In this document: positions 1-64,000 of the stretch, piece by piece
Layout of the letters: each line of letters starts with the position of its first letter
Numbering within the stretch: the first letter of the stretch is position 1
NCBI RefSeq assembly: GCF_038967635.1
Contig: NZ_CP152413.1
Location: 6,452,001-6,516,000 of the forward strand
Length of the DNA: 64,000 nt
Source: Bradyrhizobium sp. B124
Lineage (GTDB): Bacteria; Pseudomonadota; Alphaproteobacteria; Rhizobiales; Xanthobacteraceae
Direction: 5' to 3'
Position numbers and translations under genes: made by a program
The notes under the pieces: model-generated
The model's input: only the letters and a program-made list of their open reading frames with translations
What the model was told of the DNA's origin: nothing
The model's database searches: none

Positions 1-2
1 CC

Positions 3-821
3 TTCGACTTCGAGTGGACCAACAAGACCATCATGTACGATGCCTATGCGCGCACCGTCTCACCGTTCCAGAACTCGGACATGGTGGCGGAAGGGCCTCC
101 CTCGCCGGAGGAACTTGCGTTGCTCGAGCCGTTCCGCGGCCAGGTGCCGGACGAGGTGTTCGGTTTGCCGTTCGTGCCGCCGATGTCCGACGGCTCCGGT
201 CAGGACCGTGCGCTGCTGCGCAAGGCGGTGCAGCTGCTCAACGAGGCCGGCTGTGTGGTCAAGGACGGCAAGCGCGTGCTGCCGAACGGCACGCCCATTA
301 CCATCGAATTCCTCAACGACGAGCCCTCGCTGCAACCGCACCACGGGCCATACATCAAGAATCTCGGCACGCTCGGCATCGATGCGACGTTCCGCCTGGT
401 CGACGCGGTGCAGTACCGCGCCCGGGTGGAAGACTTCGACTTCGACATGACCATGCAGCGCTTCAGCTTCTCGGCGACGCCCGGCGACAGCATGCGGCCG
501 TTCTTCTCCTCGCAGGCTGCGAAGACCAAGGGCTCCTACAATCTCGCAGGCATATCCAATCCCGCGATCGACGTGTTGATCGAGAAGATCATCAGCGCCA
601 ACAGCCGCCATGAGCTGACGATCGCCTGCCGCGCCTTCGACCGGGTGTTTCGCGCCGGCCGTTACTGGGTGCCGCAATGGTACCGCAACACGCATCCGAT
701 CGCCTACTGGGATCAGTTCGGACATACCGAGAAGCTGGCAAAATATACCCAGGGCGTCGGTGCGCCGGAGAATTGGTGGTACGATGCCGCCAAGGCCGCG
801 AAGCTCGAGCAGGCGAAGTAG
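3..821 (+). CDS. Peptide ABC transporter substrate-binding protein, C-terminal part (YejA-like)
   Basis: Open in frame from the window edge to the stop at 819-821; the start lies upstream, so only the last 272 or so residues are seen. The visible part resembles lobe II of family 5 extracellular solute-binding proteins, with the NEAG, YNLAGISNP and WVPQWYRNTHPIAYWD stretches typical of YejA-like binding proteins for oligopeptides or microcin C-type peptides. It would bind peptide in the periplasm and deliver it to the permeases encoded 4 bp downstream. It leads the yejABEF-type operon. The substrate is inferred from family and gene order only. Confidence 0.85.
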   Translation, partial: FDFEWTNKTIMYDAYARTVSPFQNSDMVAEGPPSPEELALLEPFRGQVPDEVFGLPFVPPMSDGSGQDRALLRKAVQLLNEAGCVVKDGKRVLPNGTPITIEFLNDEPSLQPHHGPYIKNLGTLGIDATFRLVDAVQYRARVEDFDFDMTMQRFSFSATPGDSMRPFFSSQAAKTKGSYNLAGISNPAIDVLIEKIISANSRHELTIACRAFDRVFRAGRYWVPQWYRNTHPIAYWDQFGHTEKLAKYTQGVGAPENWWYDAAKAAKLEQAK

Positions 822-824
822 CCG

Positions 825-1934
825 ATGAGCGCCTATATCGCCCGACGTATCTTCCTGATGCTGCCGACGCTGCTCGGCATCCTGTTCGTCTCCTTCGTGG
901 TCGTGCAGTTTGCTCCCGGCGGTCCGGTCGAACGCGTCATCGCGCAGATCAACGGCGCCGACACCGGCGGCACCTCGCGCGTCTCGGGTGGCGGCGGCGA
1001 TTTCGGCGCGCAGCGCGGCCAGGGCGCGGGGGCGGCCGGCGCCGTCAACTCGAAATATCGCGGCGCGCAAGGGCTCGATCCTGATTTCATCAAGAAACTC
1101 GAGGTGCAGTTCGGCTTCGACAAGCCGGCGCCGGAGCGGTTCGCGCTGATGGTCTGGAATTTCGCGCGGTTCGATTTCGGCGAGAGCTATTTCCGCAGTG
1201 TCAGCGTGCTCCAGCTGATCAAGGAGAAGCTGCCGGTCTCGATGTCGCTCGGCATCTGGATGACGCTGCTGACCTATCTGATCTCGATCCCGCTCGGCAT
1301 CCGCAAGGCGGTGAAGGACGGCTCTCGGTTCGATACCTGGACCTCGGCCGTGATCATCGTCGGCTTTGCGATCCCGGGTTTCCTGTTCGCGATCCTTTTG
1401 ATCGTGCTGTTCGCCGGCGGCTCGTTCCTCAACATCTTTCCGCTGCGCGGCCTCACCTCGGACGGCTGGTCGCAATTCCCCTGGTACTGGAAGATCATCG
1501 ATTATTTCTGGCACCTGACGCTGCCGCTGGTGTCGATGGCGCTCGGCGCCTTCGCGACGATGACCTTGCTCACCAAGAACTCGTTCCTCGACGAGATCCG
1601 CAAGCAATATGTGATGACCGCGCGCGCCAAGGGCTGCAGCGAGCGCCAGGTGCTGTACGGCCACATCTTTCGCAACGCCATGCTGATCGTGATCGCGGGC
1701 TTCCCGGGCGCGTTCATCCACGCCTTCTTCTCGGGCTCGCTGCTGATCGAGACCATCTTCTCGCTCGACGGGCTCGGCCTGCTCGGCTTCGAGAGCGTCC
1801 TGAACCGCGACTATCCGGTGGTGTTCGGAACGCTGTTCATCTTCTCGCTGGTCGGACTGGTGGTCAATCTGATCTCAGATCTTGCCTATATGTGGATCGA
1901 TCCGCGGATCGACTTCGAGGCGCGGGAGGTCTGA
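825..1934 (+). CDS. yejB: Peptide ABC transporter permease, YejB-like
   Basis: 369 residues, inner-membrane permease of the peptide/nickel (DppB/OppB) family. It begins with the usual N-terminal membrane helix (ARRIFLMLPTLLGILFVSF), then a periplasmic segment of about 80 residues carrying a Gly/Ala-rich low-complexity stretch near residues 45-70, then further helices. The EAA-type cytoplasmic loop for ATPase contact (TARAKGCSERQVLYGHIFRNA) lies near residues 265-285. It starts 3 bp after the binding-protein stop, and its own stop overlaps the next start (ATGA). It should pair with the next gene to form the membrane channel. Confidence 0.93.
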   Translation: MSAYIARRIFLMLPTLLGILFVSFVVVQFAPGGPVERVIAQINGADTGGTSRVSGGGGDFGAQRGQGAGAAGAVNSKYRGAQGLDPDFIKKLEVQFGFDKPAPERFALMVWNFARFDFGESYFRSVSVLQLIKEKLPVSMSLGIWMTLLTYLISIPLGIRKAVKDGSRFDTWTSAVIIVGFAIPGFLFAILLIVLFAGGSFLNIFPLRGLTSDGWSQFPWYWKIIDYFWHLTLPLVSMALGAFATMTLLTKNSFLDEIRKQYVMTARAKGCSERQVLYGHIFRNAMLIVIAGFPGAFIHAFFSGSLLIETIFSLDGLGLLGFESVLNRDYPVVFGTLFIFSLVGLVVNLISDLAYMWIDPRIDFEAREV

Positions 1935-3118
1935 TGACGATGCTCGCGCCCCAACCGGTCGAGACCACGACGCAATCGCCGATGGGCGAGGCGGTGCCCG
2001 CCACCCGCCGCGGTTTTTCGCCGTCGCCGCTGAACAAGCGGCGCTGGCAGAACTTCAAGGCGAACCGTCGCGGCTACTGGTCGTTCTGGATCTTCCTCAT
2101 CCTGTTCGTGGCGTCGCTGTTCGCCAATTTCATTGCCAACGACAAGCCGCTGGTCGTCAGATATGACGGCCGTCTCTACTGGCCGGTCGTATTCACCTAC
2201 GCCGAGACGACTTTCGGCGGCGACTTCGAGACCGCAGCCGACTATCGCGATCCCTATCTGCAGAAGCAGATCGCCGCCAAGGGCGGCAGCATGATCTGGC
2301 CGCCGATCCGCTATTCCTACGACAGCCGCAACCTCGACCCGCCGACGGCGGTGCCGTCGAAGCCGACCTGGCTCCTGACCGAAAAGCAGTGCGCGGACGT
2401 GGTAAAGCGGAAGGGGCTGACCGGCTGCCGCGACCTCGAATACAACTGGCTCGGCACCGACGATCAGGGCCGTGACGTCGTCGCGCGGCTGATCTACGGC
2501 TTCCGCATCTCGGTCTTGTTCGGCCTGACGCTGACCATCCTGTCCTCGATCATCGGCGTTGCCGCCGGCGGCGTGCAGGGCTATTTCGGCGGCTGGATCG
2601 ATCTCGGCTTCCAGCGCTTCATCGAGATCTGGACCGCGATCCCCTCGCTCTATCTGCTGCTGATCATCTCGGCGGTGCTGCCGCCGGGCTTCTTCATCCT
2701 GCTCGGCATCCTCCTGCTGTTCTCCTGGGTCTCGCTGGTCGGCCTGGTCCGGGCCGAATTCCTGCGCGGCCGCAACTTCGAATACATCCAGGCGGCGCGT
2801 GCGCTCGGCGTCTCCAACCGCGTGATCATGTTCCGCCATTTGCTGCCGAACGCGATGGTCGCGACCATGACGTTCCTGCCCTTCATCGTCTCGTCCTCGG
2901 TGATGACGCTGACGGCGCTGGATTTCCTCGGCTTCGGCTTGCCGCCCGGTTCACCCTCGCTTGGTGAATTGCTGTCGCAGGGCAAGGCCAATGTGCAGGC
3001 GCCGTGGCTCGGCCTCACCGGCTTCTTCTCCGTCGCGATCATGCTGTCTCTCCTGATCTTCATCGGCGAAGCCGCGCGCGACGCCTTCGATCCGCGCAAG
3101 ACGTTCTCGAAGGGCTGA
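1934..3118 (+). CDS. yejE: Peptide ABC transporter permease, YejE-like
   Basis: 394 residues, the second inner-membrane permease of the importer. The chosen ATG overlaps the yejB stop, which implies translational coupling; an upstream in-frame start would add 14 residues. There is a long cytoplasmic N-terminus, a first helix near residues 42-62, a large periplasmic insert with the YejE-typical YNWLGTDDQGRDV motif, then the permease core with an EAA loop (QAARALGVSNRVIMFRHLLPN). Only 3 bp separate it from the ATPase gene. Confidence 0.93.
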   Translation: MTMLAPQPVETTTQSPMGEAVPATRRGFSPSPLNKRRWQNFKANRRGYWSFWIFLILFVASLFANFIANDKPLVVRYDGRLYWPVVFTYAETTFGGDFETAADYRDPYLQKQIAAKGGSMIWPPIRYSYDSRNLDPPTAVPSKPTWLLTEKQCADVVKRKGLTGCRDLEYNWLGTDDQGRDVVARLIYGFRISVLFGLTLTILSSIIGVAAGGVQGYFGGWIDLGFQRFIEIWTAIPSLYLLLIISAVLPPGFFILLGILLLFSWVSLVGLVRAEFLRGRNFEYIQAARALGVSNRVIMFRHLLPNAMVATMTFLPFIVSSSVMTLTALDFLGFGLPPGSPSLGELLSQGKANVQAPWLGLTGFFSVAIMLSLLIFIGEAARDAFDPRKTFSKG

Positions 3119-3121
3119 CGC

Positions 3122-4747
<1,626 letters not shown>

Positions 4748-4779
4748 CCCTCTCTCGTTCCACGTCACCCCCGCGCAAA

Positions 4780-4892
4780 GGCTTTGCCTTTGTCGCTGGA
4801 GGTGCGAGCGGAGCGAGCCTCGAAGGGGGCGTGGTCCGAGTGGGGCCGTCGATCCTTCGAAACGCGCTTCGCGCTCCTCAGGATGACGGGAT
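4780..4892. repeat. Dispersed palindromic repeat, type C (degenerate copy)
   Basis: This stretch carries GTGCGAGCGGAGCGAGCCTC and, about 45 bp on, its partner CGCGCTTCGCGCTCCTCAGG. Together they form an imperfect inverted repeat. The same element, better conserved, lies at 37220-37325. It is intergenic, just 3' of the yejF-like gene, where it may act in transcript ends. No coding potential was seen. Confidence 0.8.
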
Positions 4893-4908
4893 GAAGTTGG
4901 GTCGCCTT

Positions 4909-4993
4909 GTAGGATGGGTAGAGCGAAGCGAAACCCATCATGTCTCCGCGCGGTTGCAGCTTGATGGGTTTCGCTGCGCTCTACCCATCCTAC
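4909..4993. repeat. Inverted repeat with 32-bp arms (type D)
   Basis: Arms 4909-4940 and 4962-4993 are inverted copies of each other with one mismatch, around a 21-bp spacer. The arms begin GTAGGATGGGTAGAGCG. The structure sits between the 3' ends of the convergent yejF-like and NlpC/P60 genes, and could form a strong hairpin in transcripts from either side. It looks like a dispersed genomic repeat rather than a dedicated terminator, since no U-tract follows on either strand. Confidence 0.85.
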
Positions 4994-5002
4994 GAGATCG
5001 GC

Positions 5003-5845
5003 TCAAAGCCGCTTGATCGCGGCGACCTCGCTGCCGGCGGCCTTGATCCGCGCGATGGCGGCATGCGTGCTCTCCACCACCGTTGCCATGTGATGCGCGT
5101 TGGCGTGCACGATCGTCGTCGCATCGCGCACGATGGCGACATGGCCCTTCCAGAAGATCAGGTCGCCGCGCTGCAGATGTCTCGATTCCGCGGTCGTCAA
5201 TTCGCGGCCGAGCCCGTCCTGCTGCATGTCGCTGTCGCGCGGGCAGCCGGTGCCGGCGGCGGTCAGCGCGATCTGGACCAGGCCGGAGCAATCGATGCCG
5301 AGGCTCGACTTGCCGCCCCAGAGATAGGGCGTGCCGACGAACTGCTCGGCGATTGCGACGAAATCCTGCGCCATCGTGTCGAGAGGGGCGAGATGCTGGC
5401 GTGGCAAATGCCAGCCCTCGCGGGTCACTGCGAAGGGACCGTCCTCGCGGGTGATTGCGAGCCTGGTCCCCATCGCCAGCGCCTCGACCGGCGGCAGCTT
5501 GATCGATGGTCCCGGAAACGCCAGCGTGCGCAGCGCCGTCACCTTGTGCGTCGGTGCCGCGCCCGGCGCCGTCAGCGCGGCCTCGGCAATCCAGCCGACA
5601 TAGCCGTCATCGGCAAGCTGGCCCCAGGCCCAGCCTTCGCCGTTGCGGTCGTACACCGTGACGCATTCACCCCTGAGTGCCTGCGTCATCTGTTCGGCAT
5701 CGGCCGCCGGCGCCCGCCGCAGCGGCGCGATGGCATCCCCGACCTCAAGCGTCTCGCCGTCGACGAAGCGCGCCGCCTTCACCTTGCCCTCGAGATATTT
5801 TGCCGCGACGTCCTCGCGGGCCGGCGTCAGTCTGACATCATGCAT
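5003..5845 (-). CDS. NlpC/P60 (C40) peptidoglycan hydrolase with SH3-like N-terminus
   Basis: 280 residues. The N-terminal half (about 20-145) resembles bacterial SH3-like wall-binding domains (GWAWGQLADDGYVGWI). The C-terminal half is a C40 cysteine peptidase: catalytic Cys in GIDCSGLVQ near residue 200, His in GHVAIV near 240, and a third polar residue in the HANAHH stretch. Such enzymes cut D-gamma-glutamyl-meso-diaminopimelate or related bonds in cell-wall peptides. There is no clear signal peptide, as in cytoplasmic muropeptide-recycling members. Its start overlaps the end of the aminopeptidase gene by 8 bp, so the two form an operon consistent with peptide turnover. Confidence 0.9.
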   Translation of the reverse strand: MHDVRLTPAREDVAAKYLEGKVKAARFVDGETLEVGDAIAPLRRAPAADAEQMTQALRGECVTVYDRNGEGWAWGQLADDGYVGWIAEAALTAPGAAPTHKVTALRTLAFPGPSIKLPPVEALAMGTRLAITREDGPFAVTREGWHLPRQHLAPLDTMAQDFVAIAEQFVGTPYLWGGKSSLGIDCSGLVQIALTAAGTGCPRDSDMQQDGLGRELTTAESRHLQRGDLIFWKGHVAIVRDATTIVHANAHHMATVVESTHAAIARIKAAGSEVAAIKRL

Positions 5846-7217
5846 AGCGCTGGCTCAGCAGTTTGTAGATCGCGCGCGCAGCCTGGCATTCGCCGCCTTC
5901 GGGGCGGCCGGGCTTTGCCGACGGCGTCCAGCCATAGATGTCGACATGCAGCCAGCTCCTGGCGTGCTCGACGAAGCGCTGCAGGAACAGCGCGCAGGTG
6001 ATCGAGCCGGCGAAACCGCCCGACGGCGCGTTGGTGATGTCGGCGGTCTTGGAGTCGAGCCAGGCATCGTAGGCCGGCCACAGCGGCATCCGCCACAACG
6101 GGTCGTTCTCGCTCCTTGCAAACGCAGCAACGTCGCCGGCGAGCGCCTCGTCATTGGTGTAGAACGGCGGCAGATCCGGGCCGAGGGCCACGCGCGCCGC
6201 GCCGGTCAGCGTGCCGAGATCGACCAGCAGGTCCGGCGTCTCCTCGTCGGCCAGCGCCAGCGCATCGGCGAGCACCAGCCGCCCCTCGGCGTCGGTGTTG
6301 CCGATCTCGACGGTGATGCCCTTGCGCGACTTGAAGATGTCGAGCGGACGGAACGCATTGCCGGCAACCGCGTTCTCGACCGCCGGGATCAGCACGCGCA
6401 GCCGCACCTTCAGCTTCGCGTCCATCACCATCTGCGCCAGCGCCAGCACGTTGGCGGCGCCGCCCATATCCTTCTTCATGATCAGCATGCCGCTCGACGG
6501 CTTGAGGTCGAGCCCGCCGGTGTCGAAGCAGACGCCTTTGCCGACCAGCGTCACCTTTGGATGCGCCGGATCGCCCCAGCTCAGATCGATCAGCCGCGGT
6601 GCGCGCGTCGATGCCATGCCGACGGCGTGGATCAGCGGGAAGTTCTGCGCGAGCTCGTCGCCATCGATGCAATTGAAGGCGGCGCCGAATCGCGTTGCGA
6701 GGTCGCGCGCCGCCTCGGCGAGCTGGGCCGGGCCCATGTCGTTGGACGGCGTGTTGATGAGGTCGCGCGCCAGCGCCGCGGCATCCGCCATCCGCGCGAT
6801 CTCGGCCGTGTCGACGCCATCGGGCGGCACCAGGCGGACCTCGGGGGTCTTGTTCTTGCGATAGCGGCCGAAGCGGTAGCAGCCGAGCGCGAAGGCGAGC
6901 GTCGCAAGCCGCGTGTCATGCGGCGCATTGGCAAAGCGGTAGACGCCTGGCGGCAGCAGGCCGGGCAGGGCGCCGGCACGGAACGGATCGCGCGCCTTGT
7001 GGTCTGCATCCTCGAGGCCGAACAGCACCTGCGCGATGCCGCCATCAGCTGCCGGCAGCGCGAGCGCCTTGCCCGGCTTGGCCGCAAAGTCATTGGCCTC
7101 CGCGAACTGGCGCGCCGGCGCCGGCAACTCGCTGCGGATCGCATCCCATGTCGCCTTGCTGACGAAGGTGATCGGCGTGACGGCGGTCGTGGAGGCGGTC
7201 TCGAACACGGATGGCAT
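5838..7217 (-). CDS. M17-family leucyl aminopeptidase
   Basis: 459 residues from the preferred ATG at 7217; an upstream in-frame start would add 14 residues. It is a dinuclear metal aminopeptidase removing N-terminal residues from short peptides in the cytoplasm. The metal/catalytic motif VGKGVCFDTGGLDLKP lies near residue 230 and the M17 signature NTDAEGRL near 310. The N-terminal domain is shorter and more divergent than in E. coli PepA, as in the PepB-like group of alphaproteobacteria. It is the first gene of a two-gene operon with the C40 hydrolase, fitting degradation of imported or wall-derived peptides. Confidence 0.92.
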   Translation of the reverse strand: MPSVFETASTTAVTPITFVSKATWDAIRSELPAPARQFAEANDFAAKPGKALALPAADGGIAQVLFGLEDADHKARDPFRAGALPGLLPPGVYRFANAPHDTRLATLAFALGCYRFGRYRKNKTPEVRLVPPDGVDTAEIARMADAAALARDLINTPSNDMGPAQLAEAARDLATRFGAAFNCIDGDELAQNFPLIHAVGMASTRAPRLIDLSWGDPAHPKVTLVGKGVCFDTGGLDLKPSSGMLIMKKDMGGAANVLALAQMVMDAKLKVRLRVLIPAVENAVAGNAFRPLDIFKSRKGITVEIGNTDAEGRLVLADALALADEETPDLLVDLGTLTGAARVALGPDLPPFYTNDEALAGDVAAFARSENDPLWRMPLWPAYDAWLDSKTADITNAPSGGFAGSITCALFLQRFVEHARSWLHVDIYGWTPSAKPGRPEGGECQAARAIYKLLSQRYA

Positions 7218-7423
7218 GCGGCTCTCGGCTGTTCTGGCGTCGTTGCTGGTGACTAACACGCCTTTCGCGGTGGATGGTAGCGCGCCCGCGGTTGACGCGA
7301 CCTGCGGGATTGGAACCGGCGCGCCGGCCGCCGGTGCCGCAGTTAACCAGACGTTAGGGTTAACAGTCTATTGCTGGCACGCTCGGCTCGATCCATTTGC
7401 CCGATTTCGTGAGTCACAGTGCC

Positions 7424-8221
7424 ATGCGTCGACAGTCCATTTTGACCCGGCATCTTAGTTCCGCAGCCCTCGTGGCGGTCCTCGCCGCCGGGCTTGGCGG
7501 TTGCCAGACCATGTCAGACGTCACCGGATCGATCGCGTCCCGGTCCGATCCGGTGCCAGACGATCCGCGCCGCAATCTCGAGGTTTATGGCGAGCGCTAC
7601 CGCAAGAATCCCAAGGATGTCGACGCCGCCATCGCTTACGGGCAGGCGCTGCGCATGACCGGACAGCGTTCGCAGGCCTGCGCCGTGCTGGAGCAGGCCA
7701 CACTCGCCAGCCCCGGCAGCAAGCCGCTGCTCGCCGCCTATGGCCGCGCGCTCGCCGACAACGGTAATTCGCAGGCCGCATTCGACGTGCTGAGCCGCGC
7801 GCACAGTCCGGACAATCCGGACTGGCGGATCCTGTCGGTGCAGGGCACCACGCTCGACAAGTTGAACCGGCACGAGGAAGCGCGGCGCTACTACGCCAGT
7901 GCGCTTCGACTGGCCCCCGACGAGCCGTCGGTGCTGTCCAATCTCGGCCTGTCCTACATGCTGACCAAGGAATTGCCGAAGGCGGAGCAGACGCTGCGCC
8001 AGGCCTATGCCAGCGCCCGCGCCGACACCCGCATCCGGCAGAACCTTGCGCTCGTCGTCGGCCTGCAGGGCCGCTTCGCGGAGGCCGAGACCATCGTCAA
8101 GGCCGACCTGCCGGCCGATGAGGCGGCGGCCAACGTCGCCTATCTGCGCGACATGCTGAACCGCAAGGACGGTCCGCGGATTTCATCGCGCGCCGCACCT
8201 GTCGTCGCCAAGGACGATTAA
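7424..8221 (+). CDS. tadD: TPR lipoprotein TadD of the Flp pilus system
   Basis: 265 residues. The start at 7424 places a lipoprotein signal (VLAAGLGGCQ, lipid Cys near residue 27) at the N-terminus; an in-frame start 27 bp upstream is less likely. Four to five tetratricopeptide repeats follow (for example AIAYGQALRMTGQRSQACAV and SVLSNLGLSYMLTKELPKA). TadD-type TPR lipoproteins are pilotins or assembly factors for the outer-membrane secretin. The gene converges on the minus-strand tad operon, with a terminator hairpin between them. Confidence 0.88.
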   Translation: MRRQSILTRHLSSAALVAVLAAGLGGCQTMSDVTGSIASRSDPVPDDPRRNLEVYGERYRKNPKDVDAAIAYGQALRMTGQRSQACAVLEQATLASPGSKPLLAAYGRALADNGNSQAAFDVLSRAHSPDNPDWRILSVQGTTLDKLNRHEEARRYYASALRLAPDEPSVLSNLGLSYMLTKELPKAEQTLRQAYASARADTRIRQNLALVVGLQGRFAEAETIVKADLPADEAAANVAYLRDMLNRKDGPRISSRAAPVVAKDD

Positions 8222-8295
8222 CGCTCGTTTATGGCGTCTGACAGCGAAGCGCTCGGCTTCGCAATCCATATCTGCCCTAACGCGCACAAAAAGAA

Positions 8296-8317
8296 ACGCC
8301 CGGCGTTTGCCGGGCGT
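8296..8317 (-). terminator. Intrinsic terminator of the tad operon
   Basis: A 9-bp GC-rich stem (ACGCCCGGC / GCCGGGCGT) with a 4-nt loop lies between the convergent tadD and tadC ends. On the minus strand it is followed by TTTCTTTTT, a good U-tract, so it chiefly ends the tadC transcript. It may also act on the plus strand, less efficiently. Confidence 0.85.
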
Positions 8318-8341
8318 CTTGGTAATGCGCTGCGGCGCGGC

Positions 8342-9316
8342 TCAATGCATCGTGGCGATCTTGATGTAGGACGGCCCGAGGATCACGATGAACAGGCAGG
8401 GCAGGAAGAACAGGATCATCGGCACGGTCAGCTTGGGCGGCAGCGCCGCCGCCTTCTTCTCGGCCTCGTTCATGCGCATGTCGCGATTTTCCTGCGCCAT
8501 CACGCGCAGGCTCTGGCCGAGCGGCGTGCCGTAGCGTTCGGATTGCTGCAAGGCCATGCACACCGATTTCACGCCTTCGAGCCCGGTGCGGCGCGCCAGG
8601 TTCTCGTAGGCGGACTTGCGGTCCTGCAAATAGGACAGTTCCGCGGTCGTCAGCGCGAACTCCTCCGACAGCGCGATCGACTGCCCGGCGATCTCGTTGG
8701 CCACCTTGCGGAACGCGACCTCGACCGACATGCCCGACTCGATGCAGATCAGCAGCAGGTCGAGCGAATCGGGGAAGGCGCGCTTGATCTGGAGCTGGCG
8801 CTTGGAGATCGCGTTCTTCAGGAACAACATCGGCGCCTGCAGGCCGGCATAGGCCGCGCCGACGCAAATGCCGATCTTGAGCGTGAGCGACCAGTTCGCG
8901 CCCGCGATGAAGAACGTATAGACGATGGCGCCGAGCAGCAGCACGATCGGCGTCACCGCGCGGGCGAACAGGAAAGTGACGTAGGGGGCGTGGCCGCGAT
9001 AGCCGGCCATCACGAGCTTATCGAGCGCCGCTTCCTGGGCGAGCCATTTCGTGAGGTTGAGATCATCCACCACCCGGGAGACCACCTGCTTCGGGGTCTG
9101 CCGCAGCGCCACCTTCTCGGTCTTGGCGAGACGCTCGCGCTCACGCTGCCGGAGACGCTCGCGCTCGCTGGCGACGGCCTTCATGCGCTTGTTGAGGTCG
9201 CCGCCGGCGAGCAGCGGCATCACCAGCGTGTAGACCGTCGCGCTTGCCGCGACGAAGGCAAGCAGCATGGTCATGAACCTGACGTCGTGGAGCTTGGCGA
9301 CCAGAATATCAATCAT
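8342..9316 (-). CDS. tadC: Flp pilus inner-membrane platform protein TadC
   Basis: 324 residues, a T2SSF-domain (GspF-like) inner-membrane protein that forms the pilus assembly platform with TadB. There is an N-terminal helix, a basic charged segment (MKAVASERERLRQRERERL) near residues 45-65, two helices near 120-165, a helical cytoplasmic domain with LLICIESGMSVEVAFRKVANE, and a C-terminal helix (MILFFLPCLFIVILGP). It is the last gene of the operon, 9 bp after tadB. Confidence 0.94.
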   Translation of the reverse strand: MIDILVAKLHDVRFMTMLLAFVAASATVYTLVMPLLAGGDLNKRMKAVASERERLRQRERERLAKTEKVALRQTPKQVVSRVVDDLNLTKWLAQEAALDKLVMAGYRGHAPYVTFLFARAVTPIVLLLGAIVYTFFIAGANWSLTLKIGICVGAAYAGLQAPMLFLKNAISKRQLQIKRAFPDSLDLLLICIESGMSVEVAFRKVANEIAGQSIALSEEFALTTAELSYLQDRKSAYENLARRTGLEGVKSVCMALQQSERYGTPLGQSLRVMAQENRDMRMNEAEKKAAALPPKLTVPMILFFLPCLFIVILGPSYIKIATMH

Positions 9317-9325
9317 GCTGCACCG

Positions 9326-10303
9326 TCAGAAATCGAAGTTGATCATCTTCTTCATCACCAGCACGCCCATCGACATCCAGACGACGCAGGCAACCAGCAT
9401 GAGCTGGCCCATCGAGTTCGTCCACAGCAGGGCGATGTAGTCCGGCGTCGTGAGGAACACGAGGATCATCACGATCGGCGGCAGCGAGCCGATGATGGCG
9501 GCGGAAGCTTTCGCTTCCATCGACATCGCCTGGATCTTCTCGGCCATCTTCTTGCGGTCGCGCAGCACCCGCGACAGGTTGCCGAGCGCTTCCGACAGAT
9601 TGCCGCCGGACTTCTGCTGGATCGCAATCACGATGCCGAAGAAGTTCGCTTCCGGCAGCGGCATGCGTTCGTAGAGCCGGGCGCAGGCCTCGCCGAGCGG
9701 CATGCCGATCGCCTGGGTCTCGATGATCGCAAGGAACTCGCTGCGCAGCGGCTCCGATGCGTCGTTGACGACCGCCTTGAGCGATTCGAACAGCGGCAGG
9801 CCGGCCTTGATGCCGCGCACGATGACGTCGACGGCGTCGGGCAGCGCTTTCAAAAAGGCTTTTTCCCGCCGCTTCTTCAGGAAGCCGAGCAGCCAGCGCG
9901 GCAGGCCGAGACCCATGGCAAAGCCGATGCCGGCCGCGCCGAGCAGGCCTCCGCCGACCATGAATGCCGCGCCGAACCCGAACAGGCCGAGGGCACCGGA
10001 GATCATCCAGAATTTCTGCTCGGACCACTCCAGTCCGGCCTGCGAGATGCGCACGCCGAGCGGGACTTTCTTGTCCTTTTGCCGACGCGCCTCGAGCTCC
10101 TTGAGCGATCCTTCGACCTGCTCGCGGCGGGAGCGCTGCGTGCGGTCCGTATTTCGAGTCGTCGACGGTTCGCTGCGCGCCACCGATGCGCGGCGCGACT
10201 CGGCCTTCTTTTCCCCCGAGAGGTAGGGATAGAGGAAGACCCAGGCGATGCCGCCCACGGTGGTGGCGGCGAGGAAGGCCAGGGCAAGGGTTTGCGTCTG
10301 CAT
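9326..10303 (-). CDS. tadB: Flp pilus inner-membrane platform protein TadB
   Basis: 325 residues, a T2SSF-domain inner-membrane protein paired with TadC. It has an N-terminal helix, a basic linker rich in Arg/Lys (residues 25-80), helices near 95-145, the cytoplasmic domain with LPDAVDVIVRGIKAGLPLFESL and QKSGGNLSEALGNLSRVLRDR, and two closing helices. It lies 11 bp after the tadA ATPase gene in the same operon. Confidence 0.94.
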   Translation of the reverse strand: MQTQTLALAFLAATTVGGIAWVFLYPYLSGEKKAESRRASVARSEPSTTRNTDRTQRSRREQVEGSLKELEARRQKDKKVPLGVRISQAGLEWSEQKFWMISGALGLFGFGAAFMVGGGLLGAAGIGFAMGLGLPRWLLGFLKKRREKAFLKALPDAVDVIVRGIKAGLPLFESLKAVVNDASEPLRSEFLAIIETQAIGMPLGEACARLYERMPLPEANFFGIVIAIQQKSGGNLSEALGNLSRVLRDRKKMAEKIQAMSMEAKASAAIIGSLPPIVMILVFLTTPDYIALLWTNSMGQLMLVACVVWMSMGVLVMKKMINFDF

Positions 10304-10314
10304 CCTGCGTTCCC

Positions 10315-11778
10315 CTAGACCGGCGCCGGCGAGTCGGAGGCATCCAGCGCCGCCGCAAGCCGCTTCTCTTCATTGTAGTAGCGCGCACGCTCCCAGAAGC
10401 GCGGCCGGCCGATGCCGGTCGAGCGGTGCTTGCCGATGATCTTGCCGTTGGCATCTTCCCCGACCACGTCGTAGAGGAAGATATCCTGGGTGATGATGGT
10501 GTCGCCTTCCATGCCCATCACCTCGGTGATGTGGGTGATGCGGCGCGAACCGTCGCGCAGGCGCGCGGCCTGCACGATGATGTCGACCGAGGCGCAGATC
10601 ATCTCGCGAATGGTGCGCGAGGGAAGCGAGAAGCCGCCCATGGTGATCATCGATTCGCAGCGCGACAGCGCTTCGCGAGGATTGTTGGCGTGCAGCGTGC
10701 CCATCGAGCCGTCATGGCCGGTGTTCATCGCCTGCAACAGATCGAACGCTTCGGGTCCGCGGACTTCGCCGACGATGATGCGCTCGGGGCGCATACGCAG
10801 GCAGTTGCGGACCAGTTCACGCATCGTGACCTGGCCCTCGCCCTCGATGTTCGGCGGCCGGGTTTCCAGCCGCACCACGTGCGGCTGCTGCAGCTGAAGT
10901 TCGGCGGCGTCTTCGCAGGTGATGATGCGCTCGTCGTGCTCGATATAGTTGGTCAGGCAGTTCAGCAGCGTGGTCTTGCCCGAGCCGGTGCCGCCCGAGA
11001 TGATCACGTTGCAGCGGACACGGCCGATGATCTGCAGGATGGTCGCCCCGTCCGGCGTGATCGCGCCGAACTTGACGAGCTGCTCCAGCGTCAGCTTGTC
11101 CTTCTTGAATTTACGAATGGTGAGCGCGGGCCCGTCGATCGCCAGCGGCGGCACGATGGCGTTGACGCGCGAGCCGTCGGCGAGGCGGGCGTCGCAGATC
11201 GGCGAGGATTCGTCGACGCGCCGGCCGACCTGGCTGACGATGCGCTGGCAGATGTTGAGCAGCTGCTGGTTGTCGCGAAAGCGGATGCCGGTGCGCTGGA
11301 TCTTGCCGGCGACTTCGATGAACACGGTGCCGGCGCCGTTGACCATGATGTCGGCGATGTCGTCGCGCGACAATAGCGGCTCCAGCGGTCCGTAGCCGAG
11401 CACGTCGTTGCAGATGTCGTCGAGCAGCTCTTCCTGCTCGGCGATCGACATCACGATGTTCTTGATCGCGATGATCTCGTTGACGATGTCGCGGATTTCC
11501 TCGCGCGCCGACTCGCTGTCCAGCTTGGCGAGCTGGGCAAGGTCGATCGCCTCGATCAGGGCGCCGAAGATCGTCGCCTTGACCTGGTAGTAGTTGTCCG
11601 AGCGGCGGGCTTCGACGGCGGGAGCAGGCGGTGGCTTGGCCGGGGCCAGCGGCGGCGACGATATCGTCGGGGCGGCGGACTCGCGCGCCATCGGCGACGA
11701 GCCGGCAGGCTCCGGCGTCTGAAAGGCGGGCTTGAGTGCCCGCATATCCCCATCGTTTCCGCTACGCTTACCAAACAC
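10315..11778 (-). CDS. cpaF: Flp pilus motor ATPase TadA/CpaF
   Basis: 487 residues, a secretion ATPase of the VirB11/GspE family that powers pilus extension. The N-terminus to about residue 75 is low-complexity (Pro/Ala-rich). The conserved core has Walker [16 protein letters not shown] near residue 265, the Asp box around [16 protein letters not shown], Walker [20 protein letters not shown] and the His box [17 protein letters not shown]. It is coupled to the CpaE and TadB/C genes in the operon. Confidence 0.96.
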
Positions 11779-11802
11779 GACGTCTTGACTCCACGCGGAC
11801 CA

Positions 11803-13071
11803 CTATTTGGACCGCAGCTTTTCGAGCAGGGGCGACAGGAAGGACCCCCTCGGCTTCTTGGTCTCGCCGCGGCCTGTCAGCCGCTGCGCCATCTGCAGAA
11901 ACATCTCGACTGCGCGGTGATTGGCCGAGATTTCCGCGATCATCTGGCCGTTGTTGGCGGCCGAACCGAAGATCTGCGGATCGAACGGGATGGCGGCGAT
12001 CGGCGGGCTTTCGATCGCCTTGGCGAATTCGCCCGCCGCGATCTCCGGCCGCTTCGGCACGCCGACCTGGTTCAGGCAGTACAGCGGCGCGCGGTCGTTA
12101 GGCCGCGACGCCTTCAAGAGGTCGAACATGTTCTTGGCGTTGCGCAGGTTGGCGAGGTCGGGCGCCGCCACGATCAGGATGTCGTCGGCCGCGATCAGCG
12201 CGCGCTTGGTCCAGCCGGACCATTGGTGCGGCACGTCGAGCACGATGCAGGGCATCGTGGTGCGCAGCGTGTCGAAGATCGCATCGAACGCTTCGGCGCC
12301 GAAATCGTAGACCTTGTCGAGCGTGGCCGGCGCCGCCAGCAGGCTCAGATGGTCGGTGCATTTCGACAGCAGGCGGTCGACGAAGGCGGTATCGACGCGG
12401 TCCGGCGAAAACACCGCATCCGCGATGCCTTGCGCCGGGTCCTGGTTGTAGTTGAGGCCGGCGGTGCCGAATGCAAGGTCGAGATCGGCCACGACGGAAT
12501 CCAGCGCCAGATCGCGGGCGATCGCCCAAGCGATATTGTGGGCGATCGTCGAGGCACCGACGCCGCCCTTCGCGCCGACGACGGCGACGACGCGGCCGAC
12601 TGCCTTGGCTTCCGGCGCCGAGAACAGGTTGCAGACCGCGCGCACCACGTCGATCGCATGAGCCGGCGCAATCACGTAGTCGCTGACGCCGCGGCGCACC
12701 AGCTCGCGATACAGCGTGACGTCGTTGACCCGGCCGATCACGACCACCCGCGTGCCGGCGTCGCACACCGTGGCGAGCTGGTCGAGCCCCGCCAGGATGT
12801 CGCTGCGGCCCTCGGTCTCGAGAATGATGACATTAGGCGTCGGCGCCGAGCGATAGGCCTCGATGGCAGCCGCCATGCCGCCCATCTGGATCTTGAGGTG
12901 GGCCTTGGCCAGCCGGCGATCCTCGCCCGCCGACTGTACGGCGGCAGCGGTCTCGACCGTCTCGCAGAACGCCTGGACCGAGACCCGCGGCGCCGGAGCA
13001 ATATGGTCGTCCACGGCCTGCGGCGGGGCGTCCGTCTGCTCTTCGGAGTTTTGCTGCGCGTAGGTGATCAT
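11803..13071 (-). CDS. cpaE: Pilus localisation ATPase CpaE/TadZ
   Basis: 422 residues. The N-terminal 150 residues form a receiver-like domain without a clear phospho-acceptor set. The C-terminal part is a ParA/MinD-type ATPase with the deviant Walker A AVVGAKGGVGASTIAHN near residue 170 and Walker B-like SVVADLDLAFG. CpaE/TadZ proteins place the pilus machine at the cell pole. Its start overlaps the cpaD stop (ATGA). Confidence 0.93.
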   Translation of the reverse strand: MITYAQQNSEEQTDAPPQAVDDHIAPAPRVSVQAFCETVETAAAVQSAGEDRRLAKAHLKIQMGGMAAAIEAYRSAPTPNVIILETEGRSDILAGLDQLATVCDAGTRVVVIGRVNDVTLYRELVRRGVSDYVIAPAHAIDVVRAVCNLFSAPEAKAVGRVVAVVGAKGGVGASTIAHNIAWAIARDLALDSVVADLDLAFGTAGLNYNQDPAQGIADAVFSPDRVDTAFVDRLLSKCTDHLSLLAAPATLDKVYDFGAEAFDAIFDTLRTTMPCIVLDVPHQWSGWTKRALIAADDILIVAAPDLANLRNAKNMFDLLKASRPNDRAPLYCLNQVGVPKRPEIAAGEFAKAIESPPIAAIPFDPQIFGSAANNGQMIAEISANHRAVEMFLQMAQRLTGRGETKKPRGSFLSPLLEKLRSK

Positions 13072-13820
13072 TTTCCTGTGTCGCTTAGCTTGGCCCTGTC
13101 GGACTCGGGATACGTCGTGGCGGTGGTGGTGCCCTTGCGATATTTGTCGAAGGCGATATTGCGGCGCGACGTGTAGGCAGGGGTCTCCGCGCGCGGCTGC
13201 ACGAGGTCAGTCGGGTCTTCGACCATGGCTGCGAGGTTGCGCTGATTGGCGCAGCCGAAATTGTAGTATTGCTTGTTCTGGATGTAGGAACCGTTATGCA
13301 TCGACGGGCCGAGATCTTCCGGCCAGATGCCGCACGGCCCGGCCTCCGCCTTCATCTTTGGATAGTTCACACGGATCGCAGGCATGAGGCGCGGATTCTC
13401 GGGATGGTATTTGCGCACGAGGATCCCGCGCGGCGGCACGCCGGCGGCGGCGAAGGTCGCCTGGATCTCGCGCAACGATTCCTGCGCGGGCCGGGCGTTC
13501 GGCGTGTCGGCGGGAACGTCGATGGTGACGGCGCCGGTGCCCTCGCGCATCCAGTCCTGCGCCATCCCCATCACCTCGGCGCGCTGCTCCGCGGTCAGGC
13601 CGCCGCGGCTGCGGCCGACGAAGACCACGATCGAGCGATCGGCCTCGGTCACGGCGATCGGGTGACGCTGGCGATAGTCGGCCGGCGAGTCCACCATCGC
13701 GAAACTGTTGTCGGCAGCGTGCTGGCAGGCGCCGAGCGTCATGGCAAGGCCGACGAGCACTCCGGCGAGACCGGCGGTGCGCTTGTAATCGGCGGATGTT
13801 CTGGGTGTGGTCTGTGTCAT
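13068..13820 (-). CDS. cpaD: CpaD-family pilus lipoprotein
   Basis: 250 residues. The signal VGLAMTLGACQ places the lipid-modified Cys at residue 32, so the protein is probably anchored in the outer membrane. CpaD family regions include VFVGRSRGGLTAEQR and the C-terminal NFGCANQRNLAAMVEDPTDLVQPR, the latter typical of the family. It is thought to assist the CpaC secretin. It lies 8 bp after cpaC and overlaps cpaE by 4 bp. Confidence 0.92.
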   Translation of the reverse strand: MTQTTPRTSADYKRTAGLAGVLVGLAMTLGACQHAADNSFAMVDSPADYRQRHPIAVTEADRSIVVFVGRSRGGLTAEQRAEVMGMAQDWMREGTGAVTIDVPADTPNARPAQESLREIQATFAAAGVPPRGILVRKYHPENPRLMPAIRVNYPKMKAEAGPCGIWPEDLGPSMHNGSYIQNKQYYNFGCANQRNLAAMVEDPTDLVQPRAETPAYTSRRNIAFDKYRKGTTTATTYPESDRAKLSDTGK

Positions 13821-13828
13821 CGTCCGCC

Positions 13829-15319
13829 TCAGTCGGTAATAAAGCCGTAGGTGCCGCGGTAATTCCGCGCCGGCTCGGTGCGGCCAGGCACACCGTAGAC
13901 GCGATTGATGCTGCCGAGCAGATCGGCCTGCGGATCGGACGCGTTGGCGAAGCCGTCATCCGGACGCGACAGGTCCTTCTGCGCCACGGCGCGAACGACA
14001 TAGGGCGTCACCAGAACCATCAGTTCGGTCTGGTTGTTGACGAAGTCGCGGCTGCGGAACAGCGTGCCGAGCACGGGCAGCGACGCCAGCCCGGGAAGGC
14101 CGTTGATCGCCTGCTTGGTCTGGTCCTGGATCAGGCCGGCCATGGCCATCGAGCCGCCCGAGGGAATTTCCAGCGTGGTCTCGGCGCGCCGGGTCTTGAT
14201 CGATGGGATCGTCGTTCCACCCGCGCCGCCGGTCAGCGCGTTTTCGGTCGAGACTTCTGACACTTCCGTCATCACGCGCAGACTGATGCGCCCTTCGGTC
14301 AGCACCACCGGCGTGAAGTTGAGCGAAATGCCGAACTTCTTGAAGCTGACGGTCTGGACGCAATTCCCGATCGCGCCCGTCGACGAGGTCTGACAGGTCA
14401 CGCCGGTCGGAATTGGAAACTCGCCGCCCGAGATGAAGGTCGCCGATTCGCCCGATATCGCGGTCAGGTTCGGTTCGGCGAGCGTCCGCACGACACCGGC
14501 GCTTTCCATGGCGCGGATCGTTGCCGACACCGACGATCCGAACGACGTGGTGAGATTGTTGCCGGACACCAGCGGTGAGCTGTTCGCGGTGAACGGGTTG
14601 CTGTTGGCGAATTTGACCACGGTCGTGCCGTAGTTGAGGTTTGCCGTGAGGTCGATGCCGAGCTGCTTGATCAGGCTGCGCGCGACTTCTGCAACCGTGA
14701 CCTTCAGCATCACCTGGTCGCGGCCGCGAACGGTGATGGAGTTCACGACCTTGTCGGGGCCGCCGACCAGCCGCGTGGCGATGTCGCCGGCCTGCTGTGC
14801 GTCGATCGGGCTCGCTGCGCTTCCGCTCAGCATTACGCCGTCGCCGACGCCCTCGATCTGGATATCGGAATTCGGCAGTGCTGCACGCAGCGCGGCGCGC
14901 ACGCCGTTGAGGTCGCGCTTGACGGCGATGTCATAGGCCGCGATCTGCTGGCCGGCGGCGTCGAAGAACACGATGTTGGTCTGGCCGACGGTCGCGCCGA
15001 TGATGTAGGCGCGTTGCGCCGAGCGAACCACGGCATTGGCGATCTTGGGATCGGCGACCAGCACGTCCTTGATGTCCCTGGGCAGGTCGATGACGATCGA
15101 TTTGCCGACGCCGAGCGAGAGGAAGCGGGCATTCATCTGGCCGCCATCGGCCGATGCGGCGGGGGCAGGCGCGGCGCGGTAATCGCTCGCCACCACCGGT
15201 GTCAGCGCCGGATTGAGCGTGAGCGCCGCGACGGCCGAGAACGACAATGCGCGGACCATGAAGGCCCGCATCGTCCGTTGAGTTGCCCCGCCCTTCATCA
15301 CGTGTGTCCTCATGGTCAC
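13829..15319 (-). CDS. cpaC: Flp pilus outer-membrane secretin CpaC/RcpA
   Basis: 496 residues. After a signal peptide (FSAVAALTLNPALTPVVAS) comes the pilus-assembly N-domain (GKSIVIDLPRDIKDVLVADPKIANAVV, residues 65-135), a BON-like segment, then the secretin core from about residue 210 with the SGGEFPIPTG and GGSMAMAGLIQDQTKQA signatures. It forms the outer-membrane pilus gate. Its start overlaps the cpaB stop by 4 bp; Met codons shortly downstream are alternative starts. Note the paralogous N-domain encoded alone at 19930-20436. Confidence 0.94.
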   Translation of the reverse strand: MTMRTHVMKGGATQRTMRAFMVRALSFSAVAALTLNPALTPVVASDYRAAPAPAASADGGQMNARFLSLGVGKSIVIDLPRDIKDVLVADPKIANAVVRSAQRAYIIGATVGQTNIVFFDAAGQQIAAYDIAVKRDLNGVRAALRAALPNSDIQIEGVGDGVMLSGSAASPIDAQQAGDIATRLVGGPDKVVNSITVRGRDQVMLKVTVAEVARSLIKQLGIDLTANLNYGTTVVKFANSNPFTANSSPLVSGNNLTTSFGSSVSATIRAMESAGVVRTLAEPNLTAISGESATFISGGEFPIPTGVTCQTSSTGAIGNCVQTVSFKKFGISLNFTPVVLTEGRISLRVMTEVSEVSTENALTGGAGGTTIPSIKTRRAETTLEIPSGGSMAMAGLIQDQTKQAINGLPGLASLPVLGTLFRSRDFVNNQTELMVLVTPYVVRAVAQKDLSRPDDGFANASDPQADLLGSINRVYGVPGRTEPARNYRGTYGFITD

Positions 15320-16110
15320 TTCTGCATCGTCGCCTGGTTGGCAACGCCAAAGCGGATGACGTTGATCGTGTCACCGCGCCTCTGCCGGTTGTCGTCGGTC
15401 TTGGTTTCGGGCGCGTTGTTGTCGGCGATGCTGCGCAGCGCCAGCGACAGGACGCCGCTCTGGCGCGCGCGCGCCAGCGTCTCGGTCTGTTCGGGCTTCA
15501 GCTCCAGCGTCACCGTCTTGCCGATCAGTGCGTTGGTGCCGTCCTTTTCCTTCGGCGCCTGGTCGATCGCGAGCACGCGGACGTTGGTCAGGATCACCTC
15601 GGAGTTGACGATGTCGGCGCCGCTGCGGTCCGGATTCTTGTCCCGCTTCGACAGCAGGACGTCGACCCGGTCGTTCGGCAGGATGAAGCCGCCGGCGCCG
15701 GTCTCGGGCGAGATTTCGGTCGATACCGCCCGCATGCCGGTCGGCAGGATCGCGGCCATGAAGCCGCTGCCGTCGGCCTTGACGAGCTTCTGCTCGCGAA
15801 TCGGTTCGCCCTGGATGAACGGGGCGCGCGCGATCGAACCGGTCACGTCCTTGATCGCTTCGGCGTTGCTGTCCCTGCGCATGAAGCTGGCGCTGGCGGT
15901 TGCCGCCGGCCAGGTCTGCCATTGCAAATCTTCGGGCTTCACGGCCTGGCCGAGGCCGATGTCGGTTTTCGCGACCAGGATGTCGACGGTGGGCAGCTGC
16001 GCGACCGGCGGAGCCGGCGCCGGCTTGTCGTCGCTTCCGCTCGCCAAATAGAGCGCCGCAAGGCCGGCGCAGCCTGCGATTGCCAGGACCAGAATGCGGG
16101 CCTTATCCAT
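15316..16110 (-). CDS. cpaB: CpaB/RcpC pilus assembly protein (SAF domain)
   Basis: 264 residues. There is an N-terminal membrane anchor or signal (ARILVLAIAGCAGLAALYLA), then a Pro/Ala linker and an SAF domain (VDILVAKTDIGLGQAVKPEDLQWQTWP, residues 45-110), followed by the RcpC region with PNDRVDVLLSK. It interacts with the secretin in the periplasm. It follows cpaA after a 127-bp gap and is translationally coupled to cpaC. Confidence 0.93.
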   Translation of the reverse strand: MDKARILVLAIAGCAGLAALYLASGSDDKPAPAPPVAQLPTVDILVAKTDIGLGQAVKPEDLQWQTWPAATASASFMRRDSNAEAIKDVTGSIARAPFIQGEPIREQKLVKADGSGFMAAILPTGMRAVSTEISPETGAGGFILPNDRVDVLLSKRDKNPDRSGADIVNSEVILTNVRVLAIDQAPKEKDGTNALIGKTVTLELKPEQTETLARARQSGVLSLALRSIADNNAPETKTDDNRQRRGDTINVIRFGVANQATMQK

Positions 16111-16237
16111 TACGCTTCACTTTCCACATGACGCCGCGACGCTGCCGCCGCCGTGATGGGAGTTGACCAGCTATTCGTCAAAGCATGGTTAATGAGGCGT
16201 ATCTAAATCGCCTTAACGGGCGGTTACCGCTGCTTTC

Positions 16238-16762
16238 TCAGCGCATGGCGAAGTGCGCGAGATCGATCGTCTTGATCCAGTCCGTCTCGGGATAGATCAG
16301 CAGGGCGCCGAGGGCGAGTGCGATGCCGTAGGGAATTCCGGTCTGCTTGTCGTGCAGCCGGCTGAGCCAGGCCTGGTTCGCGAGCGCATAGGGCAACGGC
16401 CATTGCCGGAGCTGCAGCAGCAGCACCGTCAGCGCGCCGCCGAACAGCGACGCGAAGACCAGATAGGGGAGCAGATGCTCGAACCCGAACCACAGGCCGG
16501 CCGCGGCCGCGACCTTGGCGTCTCCGCCACCGACCCAGCCCATCGCAAACATGCCGAATGCCACCACCAGAACCAGCGCGCCCGCGCCGGCATGGTTGAG
16601 GATCTCGTGCACGCCCATCCCGGTCAGCGGCGCCAGGACGAAGAAGCCGGCCGCCAGCGCCAGCGAGATCCGGTTCGGGATCGTCATGGTCAGGAGATCG
16701 CTCGCCGCCGCAAAGGCCATCAGGGCCGGAAACAGCATCAAGCGTGCGATGTCGAGGATCAT
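16238..16762 (-). CDS. cpaA: Prepilin peptidase CpaA/TadV (A24)
   Basis: 174 residues, a polytopic inner-membrane aspartic protease that trims the Flp prepilin leader. The two catalytic aspartates are visible: one in AASDLLTMTIPN near residue 22 and one in the GGGDAK motif near residue 80. Its size is usual for TadV-type enzymes, which lack the methylase domain of PilD. It stands between the flp terminator and cpaB. Confidence 0.92.
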   Translation of the reverse strand: MILDIARLMLFPALMAFAAASDLLTMTIPNRISLALAAGFFVLAPLTGMGVHEILNHAGAGALVLVVAFGMFAMGWVGGGDAKVAAAAGLWFGFEHLLPYLVFASLFGGALTVLLLQLRQWPLPYALANQAWLSRLHDKQTGIPYGIALALGALLIYPETDWIKTIDLAHFAMR

Positions 16763-16883
16763 GGATTCATGCCGTCAAGCTGGAGCTGCGGTCGAGACCC
16801 GACGCTAGCGGCCAATGGTGAACAATCGGGAAAGGTCGGCCGTGGTCGCCATCAAGGCGCCGACGGCCGGTCCGCCAAATAGC

Positions 16884-16910
16884 AAAGGTCCCGGGGGTGC
16901 CGGGACCTTT
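16884..16910 (-). terminator. Intrinsic terminator after flp
   Basis: A perfect 11-bp stem (AAAGGTCCCGG / CCGGGACCTTT) with a 5-nt loop, 23 bp past the flp stop on the minus strand. The stem closes with AAA/TTT, giving a short U-run. It probably lets abundant flp mRNA end here, with partial read-through or a separate promoter serving cpaA onward. Confidence 0.75.
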
Positions 16911-16933
16911 GATGCGAGTTCCTGGGAACCGGA

Positions 16934-17098
16934 TTACTTCAGCGAGCTGGCGACCGTGTTGAAGGTGCCCGAGAGCTTGGTGCCGACGCCGTTGACGGCA
17001 GCGATGATCGCGATGGCGATACCGGTGGCGATCAGGCCGTATTCGATGGCGGTCGCGCCCGATTCATCCTTCACGAAGCGCGAGACGAGGTTCTTCAT
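16934..17098 (-). CDS. flp: Flp-family type IVb pilin
   Basis: 54 residues, the major pilin. The prepilin site is clear: a short basic leader (KNLVSRFVKDESG) ends in Gly, followed by ATAIEYGLIA with the conserved Glu and Tyr at mature positions 4 and 5, then a hydrophobic helix. The start at 17098 is backed by an AGGAGCT ribosome-binding site 3-9 bp upstream; a longer in-frame start lacks support. It would be cleaved by CpaA and assembled by the downstream tad machine. Confidence 0.95.
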   Translation of the reverse strand: MKNLVSRFVKDESGATAIEYGLIATGIAIAIIAAVNGVGTKLSGTFNTVASSLK

Positions 17099-17253
17099 AA
17101 ATAGCTCCTGTGTACACGTGGCTGGTCGAACTAGGTTTGGTCTCGTCGGCGTTCTCAGCACCGTGACCATTGCGGCACCCTACGGTTCGACAATTTCGGC
17201 GCAGTTAATTTGATCGTATAAACACAGCGGGAACCCGCAGTTGTTGCGCACAG

Positions 17254-17268
17254 TAAATTTGGAATTAA
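17254..17268 (-). promoter_or_regulatory. Possible CtrA-type half-site pair upstream of flp
   Basis: On the minus strand this reads TTAA-N7-TTTA, one base from the CtrA consensus TTAA-N7-TTAA, about 155 bp upstream of the flp start. CtrA controls the pilin gene in Caulobacter. A single near-match is weak evidence; a similar TTAA-N7-TTAG lies at 7343-7357 before tadD. Confidence 0.25.
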
Positions 17269-17376
17269 GCGGTCCGCTAAGATTGCAGATTGTTGCCGGG
17301 GCCCGCTATCGGCACCTGTTCACGGCTCCTTAAGCGCACATCTATACCCATGGGGCTTCCGTCAGATGAGGCCGTC

Positions 17377-18207
17377 ATGCCCAGCCTTCCCTTTGAAGTC
17401 ATCGAGATGATCGGCCAGACGATGATGAAGGTGGTGCCGATCACGATCGCGCTGGCGCTGTTCTTCACGGTGCTCACTCATTTCTGGGCCTGCAATCCCG
17501 GCAAGCCGTGGTGGCAGAAGCGTGAGCTGGTCACCGACATCTGCTACTGGTTCTTCGTGCCGGTGTTCGCCCGCGTGCTGCGGATCGGTCTCCTGGTGGT
17601 GGGCGCAGCCGTGGTGTTCAACGTTCACGACGCCGACGATCTGATCGCGTTCTACGAGAACGGACATGGCCCTCTGGCGCAGCTTCCGCTCTGGCTGCAG
17701 TCCATTATCTTCCTCGTCGCCTCCGATTTCATGCTGTACTGGCTGCACCGGATGTTCCATGGCGGCGGCTTCTGGAAGTACCACGCCATTCATCACTCTT
17801 CCGAGGACCTTGAATGGATCTCGGCGGCACGCTTCCATCCGGTCAATCTTCTGATCGGCACGATCACTGTCGATGTGATCCTGCTGATGGCGGGCATCTC
17901 GCCGAACATCATGCTGTGGGTCGGCCCGGTCACCACTTTCCATTCGGCATTCGTGCACGCCAACCTTAACTGGACGCTCGGCCCGTTCAAATACGTGATC
18001 GCGACGCCGGTGTTTCACCGCTGGCATCACACCGGGCTCGAGGACGGCGGCGACACCAATTTCGCGGGCACGTTTCCGCTCTGGGATATTCTGTTCGGAA
18101 CGTTCCGGATGCCCGAAGGCAAGCTTCCGGAAGATTACGGTGTCGATGCCGAGCAGGGCGTGCCGTCCGAGATCGGCGGACAGTTGGCCTATCCGTTCCG
18201 GCAATGA
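17377..18207 (+). CDS. Fatty acid hydroxylase/sterol desaturase family membrane protein
   Basis: 276 residues from an ATG with a GATGAGG-type ribosome-binding site; an in-frame ATG 27 bp upstream is possible. This is an integral-membrane di-iron oxygenase family member. Three His clusters are present: HRMFH and HAIHH in the middle of the protein, and HRWHH nearer the C-terminus, with four or so membrane helices around them. The substrate is a lipid of some kind but cannot be named. It lies within the tad locus, 24 bp before another membrane-protein gene, which suggests a two-gene unit. Confidence 0.88.
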   Translation: MPSLPFEVIEMIGQTMMKVVPITIALALFFTVLTHFWACNPGKPWWQKRELVTDICYWFFVPVFARVLRIGLLVVGAAVVFNVHDADDLIAFYENGHGPLAQLPLWLQSIIFLVASDFMLYWLHRMFHGGGFWKYHAIHHSSEDLEWISAARFHPVNLLIGTITVDVILLMAGISPNIMLWVGPVTTFHSAFVHANLNWTLGPFKYVIATPVFHRWHHTGLEDGGDTNFAGTFPLWDILFGTFRMPEGKLPEDYGVDAEQGVPSEIGGQLAYPFRQ

Positions 18208-18231
18208 CGCCGCCAGCCGGCCGGTGCGATC

Positions 18232-19677
18232 ATGAGCGCTGAGACCGCGACCTTCCCGCGCGCGAAAACCTCCGTGTTCGCCGAGCTTCCAGCCTGGTTC
18301 TGGATGGCGTGCGGCGTCTATGCGCTGCTGCTGTTCGTCGGCGACAGGCTGCTCGCCGATTCCGACACCTACTGGCAGATTGCCGTCGGCCGCTGGATCC
18401 TCGACCATCGCACGCTGCCGTCTGTCGACATCTACTCGTTCACCAAGGCCGGTGAGCCGTGGGTGTCGTCGTCCTGGCTGGCGCAGGTTCTGTTCGCGAA
18501 GACCTATGACCTCGCCGGGTGGACCGGTCCGGCGGCGCTGGCGGCCGTCTGCGCCGCTGCCAGCTTCGCGCTGCTCACCGCCATCCTCAGCCGCGCGTTG
18601 CCGACGATCTACGCGAGCCTGATCGCCCTTGCGGCGCTGGTTCTGACCTGCGGGCACCTGCTGGCCCGTCCGCATGTGCTGGCGATGCCCATCATGATCG
18701 TCTGGGCGAACGGCCTGATGACCGCCAGCGAACGCCGCGAGGCGCCCTCGTTCTGGCTGCTGCCGCTGATCGCGCTGTGGGCCAATCTGCACGGCGGCTT
18801 CCTGTTTGGTTTGGTGCTGGCCGGCGCATTTGCGCTCGATGCGATGTGGAATGCCTTGCCGGCTCAAAGGTCGGCGCTGGCGCTGCGCTGGGGGGCGTTC
18901 GGCATCGGCGCACTGGCTGCGTGCTGCGTGACCCCTTATGGCTGGGGCTCGATCCTCGCCTCGCTCAGGATTCTCGGCCTCGGTGAATTGTTGCATCTCA
19001 TCGCGGAGTGGAGGCCGGTGACGTTCGGCGAGATCGACCCGTTTGGACTATCGATCCTCGGCCTGCTCGGCGCTGCGCTCTATTGCGGGGCGAGGTTGCC
19101 GCTGCCGCGAATCATCCTGGTGCTGGGCTTGCTGCATATGGCGCTGTCCCATGTCAGAAATCTCGAGCTGCTCGCCCTGCTGCTGCCGCTGGCCGTGCTG
19201 ACGCCGGTCGCCACCCAGTTCAGGCTGCGTGCCGCCAGCGCCGTCCGCCCGAGAGTTGCTCCGGCCGCAATCCTTATCGTCGGGCTTTGCGCGTGGACCG
19301 CAGTCGTTGCCGCGCGCCAGGTGATATCGCCACCGCCGATCTATTCGCCGGCTGCCGCCGTCGACGCGATGAAGGCGCACAACGTCAAGCGCGTGCTCAA
19401 CGATCTGCAGTTCGGCGGCTACCTGATCTGGCGTCAGATGCCGGTGTTCATTGACGGGCGCGCCGAGCTCTACGGCGAGGCGTTCGGCATGAGCCTGGCC
19501 CGCGCGCTCCAGCTCAAGGACGTCAACGGTTTCCTCAATCTGCTCGCGACCCATGACATCGATGCGGTGATGCTCGATCCGACCACGCCGGCGTCCAAAT
19601 TGCTGGATCACATCGGAGGATGGCAGCGCCTCTACGCCGATGAGCACGTGGTCGTTCACGTCCGCGCCGCCAGTTGA
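18232..19677 (+). CDS. Polytopic membrane protein, possibly GT-C-like, unknown function
   Basis: 481 residues with roughly ten hydrophobic segments, long periplasmic-type loops and a soluble C-terminal tail (about 390-481). The early motif LLADSDTYWQIAVGRWIL followed by SVDIYSFTKAGEPWVSSSWLAQ is reminiscent of GT-C-type membrane glycosyltransferases, where an Asp-containing first loop binds lipid-linked sugar. That is only an analogy. No family is recognised with certainty. It sits between the hydroxylase gene and the second part of the tad locus, so a role in surface glycosylation is possible but unproven. Confidence 0.75.
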   Translation: MSAETATFPRAKTSVFAELPAWFWMACGVYALLLFVGDRLLADSDTYWQIAVGRWILDHRTLPSVDIYSFTKAGEPWVSSSWLAQVLFAKTYDLAGWTGPAALAAVCAAASFALLTAILSRALPTIYASLIALAALVLTCGHLLARPHVLAMPIMIVWANGLMTASERREAPSFWLLPLIALWANLHGGFLFGLVLAGAFALDAMWNALPAQRSALALRWGAFGIGALAACCVTPYGWGSILASLRILGLGELLHLIAEWRPVTFGEIDPFGLSILGLLGAALYCGARLPLPRIILVLGLLHMALSHVRNLELLALLLPLAVLTPVATQFRLRAASAVRPRVAPAAILIVGLCAWTAVVAARQVISPPPIYSPAAAVDAMKAHNVKRVLNDLQFGGYLIWRQMPVFIDGRAELYGEAFGMSLARALQLKDVNGFLNLLATHDIDAVMLDPTTPASKLLDHIGGWQRLYADEHVVVHVRAAS

Positions 19678-19929
19678 AGCCGCCGCGGCTCTTAAGCTTG
19701 CCTCAGCGCACCGCTTCCCACCCAATGGCGGGACGAGGGGATCGGCGACCGGATAGTCCTCCGCGAGGTAGCGGACGGTTGGCCGATCTGCTCGGGAAGT
19801 CGTGACATCCGCGCAATTCGGCGGTCGATCTTTGCTCTTCCTAAATGAATTGCCGTCAGATTTGCCAGCGTCGGGCGCCGGTCCGCAGCGTATCGTCTTT
19901 GCCGGCCAGTTAACGTCCCGGGGTAGAGT

Positions 19930-20436
19930 ATGTCGTTTCAGTCCCAGCGTATTCGCGCCGTCACGCGCATTGGTTTCATCTCGATGGCCGCAGCCATGCT
20001 GCTGGGGCCCGCACTCGCAACGGCAGCGCCGGATCCCGATCGGATCGCGGTCAACGTCGATCAGGCCAAGCTCGTCAGGCTGCCCGGCGGCATCGCCACG
20101 ATCGTGGTCGGTAATCCCCTGATCGCCGACGTCACCCTGCAGAATGGCGGGGTTGTCGTGGTCACCGGCAAGGGTTATGGCGCGACCAATTTCATCGCAC
20201 TCGACCGCTCCGGCCAGGTGCTGGTGGATCGCCAGATCCAGGTCGAAGGTCCGTCCGACCAGCTGGTCACCGTCTATCGCGGCATCGATCGCGAGACCTA
20301 TAGCTGCATGCCGGTTTGTCAGCGCCGCATCACCCTCGGCGACGGCGACGCCTATTTCAAGACGACGATGGAACAGGCCGGTACGCTCAACAATCAGGCC
20401 TCCGGCTCGGGCGGCGGCGCGAAGCCGCAGAACTGA
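19930..20436 (+). CDS. Stand-alone secretin N-domain (pilus assembly N-terminal) protein
   Basis: 168 residues with a signal peptide (AAAMLLGPALATAAP). The body (about 37-110) matches the pilus-assembly N-domain found at the front of CpaC: VNVDQAKLVRLPGGIATIVVGNPLIADVTLQ and YGATNFIALDRSGQVLVDRQIQV. It lacks a secretin core. Two Cys (CMPVC) lie near residue 120, and the C-terminus is Gly-rich. It probably assists secretin or pilus assembly in the periplasm and groups with the TadE-like genes 170 bp downstream. Confidence 0.88.
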   Translation: MSFQSQRIRAVTRIGFISMAAAMLLGPALATAAPDPDRIAVNVDQAKLVRLPGGIATIVVGNPLIADVTLQNGGVVVVTGKGYGATNFIALDRSGQVLVDRQIQVEGPSDQLVTVYRGIDRETYSCMPVCQRRITLGDGDAYFKTTMEQAGTLNNQASGSGGGAKPQN

Positions 20437-20603
20437 CGTGCGTCCGCTCGGGCGCTTCACACGCCGGGGCCTTGGCCGCAGGCGGTTCGCCCGACATGCT
20501 TAATCAAGGCCTAACGGATCGGGTCGCTCGGTCTCGATCCGGCGAAATACTTCGACAATGACTCTTCGGTAGTTGTTGCCACCATGTTGATCCGGGGTCG
20601 TTG

Positions 20604-21161
20604 ATGCCGCTGCCCGCTCATTCTTTTGCGCGCCTCCTCCGTCGCTTTCGCCGAAACCGCCGTGGTGTGACCGCGGTCGAATTCGCGTTGGTCGCGCCGC
20701 TGTTTTTCGCGTTGCTTTTTGCGATCATCGAAGTGGCACTGATCTTCTTTGCCAGCCAGGTGCTTGAGACGGCGACGCAGGATTCGTCCCGCTTCATCAT
20801 GACCGGCCAGGCCCAGGGCGCGAGCTATACCCAGGCGCAGTTCAAGGCCTACGTCTGTGGCCGGGTCACCAATGCGCTGTTCGACTGCAACAACGGCATC
20901 TATGTCGACGTCCGCAGCTATCCGTCTGCGACAGGCTTCAGCAGCGTCAACATCACGCCGATCTCCGATCCTACCCAGGTGAAATGGTGTCCCGGCAAGG
21001 ACGGCGACGTCGTGGTGGTCCGGCTGTTCTATCAATGGCAGCTGTTTGTCACCCAGCTCGGCTTCAACGCCTCGAATCTCCCCGGTGGCAAACGGCTCCT
21101 GATCGCGACCGCGACATTCAAGAACGAGCCATCCGGAACCGCAGGGACCACATGCTCATGA
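20604..21161 (+). CDS. tadE: TadE-family minor pilin
   Basis: 185 residues. After a basic leader (RLLRRFRRNRRG) comes the TadE signature TAVEFALVAPLFFALLFAIIEVALIF, which carries the Glu and hydrophobic helix of type IV pilin-like proteins and a likely CpaA-type processing site after RRG. The rest is a periplasmic domain with four Cys, likely disulfide bonded. ATG 20604 is preferred over an adjacent TTG. Its stop overlaps the start region of the next gene. Confidence 0.9.
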   Translation: MPLPAHSFARLLRRFRRNRRGVTAVEFALVAPLFFALLFAIIEVALIFFASQVLETATQDSSRFIMTGQAQGASYTQAQFKAYVCGRVTNALFDCNNGIYVDVRSYPSATGFSSVNITPISDPTQVKWCPGKDGDVVVVRLFYQWQLFVTQLGFNASNLPGGKRLLIATATFKNEPSGTAGTTCS

Positions 21162-21799
21162 GCAAGGTCGTGAAAACCCTGTCTGCGGCCTTGCTGCGCT
21201 CAGTTGCTGCTCTCGCGCGTGACCGCCGGGGCCTCGCCGCCGTCGAGTTCGCTTTCGTCATGCCGCTGATGCTGGTGATGTTCTTCGGCACCGTTGAATT
21301 TTCATCCGGTGTCGCGGTCGACCGCAAGGTAACGCTGATGGCGCGCGCCGCGTCAGATCTCACCTCGCAGGCGACGCAGGTGGTGGATACCGACCTGCAA
21401 AATTTCTTCAGCGCCAGCGTCGGCATCATGACGCCCTACGATCCGTCACCGACCAAGGTCACGCTGTCGGAAATCTACGTCGATAACTCCAACATCGCGC
21501 ACATACAGTGGAGCAAGGCGGGGGTGATGAGTGCGGGTGCCACGCAGGCGACGCTGACGGCCTCGACGCGCAGCCAAGGTGACATCGTGACAAGCGTCGT
21601 TCCGTCGGCGCTGCTGGTTGCAGGCACCTATCTGATCTTCAGCGAAGTGAGCTACAAATACGTTCCGACGATCGGCTATGTGATGGCCAAGACCGGCATC
21701 AATCTCGCCGACGTTGCCTTCACGCGGCCGCGGCAGTCGGTTTGCGTGTTCTATGCCCCGACCTCCGCCACCATGCCGACGACCTGCTCGACTTACTAG
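21152..21799 (+). CDS. Second TadE/TadF-like pilus protein
   Basis: 215 residues. It has a basic leader ending RDRRG, then LAAVEFAFVMPLMLVMFFGTVEFSSGVAVDRK, a second TadE-type transmembrane signature, and a periplasmic domain. The ATG at 21152 has an AGGGA site about 5 bp upstream; an ATG at 21158 would give an ATGA overlap with tadE instead. The two genes are clearly co-translated. The TAG stop (21797-21799) lies in the first bases of a dispersed repeat, so the original 3' end may have been replaced. Confidence 0.88.
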   Translation: MLMSKVVKTLSAALLRSVAALARDRRGLAAVEFAFVMPLMLVMFFGTVEFSSGVAVDRKVTLMARAASDLTSQATQVVDTDLQNFFSASVGIMTPYDPSPTKVTLSEIYVDNSNIAHIQWSKAGVMSAGATQATLTASTRSQGDIVTSVVPSALLVAGTYLIFSEVSYKYVPTIGYVMAKTGINLADVAFTRPRQSVCVFYAPTSATMPTTCSTY

Positions 21800-21850
21800 A
21801 GCGCTTCGGGCGAAGTGGCTACCGCTTCGCGTGAAGAAAATGCTCGACGC
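21796..21850. repeat. Dispersed repeat, type A (degenerate copy)
   Basis: It begins CTAGAGCGCTTCGGGCGAAG and continues with the GAAGTGG, GGTACC-like and CGCGTGAAGAAAA blocks shared with the copies at 30719, 34294 and 53032. It is more diverged than those. Its first bases supply the stop codon of the TadE/F-like gene. Confidence 0.8.
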
Positions 21851-21879
21851 AGCGCTGCCATAGACGCGATCCAGACAAA

Positions 21880-21907
21880 AAGGGCCGCACCCGGAGGTGC
21901 GGCCCTT
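21880..21907 (-). terminator. Intrinsic terminator downstream of cspA
   Basis: A perfect 12-bp stem (AAGGGCCGCACC / GGTGCGGCCCTT) with loop CGGA. On the minus strand it is followed by TTTTGTC, a short U-tract. It lies 49 bp past the cspA stop and also separates that gene from the convergent TadE/F-like gene. Confidence 0.85.
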
Positions 21908-21955
21908 GATGCTATGACGGCAATTTCCCGGAGCTTCGCGCTCCCGGAAATCGGC

Positions 21956-22168
21956 TTATCCAGCGGCGCGCAGATTGTCGGCCGAGGATTTGCCGGAACG
22001 GCGGTCAGCAACGATCTCGTAGGAGATCTTCTGGCCTTCACGCAGAGTGCCAAGGCCGGCGCGCTCGACTGCACTGATGTGCACGAACACGTCGTTCCCG
22101 CCTTCATCCGGCTGGATGAAGCCGTAGCCCTTGGTCGCGTTAAACCACTTCACGGTTCCCATGCTCAC
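21956..22168 (-). CDS. cspA: Cold shock protein (CspA family)
   Basis: 70 residues, one cold-shock domain with both RNA-binding motifs: RNP1-like KGYGFI and RNP2-like VFVHISAV. The full length is usual for the family. Such proteins bind single-stranded RNA and melt secondary structure. Met at position 3 is an alternative start. The 268 bp upstream hold no other gene and could contain a long leader like those of cold-regulated csp genes, but no thermosensor could be modelled here. Confidence 0.95.
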
Positions 22169-22360
22169 GTGGGTAGTCCCTTCTCAGATATACAAGTTCA
22201 AGACCCGCTTGTCGGCGGGGTGGTGAGATCGAATTTTTGGAAGGGTCGTCAGCGTCTGAACCGGCTGTACCGGTATTGGCTAATGTCGTCCGGCCGAAAA
22301 TCGATGGGTAGGATATTATTCGATAGAAGGGCTCAAAACAATCCTGACGTGCGCGATTTT

Positions 22361-22384
22361 TTGGCCGGCGGAGCCGCCGGCCAA
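22361..22384. terminator. GC-rich hairpin past infA
   Basis: A perfect 10-bp stem (TTGGCCGGCG / CGCCGGCCAA) with loop GAGC, about 52 bp past the infA stop on the minus strand. No U-tract follows on the minus strand, so it may stabilise the 3' end or work with Rho rather than end transcription alone. Confidence 0.5.
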
Positions 22385-22436
22385 TTGTTGCGCAGGACAT
22401 CAGGACGTCATGCGCGCAACAGTTGCAGTGCGCCTG

Positions 22437-22730
22437 TTATCGGCGGCGGAACTGACCGCCGCGCTGCGCGCCGCCCCGCGGCGGACCGCCGGGTGCGCCA
22501 CTCGGGCGTTCGTCCTTGTGCCGGAAAATCAGGCGACCCTTTTCGAGATCGTAGGGCGACATTTCGATCGTGACGCGGTCGCCGGCCAGCGTCTTGATGC
22601 GGTTTTTCTTCATCTTGCCGGCGGTGTAGGCGACGATCTCGTGTCCGGCATCGAGTTGCACCCGGTAGCGAGCGTCGGGGAGGATTTCGGTCACCAGTCC
22701 TTCGAACTGGATCAGCTCTTCCTTAGCCAT
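22437..22730 (-). CDS. infA: Translation initiation factor IF-1 with RG-rich tail
   Basis: 97 residues. Residues 1-72 are the S1/OB-fold IF-1 domain ([51 protein letters not shown]). It occupies the ribosomal A site during initiation. The extra 25 residues ([20 protein letters not shown]) form a basic Gly/Arg tail not present in the E. coli protein. It lies 24 bp after the RNA helicase gene in one operon. IF-1 duplicates occur in this group; a second, shorter copy elsewhere in the genome is possible. Confidence 0.93.
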
Positions 22731-22754
22731 ATGGTTCTCCAGATCGAGCGACGG

Positions 22755-24173
22755 CTAGTGCTTCGGTCGGTTGTTGCGGTTGGGTTGCGGATTCGGCCGG
22801 CTCTCGCGATGCAAGAAGGCGACGCCCTGAATGCCTTCGCTGCTGCCGGCCTGCGACGGACGCGGCGACTCGCCCCGGCTCGTCTGCGGCGCGCCATTAT
22901 TACCACCTCCGCGGCGGCGGCGGCGAGGCCCTTTTGCACTCGGAGCGGGCTCATTCCCACGGACATTATGCGCGCGCGGCGCAGAGCGGCCGCCCCGATG
23001 CGGGTGGGGGGCCTGCGCCGGCGCGGCGGCCTCGCGGCTGCCCTGCGTACGGCGGTCTTCCCGCGGCACGGTAATCCGGATCAGCCGCTCGATATCGCGC
23101 AGATAGCCCATCTCCTCGGCACCGGCGACCAGCGAGATCGCGATGCCGTCGGCGCCGGCCCGCGCGGTGCGGCCGATGCGGTGGACGTAGGTTTCCGGGA
23201 TGTTGGGCAGGTCAAAGTTCACGACATGGCTGACGCCGTCGACGTCGATGCCGCGGGCGGCGATGTCGGTCGCCACCAGCGTGCGGATCTCGCCGGAGCG
23301 GAATGCCGCCAGCGTGCGCTCGCGGTGGTTCTGCGACTTGTTGCCGTGGATCGCATTGGCCTCGATGCCGGCCTTGGCAAGGCTCTTCACCACCTTGTCG
23401 GCGCCGTGCTTGGTGCGGGTAAACACCAGGGCACGATTGACCTGCTCCTGCTTCAGGAGCTGGGCGAGAACCGTCGGCTTGGCCGCGAAATCGACCTGGA
23501 TCGCCCGCTGGGCGATGCGATCCACCGTCGAGGCCACCGGCGTCACCGCCACGCGGGCGGGGTCGCGCAGCATCGCCTCGGCGAGCTCGGCGATGTCCTT
23601 GGGCATGGTGGCCGAGAAGAACAGAGTCTGCCGCCGGATCGGCAACTTGGCGACGATTTTGCGGATGTCGTTGATGAAGCCCATGTCGAGCATGCGGTCG
23701 GCTTCATCGAGCACCAGGAACTCGACCTGGTTGAGCTTCAGCCCGTTGCTCTGCACGAGGTCGAGCAGACGGCCGGGGGTGGCGACCAGCACCTCGACGC
23801 CCTGCATCAGGGAACGGACCTGGCGGCCCATCGGCACGCCGCCGATGGCGAGGGTCGAGGACAGCCGGACGTGGCGGCCATAGGTGTTGAAGCTGTCGAG
23901 GATCTGCCCGGACAGTTCGCGGGTCGGCGAGAGCACCAGCACGCGGCAGCTCTTGGGCTGCGGGCGGATGCGGTTCTCGAGCAGCCGGTGCAGGATCGGC
24001 AGCGCGAAGGACGCGGTCTTGCCGGTTCCGGTCTGGGCGATGCCGACGACGTCGCGGCCGGCGAGTGCGAGCGGGATGGTCTGGGCTTGGATGGGGGTTG
24101 GCGTGAGATAGTTTTCTTCTCGAAGCGCGCGGGCGATGGGATCGGCGAGGCCGAAATCCTGAAAGGAGGTCAA
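22755..24173 (-). CDS. DEAD-box RNA helicase (RhlE-like)
   Basis: 472 residues. All helicase motifs are visible: Q motif [13 protein letters not shown], motif I AQTGTGKT, Ia [15 protein letters not shown] ([13 protein letters not shown]), III SAT, and in domain 2 [14 protein letters not shown] and [10 protein letters not shown]. From about residue 380 there is a long basic, low-complexity tail (Arg/Gly/Pro/Asn-rich) likely to bind RNA. It unwinds structured RNA, probably in ribosome assembly or cold adaptation, which fits the operon with infA and nearby cspA. Confidence 0.94.
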
Positions 24174-24617
24174 AAGGTGGTTCTTTCCATAAAAGCCTTC
24201 ATCGTCCCGGCCAGTATCGGCCGGAATCGCATGAAGGCATTCGGGGACACCCGCGTGTCTGGGGCGTCAAGCTGGGTTAGCTGAAAGGCGAGCCAGAAGC
24301 CGCTTGGGGCGGCTTGAACACGCAGCTCGCGAAGGCACCGCGATGTCGCGGGCATGGCGAGGATATGGACCAGGAACTGGGCGGTTTCAAGATGATATCG
24401 TCGGGATTGGTACGCCGAATGCGCCGAACCATCGCGCAAACTGTCACAAATCGGTGCCGGAAATTTAGCCAAGAAGGCAATTTTGCCTACAAAATAACCT
24501 GATTGCTCTTCCGGCAGTCAAGTTGACGGCTCAATGATTGGGCAATCGGTTTCCGTATTCGCCCGGAACTCATGAAATTATCCAGTTGGTTCATCGGCTT
24601 ACGGTGTCCACACACCG
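24174..24617. other. Non-coding stretch between helicase and urt promoter
   Basis: About 440 bp without a supportable gene. Short open frames on both strands here lack ribosome-binding sites and family features. It should hold the helicase-infA promoter, reading left, and any upstream activator sites for the sigma54-type promoter at 24618. No clear NtrC consensus was found by eye. Confidence 0.5.
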
Positions 24618-24632
24618 TGGCACAGTTCTTGC
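24618..24632 (+). promoter_or_regulatory. Sigma54 (RpoN)-type promoter of the urt operon
   Basis: TGGCAC-N5-TTGC with the invariant GG (24619-24620) and GC (24631-24632) exactly 10 bp apart, matching the sigma54 -24/-12 consensus at every core base. Transcription would start near 24644, about 60 bp before the urtA ATG. An inverted repeat (ACGGTG / CACCGT, 24601-24618) abuts the -24 box. This fits nitrogen-limitation control through NtrC, which is inferred. Confidence 0.75.
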
Positions 24633-24705
24633 GATTCCCTTAACCGCAGGCGGCCAAGCGGCCGTTCGCAAGCGTTCCACGCCTGCGTCAGGGAGACGAC
24701 ATTTC

Positions 24706-26034
24706 ATGCTTACTCAGCTTACTCACAAAATAACGACGATGACCCGCCGCCGCGCGCTCGCGGCGATCGCCGGCCTGGTTTTGGGTCTGGCTGCGTCCTC
24801 GCCGTTCGCGCCCGCCCAAGCGGCCGACGACACCATCAAGATTGGTATTCTTCACTCGCTGTCGGGCACCATGGCCATCAGCGAAACCACGCTGAAGGAC
24901 ACGATCCTTTTCCTGATCGACGAGCAGAACAAGAAGGGCGGCGTACTCGGCAAGAAGCTCGAGGCCGTCGTGGTCGACCCCGCATCGAACTGGCCGCTGT
25001 TTGCCGAAAAGGCCCGCGAACTGATCACCAAGGACAAGGTTGCGGTCGTGTTCGGCTGCTGGACCTCGGTGTCGCGCAAGTCCGTGCTGCCGGTGTTCAA
25101 GGAGCTCAACAACATCCTGTTCTACCCGGTGCAGTATGAAGGCGAAGAGTCCGAGCGCAACGTGTTCTACACGGGTGCTGCGCCGAACCAGCAGGCGATC
25201 CCCGCCGTCGACTATCTGATGAAGGAAGAAAAGGTGAAGCGCTGGGTGCTGGCCGGCACCGACTACGTCTATCCGCGCACCACCAACAAGATCCTGGAAG
25301 CCTATCTGAAGTCGAAGGGCGTCGCCCAGGACGACATCATGATCAACTACACGCCGTTCGGTCACTCCGACTGGCAGACGATCGTGGCCGACATCAAGAA
25401 GTTCGGCTCGGCCGGCAAGAAGACCGCCGTGGTCTCCACCATCAACGGCGACGCCAACGTTCCGTTCTACAAGGAGCTCGGCAACCAGGGCATCAAGGCG
25501 ACCGACATTCCGGTGGTCGCGTTCTCGGTCGGCGAAGAAGAGCTGGCCGGCATCGACACCAAGCCGCTGCTCGGCCATCTCGCCGCCTGGAACTACTTCG
25601 AGTCGATCAAGACCCCGGCGAACGAGAAGTTCATCAAGGAGTGGCAGGCCTACACCAAGAATCCGAAGCGCGTGACCAACGATCCGATGGAAGCGCACTA
25701 CATCGGCTTCAACATGTGGGTGAAGGCGGTCGAGAAGGTGAAGTCGACCGATCCGGACAAGGTGATCGACGCGCTTCCCGGCACCGAGGCGCCGAACCTG
25801 ACCGGCGGCACCTCGAAGATGCTGCCGAACCACCACATCACCAAGCCGGTGTTCATCGGCGAGATCAAGGGCAACGGCCAGTTCGACGTGGTCTGGAAGA
25901 CCCCGGGCCTGGTGGCCGGCGATGCCTGGTCGAAGGAGCTCGAGGGCTCCAAGGACCTGATCGGCGATTGGGTCGGCAAGAAGTGCGGCAACTACAACAC
26001 CAAGACCAACAAGTGCGGCGGCCAGGGCTCCTGA
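24706..26034 (+). CDS. urtA: Urea ABC transporter substrate-binding protein UrtA
   Basis: 442 residues. The signal peptide ends AQA|ADD near residue 39; TRRRALA before it could allow Tat export. The mature protein is a family 5 periplasmic binding protein (LivJ-like) with the UrtA-typical stretches IGILHSLSGTMAISE, FGCWTSVSRKSVLPVF, LFYPVQYEGEE and NDPMEAHYIGF. It binds urea in the periplasm. The start at 24706 has a GGGAGA site; longer in-frame starts would lie at or before the promoter. First gene of urtABCDE. Confidence 0.96.
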   Translation: MLTQLTHKITTMTRRRALAAIAGLVLGLAASSPFAPAQAADDTIKIGILHSLSGTMAISETTLKDTILFLIDEQNKKGGVLGKKLEAVVVDPASNWPLFAEKARELITKDKVAVVFGCWTSVSRKSVLPVFKELNNILFYPVQYEGEESERNVFYTGAAPNQQAIPAVDYLMKEEKVKRWVLAGTDYVYPRTTNKILEAYLKSKGVAQDDIMINYTPFGHSDWQTIVADIKKFGSAGKKTAVVSTINGDANVPFYKELGNQGIKATDIPVVAFSVGEEELAGIDTKPLLGHLAAWNYFESIKTPANEKFIKEWQAYTKNPKRVTNDPMEAHYIGFNMWVKAVEKVKSTDPDKVIDALPGTEAPNLTGGTSKMLPNHHITKPVFIGEIKGNGQFDVVWKTPGLVAGDAWSKELEGSKDLIGDWVGKKCGNYNTKTNKCGGQGS

Positions 26035-26075
26035 GCACCTGACTCGACAACGACACAACACAACCTTCCAAAACC

Positions 26076-26106
26076 GGAGAAGGCGGCATTGTTCGCCGCC
26101 TTCTCC
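26076..26106 (+). terminator. Hairpin between urtA and urtB (attenuator or 3' stabiliser)
   Basis: A perfect 12-bp stem (GGAGAAGGCGGC / GCCGCCTTCTCC) with a 7-nt loop, 41 bp after urtA and 23 bp before urtB. No U-tract follows. Such hairpins commonly protect binding-protein mRNA ends so that UrtA is made in excess over the membrane parts. Confidence 0.65.
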
Positions 26107-26129
26107 TCCACTCCTGCCGGGGTACTGAC

Positions 26130-27740
26130 GTGTTTGCCAATTGTATTGATCGCTTTCGCACTTTGTTTCTCTCGATCCTGCTGCTGAGCTGCCTTGCTGT
26201 GCCGGCGCTGGCCGGCCCGTTCGAGGATTCGGTCGCCAAATTCGCCAATGACGAGTTCTCCGACACCGAGGCTGCGATCGGCGAGATCGCCGCATCGGGC
26301 AATGCGCTGGCTTCGCCCATCATCGCAGCGTTGCAGGACGGCCGGCTGTCGGCCGATCCCGACAGCAAGAAGGTCTTCATCACGCAGGCCGACGGCAAGA
26401 TCGTCGACGCCGCGACCGGCGCGGCCGTCGACAAGCTGCCCGACAGCGCCGCCGCGGTTCGCCTCAACAACCGCCTGCGCCGCACCGTGGAGGCCGCGCT
26501 CGGCGGCCTGACGCTGCTGTCGCCGGATCCGGCCAAGCGGCTGGCGGCTGCGCAGTCGGTGTTCAAGAGTCACGAGGAGAACCTGCTGCCGACGGTGGAG
26601 GGCGCGCTCGCCAAGGAGAGCGTCAAGTCGATCAAGCAGGCTTTCGCCGAGGCGCGGGCTGCCGTCATCCTGTTCAAGCCGGATGCGTCCGACAACGACA
26701 AGCTCGACGCCGTCGCCGTGGTCAAGGCGCGCGGCGACCAGGAAGCGCTGGCGCTGCTCACCGGGCTCGGCGACCAGCCGCCGCCGGTCACCAAGGCGGC
26801 GGCTGCCGCGGTCACCTCGATCCAGAGCAATCTTGCGATGTGGTCGATGGTGCAGAATGCCTGGTACGGCCTGTCGCTCGGCTCGGTGCTGCTGCTCGCC
26901 GCGATCGGGCTTGCCATCACCTTCGGCGTGATGGGCGTGATCAACATGGCGCATGGCGAGATGGTGATGCTTGGCGCCTACACCACCTTCGTGGTGCAGG
27001 AGGTGATCCGCACCCGCTATCCCGCGCTGTTCGACTATTCGCTGCTGATCGCAGTGCCGCTCGCCTTCCTGGTCGCGGGCTTGATCGGCGTCGTGATCGA
27101 GCGCACCATCATCCGCTTCCTGTACGGCCGTCCGCTGGAGACGTTGCTCGCGACCTGGGGCCTGTCGCTGGTGCTGCAGCAGGCGGTGCGCACCGCGTTC
27201 GGCCCGACCAACCGCGAGGTCGGCAACCCCTCCTGGATGAGTGGCGCCTTCGAGCTCGGCCAGATCACCATCACCTATAACCGGCTCTGGATCCTCTGCT
27301 TCACGCTCGCGGTGTTCGCCATCCTGCTCGCGATGCTGCGCTACACCGCGCTCGGCCTCGAGATGCGTGCGGTGACGCAGAACCGCCGCATGGCGGCCTC
27401 GATGGGGATCGCCACCTCGCGCGTTGACGCGCTGACCTTCGGCCTCGGCTCGGGGATCGCCGGCATTGCCGGCGTGGCGCTGTCGCAGATCGACAATGTC
27501 AGTCCGAATCTCGGCCAGAGCTACATCATCGACTCATTCATGGTCGTGGTGTTCGGCGGCGTCGGCAATCTCTGGGGCACGCTGGTCGGCGCCTTCACGC
27601 TCGGCATCGCCAACAAGTTCCTGGAGCCGGTGGCAGGTGCGGTGCTCGGCAAGATCGCGATCCTGGTGCTGATCATCCTGTTCATCCAGAAGCGGCCGCG
27701 CGGCCTGTTCGCGCTCAAGGGCCGGGCGGTGGAAGCATGA
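26130..27740 (+). CDS. urtB: Urea ABC transporter permease UrtB
   Basis: 536 residues with a GTG start. A signal-like segment (LFLSILLLSCLAVPALAGP) opens an extra periplasmic N-terminal region of about 230 residues, characteristic of UrtB, before the LivH-like permease core (WYGLSLGSVLLLAAIGLAITFGVMGVINMAHGE onward). The core has the SRVDALTFGLGSGIAGIAG loop for ATPase contact. It overlaps urtC by 4 bp (ATGA) and is translationally coupled to it. Confidence 0.95.
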   Translation: MFANCIDRFRTLFLSILLLSCLAVPALAGPFEDSVAKFANDEFSDTEAAIGEIAASGNALASPIIAALQDGRLSADPDSKKVFITQADGKIVDAATGAAVDKLPDSAAAVRLNNRLRRTVEAALGGLTLLSPDPAKRLAAAQSVFKSHEENLLPTVEGALAKESVKSIKQAFAEARAAVILFKPDASDNDKLDAVAVVKARGDQEALALLTGLGDQPPPVTKAAAAAVTSIQSNLAMWSMVQNAWYGLSLGSVLLLAAIGLAITFGVMGVINMAHGEMVMLGAYTTFVVQEVIRTRYPALFDYSLLIAVPLAFLVAGLIGVVIERTIIRFLYGRPLETLLATWGLSLVLQQAVRTAFGPTNREVGNPSWMSGAFELGQITITYNRLWILCFTLAVFAILLAMLRYTALGLEMRAVTQNRRMAASMGIATSRVDALTFGLGSGIAGIAGVALSQIDNVSPNLGQSYIIDSFMVVVFGGVGNLWGTLVGAFTLGIANKFLEPVAGAVLGKIAILVLIILFIQKRPRGLFALKGRAVEA

Positions 27741-28906
27741 CGCCGCATATCCTGACCCGCTCGCTCGACCGCGCCGCGACCGCGTTCGTCCTGCTCGTCG
27801 CCGCGGTCGGCGTGTTGATCCCGCTGTCGAACCTGCTGCTGCCGCAGGGCTCGATGTTCCAGGTACCGACCTATCTGGTGGCGCTGTGGGGCAAATATGT
27901 CTGCTACGCCATCCTCGCGCTCTCGATCGATCTGATCTGGGGCTATTGCGGCATCCTTTCGCTCGGCCACGGTGCGTTCTTCGCGCTCGGCGGCTACGCG
28001 ATGGGCATGTACCTGATGCGGCAGATCGGCAGCCGCGGCGTCTACGGCAACCCGATTCTGCCCGACTTCATGGTGTTCCTGAACTGGGACAAGCTGCCCT
28101 GGTACTGGTACGGCTTCGACAAGTTCTGGGTCGCTGCGTTGATGGTGCTGCTGGTGCCGGGCCTGCTTGCCTTCTGTTTCGGCTGGCTCGCCTTCCGCTC
28201 GCGCGTCACCGGCGTCTATCTGTCGATCATCACGCAGGCGATGACCTATGCGCTGCTGCTGGCGTTCTTCCGTAACGATTTCGGCTTCGGCGGCAACAAC
28301 GGTCTGACCGACTTCAAGGACATCCTCGGCTTCAACGTGCAGGCCGAAGGGACCCGTGCCGCGCTGTTCCTGCTGAGCTGTTTGGCGCTGATCATCGCCT
28401 TCCTGATCTGCCGCGCAATCGTGACCTCGAAGCTCGGCAAGGTCCTGATCGCGGTGCGCGATGCCGAAAGCCGGACCCGCTTCCTCGGTTATCGCGTCGA
28501 ATCCTACAAGCTGTTCGTGTTCACGCTGTCGGCCTGCATGGCCGGCGTCGCCGGAGCGCTCTACGTGCCGCAGGTCGGTATCATCAATCCGAGCGAGTTC
28601 GCGCCCGGCAATTCGATCGAGGCGGTGATCTGGGTCGCGGTCGGCGGTCGCGGCACGCTGATCGGCGCCGCGCTCGGCGCCGTCGTGGTCAACTACGCCA
28701 AGACGTTCTTCACCTCCGGGCCGCTGGCGCCGTACTGGCTGTTCATGCTGGGCGCGCTGTTCATCCTGGTCACGCTGCTGTTGCCCAAGGGCATCGTCGG
28801 CACCTTCAATAGCTGGTGGGAGACGCGGCGCAGCGCGGCCCTTGCGGCCGACAAGGAAAGCGCCGCGCGCGAAGACGGCGTCGGCGCACCGAACCTGGCG
28901 GAGTAG
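27737..28906 (+). CDS. urtC: Urea ABC transporter permease UrtC
   Basis: 389 residues, a LivM-like permease with about ten hydrophobic helices. Conserved stretches include SIDLIWGYCGILSLGHGAFFALGGYAMGMYLMR and the EAA-like loop AVRDAESRTRFLGYRVESYKLFVFTLSA. The C-terminus is Ala-rich and soluble. It pairs with UrtB to form the urea channel. The urtD start follows by 4 bp. Confidence 0.95.
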   Translation: MTPHILTRSLDRAATAFVLLVAAVGVLIPLSNLLLPQGSMFQVPTYLVALWGKYVCYAILALSIDLIWGYCGILSLGHGAFFALGGYAMGMYLMRQIGSRGVYGNPILPDFMVFLNWDKLPWYWYGFDKFWVAALMVLLVPGLLAFCFGWLAFRSRVTGVYLSIITQAMTYALLLAFFRNDFGFGGNNGLTDFKDILGFNVQAEGTRAALFLLSCLALIIAFLICRAIVTSKLGKVLIAVRDAESRTRFLGYRVESYKLFVFTLSACMAGVAGALYVPQVGIINPSEFAPGNSIEAVIWVAVGGRGTLIGAALGAVVVNYAKTFFTSGPLAPYWLFMLGALFILVTLLLPKGIVGTFNSWWETRRSAALAADKESAAREDGVGAPNLAE

Positions 28907-28910
28907 GCAG

Positions 28911-29672
28911 ATGAACGTCATGGATACCCGCGCCACTTCGGCCATGCTCTATCTCGACGGCGTGCACGTCTCGTTCGACGGTTTTCACGCCATCAACAAT
29001 CTGTCGCTGACGCTCGCGCCCGGCGAGATGCGCGCGATCATCGGCCCGAACGGCGCCGGCAAGACCACGATGATGGACATCATCACCGGCAAGACCAAGC
29101 CGGACGAGGGCACCGTGTTGTTCGACGGCACCGTCGACCTGACCCGGCTCGACGAGACCCGCATCGCCGAGCTCGGCATCGGCCGCAAATTCCAGAAGCC
29201 GACGGTGTTCGAGAGCCAAACTGTGCAGGACAATTTGCTGCTCGCGCTCAATGTCGATCATTCTGTGCGCGGCACGCTGTTCTGGCGCGGCAGCAAGGCG
29301 GAGTCCGAGCGCATCGACAAGGTGCTGGAGACCATCCGCCTGACCGATGCGCGCAACCGCCTCGCCGGCAGCCTGTCGCACGGCCAGAAGCAGTGGCTCG
29401 AGATCGGCATGCTGCTGGCGCAGGACCCCAAGGTGCTGCTGGTCGACGAGCCGGTCGCCGGCATGACCGATGTCGAGACCCATCTGACTGCGGAGCTACT
29501 CAAAGAGATCAACAAGAACCACACCATCATGGTGGTCGAGCACGACATGACCTTCGTGCGCGAGCTCGGCGTCAAGGTGACCTGCCTGCACGAAGGCACG
29601 GTGCTCGCCGAAGGTTCGATCGACCAGGTGTCGTCGAACGAGCGGGTGGTCGAAGTGTATCTGGGGCGCTAG
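28911..29672 (+). CDS. urtD: Urea ABC transporter ATPase UrtD
   Basis: 253 residues, a LivG-like ABC ATPase. Walker A GPNGAGKTTMMD lies near residue 45, the signature LSHGQKQWLEIGMLL near 155 with Walker B LLVDEPVAGM, and the switch His in VVEHDM. The HGQ signature variant is usual in UrtD. The start at 28911 follows the urtC stop by 4 bp; the longer frame would lie inside urtC. Confidence 0.95.
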   Translation: MNVMDTRATSAMLYLDGVHVSFDGFHAINNLSLTLAPGEMRAIIGPNGAGKTTMMDIITGKTKPDEGTVLFDGTVDLTRLDETRIAELGIGRKFQKPTVFESQTVQDNLLLALNVDHSVRGTLFWRGSKAESERIDKVLETIRLTDARNRLAGSLSHGQKQWLEIGMLLAQDPKVLLVDEPVAGMTDVETHLTAELLKEINKNHTIMVVEHDMTFVRELGVKVTCLHEGTVLAEGSIDQVSSNERVVEVYLGR

Positions 29673-29675
29673 GCG

Positions 29676-30371
29676 ATGCTGAAGATCGACAACATCAACC
29701 TCTATTACGGCGCGGCGCAGGCGCTGCGCGGCGTGTCGCTGACCGCCGAGCCGGGCAAGGTCACCTGCGTGCTCGGCCGCAACGGCGTCGGCAAGACCTC
29801 GCTGCTGCGCGCCATGGTTGGCCAGTATCCGATCGCCTCCGGTGCGATCAATTTCGACGGCAAGGACATCACCGCGTTAAAGCCCTATGAGCGGGCGCGG
29901 TGCGGCATCGGCTTCGTGCCGCAGGGCCGCGAGATCTTCCCGTTGCTGACGGTGGAGGAAAACCTCAAGACCGGATTCGGCCCGCTGAAGCGCGAGGACC
30001 GCAACATCCCCGACGACGTGTTCTCGCTCTTCCCGGTGCTGCAGACCATGCTGGGCCGCCGCGGCGGCGACCTCTCCGGCGGCCAGCAGCAGCAGCTCGC
30101 GATCGGCCGCGCGCTGGTGATGCGGCCAAAGCTCCTGCTGCTCGACGAGCCGACTGAAGGCATCCAGCCCTCGATCATCAAGGACATCGGCCGCGCGATT
30201 TCCTATCTGCGCAACCTCGGCAACATCGCAATCGTGCTGGTCGAACAATATCTCGACTTTGCCTGCGAACTCGGCGACAGTTTTGCCGTGATGGACCGGG
30301 GTGCGGTAAAGTATGCCTGCGATCGCGCAAGCCTCGATCCCGCCGAGATCAGCCGCCAGATGGCGCTGTGA
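29676..30371 (+). CDS. urtE: Urea ABC transporter ATPase UrtE
   Basis: 231 residues, a LivF-like ABC ATPase. Walker A GRNGVGKTSLLR lies near residue 36, the signature LSGGQQQQLAIGRAL near 135 and Walker B LLLLDEPTEGI. It starts 3 bp after urtD. It is the last transporter gene; ureD follows after 51 bp with no terminator, so urt and ure probably share a transcript. Confidence 0.95.
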   Translation: MLKIDNINLYYGAAQALRGVSLTAEPGKVTCVLGRNGVGKTSLLRAMVGQYPIASGAINFDGKDITALKPYERARCGIGFVPQGREIFPLLTVEENLKTGFGPLKREDRNIPDDVFSLFPVLQTMLGRRGGDLSGGQQQQLAIGRALVMRPKLLLLDEPTEGIQPSIIKDIGRAISYLRNLGNIAIVLVEQYLDFACELGDSFAVMDRGAVKYACDRASLDPAEISRQMAL

Positions 30372-30422
30372 AGATGGTGTGACGCCGCCGCGCGCGGCGT
30401 GAGTCAAGGGAGCGTCGGGGGA

Positions 30423-31355
<933 letters not shown>

Positions 31356-31383
31356 ACCTTTCAAGAACGATCAGAGTGCTCGC

Positions 31384-31686
31384 ATGAATCTGTCTCCCCG
31401 CGAAAAGGACAAGCTCCTGGTTTCGATGGCGGCCATGGTGGCGCGCCGCCGGCTTGAGCGTGGCGTCAAGCTGAACCATCCCGAAGCGGTGGCGCTGATC
31501 ACCGATTATATCGTCGAGGGCGCGCGCGACGGCCGCACCGTCGCCGAGCTGATGCAGGCCGGCGCGAAGGTCCTGACCCGCGCGCAGGTGATGGATGGCA
31601 TCCCGGAGATGATCCACGACATCCAGGTCGAAGCGACATTTCCCGACGGCACCAAGCTCGTCACCGTGCACGAACCGATCCGATAG
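31384..31686 (+). CDS. ureA: Urease gamma subunit
   Basis: 100 residues, the usual length. Conserved stretches are [37 protein letters not shown] and [25 protein letters not shown]. It is a structural subunit of the nickel urease. It starts 28 bp after ureD, and ureB follows after 9 bp. Confidence 0.97.
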
Positions 31687-31695
31687 GAGCGCGAC

Positions 31696-32001
31696 ATGAT
31701 CCCCGGCGAACTCTTCATCAAGGACGGCGAGATCGAGCTCAATGCCGGCCGCAAGACCGTGACGCTGTCGGTCGCCAACACCGGCGACCGCCCGATCCAG
31801 GTCGGCTCGCACTATCATTTCTTCGAGACCAACCCGGCGCTGAAATTCGACCGTAAGAAAGCCCGCGGCATGCGCCTCGACATCGCCGCCGGCACCGCCG
31901 TCCGCTTCGAACCCGGCCAGACCCGCGACGTCCACCTTGTGGCACTCGCCGGCAAGCGCGTGATCTACGGTTTTCGAGCCGAGGTGAAGGGGAAGTTGTA
32001 G
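31696..32001 (+). CDS. ureB: Urease beta subunit
   Basis: 101 residues. Conserved stretches are [40 protein letters not shown] and the C-terminal [16 protein letters not shown]. It is a structural subunit of urease. It lies between ureA and an HD-hydrolase gene, with a GGAG ribosome-binding site. Confidence 0.97.
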
Positions 32002-32006
32002 GCCCG

Positions 32007-32561
32007 ATGCTTCCCGCGCTACGCATGGTCTCCGAAGCTGCCGAGCTTGCTGCGCACCGTCACAACGGCATGGCGCGCAAGGGGCGGGGGAACGAGCCGT
32101 ACATCAATCATCTGGCCGAGGTCGCGAACCTGCTGGCGCAGGTGACCGATGGTGCCGATGCCGAGCTGGTGGCGGCCGGCTGGCTGCACGACACCATCGA
32201 GGACACCGAGACCACGCGCGAGGAACTCGCGGAGAAATTCAGCGAACGCGTTGCCGCGCTGGTGGTCGAATGCACCGACGACATGAGCCTGCCAAAGGCC
32301 GTGCGCCGGCAAAAGCAGATCGAGGACGCTTCGCACAAGTCGCCCGGCGCAAAGCTGATCAAGACCGCCGACAAGGTCAGCAATATCGGCGCGCGGATCG
32401 TGCCGCATCCAAACAACGACGAGCGCGACGATCTCGCCGACTATGCGGCCTGGGCCGACAAGGTCGTTGCCGGTTGCCGGGGGATCAATCCGCGGCTCGA
32501 CCGCATTTTCGACGACACCATTGCGCGCGCCAAGGCCGCGCTGGCTGAAACTGGGGGCTGA
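32007..32561 (+). CDS. HD-domain hydrolase, MESH1-like small alarmone hydrolase type
   Basis: 184 residues. It is made up almost wholly of an HD domain like that of the RelA/SpoT hydrolase half: H35 (PYINH), H61-D62 with E65 and D66 (LHDTIEDT), and D122 with N126 ([10 protein letters not shown]). These are the metal-binding and catalytic residues of MESH1-type enzymes, even at matching positions. MESH1 enzymes remove the 3'-pyrophosphate from (p)ppGpp, and the animal enzyme also acts on NADPH. No synthetase or regulatory domain follows. The gene sits 5 bp after ureB and 1 bp before ureC, so it is made with urease. Its true substrate is unknown. Confidence 0.85.
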
Positions 32562-32562
32562 T

Positions 32563-34278
<1,716 letters not shown>

Positions 34279-34293
34279 AACCACTCCCGGTAA

Positions 34294-34354
34294 CTGGAGC
34301 GTTTTCGAGCGAAGTGGATTTCCGGTTCGCGGAAAGAAAACGCGTCAAGACAAG
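34294..34354. repeat. Type A dispersed repeat between ureC and ABM genes
   Basis: It contains GAGCGTTTTCGAGCGAAGTG, then a variant centre (GGATTTCCGGTTCGCGGAA), then AAGAAAACGCGTCAA. It lacks the second half seen in the 53032 copy. It lies within the presumed ure transcript and may form a hairpin separating ureC from the downstream genes. Confidence 0.85.
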
Positions 34355-34389
34355 ACCCAAGCCAGAACAGAAAACCGGGAGGAATTTCC

Positions 34390-34689
34390 GTGATTTACGT
34401 CGTTGCCACACTGACCATCAAGCCCGAGACCCGCGCCGAATTCATCGCTGCGGCGACGGCCTGCATCAAGGAAACCCGCAAGGAGCCCGGCAACATCGCC
34501 TACGACTTGCACGAGAGCGTCACCGACCACAGCAAGATGGTGTTCGTCGAGCAGTGGGAGAACGCCGAGGCGCTGGTGCCGCATCGCACCGCCGAGCACA
34601 TGAAGACGTTCGGCCGCGTTGCGGTGAAGTGCATGGCCGCGCCGCCGAAGATCGAGGTGATCACGCCCGAGAAGGTCGACGTCCGCTAA
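34390..34689 (+). CDS. ABM-domain (YgiN-like quinol monooxygenase) protein 1
   Basis: 99 residues with a GTG start behind a GGGAGG site. It is a single antibiotic-biosynthesis-monooxygenase domain of the ferredoxin-like fold (MIYVVATLTIKPETRAEFIAAATACIKETRKEPGNIAYDL, VFVEQWENAEAL, HMKTFG). Members are small dimeric enzymes acting on quinols or other aromatic compounds without a cofactor, but many have no known substrate. It is a tandem paralogue of the next gene, between ureC and ureE. No link to urease is established. Confidence 0.88.
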   Translation: MIYVVATLTIKPETRAEFIAAATACIKETRKEPGNIAYDLHESVTDHSKMVFVEQWENAEALVPHRTAEHMKTFGRVAVKCMAAPPKIEVITPEKVDVR

Positions 34690-34714
34690 CAAGAACAAGA
34701 ACGGGAGAAACACC

Positions 34715-35014
34715 ATGATCTATGTCATCGCCACCACGCCGATGAAGCCCGAGAACAAGGACGACTTCATCAGGGGACACAAGGCGTGCATCGCCGAGAC
34801 CCACAAGGAGAAGGGCTGCCTCTCCTACGAGGGCCATGTCAGCGTCAATGATCCCAATCTGTATGTGGTGGTCGAGCGCTGGGAAACCCGCGACGACCTG
34901 ACCGCGCACAGCAAGGCGCCGCACATGAAGGTGTGGCGCGAATATTCCGCCGAAATGAAGACGGGCCCGACGGTGATCGAGATCATCAGCGACGCCAAGG
35001 TTCAGAAGCTCTGA
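34715..35014 (+). CDS. ABM-domain (YgiN-like quinol monooxygenase) protein 2
   Basis: 99 residues, paralogous to the preceding gene and of the same length ([60 protein letters not shown]). A GGGAG site precedes the ATG. The pair probably arose by tandem duplication and could form a heterodimer. The ureE start follows 8 bp after its stop. Confidence 0.88.
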
Positions 35015-35022
35015 GGCAAACG

Positions 35023-35652
35023 ATGATCCGCGCAACCAAAGTCCTGGGACAGCATCGCTGGACAGAAGCGGCAGCCGACACCGTCGTGCTCGATTTCGAC
35101 GACCGGCACCGGCGGCGAATGGCAATGACCGGGACGCGCGGGCTCGAATTCCTGCTCGATCTCGAAAACGCCGTCGCGCTGCGCGGCGGCGACGCAATGG
35201 TGCTGGAGGACGGCCGCCTCATCGAGGTGGTCGCTGCTCCAGAGCCGCTCGCGGAAATCCGCGGCAGCGATCCGCATCATCTGATCCGGGTCGCCTGGCA
35301 TCTTGGCAATCGCCATCTCCCGACGCAGATCATGCCGAAGGGCCTGCGCATTCGCAGGGATCACGTGATCGAGGCGATGGTGAAGGGGTTAGGGGCCCGT
35401 GTCATCGAGATCGAGGCGCCGTTCGATCCCGAAGGGGGCGCCTATGCCGAGCATGCGCATGCCGACGATCACGCGCATGGTCACACCGGGCACGATCATG
35501 CCCATGGCGACGCGCACGATCATGGTCACGACCACGGTGATGGACAACACCATGACCATGGGCATGACCACGACCACCACCATCATCATGATGAGCATTG
35601 CGACCATGCCCATCATCACCACGACCACTCCCATGCTCATGACCACAAATGA
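35023..35652 (+). CDS. ureE: Urease nickel metallochaperone UreE with His-rich tail
   Basis: 209 residues. The N-terminal peptide-binding domain ([16 protein letters not shown]) and the metal-binding domain ([31 protein letters not shown]) are complete. The last 67 residues hold 32 His, mostly as Asp-His and Gly-His pairs, and one Cys; such tails store or buffer nickel. UreE hands nickel to UreG and the urease active site. Its 3' end overlaps the ureF start by 14 bp. Confidence 0.96.
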
Positions 35653-36370
35653 GCCTGATCCCGCTGCGGTGCGCGGCGGGATGGCGGAGGACGAGGCGGC
35701 CGCGCTGTACCGGCTGATGACGTGGCTGTCGCCGTCCTTTCCGGTGGGGGCGTTCGCCTATTCCAGCGGCATCGAATGGGCGGTCGAGGCCGGCGACATC
35801 ACCGATGCCGCGTCGCTGCGCGGCTGGCTCGCGGCGATGCTCACCGACGGCAGCGGCTTTTGCGACGCCGTGTTCCTTGCGCAGAGCCATCGCGCGGCGT
35901 CGGAGCCCGGCTACGCGGGATTGAAGGAGATCGCTGAGCTCGCGGCCGCCTTCGTGCCGTCGCGCGAGCGGCAGCTCGAGACCACGACGCAAGGGCGCGC
36001 CTTCATCGAGATCGCGCGCGCAGCCTGGAATTCGTCCGGCCTCGACGCGATGATCGCGGCCTGCGGCGGGCCGATCGTGTACCCGGTCGCGGTCGGTATC
36101 GTCAGCGCTGCGCATGGCATCCGGCTGGCGCCGTCGCTGCATGCCTTCCTGCATGCCGTGCTCTCGAACTGGATTTCCGCAGGCAGCCGGCTGATCCCGC
36201 TCGGCCAGACCGACAGCCAGCGCGTGCTGGCCGATCTCGAGCCGGTCGTTGCCGCGACCGCGGCGCGGGCCAACGCAGCCTCGCTCGACGATCTCGGCAG
36301 CGCGACCTTTCGGGCCGACCTCGCTAGTCTGCGTCATGAGACACAGTACACGAGGCTGTTCCGGTCATGA
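35639..36370 (+). CDS. ureF: Urease accessory protein UreF
   Basis: 243 residues from the ATG at 35639, inside the last His codons of ureE; a Met at 35680 is an alternative. Conserved UreF stretches are [36 protein letters not shown] and [22 protein letters not shown]. UreF joins UreD and UreG in the urease activation complex. A repeat of about 140 bp separates it from ureG. Confidence 0.94.
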
Positions 36371-36383
36371 TGCGCGCTCCGCT

Positions 36384-36525
36384 GTCGTCCCGGCGAAGGC
36401 CGGGACCCATAACCACTGGCCTTCGTGGTTATGCAAGACTGCGGCCCCAGCCTCGCGCAACAATTGAATTCGGTGGCAATGGGTCCCGGCCCCCGTGCGC
36501 AATCGCGCACTAGGCCGGGACGACG
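36384..36525. repeat. Type B dispersed palindromic repeat between ureF and ureG
   Basis: It begins GTCGTCCCGGCGAAGGCCGG and ends with the inverted GGCCGGGACGAC. Inside is a second pair, GGGACCCAT / ATGGGTCCC, and a small AACCAC / GTGGTT hairpin. The layout is that of the long palindromic elements common in Bradyrhizobium intergenic regions. It interrupts an otherwise tightly packed operon. Confidence 0.88.
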
Positions 36526-36544
36526 ATAACGGAGAGAGCGCCTC

Positions 36545-37189
36545 ATGCCTACTTCTCATGGCCCGTTGCGCGTCGGCGTCGGCGGTCCGGTCGGCTCCGG
36601 CAAGACCGCGCTGATGGATCTGCTCTGCAAGGCGATGCGTGAGCGCTACGACATCGCCGCGATCACCAACGACATCTACACCAAATGGGATGCCGAATTT
36701 CTGGTGCGCTCCGGCTCGCTGACGCCGGACCGCATCGCCGGCGTCGAGACCGGCGGCTGCCCGCACACCGCGATCCGCGAGGACGCCTCGATGAACCTCG
36801 CTGCGGTCGCCGACATGCGGGCGAAATTCCCCGATCTCGACCTGGTCCTGATCGAATCCGGCGGCGACAATCTGGCGGCGACCTTCTCGCCGGAATTGGC
36901 GGATCTGACGATCTACGTCATCGACGTCGCCGCCGGCGACAAGATCCCCTCCAAGGGCGGCCCCGGCATCACGCGGTCCGACCTTCTGGTGATCAACAAG
37001 ATCGACCTCGCGCCCCATGTCGGCGCGTCGCTCGAGAAGATGGACACCGACGCCAGGCGGATGCGCGGCGAGCGGCCCTTCGTGATGACCAATCTGAAGA
37101 AGAGCGAGGGCCTCGACCGCATCATCAGCTTCATCGAGACCAAGGGTGGCCTTCGGTCGCAGGGTCCAGGCAAGACGGCCGCCCGTTAA
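36545..37189 (+). CDS. ureG: Urease accessory GTPase UreG
   Basis: 214 residues, a SIMIBI-class GTPase. P-loop [17 protein letters not shown] lies near residue 12, metal motif [16 protein letters not shown] (Cys-Pro-His) near 75, with [17 protein letters not shown] and the base motif [14 protein letters not shown]. It provides GTP-driven nickel transfer to urease. Last gene of the ure cluster. Confidence 0.97.
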
Positions 37190-37576
37190 TCATTGTGGCG
37201 GACCGTGGTGCGCTTCACCGTCACCCTGAGGTGCGAGCGGAGCGAGCCTCGAAGGGTGAACGGCCCCACTGTCCGGGCCGTTCACCCTTCGAGACGCGCT
37301 TCGCGCTCCTCAGGGTGACGAACGACGAGAGGGGAGCGCACTCCGCCGCAAAAAAGCTGTGCAATCGCCGGAACAATTTCCAACTTTGACGATTAGCAAC
37401 CTTTGGTGCCGCCAAAGACCGCCGGATGGCGTCGTCGTTAATGTTGCCGACCGGCTCCTGTTGCGTACCGATGATCGCTATTCCATATTCCTTTGCGGCT
37501 GGCGTTCATCGCACCCTGATTTGTCGCCGCCCCCGCAGAAGCCAGATGCCTACCGTCCCCTTTCGCCACCCCCTGA
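37190..37576. other. Non-coding stretch between ureG and kinase gene
   Basis: About 390 bp. The first part holds a type C repeat (37220-37325). The rest has no convincing gene; short frames here lack support. The promoter of the kinase gene should lie in the last 200 bp, but no clear consensus was seen. Confidence 0.5.
37220..37325. repeat. Type C dispersed palindromic repeat after ureG
   Basis: Outer arms TCACCCTGAGG / CCTCAGGGTGA, inner arms CCTTCGAG-type and GAACGGCCC / GGGCCGTTC, forming one long cruciform-like palindrome. The block GTGCGAGCGGAGCGAGCCTC is shared with 4780-4892. It could serve as the 3' boundary of the ure transcript. Confidence 0.88.
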
Positions 37577-39253
37577 TTGCCGAGTAAGCGTGTGGTTCGA
37601 CTGGGCTTCATCGTTGCATTGATTGCGCTGATCGGAGTTCTGCTCTCCGGTCTTGCCGCCTATCGGGTGCACGATCAGGAGCTCGCAATCGACGGTATTG
37701 CGCTGGCGCGGGCGATCGACGTCCATGCCAGCCTGGTGCAGGACCGCCTGACCGAGCGCGAGCTGCTGGCGCGGGTGGCCTCTGGACTTTTCCGGACCCC
37801 GTCGATGGTGAAGGCCAACATGCTGCAGCCGCTGCGCTCGGCGATCTACGCCTTCAAGACCGATTTCGTCGTCGCCGCTTGGATCGCGCGGCTCAAGCCG
37901 AACGAGCTGACCGCGGCCGAGGCGGAGCTGAAGGCCGCCGGCTTCACCAATCCCTCGATCCGCGATTTCGACGACCAGGCGCTCGACATCAAGGCGCTCG
38001 ACAAGCCAATCAACGTGCTGATGGATGTCGAGCCGCGCAATCCGGAAACCCTGAGCATCCCGGGCCGCGCCTTCGACCGCCACTCGGTGGTCGGTCCGAT
38101 GCTGGCGCGGGCAATGGAGAACGCCAAGCCCGTGGCCTCGGACCCGGTGCCGCTGCTGCGGCAGAACGGCCCGGTCGGCGTCGTGCTCGCCGCGCCGGTG
38201 TTCCAGGAGGGTGGATCGGAGCCGGCCGGCTTCATCACCTTTTCCTACGAGCTGTCGTCGCTGATGCTGACCAACGACGATTCCTCGCTGTTCGCGGTGG
38301 CGTTGAAGGACCCGCGTGATTCCAATGACGAGTTCACCGCCAACGAGCAGGGCATCGTCACCTCGCGCGCGGTGCGCCAGGACGGCCCGCTGCCGTCGAT
38401 GGTCCGCACGGTGACGTTCGGCGGCCGGGACTGGTCGCTCGACTATTACGCCAAAAGCAACGCCACGGTACGTGCGCAGCAGACCGCGACGATCGTCGCG
38501 GCGATCGGCCTCGCGCTGACCGGCATCGTCTGCGGCCTGTTCGGCTATGTCGCCTACAACAATTTGCGCCTTAGCCGCGAGATCGAGGTCCGGATCGGCT
38601 TCGAGCGCCGGCTGACTGCGGTCATCGACGAGCTCAACCATCGGGTCAAGAACATCCTCGCGGTGATCCAGTCGATCGTGACCCGCACGCTGCGGCACGG
38701 CGCCGACATCGACGTCGCGCGCGAACTGTTGATCGGGCGCATCCACGCGATGTCGAATGTCGTCACGCTGCTCAGCGAGAGCCAGTGGCAGGGCGTCAAG
38801 CTGAAGGGCCTGTTCGAATCGCGCGCGATTCCGCATGCCGACCGGATCGCGGTGAACGGTCCCGACATCACCGTCAGCGCCCGCGCCGCGCAATCGCTGT
38901 CGCTGTTGTTTTTCGAGCTCGCCTCGCACTCCGACGAAGGGCTGTCGCTGGTCGGCAAGCATCCGCACATCGTCGCCAACTGGGAAGTCGCCGGCGAGGA
39001 TGCGGACTCGGTCTTCCATTTCCGCTGGGAGGAGTTCAACACCAGCCAGGCGACGCGGCGGGCCGACAGTGATTTCGGCCTGATCCTGCTCGACCGCGTC
39101 GCGCCGGAGGCGCTGGGCGGCGCCGCGAAGCGGTACTTCACCGACGTCTCCTATGTCTATGAGCTCACCGCGCCGATGGACACGGTGGTCGACATGACCG
39201 AGCGCGACCGCACCGAGCAGCTCTCCGCGCCGGTCCGTCCGGCGAAGAAGTAG
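37577..39253 (+). CDS. Membrane sensor kinase, HWE/HisKA_2 type, with degenerate ATP-binding box
   Basis: 558 residues from a TTG; a GTG 15 bp on is an alternative. TM1 lies near residues 8-30 and TM2 near 303-325, bracketing a periplasmic sensor region of about 270 residues. The phospho-acceptor box is ELNHRVKNILAVIQSIVTRTLR, His near residue 354, typical of HWE-family kinases. The usual N-box HELATNAAKYG is replaced by FELASHSDEG, so the Mg-binding Asn and the Lys are missing, while a G-box-like DFGLILLD remains. It may be a weak or inactive kinase. HWE kinases often signal to PhyR, encoded 7 kb away; that link is conjecture. Confidence 0.82.
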   Translation: MPSKRVVRLGFIVALIALIGVLLSGLAAYRVHDQELAIDGIALARAIDVHASLVQDRLTERELLARVASGLFRTPSMVKANMLQPLRSAIYAFKTDFVVAAWIARLKPNELTAAEAELKAAGFTNPSIRDFDDQALDIKALDKPINVLMDVEPRNPETLSIPGRAFDRHSVVGPMLARAMENAKPVASDPVPLLRQNGPVGVVLAAPVFQEGGSEPAGFITFSYELSSLMLTNDDSSLFAVALKDPRDSNDEFTANEQGIVTSRAVRQDGPLPSMVRTVTFGGRDWSLDYYAKSNATVRAQQTATIVAAIGLALTGIVCGLFGYVAYNNLRLSREIEVRIGFERRLTAVIDELNHRVKNILAVIQSIVTRTLRHGADIDVARELLIGRIHAMSNVVTLLSESQWQGVKLKGLFESRAIPHADRIAVNGPDITVSARAAQSLSLLFFELASHSDEGLSLVGKHPHIVANWEVAGEDADSVFHFRWEEFNTSQATRRADSDFGLILLDRVAPEALGGAAKRYFTDVSYVYELTAPMDTVVDMTERDRTEQLSAPVRPAKK

Positions 39254-39456
39254 AGCGCCCCACGAAGTAGATCGCCGTGGCCGCCTTAGGTTGAGTGGCT
39301 ATGTTATTGCGCGGTTTGATCGAAACCAGGCGCGCCGAGCGACGCTCAAATGATCTGTGACGGAATCCGGCATCCGTAATAGACCGCAACCGAGCGTTAA
39401 AACTTCGTTGAACATGCTTGGGCATATACCGAGCAGGATACCGTCTGAGGACCCCG

Positions 39457-40485
39457 ATGAGGCTTTGGGTCAGCCTGACCTTGCTCGCGGCAGTTTTGCC
39501 TGTCGGGCTGTCGCTTGCCTTGACCCCGGCGACGGCGCCGCGCGACCCTGCGACAATTCGTGCCAGCTATCGCCGGCCCGACGTGGTTCCCTTCCCGAGC
39601 AGCAATCCCTATTCGGAGGCGAAATCCGCGCTTGGGCAGATGCTGTTCTTCGATCCGCTGCTGTCGCGGTCCAAGACCCATTCCTGCGCGAGCTGCCACA
39701 AGCCGAGCCTGTCGTGGGCCGACGGCCTTCCGCGCGCCATCGGTGAGGATCCGAAAGGCTTGCCGATCCGTTCGCCGACGCTGATCGATGTGGCCTTCTT
39801 CGAGCCGCTGGGATGGGACGGCAAGTTCAAGGATCTCGAATCCGTTGCGTTCGGGCCGATTCTGAGCCCGATGAACCTCAACATGACCGAGCCGGAATTG
39901 ACCGCGCGTCTCGCGGCGATCCCCGGCTATGTCGATGCATTCACCCACGCGTTCGGCGACGGCGCGATCACACGGCCGAGGATCGAGCAGTCGCTGGCGA
40001 CCTTCGAGCGCTCCATCGTCGCAGGCGAAGCCCCGTTCGACCGCTGGATCAAGGGTGACGAGAGCGCGATCAGCGCAACGGCCCAGCGCGGCTTTGAGCT
40101 TTTCAACGGCAAGGGACGTTGTTCGTCCTGCCACAGCGGCCCATCCTTCTCCGACGGGTCCTTCCAGGATATCGGCACCGCCAAGGGCCACGACATCGGG
40201 CGCGGACGTTACTTTCCGACCTCGGCGAAGCTGAAATATGCGTTCAAGACCCCGACATTGCGCGACGTCGCGCGCCGTGCGCCCTACATGCACGACGGAT
40301 CGGTCGCAACGCTGGAAGATGTCATCGAGCTCTACAACAAGGGCGGGATCGAGCGGCCGAGCCGGTCGCCCGACATCAAGCCGTTGTCTCTGACGGCGGG
40401 CGAGAAGAAGGACCTCATCGCCTTCCTGCAATCCCTGACCGCCACGGCCCCGCCGGTGGCGGGGATCCCGAAATTGCCGCGCTGA
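39457..40485 (+). CDS. Di-heme cytochrome c peroxidase (MauG/CcpA family)
   Basis: 342 residues with an N-terminal signal or anchor (LWVSLTLLAAVLPVGLSLAL). Two c-heme motifs are present: CASCH at residues 77-81 and CSSCH at 222-226. Family stretches include LGQMLFFDPLLSRSKTHSCASCHKPSLSW, RSPTLIDVAFFEPLGWDG and KTPTLRDVARRAPYMHDGSVATLEDVIELYNKGG. It works in the periplasm, reducing peroxide with electrons from c-type cytochromes or cupredoxins, or oxidising a protein partner as MauG does. A cupredoxin gene 1.5 kb downstream is a possible electron partner. Confidence 0.92.
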   Translation: MRLWVSLTLLAAVLPVGLSLALTPATAPRDPATIRASYRRPDVVPFPSSNPYSEAKSALGQMLFFDPLLSRSKTHSCASCHKPSLSWADGLPRAIGEDPKGLPIRSPTLIDVAFFEPLGWDGKFKDLESVAFGPILSPMNLNMTEPELTARLAAIPGYVDAFTHAFGDGAITRPRIEQSLATFERSIVAGEAPFDRWIKGDESAISATAQRGFELFNGKGRCSSCHSGPSFSDGSFQDIGTAKGHDIGRGRYFPTSAKLKYAFKTPTLRDVARRAPYMHDGSVATLEDVIELYNKGGIERPSRSPDIKPLSLTAGEKKDLIAFLQSLTATAPPVAGIPKLPR

Positions 40486-40515
40486 ACGCAGCAGAGGGTT
40501 TGGAACGGGGGCTCG

Positions 40516-40677
40516 TCAGGCGAGGTGCGGTAGTGCGGCCCCAAGCAGGCCGAGGCCGACGATCAGGAACGCGCCCGCGCAGGTCTCGAGGGCCGCCGTG
40601 CGCGACGGGGACGATTTTGTCACATAGGCGAGGGCTGACCCCACCCCGATACTCACGACGCTCAACACTCCGAACAT
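40516..40677 (-). CDS. Small hydrophobic protein, 53 residues
   Basis: The frame opens with ATG at 40677 behind a strong GGGAGG site 8 bp upstream on the minus strand and runs to a TGA at 40516-40518. The product has two hydrophobic segments, GVLSVVSIGVGSALAYV and AGAFLIVGLGLLGAALP, joined by a short polar loop (TKSSPSRTAALET), so it is probably a two-helix inner-membrane protein. No family is recognised. It is convergent with the peroxidase gene. Confidence 0.65.
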   Translation of the reverse strand: MFGVLSVVSIGVGSALAYVTKSSPSRTAALETCAGAFLIVGLGLLGAALPHLA

Positions 40678-40924
40678 ATAACCGGCCTCCCGATCCGATT
40701 TGTCCGGGTTTCACTACGACAGTTGAATTGAGCGCCCGTGCCGGAATTAGCTAAAATTCGATGGAACCGCCTGAAAAAGATGCAATGAGGGACGGGTTGG
40801 GGCCTGCCTGCCGCAATTAACCACAATGCAACCAGCGGATGTCCAGAGGCAGGCGCAAAGCGTAAAATTTGATATAAGTTAAACAAGTCCTTAAGCGTAT
40901 GTGTGTGTGTGGGCGGTTGGTTCA

Positions 40925-41980
40925 ATGTTTAATGGGCGGGAGCGAGATGCCGCGTCGGCTGTGCGCTCCTTTTTCGCCACGTGTCTTGCAGCGGTTTTGT
41001 TTTGCGTCGTAGCCGCGCGCAGTGCCGAGGCACATGTCAAATGGTTTTGCGCTTACGATGTCGCCGGTCAGCCCCGCGGACTCGAGAATGTCCTTTGCCT
41101 CGATTTTGAACTGCTGCTCGGTGTCGCCGTCTTCTGGCTGTTTGCGGGCTGCCTGATCGAGCCGACGTCGCTCGGCGATGCGACCATTCGCGTGCTGGAC
41201 CGCATTACCGAGGCACTTCGGCTGCACACCGAACTGATGATGCGCGCGGTCTGCGCGTTCTTCTTCATCTCGATCTGGGCCGTGGGCGGGATCCTGCTGA
41301 CCCCCGAGTTGAAGACGTCGTCACCGCTGGTGGGCGCGTTGCAGCTCGCCATCGCCGCCGGCATGCTGTCGCGGCGCACGCTGCCGCTGTCGGCCGTGGG
41401 GATGGCGATCCTGTTCGGCATCGGCGTTCGCGGTTACGGCGTCTTCCATCTCGCCGACTACCCGATTTTTCTTGGTGTTGCCGCCTATTTTGCGCTGATC
41501 GGGCTGAACAAGGATCTGTTCGGAATCCGGCCGATCGACGTGATGCGGTATGCCGCGGCCGTGACGCTGATGTGGGCCTCGATCGAAAAATGGGCCTATC
41601 CGGAATGGAGCTTTCCGCTCCTGATCGAGCATGCCGGGATGACCCTCGGCTTCGACAATGAGTTCTACATGCGCGCTGCGGGCATGGTGGAATTCACGCT
41701 CGCCTTTGCCCTGATCTGGACGCCGCTGATCCGGCGCTGCGCCGCCGCCGTGCTGGTTGGGATGTTCATCAGCGCGTGCTTCGAATTCGGCAAAATCGAC
41801 ACCATCGGACACTCGGCGATCATCGCCGTGCTGTTTGCGATTCTCGCCGACAACAAGGTGTTGCCGCGCGATCGTCGCGCGCCGTGGCTTGCCCCGGTCG
41901 CGCTCTGCGCCGCGCTGTCGCTGACGCTGTTCGTCTACTATTTCGGCCACGCCGCGATCTTCAAAACCTCGGTCCTGTAG
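40925..41980 (+). CDS. Multi-pass membrane protein, DoxX-like, unknown function
   Basis: 351 residues with about eight hydrophobic segments. A distinctive conserved-looking opening AEAHVKWFCAYDVAGQPRGL lies in an early periplasmic loop. The second half (MRYAAAVTLMWASIEKWAYPEWSFPLLIEH, RAAGMVEFTLAFALIWTPL) resembles the DoxX/SURF4 fold, which in some cases handles quinones or redox partners. The ATG at 40925 is chosen; an upstream start would add 8 residues. The neighbours, a di-heme peroxidase and a cupredoxin, suggest a periplasmic redox context. Confidence 0.78.
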   Translation: MFNGRERDAASAVRSFFATCLAAVLFCVVAARSAEAHVKWFCAYDVAGQPRGLENVLCLDFELLLGVAVFWLFAGCLIEPTSLGDATIRVLDRITEALRLHTELMMRAVCAFFFISIWAVGGILLTPELKTSSPLVGALQLAIAAGMLSRRTLPLSAVGMAILFGIGVRGYGVFHLADYPIFLGVAAYFALIGLNKDLFGIRPIDVMRYAAAVTLMWASIEKWAYPEWSFPLLIEHAGMTLGFDNEFYMRAAGMVEFTLAFALIWTPLIRRCAAAVLVGMFISACFEFGKIDTIGHSAIIAVLFAILADNKVLPRDRRAPWLAPVALCAALSLTLFVYYFGHAAIFKTSVL

Positions 41981-42002
41981 ATCGTTGATCCCCGAGGGGG
42001 GA

Positions 42003-42368
42003 CTATTTGACGACGTGGACCGCGAGCTTCATCTTTGGATGAATGCCGCACAGCACGGTGTAGTCGCCGGGTACGGAAAATGTGACGTCGAACTTGCTGC
42101 CAGGCTGCTGGTCGCCCGAGTCGAAACTGAAGGTATCGGTGCTCAAATAAGCGTGATGCAGCAGTTCGCCGTCATCGTTAATGAATCGTAAAATCTCGCC
42201 GCGCTTGATTGATATCTCTGCGGGCTTGAATTCGCGATCCTTCTGCGAAATGACATAAGGCGCCGCACCCAGAGCGGCGCCGGCTAGCGCTCCCGTGACA
42301 ATCGCGGCCACTAAAGGCACGCCTCCGGACCGGCCGAGGCGCAGGATGCGCAACAAGCCTGACTGCAT
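42003..42368 (-). CDS. Cupredoxin-domain protein (amicyanin/plastocyanin-like)
   Basis: 121 residues from the Met at 42368; a longer frame would add 15. An N-terminal hydrophobic anchor (GVPLVAAIVTGALAGAALGAAPYV) is followed by a single cupredoxin domain. The type 1 copper ligands are all present: His in ELLHHAYLS, then Cys, His and Met in VLCGIHPKMKLAVHV. It probably carries electrons in the periplasm, membrane tethered. It is convergent with the DoxX-like gene, 22 bp apart. Confidence 0.88.
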   Translation of the reverse strand: MQSGLLRILRLGRSGGVPLVAAIVTGALAGAALGAAPYVISQKDREFKPAEISIKRGEILRFINDDGELLHHAYLSTDTFSFDSGDQQPGSKFDVTFSVPGDYTVLCGIHPKMKLAVHVVK

Positions 42369-42583
42369 GAGACCCCCGCTTGGAATTCCGACGCCGGCCA
42401 ATCTAGCGTGCAAATGATGCGTCCCGCGTTTACCTGTAAGGGTGATTATCGCCAGCTGATCTTAACGATTTCAGCATGAGTTGCAGTCACTACTAAAGCA
42501 ATTTTGAGCAGACAGTCATTTTTCCGCAAGCGCTGCGCGTTTCTGCGTAGCTTGAACAGCGAGCACTACGGCGAAACGCGGGT

Positions 42584-45493
42584 ATGGATAGCCTATTGGG
42601 CAACCTCAAGGTAAAGAGCGGTGCAGCCTTTCGGCTCGCAACCGGCGGCCTGTCGCGTCTTGCCCTGACCACGGGTTCGATCCGTACCCAGATTCTGATT
42701 TTTTGCCTCGCGATGAGCGCCGTTGCCGTCGCGCTCGGCGGATACTCCATCCTTGGCATCCGCCATGCCGGCGATCTGGTGGCCAAGACGTTCGACGAAT
42801 CCCTGATGTCGATCAATTACGCCCGCGCGGCCGGTGCGGACTTCGCCACAATGCGGGTCGCGTCGTCGCAGCGTCTGCTGACCACGGATCCGGAAATTCA
42901 TGCCAGCCTCGACAGCCAGATTGAAAAGCTCGCCAAGACGCTCTCGGAAGACCTGACGATCGCCGCCGACCGCTCGCAGTCCTCGCGCGCCGCGCAAGCC
43001 GCGGCAAAGGTTCAGGAAGCCGCCGACGCCTGGATGGCGCTGCATCGCCGGGCGATCGGATCGTCGCTCGAGGGGAATTCGGCGGCTGATCCGCATGCAT
43101 CGGGGACGACGGTCGGCGATGTCGATCGCTACTCCAAGATCGTCAGCCAGCAGGTCGAGCTCTTGGTCAACTACACCGCCGGCGACGGCTTTCTGTTCCG
43201 GCAAAAGGCGCTCTCGACGATCAAGCGGGATCTGCAGCTCAACGTCGCCGGGCTGACCGTCGCGCTGTTCCTGTCGGCGCTGTTCTCGTGGGTGTTGGCG
43301 CGCCGGATCATCGGGCCTGTCGCCATTGCATCGCGGGCCGCGCGGAGCATCGCCGGCGGCGACCTCGACGCGACCGTCCCCAAGGGCGGCACCGACGAAC
43401 TCGGCACGCTGCTGACCGCCATGGAAACCATGCGCGACAACATCAGGCGGATGGTCGATCAGGAGGTCTCGCAACGCCGCTCCGCGCAGGCGCGGCTTTC
43501 CGATGCGCTCGAAACGTCGCACGAAGGCGTCGTGCTGCTCGATGCGGATGGCCAGATCGCGCTGGCCAATTCGCGCGCCAGCGAATTCATCCGTCTCTCG
43601 CCGCAGCTTCTGCGGTCGGATCGGCTCGATGCGCCCAGCCTGGCGCTGGCCGACAGTGACTTCGATGGTTTCGCGAGCGAGGCGCAGCTTTCCGACGGGC
43701 GCTGGCTGCGTGTCAGCCGCAGCGAGACGCAGGAGGGCGGCGTCGTTCTCGTCTACAGCGACATCTCCGCGCTGAAGCAGCAGAAGGCCGAGCTGCATGA
43801 AACCAATCTGCGGCTCGATGCGGCGCTCACGCACATGTCACAGGGGCTGTGCCTGTACAACAGCGAGGCGCGGCTGCAGGTCGCCAACCGCAGGTTCTGC
43901 GAGATCTTCGACATTTCGCCGGAGCTCGTCGTTCCCGGAATGACCATGGAGGACGTGCTCGGCCTCAGCGTCGCCGCCGACAATCATGGTGACCAGACCG
44001 TCGCCGACCTGCTGGCGGAACGCGAACGATCGATGGCCCAGCACGAGGGCAACTATCTGCAGCATCTCAGCGATGGACGGATCATTGCCATCGCGCAGCG
44101 GCCGACATCCGACGGCGGCTGGCTCGTCACCTGCGAGGATGTCACCGAACAGCAGCGGGCGGAGTCGCAGATCGCGTTCATGGCCCGGCACGATGCCTTG
44201 ACCAGGCTGCCGAACCGGACGTTGCTGGCGGAACGGATCGAGCTGGCGGTCGCTCAGGTCGGCCGCGGATCCGGCTTCGCGGTGTTCTGCCTCGATCTCG
44301 ATAATTTCAAGCAGGTCAACGATACGCTCGGGCATCCGGTCGGCGACGAACTGCTATGTGCGGTCGCCGACCGCCTCAACGCCTGCGTCCGCGAGGTCGA
44401 CACCGTCGCGCGTTTGGGCGGCGACGAGTTCGCGGTCATTCAGTGTGGCGTCCAGGCCGGAGAGGAGGCCGAGCGCCTCGCTCGCCGCATCGTGGAATGC
44501 GTCGGCGCTCCGTACGAGCTGAACGGGCATCGTGTCGTGGTCGGATGCAGCGTCGGCATCTCGATGTCGCCGGTCGACGGCAGCACCGGAGAGAAGCTCC
44601 TGAAGAACGCCGACGTCGCTCTGTACCGCGCCAAGATGGAAGGCCGGGGTACCTGGCGCTTCTTCGAGCCCGCGATGGACGCCAGCCTGCAGCGGCGCCG
44701 GGCGATCGAGCTCGATCTCCGCGAGGCGATGGCCAAGGACGAGTTCTCGTTGTACTACCAGCCGCTTTACGATCTCCATCTCGACCGCATCTGCGGCTTC
44801 GAGGCGCTGCTGCGCTGGCATCACCCGAAGCGGGGAATGGTGGCGCCGGACCAGTTCATCCCGATCGCGGAAGAGATCGGCCTGATCGGCCCGTTGGGAG
44901 AATGGGTACTCAATCGCGCCTGCGAGCAGGCCGTCACCTGGCCTACCGAGATGAAGCTCGCGGTCAACGTCTCGGCGGTCCAGTTTCGCGATCCCGACTT
45001 CATCGACGTCGCCGTCAACGCGCTTACGGCGTCAAAATTGTCGCCGCGCCGGCTGGAGCTCGAAATCACCGAATCCGTCTTCCTCGCGAACAGCAGCGAG
45101 ACGCTTGCAACGCTGCACAAGCTGAAGGCGCTGGGACTGCGCATCGCGCTGGACGATTTCGGCACCGGCTATTCGTCGCTGAGCTATCTGCGCAGTTTTC
45201 CGTTCGACAAGCTCAAGATCGACAAATCCTTCGTGCGCGACTTGACCGCGACGCATGGATCGAAATCGATCGTGCGCGCCGTCATCAGCCTTGGCAGAAG
45301 CCTCGGCATGACCACGATCGCGGAAGGCATCGAGACCGTCGAGCAGCTGGACCACATGCGGGCCGAGGGCTGCAACGAGGCCCAGGGCTTCCTGTTCAGT
45401 CATCCGGTCCCGGTGACCGAGATCGCGGGCAAGATCCTCGAATTGAGAAACGGCTTCAAGCCGACTGCCGTCAAGCAGGCGATGGCGGGCTAG
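42584..45493 (+). CDS. GGDEF-EAL cyclic-di-GMP enzyme with HAMP and PAS domains
   Basis: 969 residues. Order: TM1 near 34-55, a four-helix-bundle periplasmic sensor (about 60-215), TM2 near 215-240, HAMP (RRIIGPVAIASRAARSIAGGDLDATVPKGGTDELG), two PAS-like domains (about 300-530), GGDEF with intact LGGDEF near residue 610, and EAL with intact GFEALLRWHHP near 740 and DDFGTGYSS near 858. The active-site motifs are complete, so it may both make and break c-di-GMP. The sensor probably reads a periplasmic signal. Confidence 0.94.
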   Translation: MDSLLGNLKVKSGAAFRLATGGLSRLALTTGSIRTQILIFCLAMSAVAVALGGYSILGIRHAGDLVAKTFDESLMSINYARAAGADFATMRVASSQRLLTTDPEIHASLDSQIEKLAKTLSEDLTIAADRSQSSRAAQAAAKVQEAADAWMALHRRAIGSSLEGNSAADPHASGTTVGDVDRYSKIVSQQVELLVNYTAGDGFLFRQKALSTIKRDLQLNVAGLTVALFLSALFSWVLARRIIGPVAIASRAARSIAGGDLDATVPKGGTDELGTLLTAMETMRDNIRRMVDQEVSQRRSAQARLSDALETSHEGVVLLDADGQIALANSRASEFIRLSPQLLRSDRLDAPSLALADSDFDGFASEAQLSDGRWLRVSRSETQEGGVVLVYSDISALKQQKAELHETNLRLDAALTHMSQGLCLYNSEARLQVANRRFCEIFDISPELVVPGMTMEDVLGLSVAADNHGDQTVADLLAERERSMAQHEGNYLQHLSDGRIIAIAQRPTSDGGWLVTCEDVTEQQRAESQIAFMARHDALTRLPNRTLLAERIELAVAQVGRGSGFAVFCLDLDNFKQVNDTLGHPVGDELLCAVADRLNACVREVDTVARLGGDEFAVIQCGVQAGEEAERLARRIVECVGAPYELNGHRVVVGCSVGISMSPVDGSTGEKLLKNADVALYRAKMEGRGTWRFFEPAMDASLQRRRAIELDLREAMAKDEFSLYYQPLYDLHLDRICGFEALLRWHHPKRGMVAPDQFIPIAEEIGLIGPLGEWVLNRACEQAVTWPTEMKLAVNVSAVQFRDPDFIDVAVNALTASKLSPRRLELEITESVFLANSSETLATLHKLKALGLRIALDDFGTGYSSLSYLRSFPFDKLKIDKSFVRDLTATHGSKSIVRAVISLGRSLGMTTIAEGIETVEQLDHMRAEGCNEAQGFLFSHPVPVTEIAGKILELRNGFKPTAVKQAMAG

Positions 45494-45559
45494 GCTGTTA
45501 CGCCGGGTGTCGCGAGGACGCGCGAAGCGACGGCCCGCGAGATCCCTTGCAAAAGAAAA

Positions 45560-45580
45560 GGCGGCCCGATCGGGGCCGCC
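45560..45580 (-). terminator. Intrinsic terminator of nepR-ecfG
   Basis: An 8-bp GC stem (GGCGGCCC / GGGCCGCC) with a 5-nt loop, 25 bp past ecfG. On the minus strand it is followed by TTTTCTTTT. It also separates the operon from the convergent GGDEF-EAL gene. Confidence 0.82.
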
Positions 45581-45604
45581 CTTCCGTTCTAGCATCGCGC
45601 TTGT

Positions 45605-46153
45605 CTAGCCGCCATTGCCGCCGATCACGGCGCGCACGGTGTTGTCGGGGCCGAAATCCTCGGCGCTGTCGACATAGAGCAGCGCGGAGAGCTTCGATCG
45701 CGCGCGGTTGACGCGGCTCTTGATGGTGCCGACCGCACAGCCGCAGATCGCCGCGGCATCCTCGTAGGAGAAGCCGGAGGCACCAACCAGGATCAACGCC
45801 TCGCGCTGGTCCTGCGGCAGCTTTTCGAGCGCCGCGCGGAATTCCTCGAACTCCAGATGCGCCGTCTGCGACGGCTGGCTCTTCAGGGTCTTGGCATAAT
45901 TGCCCTCGGCATCCTCCACCTCGCGCCGCCGCTTCCGGTAGTCGGAGCGAAACAGGTTGCGCAGGATCGTGAACAACCACGCGGGCAGGTTCGAGCCGGG
46001 CTGGAACGAGTCGATATTGGCTATCGCGCGCAGCAGGGTCTCCTGCACCAGATCGTCGGCACGGTCACCATTACCGGACAGCGAGATCGCGAACGCGCGC
46101 AGGCTCGGGACCGACGCCAGGATGTCGTCGCGAAGTTCATTGGTGAGAGGCAT
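45605..46153 (-). CDS. ecfG: General-stress ECF sigma factor EcfG
   Basis: 182 residues, normal for ECF sigma factors. Sigma region 2 (LRAFAISLSGNGDRADDLVQETLLRAIANIDSFQPGSNLPAWLFTILRNLF) and region 4 (LPQDQREALILVGASGFSYEDAAAICGCAVGTIKSRVNRAR) are complete and typical of EcfG. It directs RNA polymerase to GGAAC-N16/17-CGTT promoters under stress once NepR is removed. Its ATG overlaps the nepR TAA by one base. Several matching promoters lie in the last 10 kb of the window. Confidence 0.96.
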   Translation of the reverse strand: MPLTNELRDDILASVPSLRAFAISLSGNGDRADDLVQETLLRAIANIDSFQPGSNLPAWLFTILRNLFRSDYRKRRREVEDAEGNYAKTLKSQPSQTAHLEFEEFRAALEKLPQDQREALILVGASGFSYEDAAAICGCAVGTIKSRVNRARSKLSALLYVDSAEDFGPDNTVRAVIGGNGG

Positions 46154-46356
46154 TAGTCCCCTCCATTGTTCTTGTCAGTATCGCCCCCGGCCACAGCCGC
46201 CGCGGCAGCCTCGGGTCCGTCGAGTTTGCGGATCAGCTCCGCAAAGCGGTCGGGCACCCCCTGCCGCACCACGTCGTCGTACATGGCGCGAAGCTGGTGG
46301 CCGATTCTCGATTGAATCTCGGCGTTGAGACCGCCCTGCTTCTTTACTTCCTTCAT
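46153..46356 (-). CDS. nepR: Anti-sigma factor NepR
   Basis: 67 residues from ATG 46356; a GTG at 46368 would add 4. The two-helix NepR core is visible: NAEIQSRIGHQLRAMYDDVV and PDRFAELIRKLD, followed by an Ala/Gly/Asp tail. NepR holds EcfG inactive until phosphorylated PhyR binds it. It is co-transcribed with ecfG and faces phyR across a 266-bp gap. Confidence 0.93.
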   Translation of the reverse strand: MKEVKKQGGLNAEIQSRIGHQLRAMYDDVVRQGVPDRFAELIRKLDGPEAAAAAVAGGDTDKNNGGD

Positions 46357-46452
46357 GATGTGATCCACGCTTCCCCGGGAGTGAAGTCTCTGATTTTCAA
46401 GTCGATTCCTCGAAAAAAGAGGCTGGCCGCGTTGCCTCGTCGGTCAGGAGCT

Positions 46453-46477
46453 AATGCAAAGTTGCGCAGAAAGTTCC
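46453..46477 (-). promoter_or_regulatory. Candidate EcfG promoter of nepR-ecfG
   Basis: On the minus strand: GGAAC (46477-46473), 16-bp spacer, CATT. One base differs from the CGTT consensus. Autoregulation of this operon by EcfG is known in related bacteria and fits the position about 100 bp upstream of nepR. Confidence 0.45.
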
Positions 46478-46498
46478 GGAAGCCTGGAACTATTTCGT

Positions 46499-46523
46499 GG
46501 AACTTTTTCGGCGCTCGCGCGTA
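46499..46523 (+). promoter_or_regulatory. Candidate EcfG promoter of phyR
   Basis: GGAAC (46499-46503), 16-bp spacer, CGTA, one base from consensus, about 100 bp upstream of phyR. A second GGAAC at 46486 lacks a matching -10. Confidence 0.45.
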
Positions 46524-46622
46524 GTCGGGCATGCAGGGGAACCTGGGGCGCCCCAAAATGGTACGCCGCCCCAGAGTACGGGCTTCAGGCCGGTTGGCCT
46601 CACGAACAAGGATGGAGTGGGA

Positions 46623-47435
46623 ATGTCCCGATCACAGATCGTTGCCGAACATCTTCCGCTGCTGCGCCGTTATGCGCGCGCACTGACCGGAAACCAGGCG
46701 TCCGGGGACGCCTATGTCGGGGCCATGCTCGAGGCCCTGTTGCAGGACGGATCATTGCTGGACCAGAGCCACGGTCCGCGCGCCGGCCTGTTTCGGCTGT
46801 TCACCCAGATCTGGAATTCGGTGTCGGTGAACAACAACGACAATGCCGACGTGGCGACGCTCTCGCTGCCGCCGGAGCGCCGGCTCTCCAACATCACGCC
46901 GCTGCCTCGGCAGGCCTTCCTGCTGCTTTCGCTGGAAGGCTTCTCGGAGGAGGAGGTCGGCTACATTCTCGGCACCGATATTGCCGAGACGCGCAAGCTG
47001 ACCGATGCCGCCGGCCGCGAGATGGCCGCCGAGATCGCCACCGATGTCCTGATCATCGAGGACGAGACCTTCATCGCCATGGACCTCGAGAGCCTGGTGA
47101 AGAATCTTGGCCACAACGTCATCGGCGTCGCGCGCACCCATTCCGATGCGGTGGCGCTCGCGAAGAACAAGAAGCCCGGCCTGATCCTCGCCGACATCCA
47201 GCTCGCCGACGGCTCGTCGGGCCTCGATGCGGTGAACGAGCTGCTGCGCACGTTCGAGGTGCCGGTGGTGTTCATCACGGCCTATCCCGAGCGCTTCCTG
47301 ACCGGCGAACGGCCGGAGCCGGCGTTCCTGATCTCGAAGCCGTTCCAGCCGGCAATGGTGTCGGCGGTGGCGAGCCAGGCGCTGTTCTTCCAGCGCAACT
47401 CGCGCAACCGCACGCCGCGCGCGGCGTCGGCATGA
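46623..47435 (+). CDS. phyR: General-stress response regulator PhyR
   Basis: 270 residues. The N-terminal half (about 1-130) mimics an ECF sigma factor (HLPLLRRYARALTGNQASGDAYV, LPRQAFLLLSLEGFSEEEVGYILGTD). The C-terminal half is a receiver domain with acidic pocket IIEDE, phospho-acceptor Asp in LADIQLADG near residue 190, and the Lys of ISKPFQ near 240. When phosphorylated it draws NepR away from EcfG. It is divergent from nepR-ecfG and ends at a strong terminator. Confidence 0.96.
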   Translation: MSRSQIVAEHLPLLRRYARALTGNQASGDAYVGAMLEALLQDGSLLDQSHGPRAGLFRLFTQIWNSVSVNNNDNADVATLSLPPERRLSNITPLPRQAFLLLSLEGFSEEEVGYILGTDIAETRKLTDAAGREMAAEIATDVLIIEDETFIAMDLESLVKNLGHNVIGVARTHSDAVALAKNKKPGLILADIQLADGSSGLDAVNELLRTFEVPVVFITAYPERFLTGERPEPAFLISKPFQPAMVSAVASQALFFQRNSRNRTPRAASA

Positions 47436-47465
47436 GCTGAGTTTACGCAAGAGGGCAAAATGCAA

Positions 47466-47497
47466 GCCGGCGTACCGAAAGGTACGCCGGCTTTTTC
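47466..47497 (+). terminator. Intrinsic terminator of phyR
   Basis: A perfect 11-bp stem (GCCGGCGTACC / GGTACGCCGGC) with GAAA tetraloop, followed by TTTTTCTTT. It lies 30 bp after the phyR stop and is the most canonical terminator in the window. Confidence 0.95.
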
Positions 47498-47602
47498 TTT
47501 GAGAAGAATCGATGCGTGGCGGAGATCGACCAGGTCGCACGCTTAGGAACCGAGATTGTCGGAACGAGTTTATTTCGTTGTTCGGGCTTGGGCGGATCCG
47601 TT

Positions 47603-50600
47603 GTGTCGATATTTAGAACCCCTGCTATTTCGCGTGGCGAGGCCATCGAACGTCTTTTCATCGGCAGCAGCGAGCTCGCCGGATTGCTCCGGCATCTGGA
47701 CTGGGCAGGCACATCGTTAGGCCCGCCCGAGGCATGGCCGGATAGCCTCAAAACCGCGGTGCGCATCATGCTCACCTCGCAGCAGCCGATCTGGATCGGT
47801 TGGGGCGACGAACTGACCTTCCTCTACAACGATCCGTACAAATCGATCATCGGTGGCAAGCATCCGCGCGCGCTCGGCGAGCCGACCCGCGTGGTCTGGC
47901 GCGAGATCTGGGATGACATTTCGCCGCTCCTCAACAAGGCGATGGGTGGGAGCGAGGGCACCTATGTCGAGGCCCAATTGCTGATCATGGAGCGCAACGG
48001 TTTCCCCGAAGAGACCTACTACACGTTCTCCTACAGCCCGATTCCCGATGCCGACGGTCTGCCCGCCGGAATCTTCTGCGCCAACACTGACGACACGCAG
48101 CGTGTGATCAGCGAACGCCAGCTCTCGCTCTTGCGCGAGCTTGCCAGCCGCGCGGCTGAGGCGCGAAGCGTCGGCGAGGCTTGCGAACGCAGCGCCGCGG
48201 CGCTTGCGACCGATCCTCAGGATTTGCCATTTGCGATGATCTATCTGATCGATTCGCAGGAGCAGGTTGCACGGCTGGCCGCAACCAGCGGCATTGATAG
48301 GCATCATATCGGGGTGAAGTCGCAGCTGGCGCTCGACGGCAGCGAAGTGTGGCCGATCGCCGAGGCGCATGCGGGCCGTGACGGCGCGCTAGTGCAGAAC
48401 TTGAAAAGCCTGTTCGGTCTCGATTTTCCATCCGGTGGCTGGCGTCAGGCGCCGGGGCAGGCCGTCGTCCTTCCGGTACTTGCTGCCGGTGATGCAGTTG
48501 CCGGCTTCCTGATCGCAGGCCTCAATCCATTCCGCCTCTACGACGAACGCTACACGAGCTTCCTCGGATTAGTATCGGCGCAGATCGCCGCCGCAATCAA
48601 CAATGCCCAGGCCTACGAGGAGGAGCGCCGCCGCGCCGAGGCGCTGGCCGAGATCGATCGCGCCAAGACCACCTTCTTCTCTAATGTCAGTCACGAATTC
48701 CGCACGCCGCTCACCTTGATGCTGAGCCCGCTGGAAGAACTGCTGTCCGAGGGGGCGGGCCACCTGCTTCCCGCGCAGCGCTCGCTGGCCGACATCGCTC
48801 ACCGCAACGGACAGCGCTTGTTGAAGCTGGTCAACACTTTGCTTGATTTCGCGCGAATTGAGGCAGGCCGCGTTACCGCCAGCTTCGAGCCCGTCGACCT
48901 CGCAGGGCTGACGTCCGATCTCGCCTCGAACTTCCGCTCGGCGATCGAAAAGGCGGGCATGCGACTTGCAATCAGGAAAGAGCCACTGCCGGACCTCGTC
49001 TATGTCGATCGTGACATGTGGGAGAAGATCGTCCTCAATCTGCTGTCGAACGCGTTCAAGTTCACGTTCGACGGCGAGATCGCGGTCGCGGTCAAGGCGA
49101 CGCCCGAGGGTGCCGAAGTCACCGTGAGCGATACGGGGACCGGCATTCCCGCATCGGCGCTGTCGCATGTGTTCGAGCGTTTCGAACGCGTCGAGAGCGC
49201 GCGCGGCCGCTCCTTTGAGGGCAGCGGCATCGGCTTGGCGCTGGTCCGTGAGTTGGTGAAGCAGCATGGCGGCCAAATTCGGGTCGAAAGCGAGGTCGAT
49301 CGCGGCACCTCGTTCACCATCATGCTTCCGTTCGGGACGGATCATCTCCCCGCCGATCAGGTCAACACGACTGCGCCGGCGCCTCGGAGCAGCGCCCGTG
49401 CCCAGGCCTATCTCGACGAGGCGCTCGGATGGCTGGACGGGAGCGGCGCCGCCGACCGGCCTGATCCATCTTCGCCGGAGGATCTCGGCGTCGCCGCGCC
49501 GACCGCCTCCGGACGCCGGCAGCGCATTCTGCTTGCGGACGACAATGCCGACATGCGCGAATATGTGCGGCGGCTGCTCGAGCCGTTTTACGATGTCGAG
49601 GCGGTCGAGGACGGAAGAGCCGCGCTGGAGGCGGCATGGCGACGTCGCCCCGATCTTGTGCTGAGCGACATCATGATGCCGCGGCTCGACGGCATCAGCC
49701 TTCTCAATGCGCTTCGCGCGGACAAGGACATGAGGGGTTTGCCCGTCATTTTCCTGTCGGCGCGCGCCGGTGAAGAGGCCAAGGTCGAAGGCCTGCAAAT
49801 CGGCGCCGATGACTATCTCGTCAAGCCGTTCAGCGCGCGCGAGCTGCTTGCGCGTGTTGCCGCCAATCTTGAGCTGTCGGCTACGCGGTCGGAGCGGGCG
49901 GTGCGCCTTGAAGAAGAGGCCCATGTGCTCGAGCTCTTGAACAAGGTAGGCAGCACGGTTGCGGGCGAACTCAATCTCGATCGCGCGGTTCAGATCGTCA
50001 CCGATGCGGCGACCGAATTGACCGGCGCAGCGTTTGGCTCGTTCTTCTACAATGTGATCAACGACAGGGGCGAGAGCTACATGCTCTATACCCTGTCCGG
50101 AGCGCCGCGCGAGGCGTTCTCCCGGTTTCCGATGCCGCGCAACACGGCGGTGTTCGCGCCGACCTTCAGCGGCGAGGCGATCGTGCGGTCCGACGATATC
50201 CTGAATGATCCGCGCTACGGCAAGAACGACCCGCATTACGGGATGCCGCAAGGGCATCTGCCGGTGCGCAGTTATCTTGCTGCGCCCGTGGTGTCGCGTT
50301 CCGGCGAAGTACTGGGAGGTCTGTTTTTCGGTCATCCGGAGCCTGGCATTTTCGGCGAGCGTGCAGAGCGGCTGCTTGCCGGCATTGCCGCGCAGGCCGC
50401 AACCGCGATCGACACTGCGCGGCTGTTTCAGGCCGCCGAGCGCGAGGTCTCCGAGCGGCGCCGTGCCGAAGCCGCATTGCAGACCCTCAACACCACCCTG
50501 GAGCAGCGGGTCGTGGAAGAGGTTCAGGAGCGCACCAAGGCCGAAGAGCAGTTGCGCCAGATCCAGAAGATGGAAGCCGTAGGCCAGCTGACCGGCGGCA

Positions 50601-51694
50601 TCGCCCACGACTTCAACAACATGCTGGCCGTGATCCTCGCGGGCCTCAATCTGATCCAGCGCAAGCTTGCCAAGGGGGAAAACGACGTCGGGCGATTCGT
50701 CGAAGCCGCCGTCGACGGCGCGCAGCGCGCCGCGGGCCTGACCCAGCGCCTGCTTGCGTTCTCCCGTCAGCAGCCGCTTGCGCCGGTGACGCTCGATGGC
50801 AACAAGATGATCTCCGGCATGGCCGACCTGTTGGCGCGCACGCTTGGCGAGACCATCAGTTTCGAGACCGTGCTGACAGCAGGGCTGTGGCGGGTTCGCG
50901 CCGACCCCGGCCAGCTCGAAAACGCTATCCTCAACCTCTGCGTCAATGGCCGCGACGCGATGCCGGGCGGCGGCAAGCTCACGCTGGAGACCGCCAACGC
51001 CTATGTCGATGAGGCCGCGGCGAGGGCGTATGCGATTCCGCCAGGTCAATACGTGATGACAGCGGTTGCCGATAACGGCAGCGGCATGAGCCAGGAGGTC
51101 ATCACCAAGGCATTCGACCCGTTCTTCACCACCAAGGGCGTCGGGAAGGGCACCGGTCTCGGGCTCAGCCAGGTCTATGGCTTCGTGCGCCAGTCCGGTG
51201 GCCACGTGAAGATCTACTCGGAGGTCGGGGTCGGCACGACCGTCAAGATCTACCTGCCGCGGCACCGTGGCGATGACGGTCCAGATCCTGTCAGGCGCGC
51301 ACCGATCGCCTCGTATCGCGGACAGAAGGACGAGGTCATTTTGGTGGTCGAGGATGAGGATCGCGTGCGTAGTCTCTCAGTCGAGGCGCTGCGCGAACTC
51401 GGTTACACCGTGGTCGACGCGGCCAGTCCTCGCGAAGCCTTGCGACTGCTGGACGACGGGCTTTCGGTGGCTTTGCTTTTCACCGACGTGGTTATGCCCA
51501 GCATGTCCGGCCACGAGCTCGCCGTGCGGGCGCGAGAACGAATTCCAAGCCTCAAGTTGCTTTACACCACCGGCTACACCCGCAACGCCATCGTCCACAA
51601 CGGGATCCTCGATCCCGGCACCAACCTCCTGCCGAAGCCGTTCTCGATCGATGAACTGGCGACCAAGGTTCGCGAGGTCCTTGACGGGATCTAG
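47603..51694 (+). CDS. Double hybrid sensor kinase (PAS-GAF-HK-REC-GAF-HK-REC)
   Basis: 1,363 residues from GTG 47603; a GTG at 47516 would add 29, but a weak EcfG-like element (GGAAC-N16-AGTT, 47546-47570) lies between, favouring the shorter form. No membrane helix is seen. Order: PAS-like sensor, GAF, HisKA with SHEFRTPLT (His near 364) and its ATPase domain, receiver with LSDIMMP (Asp near 689), a second GAF, a coiled coil (RRRAEAALQTLNTTLEQRVVEEVQERTKAEEQ), a second kinase module with GGIAHDFNNMLAVI near 1000, and a final receiver with FTDVVMP. Its place after phyR suggests a stress-signalling role, which is inference. Confidence 0.9.
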   Translation: MSIFRTPAISRGEAIERLFIGSSELAGLLRHLDWAGTSLGPPEAWPDSLKTAVRIMLTSQQPIWIGWGDELTFLYNDPYKSIIGGKHPRALGEPTRVVWREIWDDISPLLNKAMGGSEGTYVEAQLLIMERNGFPEETYYTFSYSPIPDADGLPAGIFCANTDDTQRVISERQLSLLRELASRAAEARSVGEACERSAAALATDPQDLPFAMIYLIDSQEQVARLAATSGIDRHHIGVKSQLALDGSEVWPIAEAHAGRDGALVQNLKSLFGLDFPSGGWRQAPGQAVVLPVLAAGDAVAGFLIAGLNPFRLYDERYTSFLGLVSAQIAAAINNAQAYEEERRRAEALAEIDRAKTTFFSNVSHEFRTPLTLMLSPLEELLSEGAGHLLPAQRSLADIAHRNGQRLLKLVNTLLDFARIEAGRVTASFEPVDLAGLTSDLASNFRSAIEKAGMRLAIRKEPLPDLVYVDRDMWEKIVLNLLSNAFKFTFDGEIAVAVKATPEGAEVTVSDTGTGIPASALSHVFERFERVESARGRSFEGSGIGLALVRELVKQHGGQIRVESEVDRGTSFTIMLPFGTDHLPADQVNTTAPAPRSSARAQAYLDEALGWLDGSGAADRPDPSSPEDLGVAAPTASGRRQRILLADDNADMREYVRRLLEPFYDVEAVEDGRAALEAAWRRRPDLVLSDIMMPRLDGISLLNALRADKDMRGLPVIFLSARAGEEAKVEGLQIGADDYLVKPFSARELLARVAANLELSATRSERAVRLEEEAHVLELLNKVGSTVAGELNLDRAVQIVTDAATELTGAAFGSFFYNVINDRGESYMLYTLSGAPREAFSRFPMPRNTAVFAPTFSGEAIVRSDDILNDPRYGKNDPHYGMPQGHLPVRSYLAAPVVSRSGEVLGGLFFGHPEPGIFGERAERLLAGIAAQAATAIDTARLFQAAEREVSERRRAEAALQTLNTTLEQRVVEEVQERTKAEEQLRQIQKMEAVGQLTGGIAHDFNNMLAVILAGLNLIQRKLAKGENDVGRFVEAAVDGAQRAAGLTQRLLAFSRQQPLAPVTLDGNKMISGMADLLARTLGETISFETVLTAGLWRVRADPGQLENAILNLCVNGRDAMPGGGKLTLETANAYVDEAAARAYAIPPGQYVMTAVADNGSGMSQEVITKAFDPFFTTKGVGKGTGLGLSQVYGFVRQSGGHVKIYSEVGVGTTVKIYLPRHRGDDGPDPVRRAPIASYRGQKDEVILVVEDEDRVRSLSVEALRELGYTVVDAASPREALRLLDDGLSVALLFTDVVMPSMSGHELAVRARERIPSLKLLYTTGYTRNAIVHNGILDPGTNLLPKPFSIDELATKVREVLDGI

Positions 51695-51719
51695 CGACCA
51701 ATCGTGCGCTTCCTTGTAG

Positions 51720-52931
51720 CTATTTGCGGACGACGCGGACCGGCATCGTGCTGAGCGCCCGCAGGCCCGAGCTGTCGCGGAAGGCAACGAGCCCCGCAAT
51801 GTCGAATTGCTTCACGCGGCTGGCGAGCGCTGCGATCACGGCCTCCGCCTCCAGCCGCGCCACCATCTGCCCAACGCAGCCGTGGATGCCGACACCGAAG
51901 CCCATGTGTCCGGACAGCCGCCGTCTGACGTCGAACTGGTCGGGATGCTCCCAGCGCGTCGCGTCGCGGTTGGCGGAGGCGAGCAGCAGCAGCACCTTCT
52001 CGTGCTTGCCGATCGCAACGCCTGCAATTTCGGTGTCGTGCGGCGTGGTGCGGAACACGAACGGCGCCGGTGAATCGAAGCGCAGCGTCTCGTCGAACGC
52101 CGCGCGCGACAGCGAGGGGTCGGCTGCGAGCAATGCCCATTGCTCCGGATGGCGCGCGAGCGTGTACAGCGCCATGCCGATCGCGCTGATCGTGGTGTCG
52201 AGCCCGGCCGAGAGCAGCGAACGCACCAGCAGCGGAGCTTCCTCGGCGCTGATCTCGCCGGTGTCGGCCGCCTCGTAGACCTGCGCGCCAAAGCTGCCCG
52301 GCCGCAGCGCCTCGCGCTGACAGCGCGCCGCCACCCAGGGCAGCACGCGCGGCGCCTCTTTCATCAGGTCGCGGAAATAGTCGTTCTCGGGCCCGAAGCC
52401 GGCGAACACCATCGCGCCATAGGTCAAGAAGTTCTCACGGCCCTCCTGGTCGATGCCGAGCGCGTCGGGAAACACGCTGACCGGAAACACCTCCGCGATG
52501 TCCTTGATCGCATCGAACGAGCCTCGCTCGACCAACCCGTCGATCAGCCGCGTCGCCGTGGCCTTGAAATCATCCGCGAGCCGTCGCATCGCGCCAGGTG
52601 AGAGGATCCGCGCCAGCACCGCGCGGGTCCGCGTATGCAACGGCGGATCGGCTTCCAGCACGATGCTCGGCGGCCGCCACGGCGTTTCCTTGAAGTGGTT
52701 CGCAAGCCCGGCGCCGCCGGCGTTGCTGAAATTGACATGGTCTCCGAAGATCGTCTTGACCTCGGCAAAGCGCGGCACGGCCCAGATGTCATATCTGGTC
52801 AGGCGAACGACCGGCGCCGCGGCGCGCAGCTCCGCATAGGTGCCGTAGGGATCGGCCCGCGTCGCCGGGCTGAACGGATCGAAATCGCTGCGGACAATTT
52901 CGCCGGCGAGGGGGCTCGCAAGGGCGCTCAT
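51720..52931 (-). CDS. Cytochrome P450
   Basis: 403 residues from the ATG at 52931, which has a GGGAGG site 5 bp upstream; an in-frame Met 18 bp earlier overlaps that site. Bacterial class I P450 features: oxygen-binding helix SAGLDTTISAIG, ExxR in FDETLRFDSP, and the heme loop GFGVGIHGCVGQ with the axial Cys. It is a cytoplasmic mono-oxygenase needing ferredoxin partners not encoded here. Substrate unknown. It is divergent from a TetR regulator, with an operator-like palindrome 22 bp before its start. Confidence 0.94.
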   Translation of the reverse strand: MSALASPLAGEIVRSDFDPFSPATRADPYGTYAELRAAAPVVRLTRYDIWAVPRFAEVKTIFGDHVNFSNAGGAGLANHFKETPWRPPSIVLEADPPLHTRTRAVLARILSPGAMRRLADDFKATATRLIDGLVERGSFDAIKDIAEVFPVSVFPDALGIDQEGRENFLTYGAMVFAGFGPENDYFRDLMKEAPRVLPWVAARCQREALRPGSFGAQVYEAADTGEISAEEAPLLVRSLLSAGLDTTISAIGMALYTLARHPEQWALLAADPSLSRAAFDETLRFDSPAPFVFRTTPHDTEIAGVAIGKHEKVLLLLASANRDATRWEHPDQFDVRRRLSGHMGFGVGIHGCVGQMVARLEAEAVIAALASRVKQFDIAGLVAFRDSSGLRALSTMPVRVVRK

Positions 52932-52952
52932 TGCATCCTCCCGTTTCATGGT

Positions 52953-52980
52953 CAGTTAATTGACCATAGTCAATTAACTG
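52953..52980. promoter_or_regulatory. Perfect palindromic operator between P450 and TetR genes
   Basis: Arms CAGTTAATTGA (52953-52963) and TCAATTAACTG (52970-52980) are exact inverted copies around a 6-bp spacer CCATAG. It is AT-rich in a GC-rich genome and sits where the P450 promoter must lie. This is the likely binding site of the divergent TetR-family protein. Confidence 0.8.
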
Positions 52981-53031
52981 GGGTATGGCAAGGGGGAGCC
53001 TCGTTTCGATTCCATCGGAGCGGAAAAGGCT

Positions 53032-53138
53032 CTAGAGCGTTTTCGAGCGAAGTGGGTACCGGTTCGCGTGAAGAAAACGCGTCAACACAAGAAGCTAGAG
53101 CTTCGGTTCTGATTCAATCACAACCGAAAGTGCTCTAG
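53032..53138. repeat. Type A dispersed repeat, full-length copy
   Basis: 107 bp bounded by CTAGAGC and its inverse GCTCTAG. Inside are AGCGTTTTCGAGCGAAGTGG, GGTACC, GAAGAAAACGCGTCAA, then a second hairpin TTCGGTTCTGATT / AATCACAACCGAA. This is the reference copy for those at 21796, 30719 and 34294. It stands between the operator and the tetR start, so it would be in that gene's leader. Confidence 0.9.
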
Positions 53139-53147
53139 GAGACGGCA

Positions 53148-53873
53148 ATGTCGATCGAGGAGCGATCCAGCAAGGGCGCGCGGCGCTTTCAGCGCAGGGC
53201 GCGTCAGGAGGCCGACAAGGAGGCGCTGAAGGCGCTGATCCTCGAGACCGCGCGCAAGGAGTTCGCCGCCGGCACGCTCGAGACCGTCTCGATCCAGAAG
53301 ATCGCCGACGCGATCGGCTATTCGAAGGGCACCGTCCTCAAATATTATCCGACCAAGCTGCTGCTGCTGCTCGCGGTGAAGCAGCAGAATCTCGAGGCGG
53401 TTGCCGAACAGCTCGAACGGGTCCGCGCGCAGACCGCCGACAGCGATGCGCGGCTGCGGCGGGTGATGGAAACCTATCTCGACTACTGGGCCGACAATCC
53501 CGATCATTTCCGTTCGCTGTTCTCGATGTCCGGCACGGTCGAGGACCGCCGCTTTCCCGACGGCGTCTATTTCGGCGAGACCGAGATCGCGCGCCGCAGC
53601 TACGAATTGTTCGTGATCTCGGTGCGGGAATATCTCGCGGCGCAAGGCGCCGATCCGGCGTCCGGCCTGCCGCCGCGGCTCGCAACTGCGCTGCTTGCGG
53701 CCGTGCACGGCGTGATCGCGCTCGCGCTCGGCACGCCGACCATGAAACTGCCCGACATGCGCGGCACCGGCCGTCTGCTGATCGCAAGCCTGATCGATGC
53801 CTGGACCAGCAAGCTTGCCGCCGCGCGGAAAAGCGAGGGCTGGCCGCGGGTCTCGATCGGCACCTTTGCCTGA
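53148..53873 (+). CDS. TetR-family transcriptional regulator
   Basis: 241 residues. A basic N-terminus leads into a TetR helix-turn-helix (LKALILETARKEFAAGTLETVSIQKIADAIGYSKGTVLKYYPTKLLLLLAV, residues 28-80); the remainder is the ligand-binding, dimerisation half. A GGAG site precedes the ATG. It probably represses the divergent P450 gene through the 52953-52980 palindrome until a P450 substrate binds. Confidence 0.92.
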   Translation: MSIEERSSKGARRFQRRARQEADKEALKALILETARKEFAAGTLETVSIQKIADAIGYSKGTVLKYYPTKLLLLLAVKQQNLEAVAEQLERVRAQTADSDARLRRVMETYLDYWADNPDHFRSLFSMSGTVEDRRFPDGVYFGETEIARRSYELFVISVREYLAAQGADPASGLPPRLATALLAAVHGVIALALGTPTMKLPDMRGTGRLLIASLIDAWTSKLAAARKSEGWPRVSIGTFA

Positions 53874-53957
53874 CGGAATGGTATCCGAAGGTACACGCCG
53901 GCGCGGCATGCGCGCTGCGAAGTGGAATCGCGTGTCTCCGCCTGCTAAGCGCGGCCG

Positions 53958-54839
53958 ATGGATAAGACGCAACGCGACCGAACGATCGGCTTTCTCTGCC
54001 TGGTGGTGACGGCGTTCGGCTGGGCCCTGAACTGGCCGCTGATGAAGCTGTTGCTGCAGCAATGGCCGCCGCTGTTCGCCCGCGGGCTGGCCGGCACCTG
54101 CGCGGCAGTGATCCTGGGCACGCTGGCGCTGGCCCGCGGCCAGTCGCTCGCGGTGCCGCGCGAGGCGCTCCCGCGGCTGCTGTTCGCCTCCTTCACCAAC
54201 GTCTTCGCCTGGATGGGCTTTGGCACCATCGCGATGAAATTCGTCACGGTCGGCGAGGGGGCGCTCCTCGCCTACACCATGCCGATCTGGGCGATGCTGT
54301 TCGCCTGGCCGGTGCTGCACAGCCGCCCGACGCTGCGGGATCTGGCGGCGCTGGTGCTCGGCGTCGCCGGTGTCGCACTTTTGCTCGGCGGCAACGGCTT
54401 TGCGTTCAGTGCCGACAAGCTCACCGGCATCGCGCTTGCGCTCGCCTGCGCCATCCTGTTCGCGCTCGGCAACGTGCTGAACCGCAAGCCGCTGCCGATG
54501 CCGCCGCTCGCGGTGGTCGCCTGGCAGGTCGGCATCGGCTGTCTGGTGATGCTGCTGCTCGGCGTTCTGTTCGAGCACCCGAACTATGCCGCGATCACGC
54601 CGTTCGGCCTCGGCTGCTTCGCCTACATGACGTTGATGCCGATGGGTATCTGCTATCTCACCTGGTTCGAGACGCTGCGCCGCCTGCCGCCGACATCGGC
54701 GTCGACCGGCATGCTGCTGGTGCCGGTCATCGGCGTGATTTCGGCCGCGATCATCCTCCGCGAGGCCTTGGGGCTGCGTGAGATCGGCGCGATGGCGCTG
54801 ACGCTTGGCGGCGTGACGCTGGCGCTGCAGCGGGCGTGA
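53958..54839 (+). CDS. EamA/DMT-family transporter 1
   Basis: 293 residues with ten hydrophobic segments in two EamA repeats (about 10-140 and 155-290). Typical features are the early GWALNWPLMKLLL and the TPTSAST-like loop PPTSASTGMLLVPVIGVISA near the end. Members export amino acids or small metabolites from the inner membrane; the substrate cannot be told. It lies 84 bp after tetR on the same strand. Confidence 0.9.
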   Translation: MDKTQRDRTIGFLCLVVTAFGWALNWPLMKLLLQQWPPLFARGLAGTCAAVILGTLALARGQSLAVPREALPRLLFASFTNVFAWMGFGTIAMKFVTVGEGALLAYTMPIWAMLFAWPVLHSRPTLRDLAALVLGVAGVALLLGGNGFAFSADKLTGIALALACAILFALGNVLNRKPLPMPPLAVVAWQVGIGCLVMLLLGVLFEHPNYAAITPFGLGCFAYMTLMPMGICYLTWFETLRRLPPTSASTGMLLVPVIGVISAAIILREALGLREIGAMALTLGGVTLALQRA

Positions 54840-54852
54840 GAAGGCGACCGAG

Positions 54853-54877
54853 GGAACCGACGTTCACGCGACGCGTT
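54853..54877 (+). promoter_or_regulatory. EcfG promoter, perfect consensus (46-residue gene)
   Basis: GGAAC (54853-54857), 16-bp spacer, CGTT (54874-54877). The start of the small gene at 54900 is 22 bp past the -10 box, with the ribosome-binding site between. Confidence 0.8.
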
Positions 54878-54899
54878 CTCCTGAAAAGGGAGCTTGGCC

Positions 54900-55040
54900 A
54901 TGCGCAAGGCGATCGCGCGGCTTGATGCGGAGCAGAAGGCGCAGCTGCTTTATCTCGCAGATCTCGGTACGGCGATGTTCACGTCGGCGCTTGTGGTCTG
55001 CACCCTGAAAGCGGTCGTGGACCTCTTCGTCGCCGGCTGA
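54900..55040 (+). CDS. Small membrane-associated protein, 46 residues
   Basis: The ATG has an AAAGGGAG site about 8 bp upstream and a perfect EcfG promoter before that. The product opens with a charged helix (MRKAIARLDAEQKAQLLYLAD) and closes with a hydrophobic stretch (TAMFTSALVVCTLKAVVDLFVAG), one likely membrane helix. No family is recognised. The promoter argues that it is a real stress-induced gene. Confidence 0.7.
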   Translation: MRKAIARLDAEQKAQLLYLADLGTAMFTSALVVCTLKAVVDLFVAG

Positions 55041-55066
55041 ACCGTCGCATCAGCGCCAACGCGCCA

Positions 55067-55306
55067 TCACTCCTGCGGCGCGTCTCCTTGGGTGTGCCCA
55101 TCCGGCCCCCGGTTAAACACCCCATACTCGCTCGACTTCACCCCGGCCCCTCCATCGACGCCGTTGCCGGCAAGACCGAGCCTGAGCAGCTCGCGCACTG
55201 CCGCGGCACGGGTCGGCATGCGGTGCCTGAAGCGGAAATCGTCGAGAGCCGATAATTCGTCGGGGGAAAGCATGACTTGAAGACGTTCAGCGCGAAGCTC
55301 ATTCAT
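55067..55306 (-). CDS. Small ribbon-helix-helix-like protein
   Basis: 79 residues. Residues 5-46 (RAERLQVMLSPDELSALDDFRFRHRMPTRAAAVRELLRLGL) fit a ribbon-helix-helix DNA-binding fold: a short strand, then two helices, with the PTRAAAVRELLR pattern common in such proteins. The tail is polar and likely disordered. A perfect EcfG promoter lies 40-64 bp upstream. It may be a small stress-linked transcription regulator. Confidence 0.78.
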   Translation of the reverse strand: MNELRAERLQVMLSPDELSALDDFRFRHRMPTRAAAVRELLRLGLAGNGVDGGAGVKSSEYGVFNRGPDGHTQGDAPQE

Positions 55307-55345
55307 CGCAAATCGCCCAGAATTAGTTAATTGAGTATTTTGCTA

Positions 55346-55370
55346 AACGAACCAATTCGCGGTGGGTTCC
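55346..55370 (-). promoter_or_regulatory. EcfG promoter, perfect consensus (RHH gene)
   Basis: On the minus strand: GGAAC (55370-55366), 16-bp spacer, CGTT (55349-55346). The RHH-like start codon is 40 bp beyond the -10 box. Confidence 0.8.
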
Positions 55371-55441
55371 GCACCTTGAGATAAAAACGTCGATTGAGTA
55401 AGTTAATCAAGCAAAATCAATAGCTTAGAAGAAAAATCAAG

Positions 55442-55466
55442 GGAACGATCCGGCTGCCTCTCCGTT
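55442..55466 (+). promoter_or_regulatory. EcfG promoter, perfect consensus (58- and 65-residue genes)
   Basis: GGAAC (55442-55446), 16-bp spacer, CGTT (55463-55466). The next ATG (55486) is 20 bp downstream, behind GGCGGGAG. Confidence 0.82.
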
Positions 55467-55485
55467 GTCTGGCGGGAGTGACGCC

Positions 55486-55662
55486 ATGACCAATCACGTC
55501 AAGCTGCCCCGCAAGCTATCCGAGGAGCCGGAAGCGCCGGAACCGCGGCGCCCGAGCCACGCACGGGTGATCGATCAACTGGACCGCTGGGCCAATAGTC
55601 CCGGTCTGCAACCGCCAACGGTGAGTGATGCAGAAGACGATTCGGAAGCGGAAGCGATCTGA
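55486..55662 (+). CDS. Small acidic hypothetical protein, 58 residues
   Basis: The ATG sits behind a GGCGGGAG site and a perfect EcfG promoter. The product is Pro/Glu-rich (KLPRKLSEEPEAPEPRRPSHARVIDQLDRWANSPG) with an acidic C-terminus (SDAEDDSEAEAI), probably mostly disordered. It overlaps the next small gene by 35 bp. No family is recognised. Confidence 0.7.
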   Translation: MTNHVKLPRKLSEEPEAPEPRRPSHARVIDQLDRWANSPGLQPPTVSDAEDDSEAEAI

Positions 55663-55822
55663 ACCCCACACCTTCGAGCAGCGGCTCGAAGAGCATCGCG
55701 TGCGGCTCGAGCGCCAGCTCGCGGAATTGCCGCGCGGCGCCAAGCGCGAGCAGATTGCCGCGCGCATCGAGCAGCTGCGGACCGCCCTCGAGTTGAACAC
55801 GATGCTGTCGATGAGCGAGTGA
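55628..55822 (+). CDS. Small basic helical protein, 64 residues
   Basis: Starts at ATG 55628 (a GTG lies just before) inside the 3' end of the preceding gene. The product is one long charged helix: basic leader MQKTIRKRKRSEPHTFEQRLEEHRVRLERQLAELP, then REQIAARIEQLRTALELN, with heptad-like Leu spacing. It is likely co-transcribed from the EcfG promoter at 55442. Unknown function. Confidence 0.68.
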   Translation: MQKTIRKRKRSEPHTFEQRLEEHRVRLERQLAELPRGAKREQIAARIEQLRTALELNTMLSMSE

Positions 55823-56012
55823 GCCAACACCGGCGCGGGACGCCCACTTGCTCCCGCTGCTCCGTTTGCCTACCATCCCTGCGTTGATGGGGATGGAGTC
55901 CCCCGATAACCGCCGCAAGGCTGATGACTCCTACCGGGCGCGACAGCGTCGGTAGGAGCATGCGCCACCGCCGATCCGCAGCGCGCGCCCCGCGAATGAG
56001 AAGGGGCAGAGC

Positions 56013-56294
56013 ATGACGGGTCTTCCTGGTTCACTCTCAATCGCATTGTCGCTGGTCGGGTCGATCTGGCTCGTTGGTGTCGTCGCCCTGCTGGTCGGCG
56101 CCCCGGGCGAGCTGGTCGCCGCGACCTTTGTTGTTGGGCTTGTGACAGGCGTCGCCGAGTGGCGCGGCATGATCCGGAAAAGTGGATGCCGGTTTTCCCA
56201 GCGACAAACGCGAAGCGTTTGCGCGGAGATCATGCCCAAACTTGAAGCAGAGCACGATGACAGGTCATCGTGCTCCGGAAAGGCAGAATCTTGA
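56013..56294 (+). CDS. Small membrane protein with repeat-encoded C-terminus
   Basis: 93 residues behind an AGAAGGGG site. Residues 7-45 hold two hydrophobic helices (LSIALSLVGSIWLVGVVALLVG and ELVAATFVVGLVTGVAEW). From about residue 52 the sequence is hydrophilic and is entirely the translation of a palindromic repeat (56166-56278), so the native C-terminus was probably lost. Its end overlaps the crcB start region. Unknown function. Confidence 0.6.
   Translation: MTGLPGSLSIALSLVGSIWLVGVVALLVGAPGELVAATFVVGLVTGVAEWRGMIRKSGCRFSQRQTRSVCAEIMPKLEAEHDDRSSCSGKAES
56166..56278. repeat. Type F dispersed palindromic repeat
   Basis: The outer block GCATGATCCGG...GATCATGC encloses AAACGCGAAGCGTTT; a second hairpin AGCACGATGACAGGTCATCG closes with TGCTCCGG. 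It has the architecture of the GATCCGGAAAAGTGG repeats frequent in Bradyrhizobium. It forms the 3' coding end of the 56013 gene and borders crcB. Confidence 0.82.
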
Positions 56295-56677
56295 ACGTTC
56301 AGTTGTTGGCGGCGGTCGCGATCGGCGGTTCGCTGGGATCGGTCGCACGCTATCTGGTGGCGATCGGCGCGGGGCGCCTGGTCGGCACCGATTTTCCATG
56401 GGGCACGCTGGTGATCAATATCGTGGGCTCGTTCCTGATCGGCGTCTTCGCGGAGTCCTTTGCGCTGAGCTGGAATGTCAGCCAGGCGGTGCGGGTGTTT
56501 CTCACCGTCGGCATCTGCGGCGGCTTCACCACCTTCTCGACCTTCTCGCTCGATGCGATCGTGCTGATGCAGCGGGGCGAGCTATGGCCGGCCGCTGCCT
56601 ACGTCGCGGCCTCCGTTGCGCTCTCGATCCTCGCGCTGTTCGCCGGCCTGCTGCTGGTGCGGGCGTTCGCGGCTTGA
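56291..56677 (+). CDS. crcB: Fluoride channel CrcB/FluC
   Basis: 128 residues from a TTG start; a GTG at 56270, within the repeat, would add 7. Four membrane helices and the family motifs are present: GGSLGSVARYLV, the Asn-containing FPWGTLVINIVGSFLIG, and GICGGFTTFSTFS with the Phe/Thr track. It expels fluoride from the cytoplasm as a dual-topology dimer. No crcB riboswitch was recognised upstream, where the repeat lies. Confidence 0.93.
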   Translation: MNVQLLAAVAIGGSLGSVARYLVAIGAGRLVGTDFPWGTLVINIVGSFLIGVFAESFALSWNVSQAVRVFLTVGICGGFTTFSTFSLDAIVLMQRGELWPAAAYVAASVALSILALFAGLLLVRAFAA

Positions 56678-56848
56678 TCGCTTGAATGGCGGCCGGTGTG
56701 CGGGCTCGTCGTCCGGTTCGTGCGGGCGCCGTTCCAAAAAAGTGAAGGGCTGGAGGTATCGTCTGCCGCCGGAATCCTTGGCGCGCCCGGGGCCAGCCGG
56801 TAGGATGGAACCCGGATTGTGGTCAGGGATCAAGGGAAAGACTGGGGA

Positions 56849-57070
56849 ATGAAGCATGTCGACGTCGCGGTGATTGCTGCCACGCTGTGGCTGCTGGCGT
56901 CGATGGTGCTGGACATCCTGACGCCGAAGTCGATCACCGCACTGATGATCGCCGCCGCGCTCGCGCCACCGTTCCTGATCGGGATCGGCATCCATTTCGC
57001 ACGCGAATATTTCAAGGCGAAGCGGCGCAGCTACCGGCCGCCGCAATGGGACGAACGCTTCAGGAACTAA
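56849..57070 (+). CDS. Small two-helix membrane protein, 73 residues
   Basis: The ATG follows AAGGGAAAGACTGGGGA. Two hydrophobic stretches (VAVIAATLWLLASMVLDIL and ALMIAAALAPPFLIGIGIHF) are followed by a basic cytoplasmic-type tail (AREYFKAKRRSYRPPQWDERFRN). No family is recognised. It is on the same strand as crcB but 171 bp away. Confidence 0.65.
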   Translation: MKHVDVAVIAATLWLLASMVLDILTPKSITALMIAAALAPPFLIGIGIHFAREYFKAKRRSYRPPQWDERFRN

Positions 57071-57141
57071 GCGGGGCAGGACTGCAAGAAGGGCTGCATC
57101 GGCCGCATTGAACTGCGCACATGGCTTGCTAAGCTTGCGCC

Positions 57142-57822
57142 ATGACCGAGCATCTCCCCGATACGATCAGCCGCCTCTACACCGTAGCAGGCGAATATGT
57201 CGACAGCGACCATCCCGCCGTCGAGGCGTTCGCCCGCGCTGCCGTCCCCGCCGACGCCGGCGCCCGCGACATAGCGAGCCGGCTCTACACCGCGGTGCGC
57301 GACGGCATCCGCTACAACCCCTATGTCAGCATGCGTTCGCCCGAGAGCTACCGGGCCTCCAGCGTGCTCGCCGCCGGCAATGGCTACTGCGTCGGCAAGG
57401 CGGCGCTCTATGCCGCGGCCTGCCGGGTCAACGGCATCCCGGCCCGGCTCGGCTTCGCCGACGTCCGCAACCATCTCACCACCGAGAAGCTGCGCCAGAG
57501 CATGGGCTCGGACCTGTTCACCTGGCACGGCTTCACCGAAGTGTTCGTCGACGGCGCCTGGCGCAAGGCGACCCCGACCTTCAACGACACGCTGTGCGCC
57601 AAGCTCGGCGTCCAGCCGCTCGATTTCGACGGCCATTCAGATGCGCTGCTGCACCCCTTCGACGGCGCAGGGCGCGCCTACATGCAATATGTCAACGACC
57701 ACGGCACCTATCACGACGTCCCCGCCAAATTCCTGATGCGCGAGATGGCGCGCGAATACGCCAACATGCAGGGCGAGGACATGTCCGGCCGCGACATGGA
57801 ACGCGAGGCGGCGGAGCAATAG
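57142..57822 (+). CDS. Transglutaminase-like (papain-fold) protein
   Basis: 226 residues. The catalytic triad fits transglutaminase-like proteases: Cys in GNGYCVGKAALYAAACRVNGIPAR near residue 94, His in TWHGFTEVFVDGAWRKATPTFND near 134, then Asp of that stretch. No signal peptide, so cytoplasmic. It may be a peptidase or amidase; the substrate is unknown. Neighbours give no clue. Confidence 0.9.
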   Translation: MTEHLPDTISRLYTVAGEYVDSDHPAVEAFARAAVPADAGARDIASRLYTAVRDGIRYNPYVSMRSPESYRASSVLAAGNGYCVGKAALYAAACRVNGIPARLGFADVRNHLTTEKLRQSMGSDLFTWHGFTEVFVDGAWRKATPTFNDTLCAKLGVQPLDFDGHSDALLHPFDGAGRAYMQYVNDHGTYHDVPAKFLMREMAREYANMQGEDMSGRDMEREAAEQ

Positions 57823-57899
57823 CGCGGGCGTGCCGCGGCAAGCGGCGCGCTGACGGAAGCCGTCCTGGGTGAACGTGCGCAGGCTGAAGGGGCGGTGTC

Positions 57900-58826
57900 A
57901 TGGATGCGGAACTGCCGAAAGGGTCAGTGAGCCGCCCGGTCACGGGCTGGGAGGACGCGGTCGCGCTGACCGGATTCATCCTGGTCGCGGTCGGGCAGGC
58001 CTCCAATCAGGTGCTGGCGCGCGGCCTGGCCGGCTCGGTGCCGCCGTTCTCGCTGGCCTTCTTCCGCTGGAGCATCATCGCCATCGGCCTCGCGCCGTTT
58101 GCGATCGCGGCCGTGAGGGATGGCAAGATCCCGCTGGCGCAGAATTTCTGGCCGATCCTCGCCGCGGGCTTCCTCGGCATGTTCCTGTGCGGCGGCCCGG
58201 TCTACATCGCCGGCATCACCACCACCGCGATCCATATCGCACTGATCTTCGCGCTGTCACCGATCATGGTGCTGTTGATTTCAGCCGCGCTCGGCATCGA
58301 GCATATCGGTCCGCTGCAATGGCTGGGCACGGCGCTGGCGCTCGCCGGCGCGCTTTTGATCGTCTCGGGCGGCCATCTGGAAACGCTGATGCAATCGAGC
58401 GCGGCCTGGGGCGATCTCCTGGTGGTGTGCGCGATGCTCGGCTGGTCCGGCTACACGCTGGTGCAATCGCGCGTCGCGCCGCGCGCCTCGCTGCTGGCGC
58501 GGGTCAGCCTGTTCTCGGCGGCCGGCGCGCTGTGCTCGCTGCCGCCGGCGCTCCAGGAAATGTGGGCCACGCCGGCTGCGGTCTTCAACGCCCGGGCGTT
58601 CGAGGCCTATGTGTTCGCCGGTCTCGTGCCGGGCCTGATCGCCTATGCCGGCTTCGCCTGGCTCGGCGCACGGTTCGGGTCGGTGCGGACGTCGCTCGTG
58701 CTCTATGTCGCGCCGATCGCGAGCGCACTGTTGTCCTGGATCATCCTTGGCGAGCCGCCGAAGCTGATCCACCTGGTTGGCGGCTTGCTGATCCTCGGCG
58801 GCGTCTGGGCGAGCCTGCGCAAATAG
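57900..58826 (+). CDS. EamA/DMT-family transporter 2
   Basis: 308 residues with ten hydrophobic segments in two EamA repeats (ILVAVGQASNQVLARGLAGSVPPFSLAFFRW; later LLVVCAMLGWSGYTLVQSRVAP). The typical closing motif is YVAPIASALLSWIILGEPPKLIHLVGGLLILGGVW. It exports a small metabolite from the inner membrane; substrate unknown. It differs clearly from the first DMT gene at 53958. Confidence 0.9.
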   Translation: MDAELPKGSVSRPVTGWEDAVALTGFILVAVGQASNQVLARGLAGSVPPFSLAFFRWSIIAIGLAPFAIAAVRDGKIPLAQNFWPILAAGFLGMFLCGGPVYIAGITTTAIHIALIFALSPIMVLLISAALGIEHIGPLQWLGTALALAGALLIVSGGHLETLMQSSAAWGDLLVVCAMLGWSGYTLVQSRVAPRASLLARVSLFSAAGALCSLPPALQEMWATPAAVFNARAFEAYVFAGLVPGLIAYAGFAWLGARFGSVRTSLVLYVAPIASALLSWIILGEPPKLIHLVGGLLILGGVWASLRK

Positions 58827-58845
58827 ATCCAGCTCCTTCCGGGGT

Positions 58846-58870
58846 GCAACCTTTTCCAGCCTCGTGCGTT
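58846..58870 (+). promoter_or_regulatory. Probable EcfG promoter (59-residue gene), one mismatch
   Basis: GCAAC (58846-58850), 16-bp spacer, CGTT (58867-58870), one base from GGAAC at -35. It is 38 bp before the start at 58909. Confidence 0.55.
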
Positions 58871-58908
58871 GAATCCAGCGTTGATTCAAGAACTTAGTTG
58901 GAGGTCGT

Positions 58909-59088
58909 ATGAATCTTACTCCCCAGCAGCGCAAGGTTCGTAGCGAGCAGCGTCAGCAAGACGCATCGCAGGCGATGAAGGAGCACCTCGCCCACGAGAA
59001 GGCGTTCTACAACAACTTCCACCGCCTCAAGGCCGAGCGGCAGGCGCGTGAAGCCGCGGAATCACGGAAGCCATCCGCTGCAAAATAA
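58909..59088 (+). CDS. Small charged helical protein, 59 residues
   Basis: The ATG has a very strong GGAGGT site 4 bp upstream. The product (NLTPQQRKVRSEQRQQDASQ, then AMKEHLAHEKAFYNNFHRLKAERQAREAAE) is almost wholly charged helix with no membrane segment or Cys. No family is recognised. An EcfG-like promoter precedes it. Confidence 0.75.
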   Translation: MNLTPQQRKVRSEQRQQDASQAMKEHLAHEKAFYNNFHRLKAERQAREAAESRKPSAAK

Positions 59089-59222
59089 GCGCAGTGAGCC
59101 ACATCCATCGTCCGGATTGCACGGATCTGACAGACCGAGAAGGAGCCGAAGCGAGGGGGGCGGGCGCAAGCGAGTTCGCCCGAATGACGCGATGAAATCT
59201 CCAGGCTTATGGAGGACGTCAG

Positions 59223-59396
59223 ATGTATTTTGCCGATAAGAAAACGGTCACTTGCAAATGCGGCGAGCCCTTGAGCGAATTGATGCTCGTCGACGACCAG
59301 ACGACTGGAATCAAGTTTCACGTCGGTCGTTGCCTGTCCTGCCGTGAAGTGACGGTCGTTCGATCCCAGGACATGCCATCAAACGATAGTGCCTGA
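59223..59396 (+). CDS. Small putative zinc-ribbon protein, 57 residues
   Basis: The ATG follows a TGGAGG site. The product has two Cys pairs, CKCGEP near residue 12 and CLSCRE near residue 40, spaced as in a zinc ribbon, with a beta-rich middle (LSELMLVDDQTTGIKFHVG). No family is recognised. It lies 134 bp after the preceding small gene. Confidence 0.68.
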   Translation: MYFADKKTVTCKCGEPLSELMLVDDQTTGIKFHVGRCLSCREVTVVRSQDMPSNDSA

Positions 59397-59501
59397 TGCA
59401 GACGGTCCTCTCGCTTGGCGGAAGGACCGCTCCTTCAGCGCCGGGCTTCAATTGCGACGGCTGAGTGACAGGCCGGCTGACGCATCGTTCGCGGCACGGC
59501 C

Positions 59502-59545
59502 GAAAAAAGAGCAGGGCGCGACCGGCATCACCACGGTCGCGCCCT
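59502..59545 (-). terminator. Orphan minus-strand terminator-like hairpin
   Basis: A perfect 12-bp stem (AGGGCGCGACCG / CGGTCGCGCCCT) with a 9-nt loop; read on the minus strand it is followed by GCTCTTTTTT. No annotated minus-strand gene ends here, so it may close an unseen small RNA or act bidirectionally for the plus-strand small genes. Confidence 0.6.
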
Positions 59546-59664
59546 ACGTCGCCGGTCAATGGGGCAGGGGGAATAACCGGCTCTTCCAATGACTCGCAGA
59601 CCCCCGGACTCGTTCCGCGCGAATCAAAATTTTTTCGTACACGGTTAAGTGATGGCTGGACGCG

Positions 59665-59690
59665 AGAACCCCACAGGTTTCGCTCGCGTT
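59665..59690 (+). promoter_or_regulatory. Possible EcfG promoter (exported 131-residue protein), one mismatch
   Basis: AGAAC (59665-59669), 17-bp spacer, CGTT (59687-59690), one base from consensus, 48 bp before the chosen ATG. Confidence 0.45.
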
Positions 59691-59738
59691 GTGTCCGTGA
59701 TCGCCAACGGGAATTTCCATGGGGCGAGGGACATCACC

Positions 59739-60134
59739 ATGTCAAAGATTCAAAAGGGAATTTTCGCTGCGTTGGCGGCTGGATTGACGCTGGGCGCGGT
59801 CCAGCTGGCGTCCGGCCACGATCTCATTGGCGGACAGCAGGTCACCACCCAATTGGCGCCGGAGAGCGCGGTCAATCGCGCCGCCAAGACCGACCGTGCC
59901 GCGGTTCCGATGACCGGCTTGCCGAGCCGGACCGTCGCGCTGAGGGTTGATCGGCTTCCCGATACGTCGGTCCTGGTCCGTGTTCCCGTGGCGCGGGAAG
60001 AGGCCCGCAATCACCCCCTCGCAGCGCCGGCGCGTGCGCGGCCCGGCGACACCCGTAAGGTGGCCTGCGAGCCCGTGGTCAGCGTCCTGACCGAAGTGGC
60101 CAAGCTGCTGCAGCCCGGCCGCTGCGTGACCTGA
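59739..60134 (+). CDS. Exported hypothetical protein, 131 residues
   Basis: Start at ATG 59739 with GCGAGGG upstream. A signal peptide (MSKIQKGIFAALAAGLTLGA) is followed by a polar, Arg/Ala/Pro-rich chain and two late Cys (KVACEPVVSVLTEVAKLLQPGRC) that could form a disulfide. No family is recognised. Likely periplasmic. Confidence 0.7.
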   Translation: MSKIQKGIFAALAAGLTLGAVQLASGHDLIGGQQVTTQLAPESAVNRAAKTDRAAVPMTGLPSRTVALRVDRLPDTSVLVRVPVAREEARNHPLAAPARARPGDTRKVACEPVVSVLTEVAKLLQPGRCVT

Positions 60135-60173
60135 GCAGGGGGCGCGCAGTCGGTCCAATATCGACGGCGTCAC

Positions 60174-60265
60174 CGCCCGGCTTGACCGGGCGATCCAGTA
60201 CGCCGCGGCCATCGGCTCAATCACAATCGTCTCTGGAATACTGGATCGCCCGGTCAAGCCGGGCG
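60174..60265. repeat. Inverted repeat with perfect 27-bp arms (type E)
   Basis: Arms 60174-60200 and 60239-60265 are exact inverses (beginning CGCCCGGCTTGACCGGGCGA), separated by 38 bp. Each arm itself contains a small CCCGG palindrome. It lies between the convergent exported-protein and holin-like genes and could end both transcripts. Confidence 0.9.
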
Positions 60266-60309
60266 ATGACATCGTTGGTTGCGGTTTGCACCTTGCCGGG
60301 CAACGCAGG

Positions 60310-60762
60310 CTATTCCGCTTCGTCCGGCTCGCTGCTGCTGCCAGCGGCGCTGCGGCTTGCCATCAGGCCGAGCGCGAGGCCGCCGACCGCCAGGATCGGG
60401 ATCAGCCGCTTCACGCCGATGGCTCGCACGATCTGCAGGCCGGTGGCGATCAGTGCGGGGTCGGCGAGCATTGTCGCCGCGGCCGATTTCGCAGCCCTGG
60501 CCGCTTTCTCCGCGCGGAGGCGCATCTCTCGCTTGCGCGCCATGTAAACGGCAATCGCGATCAGCGTGACGACGAGGAACACCGCGGCGCCGGACAGGCA
60601 CGCTTCCACCGGACCATAGTGCTGCAGCACATAGACGAAGGCGGCGGCGCACAGGAACGCGATGGTGATGAACAACGCGATCGCGGCGGCGGCCGCGAGC
60701 GAGGTCAGCCGCAGCGCGCTGCCGGTGGACTGCTTGACGTCATCGATCAGCCGCTGAAGCAT
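60310..60762 (-). CDS. Phage-holin-3_6-like (actinobacterial-type holin superfamily) membrane protein
   Basis: 150 residues from the Met at 60762; a longer frame would add 20. Two central membrane helices (SLAAAAAIALFITIAFLCAAAFVYVL and ACLSGAAVFLVVTLIAIAVYMA), a basic Ala-rich linker (RKREMRLRAEKAARAAKSAAA), then a C-terminal hydrophobic segment. This is the layout of the bacterial holin-like family usually found beside DUF883 genes and linked to envelope stress; it is not phage derived here. It probably shares the DUF883 promoter. Confidence 0.75.
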   Translation of the reverse strand: MLQRLIDDVKQSTGSALRLTSLAAAAAIALFITIAFLCAAAFVYVLQHYGPVEACLSGAAVFLVVTLIAIAVYMARKREMRLRAEKAARAAKSAAATMLADPALIATGLQIVRAIGVKRLIPILAVGGLALGLMASRSAAGSSSEPDEAE

Positions 60763-60880
60763 TGACCAGCCTTGTCCTGTAAAGCCCTGCTTTGAGCCTT
60801 GCCTTGAAAAGCGCGTCGACAAACGAGGCGGCGACGCGCCAGCGCTGCCATCGCGTCCAGAACGGTGGTTTGCGCATGAC

Positions 60881-61252
60881 CTAGCGCCGCCAAGTGACGC
60901 CGATCAAAAAGCCGAGGCCGAGCGCAAGGCCGACGGTCGCCAGCGGCCGCTGCGTGATCACCTCTTCCAGCGATTCCTCGATCGAGGATGCCGCATCCTG
61001 CGCCGCGCCCATCATCGCGCTGCCGCGCTCCGACATGTCGTCGAGCGTCGATTCCGCGTTGGCGCGCACATCCTTGTAGCGGCGGCGGGCCTGCTTGCCT
61101 GCGTTGTTGGCAAACGAGTTGAGCGCGTCGGTGATCTGTTCGGTGAGGGCTGCAATATCGTTCTTCACGGCAGTGACATCCTTTTCGAGGCGTTCGTAGG
61201 TCGCTTTGTCCGTCATGTTCTTGATCCCAAATGTGCTGTCCGTGCTCGACAT
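60881..61252 (-). CDS. DUF883-family (ElaB/YqjD-like) membrane-anchored protein
   Basis: 123 residues. A long amphipathic helical region (YERLEKDVTAVKNDIAALTEQITDALNSF onward) ends in a C-terminal membrane anchor (PLATVGLALGLGFLIGVTWRR), as in ElaB/YqjD proteins that tether ribosomes at the membrane in stationary phase. The ATG at 61252 has a GGGAG site; a longer frame is excluded because it would begin upstream of the perfect EcfG promoter's start point. Confidence 0.88.
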   Translation of the reverse strand: MSSTDSTFGIKNMTDKATYERLEKDVTAVKNDIAALTEQITDALNSFANNAGKQARRRYKDVRANAESTLDDMSERGSAMMGAAQDAASSIEESLEEVITQRPLATVGLALGLGFLIGVTWRR

Positions 61253-61287
61253 CGAAAGCTCCCGGAGAACGTGCCTGTTCGGAGAAA

Positions 61288-61312
61288 AACGCTTCGCACC
61301 TCGCAAGGTTCC
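61288..61312 (-). promoter_or_regulatory. EcfG promoter, perfect consensus (DUF883 gene)
   Basis: On the minus strand: GGAAC (61312-61308), 16-bp spacer, CGTT (61291-61288), 36 bp before the DUF883 start. It lies within 20 bp of the 3' end of the upstream AI-2E gene. Confidence 0.82.
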
Positions 61313-61328
61313 AGATGCGAAAGCGAGG

Positions 61329-62417
61329 TTAGTCCTCGGGCAGCTGCGGCGAATTGACCGGCATCAAATGCTCCTTGACGATCAACGCCACGATCAGCAG
61401 CGGCGACGACAGGAAGGCGCCCATCGGGCCCCACAGCCAGGTCCAGAATGCGAGCGCGAGAAAAACCGCGAGCGCATTCAGCGACAGCCTGCGGCCGACG
61501 ATCGTCGGCGTCACGAAATGCCCTTCCATGAAGGTCACGACGGCAAAACACGCCGGCGCGAGCAGCCCGGCGCCGATGGTCGGCGAGGTGATGATGCCGA
61601 CCACAACCAGCACCACGAACATCGCGACCGGCCCGATGATCGGAATAAAGTTCAGCGTCGCGGCGAGCGCGCCGAGCCCCGCCGGGTTCGGCATTCCCGT
61701 CGCCGCGCAGATCGCACCGGTGACGATGCCGATGCCGACATTGATCATCGTCACCGTCAGCAGATAATTGCCGAGATTGGTCTCGACCTCGTTGAGGATA
61801 CGCAGCGTGCGCAATCGTGCCGCGCGGTCGCTGAAGGTCATCACCAGCCCGCGGCGCAGATCCTTCCAGCTTGCGATGAACAGGATCAGGGTCGCGATGA
61901 ACAGCAGGAATTCGGCGAAGGTCGGCGACACGAATTCCAGCGTCGGCTGCACCCATTCGAATTTCGGCAGCTGGAGGTTGGCGAGCGTGTCGGGGGCGCC
62001 GACCATGCTCTGCAGCTCCCGCCACAGCGCAAGCGGCCGGTCGAACACATGCAGCTTCTCCTTCAGGATCGCGCCGAGCTCGGGCAGCCGCGAGCTCCAT
62101 TCCATGACAGGCGAGGCGATCAGTCCGACCATGAAGGCGACGGCGGCGCCGACCGCGACCACGATCAGCATGGCGCCGAGCGCGCGCGGGATCCGGTAGC
62201 GCTCGAGCAGGCTCGCCGCCGGCGACAGCATGGTGCCGACGATGAAGGCCATGGTGATCGGAAGGAAGAAGGCCCGTGCGAGATAGAGCACCCCGACGAT
62301 GACGATCACCAGCAGTGCGACCAGCGCGAAGGCGACGGCCTCGGCGCGGCTGATCATCGGCGGCGTTTCGGCTTTGCTGTCGGGGAGGGGCGTGCCTTCG
62401 GGCGCGTTGCCAAGCAT
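61329..62417 (-). CDS. AI-2E family (PerM/TqsA-like) membrane protein
   Basis: 362 residues from ATG 62417; a TTG at 62465 would add 16. About eight hydrophobic segments in the family pattern, with the central soluble region (about 125-200) and the C-terminal family stretches LNFIPIIGPVAMFVVLVVVGI and LALAFWTWLWGPMGAFLSSPLLIVALIVKEHL. Members export small molecules or act as Na/H antiporters; AI-2 itself is not implied. A perfect EcfG promoter lies upstream. Confidence 0.9.
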   Translation of the reverse strand: MLGNAPEGTPLPDSKAETPPMISRAEAVAFALVALLVIVIVGVLYLARAFFLPITMAFIVGTMLSPAASLLERYRIPRALGAMLIVVAVGAAVAFMVGLIASPVMEWSSRLPELGAILKEKLHVFDRPLALWRELQSMVGAPDTLANLQLPKFEWVQPTLEFVSPTFAEFLLFIATLILFIASWKDLRRGLVMTFSDRAARLRTLRILNEVETNLGNYLLTVTMINVGIGIVTGAICAATGMPNPAGLGALAATLNFIPIIGPVAMFVVLVVVGIITSPTIGAGLLAPACFAVVTFMEGHFVTPTIVGRRLSLNALAVFLALAFWTWLWGPMGAFLSSPLLIVALIVKEHLMPVNSPQLPED

Positions 62418-62493
62418 ACGTTCACCCGGAAAGGCGCGCACCAGACTCCTCCCGAACGGGGACAAATGAATTTCGCGTCAAATTACGCACGAC

Positions 62494-62519
62494 AACGGCC
62501 GTGCCCCGGCAAAGGTTCC
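62494..62519 (-). promoter_or_regulatory. EcfG promoter, perfect consensus (AI-2E family gene)
   Basis: On the minus strand: GGAAC (62519-62515), 17-bp spacer, CGTT (62497-62494), 76 bp before the chosen start. Divergent from the promoter at 62578. Confidence 0.8.
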
Positions 62520-62577
62520 ATCGCGCGCTCGTGAGACGTGGCGGGTTGACAATCGCGGCTTTGCGACGATTCGCAGC

Positions 62578-62603
62578 GGAACTGTCTCACGGCTACGCGC
62601 GTT
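62578..62603 (+). promoter_or_regulatory. EcfG promoter, perfect consensus (L,D-transpeptidase gene)
   Basis: GGAAC (62578-62582), 17-bp spacer, CGTT (62600-62603), 48 bp before the ATG at 62652. Its -35 is 58 bp from the -35 of the divergent AI-2E promoter. Confidence 0.8.
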
Positions 62604-62651
62604 GGTTGGGCATCGCATCACCTTGATGCGCATCCCGTCCAGGGGCAGCAC

Positions 62652-63473
62652 ATGACACAGCAGTCTCTCTCCAGCCGCCGGCTTGCGTCGCGCGCCGCGC
62701 GCACCCTCGTCCGCACCTTTGCTTTCGCCAGCGTCCTGCTCGCGACGCCATTCATTGTCGCCAATTCGGCGAGCGCCCAAGTGCGCTCCTCTGCGCTGGG
62801 CTATGCGTCGACGCAGCCGGGCGCATTCCCCTCCGACGAGGTGATGAACGATCCCTCGACCGAGGACGGCGCGCTGCCGGAGCGGCTGCGCCGCGCCACC
62901 GTCGCGCTCAACACGTCGGAGCCGCCCGGCACCGTCATCATCGATACCGGCAACACCGCGCTCTATTACGTGCTCGGCGCTGGCCGGGCGATCCGTTACG
63001 GCGTCGGCGTCGGCCGCGAGGGCTTCACTTGGGCGGGCACCCAGACCATCAGTAACAAGGCGGAATGGCCGGACTGGCATCCGCCGGCCGAGATGATCAA
63101 GCGCCAGCCCTATCTGCCGCGTTTCATGGCCGGCGGCCCGGGTAACCCGCTCGGCGCCCGCGCGATGTATCTCGGCTCCAGCGAGTACCGCATCCACGGC
63201 ACCAACGATCCGTCCACCATCGGCAAGTTCGTGTCGTCGGGCTGCATCCGCCTGACCAACGAGGACGTCACCGACCTGTTCAACCGCGTCAATGTCGGGA
63301 CCAAAGTCGTGGTGCTGCCGAAGAACGGGCCGCATATCGCCGCGCGCGAGCTCGGCCCGAGCACGACGCAGATCTCGGTCCGGCCGGCGCCGATGCAGCC
63401 GCGACCCGCGGTGATGACGCTGCCTTCCGGCCGTCAGGCGTTGAACATCCCGGCGACTTCCTCGTTGTACTGA
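62652..63473 (+). CDS. L,D-transpeptidase (YkuD domain)
   Basis: 273 residues. The signal peptide ends near ANSASAQ. The YkuD domain (about 95-220) carries the catalytic set YRIHGTND and SSGCIRLTNED with the nucleophile Cys near residue 197. It cross-links peptidoglycan by 3-3 bonds or anchors proteins to it in the periplasm. A perfect EcfG promoter precedes it, which fits wall strengthening under stress. A DUF2865 gene follows by 25 bp. Confidence 0.94.
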   Translation: MTQQSLSSRRLASRAARTLVRTFAFASVLLATPFIVANSASAQVRSSALGYASTQPGAFPSDEVMNDPSTEDGALPERLRRATVALNTSEPPGTVIIDTGNTALYYVLGAGRAIRYGVGVGREGFTWAGTQTISNKAEWPDWHPPAEMIKRQPYLPRFMAGGPGNPLGARAMYLGSSEYRIHGTNDPSTIGKFVSSGCIRLTNEDVTDLFNRVNVGTKVVVLPKNGPHIAARELGPSTTQISVRPAPMQPRPAVMTLPSGRQALNIPATSSLY

Positions 63474-63498
63474 GGAGTGCCGTAGCGAGGGGTCGGCG

Positions 63499-64000
63499 AT
63501 GGTGAAGCGATATTCCAGGCGGTGGGCGTTCGGGACGGCGGCAGTGCTCGGCCTGTCCCTTGCGCCCGCGGCGCAAGCCCAGGATTTCTTCTCGCAACTG
63601 TTCGGCGGCTTCATGCAGGGCCGCCCGCCGGTGATCCGGATGCCGTTCGATGACGGCCCGGCGCCCATGCCGCGGGCCGAGCGTCGCGCGCGCTATGACG
63701 GCGGCCAGGCTTATTGCGTGCGCACCTGCGACGGCCGCTATTTCCCGCTGGCTGCGACCGGCAATCAGAGCAAGGCGGAGAGCTGCAACAGCTTCTGCCC
63801 GGCGAGCACGACCGAAGTGGTCTATGGCGGCAACATCGACAACGCCGCAACCGACGACGGCAAGCCGTATTCCGAGCTGCCGAACGCATTTCGCTATCGC
63901 GACGAGATCGTTTCGGGCTGCACCTGCAACGGCAAGGACCCCGTCGGACTCGCCGCGGTGAAGATCGAGGACGATCCGACCTTGCGCAAGGGCGACATCG
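63499..64000 (+). CDS. DUF2865-type exported protein, N-terminal part
   Basis: Open from ATG 63499 to the window edge (167 codons); the 3' end is missing. A signal peptide (AFGTAAVLGLSLAPAAQAQ) is followed by the DUF2865-like region with GGQAYCVRTCDGRYFPL, SKAESCNSFCPAS and the later CTCNGKDP Cys sets, likely disulfide bonded in the periplasm. It probably shares the L,D-transpeptidase promoter, so may aid envelope integrity. Confidence 0.82.
   Translation, partial: MVKRYSRRWAFGTAAVLGLSLAPAAQAQDFFSQLFGGFMQGRPPVIRMPFDDGPAPMPRAERRARYDGGQAYCVRTCDGRYFPLAATGNQSKAESCNSFCPASTTEVVYGGNIDNAATDDGKPYSELPNAFRYRDEIVSGCTCNGKDPVGLAAVKIEDDPTLRKGDI

Follow-up and report, generated by a model that had tools for sequence, protein, structure and literature searches.

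Candidate EcfG promoters before small and envelope genes in the neighbourhood of a Bradyrhizobium phyR–nepR–ecfG switch

EcfG (ECF15) works with PhyR and NepR in the general stress regulon of Alphaproteobacteria, for which the PhyR–NepR mechanism is established. In a 64-kb stretch of a Bradyrhizobium genome (the window), matches to the motif GGAAC-N16/17-CGTT stand before small and envelope genes in the same region as this switch, which raises the questions of whether these sites are promoters, which sigma factor would read them and whether nearness to the switch has a meaning. The six sites (seven with one outside the window) are very likely genuine promoters read by EcfG. In the mechanism proposed here, phosphorylated PhyR would bind NepR under stress and thereby free EcfG, which would then start transcription separately at each site; the output would comprise sml46, sml79, sml58, the DUF883 and holin-X-like genes, an AI-2E transporter, a YkuD transpeptidase and a Thivi_2564 membrane protein.

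The sequence-only reading had listed six exact sites, each pointing to a nearby start codon, in a number far above chance, and all of this held on recount. The six sites were recovered at the same positions and strands (Table 1), with gaps of 19–76 bp between the end of CGTT and the start codon, and the window holds 7 exact matches, compared with a mean of 0.81 and a maximum of 4 in 100 dinucleotide shuffles. An additional exact site lies 170 bp beyond the window end (window position 64170; 170–194 past the end), 47 bp before the gene for a 51-aa Thivi_2564 membrane protein. With this site counted, the sites are unevenly spread: three fall within 0.6 kb, the next 5.8 kb contain none, and four follow in 2.9 kb. 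Elsewhere in the window, an exact match at 6350 (+) falls within a predicted 473-aa ORF of the opposite strand and looks like a chance occurrence.

Table 1. Positions of the switch genes, candidate promoters and associated genes in the window; the gap counts the bases between CGTT and the start codon.
Feature	Position	Strand	Basis	Gap (bp)
EcfG-type sigma factor	45605..46153	-	sigma-70 region 2 and 4 domains	
NepR anti-sigma factor	46153..46368	-	PF18557, E=6.1e-16; single copy in genome	
Near-consensus site GGAAC-N16-CATT before nepR–ecfG	46453..46477	-	motif variant	
Near-consensus site GGAAC-N16-CGTA before phyR	46499..46523	+	motif variant	
PhyR anti-anti-sigma response regulator	46623..47435	+	PhyR sigma-like and receiver domains on frame 46497-47435; start read from sequence	
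Putative promoter of sml46, exact	54853..54877	+	motif match; exact upstream in 11/13, and in 12/13 genus loci	22
sml46	54900..55040	+	46-aa ORF with hydrophobic stretch	
sml79	55067..55306	-	79-aa protein; present in 121/146 genus genomes	
Putative promoter of sml79, exact	55346..55370	-	motif match	39
Putative promoter of sml58, exact	55442..55466	+	motif match	19
sml58	55486..55662	+	58-aa ORF	
One-mismatch site GCAAC-N16-CGTT	58846..58870	+	before 59-aa ORF at 58909; exact in 2/10 loci	
Holin-X-like membrane protein gene, after DUF883	60310..60762	-	weak PF07332 similarity	
DUF883 protein, 123 aa	60881..61252	-	PF05957, E=4.3e-8 on longer frame 60881-61306	
Putative promoter of DUF883 gene, exact	61288..61312	-	motif match; exact in 76/76 testable loci	35
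AI-2E family transporter, 362 aa from this ATG	61329..62417	-	PF01594, E=7.4e-37	
Putative promoter of AI-2E family transporter, exact	62494..62519	-	motif match	76, or 28 to upstream TTG
Putative promoter of YkuD gene, exact	62578..62603	+	motif match; 68/76 loci, or 71/79 with looser limits	48
YkuD-type L,D-transpeptidase, 273 aa	62652..63473	+	PF03734, E=3.3e-24	

Across 80 related loci the motif was specific in its spacing, with 270 matches at a spacer of 16 and 92 at 17, and 2 to 31 at 17 other spacings; the control spacing N20–21 gave at most 1 match upstream of the tested genes. Both boxes are at least 95% conserved across 77 DUF883 upstream regions, and the surrounding columns vary. 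The first conservation count dropped matches starting after residue 40 or with less than 150 bp upstream (DUF883 from 77 to 76, YkuD from 79 to 76), and a later count used other, looser limits (71/79 for YkuD) and an automatic 250-bp upstream test. An exact site precedes CsbD in 34/34 related loci and the Thivi_2564 gene in 69/76, as well as in 6/11 loci from other genera of the family by the automatic test. Within the envelope set the AI-2E site is conserved least (exact in 56/80 loci, relaxed in 75/80), and the automatic 250-bp test gave 0/9 exact sites in other genera of the family. The holin-X-like gene had an exact site of its own in 0/76 related loci and, because of this and the gene order, probably forms one operon with DUF883. 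Being spacing-specific, conserved and placed before genes, the cluster sites very probably behave as real promoters.

The small genes give a more varied picture. Genus counts used the 30 best-scoring loci, with sml58 present in 28 and sml46 in 13. Upstream of sml79 the site was exact in 7/12 loci (relaxed 12/12) and in 24/30 genus loci (relaxed 28/30), and that of sml58 was seen in some relatives only, being exact in 11/12 loci and in 11/28 of the wider genus set. Profile searches gave no Pfam or NCBIfam match for sml46, sml79 or sml58. By eye, sml79 might be taken for a ribbon–helix–helix regulator; its closest profile similarity was to MazE9, at E=1.1 only, and its fold prediction was of low confidence (pLDDT 60.5), with no significant structural match found. 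A search of plasmids for the small-gene region gave no hit.

The sequence-only reading had assigned a run of genes to the stress regulon, and this probably stands for the site-bearing genes but not for the run as a whole. No exact site was found by the motif scan between 55466 and 61288 of the window, and upstream regions in relatives gave 0/8 exact sites for CrcB, 0/11 for a transglutaminase-like gene (TG), 0/13 for EamA2 and 0/11 for s57, together with 2/45 for hyp161 and 2/10 for s59. A single regulon spanning the whole run was rejected, since the gap genes are without exact sites in the window and in nearly all relatives; the site-less genes are probably not regulon members.

EcfG, NepR and PhyR are all encoded in the genome, as found by profile searches, in a divergent arrangement. 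The earlier reading had also pointed to the nearness of this switch, and the claim survives in part: linkage of the gene block to the switch is seen again in further genera of the family, but it is broken by at least 0.95 Mb in 6/11 judgeable genus genomes, while the promoters persist. Two sets of relatives were compared, both chosen for room on the contig and for spread: a family set (20 of 93 genomes with a NepR match; 14 genera, none of them that of the window) and a class set (20 of the 31 remaining genomes whose PhyR match had an E-value of 1e-30 or lower; 17 families; one locus shorter, at 14,666 bases). Exact sites at 1–7 kb from the switch were enriched ∼15-fold in the family and 8-fold in other orders of the class, and those at 7–10 kb were at background level in both. 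The Poisson values for these counts take each related locus as an independent case and should not be read as probabilities. Clustering near phyR–nepR–ecfG is not peculiar to this genome. The gene block stands beside the switch clearly in 12/20 family loci and weakly in 3. The linkage tree was a quick, single-protein, midpoint-rooted one, with 25/78 weak inner branches; 7/28 of its 'linked' rows were so called by inference only, from neighbouring P450 and sml79 genes, and 17/81 rows have no assigned state.

A lineage accident was dropped as the account of this nearness after linkage had been seen across relatives, including other genera. Judged from gene order, nearness to the switch is meaningful as history, and we infer that the near arrangement is ancestral. 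The envelope genes appear as an old core that many relatives keep only a few kb from the switch; the sites now lie 8.5 to 17.8 kb from nepR because further genes intervene in this genome. The closeness might also be functional in itself, for example through concerted dosage or joint inheritance, rather than merely inherited gene order. Such a role, which would be compatible with EcfG promoters, would accord with the halt of enrichment at ∼7 kb in both sets and with the recurrence of the block beside the switch; however, it is unlikely in view of the broken linkage in the genus and of the 36/80 loci in which the nearest 10 kb contain no switch gene, although DUF883 keeps its site in 76/76 testable loci.

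The same distribution bears on which sigma factor would read the sites. Many ECF factors recognise GGAAC-like −35 boxes, and the genome encodes 16 other ECF-like sigma factors, the next best being 37% identical to EcfG, so that another ECF factor with a similar −35/−10 preference might account for all or part of the reading of real promoters here. This is improbable given the concentration of exact sites within 7 kb of phyR–nepR–ecfG in both the family and other orders, which ties the motif to the switch. EcfG is most likely the sigma factor concerned, and the seven site-bearing genes are most likely members of the already known EcfG general stress regulon.

The whole 9.17-Mb genome contains 159 exact matches (89+70), compared with 94 at the control spacing N20–21 and 200 for the reversed motif; other spacings were relied on as controls because the base steps of the reversed motif are unlike those of the motif. 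Most exact matches elsewhere are indistinguishable from chance, and motif matching alone is therefore insufficient: in such a genome it over-predicts EcfG promoters, and it is conservation that decides the promoter reading of these sequences. Enrichment of the locus, which had been proposed as a check, was borne out on the genome scale, the seven-site group being the densest 10 kb of the genome with 7/156 collapsed matches, where 2000 uniform placements reached at most 5. The earlier concern that matches might be equally common inside genes applies to the sampled genome (49 stretches of 20 kb at spaced round coordinates; of 21 matches, a crude gene caller placed 12 inside genes and 9 between them), but the cluster sites lie mostly outside genes (2/7 genic by the same crude caller, 0/7 by another simple one). 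A chance origin of the cluster, from a motif of nine fixed bases in a large genome of high G+C content, might be suggested by the genome-wide counts and the genic share of the sample, but has next to no likelihood: shuffles, the scan statistic and conservation all exclude it for the group taken together. Any one site, for instance the one before sml58, could be non-functional.

The locus resembles the known EcfG regulon in the motif before its genes, in the usual divergent arrangement of phyR, nepR and ecfG and in the sites that other orders carry near the switch itself. It differs in that an envelope and small-gene block near the switch bears the sites and in that CATT and CGTA take the place of CGTT in the Bradyrhizobium switch promoters. 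An exact site before the switch genes themselves was absent in 17/17 Bradyrhizobium loci; the CATT form before nepR–ecfG occurred in 15/17 of these and in 10/20 family loci, and the CGTA form before phyR in 10/17 and 10/20, respectively. These recurring off-consensus promoters give a hint as to how feedback is set. A tentative proposal, more doubtful than not, is that in Alphaproteobacteria the switch and an envelope effector core form an old neighbourhood of ∼7 kb on each side kept by selection, and that the switch promoters of this family hold a deliberately suboptimal −10 (CATT for nepR–ecfG, CGTA for phyR), which would make feedback weaker than effector output. The locus also provides a short candidate list of small genes and envelope genes, poorly characterised so far, whose stress-type promoters are conserved. 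It further suggests that core regulon members may be picked out with the help of gene order near the switch.

A second likeness is to the E. coli yqjD–yqjE type of operon, in which DUF883 is followed by a holin-X-like protein under RpoS. The DUF883 gene of the window is likewise followed by a holin-X-like membrane protein gene behind a probable general stress promoter, and NCBIfam profiles show a weak similarity to ElaB and PRK10132. The sigma factor is a different one, and the window proteins score lower than the curated cut-offs for NCBIfam and for holin-X (for PF07332, 17.6 bits against 28.4). Among 16 aligned orthologues of the holin-X-like protein, seven match PF07332 at E up to 0.1, the best at 4.7e-7.

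The sequence-only reading had described a local cluster of six GGAAC-N16/17-CGTT sites, a motif which we take to be the EcfG consensus. All six were recovered at the positions claimed, 19–76 bp ahead of start codons, and a seventh exact site is located directly beyond the window end, ahead of the Thivi_2564 membrane protein gene. The window lies on a single contig of 9.17 Mb, at bases 6,452,001 to 6,516,000; the named loci closest to its AI-2E gene belong to Bradyrhizobium, and the host is accordingly assigned to that genus. The genome holds 159 exact sites (156 once palindromic pairs are collapsed), and on a 10-kb scale none are packed more densely than these seven; no 10-kb interval held more than 5 in 2000 uniform placements, in agreement with the claimed enrichment. 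The genome-wide density, named in the same reading as a possible refutation, spoke partly against an argument based on the motif only: the excess over boxes at a spacing of 20–21 was modest (159 versus 94), the reversed motif was commoner than the exact one (200 versus 159), and in 49 stretches at spaced coordinates the exact motif occurred 9 times in intergenic and 12 times in genic DNA, with 19 and 73, respectively, for seven control spacing pairs summed. Conservation was therefore required.

Features in window coordinates, or on contig C1 of the window's genome (G000)
Feature	Position	Strand	Description
Exact site	54853	+	
Exact site	55346	-	
Exact site	55442	+	
Exact site	61288	-	
Exact site	62494	-	
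Exact site	62578	+	
Seventh exact site	64170		past window end
Switch (EcfG, NepR, PhyR)	45.6-47.4 kb	phyR +; nepR-ecfG -	
Near-consensus site, nepR-ecfG side	within 46453-46523		GGAAC-N16-CATT
Near-consensus site, phyR side	within 46453-46523		GGAAC-N16-CGTA
Hybrid protein	47516-51694		1392 aa, directly after phyR
sml79 and sml58	55067-55662		divergent
Stretch free of exact sites	55466 to 61288		window scan
Small ORF	58909		59 aa
Second cluster	G000:C1:3618086-3721232		L111 to L117, outside window
Site group	G000:C1:796089-797051		three exact sites within 1 kb
Site pair	G000:C1:7273890-7273999		divergent exact sites

Loci surrounding AI-2E relatives (the best 80 of 243) were searched up to 250 bp upstream of each gene. 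Exact sites preceded DUF883 in 76/76 and CsbD in 34/34 cases, YkuD in 71/79, Thivi_2564 in 69/76 and AI-2E in 56/80, with at most one match per tested gene at the control spacing. In these best 80 loci and the same 250 bp, hyp161 had a site in 2/45, the holin-X-like gene in 0/76, and phyR and nepR in 0/17 each. The boxes occurred 270 times at a spacing of 16 and 92 times at 17, compared with 2 to 31 times at 17 other spacings; 234 of these 362 exact sites lie upstream of the six window genes, and many of the remaining 128 precede Thivi_2564 or CsbD. Furthermore, in the DUF883 upstream alignment (76 loci and the window, n = 77) both boxes and one spacer column were at least 95% conserved and most surrounding columns were variable; the YkuD boxes were nearly as conserved and those of AI-2E less so.

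The proposal that the run of genes belongs to the stress regulon is partly supported: putative EcfG promoter sites stand upstream of six window genes (sml46, sml79, sml58, DUF883, AI-2E and YkuD), but a long internal stretch has none, and in relatives no exact site was found upstream of CrcB (0/8), the transglutaminase-like gene (0/11), EamA2 (0/13) or s57 (0/11). The 59-aa ORF had one in 2/10 loci, its window copy being one mismatch off. Within the genus, the exact site was present for sml46 in 12/13 loci and for sml79 in 24/30 (relaxed, 28/30); sml79 itself occurs in 121/146 genus genomes, with the site mostly retained. On sequence comparison the third putative promoter, that of sml58, is restricted to some relatives, because only 11/28 loci carry the exact site. 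Neither sml79 nor sml58 has an assigned function.

In 20 family loci from other genera the automatic test gave a mixed outcome across genes: DUF883 10/11, YkuD 7/8, CsbD 6/7, Thivi_2564 6/11, hyp161 4/14, phyR 4/20, nepR 3/20 and AI-2E 0/9. The 20 loci of other orders gave DUF883 1/3, CsbD 1/4, phyR 5/20 and nepR 2/6.

Neither near-consensus site of the switch exceeds chance in one window; both recur at similar positions in relatives. In Bradyrhizobium loci CATT lies upstream of nepR in 15/17 and CGTA upstream of phyR in 10/17, and in the 20 family loci the -10 element ahead of nepR was CATT in 10 and CGTT in 3, the other 7 having neither; ahead of phyR it was CGTA in 10, CGTC in 2 and only CGTT in 3, with no element in the remaining 5. 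Speculatively, such off-consensus -10 elements might set the strength of switch feedback. The adjoining hybrid protein, which carries GAF domains along with two matches each to histidine-kinase and receiver domains, is a candidate stress sensor.

Linkage to the switch was surveyed in 19 genus genomes including the window's own (NepR found in 18, DUF883 in 19). The two shared one contig in 11 and lay on separate contigs in seven; their distance was 8.8 to 14.5 kb in five (G000, G003, G004, G010 and G015) and at least 0.95 Mb in six. Among the best 80 of 243 AI-2E loci, 20 had a switch gene within the approximately 10-kb flank, 7 more are probably linked farther away, 36 had none within 10 kb and 17 were too short to judge; in the AI-2E tree, switch-linked rows were present on either side of the midpoint root. 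Adjacency of block genes (CsbD, Thivi_2564, YkuD, AI-2E, DUF883 or the holin-X-like gene) to the switch was clear in 12 of the 20 loci centred on NepR from 14 other genera, and weak in 3 more. The interval 1 to 7 kb away from the switch contained 60 exact sites in the family loci, versus 4.1 expected from other spacings, and 27 versus 3.2 in other orders, with counts falling to background at 7 to 10 kb (1 and 2 versus 1.2 each); at least one lay at 1–7 kb in 19/20 family loci (control spacing, 3) and 14/20 other-order loci (control, 2). Comparison stretches from elsewhere in the other-order genomes (n = 19, covering 19 of the 20) held 5 exact sites. In the other-order loci, 20 of 49 exact sites lay within 1 kb of the switch and may be promoters of the switch itself. 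Two loci of one family genus (L225 in G226 and L226 in G194) had 8 and 5 exact sites per 20 kb around the switch, and a search of these regions for the window's envelope genes found none.

A second cluster, at 3.62–3.72 Mb, has 20 collapsed (21 raw) exact sites in 103 kb, a density that no other part of the genome reaches at the 100-kb scale. It is spacing-specific (15 at 16, 6 at 17, 0 to 3 at other spacings) and lower in G+C (about 0.60), and two crude gene callers placed 10/21 or 8/21 sites outside genes. Among the genes that begin 24–34 bp after a site are DUF892, PRC-barrel, DUF3618 and a DAO-Rieske oxidoreductase, and small genes are also preceded by sites; judged from these genes, the cluster is probably a stress-gene island. 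Two smaller groups of exact sites, a triplet and a divergent pair, were also observed elsewhere on the contig.
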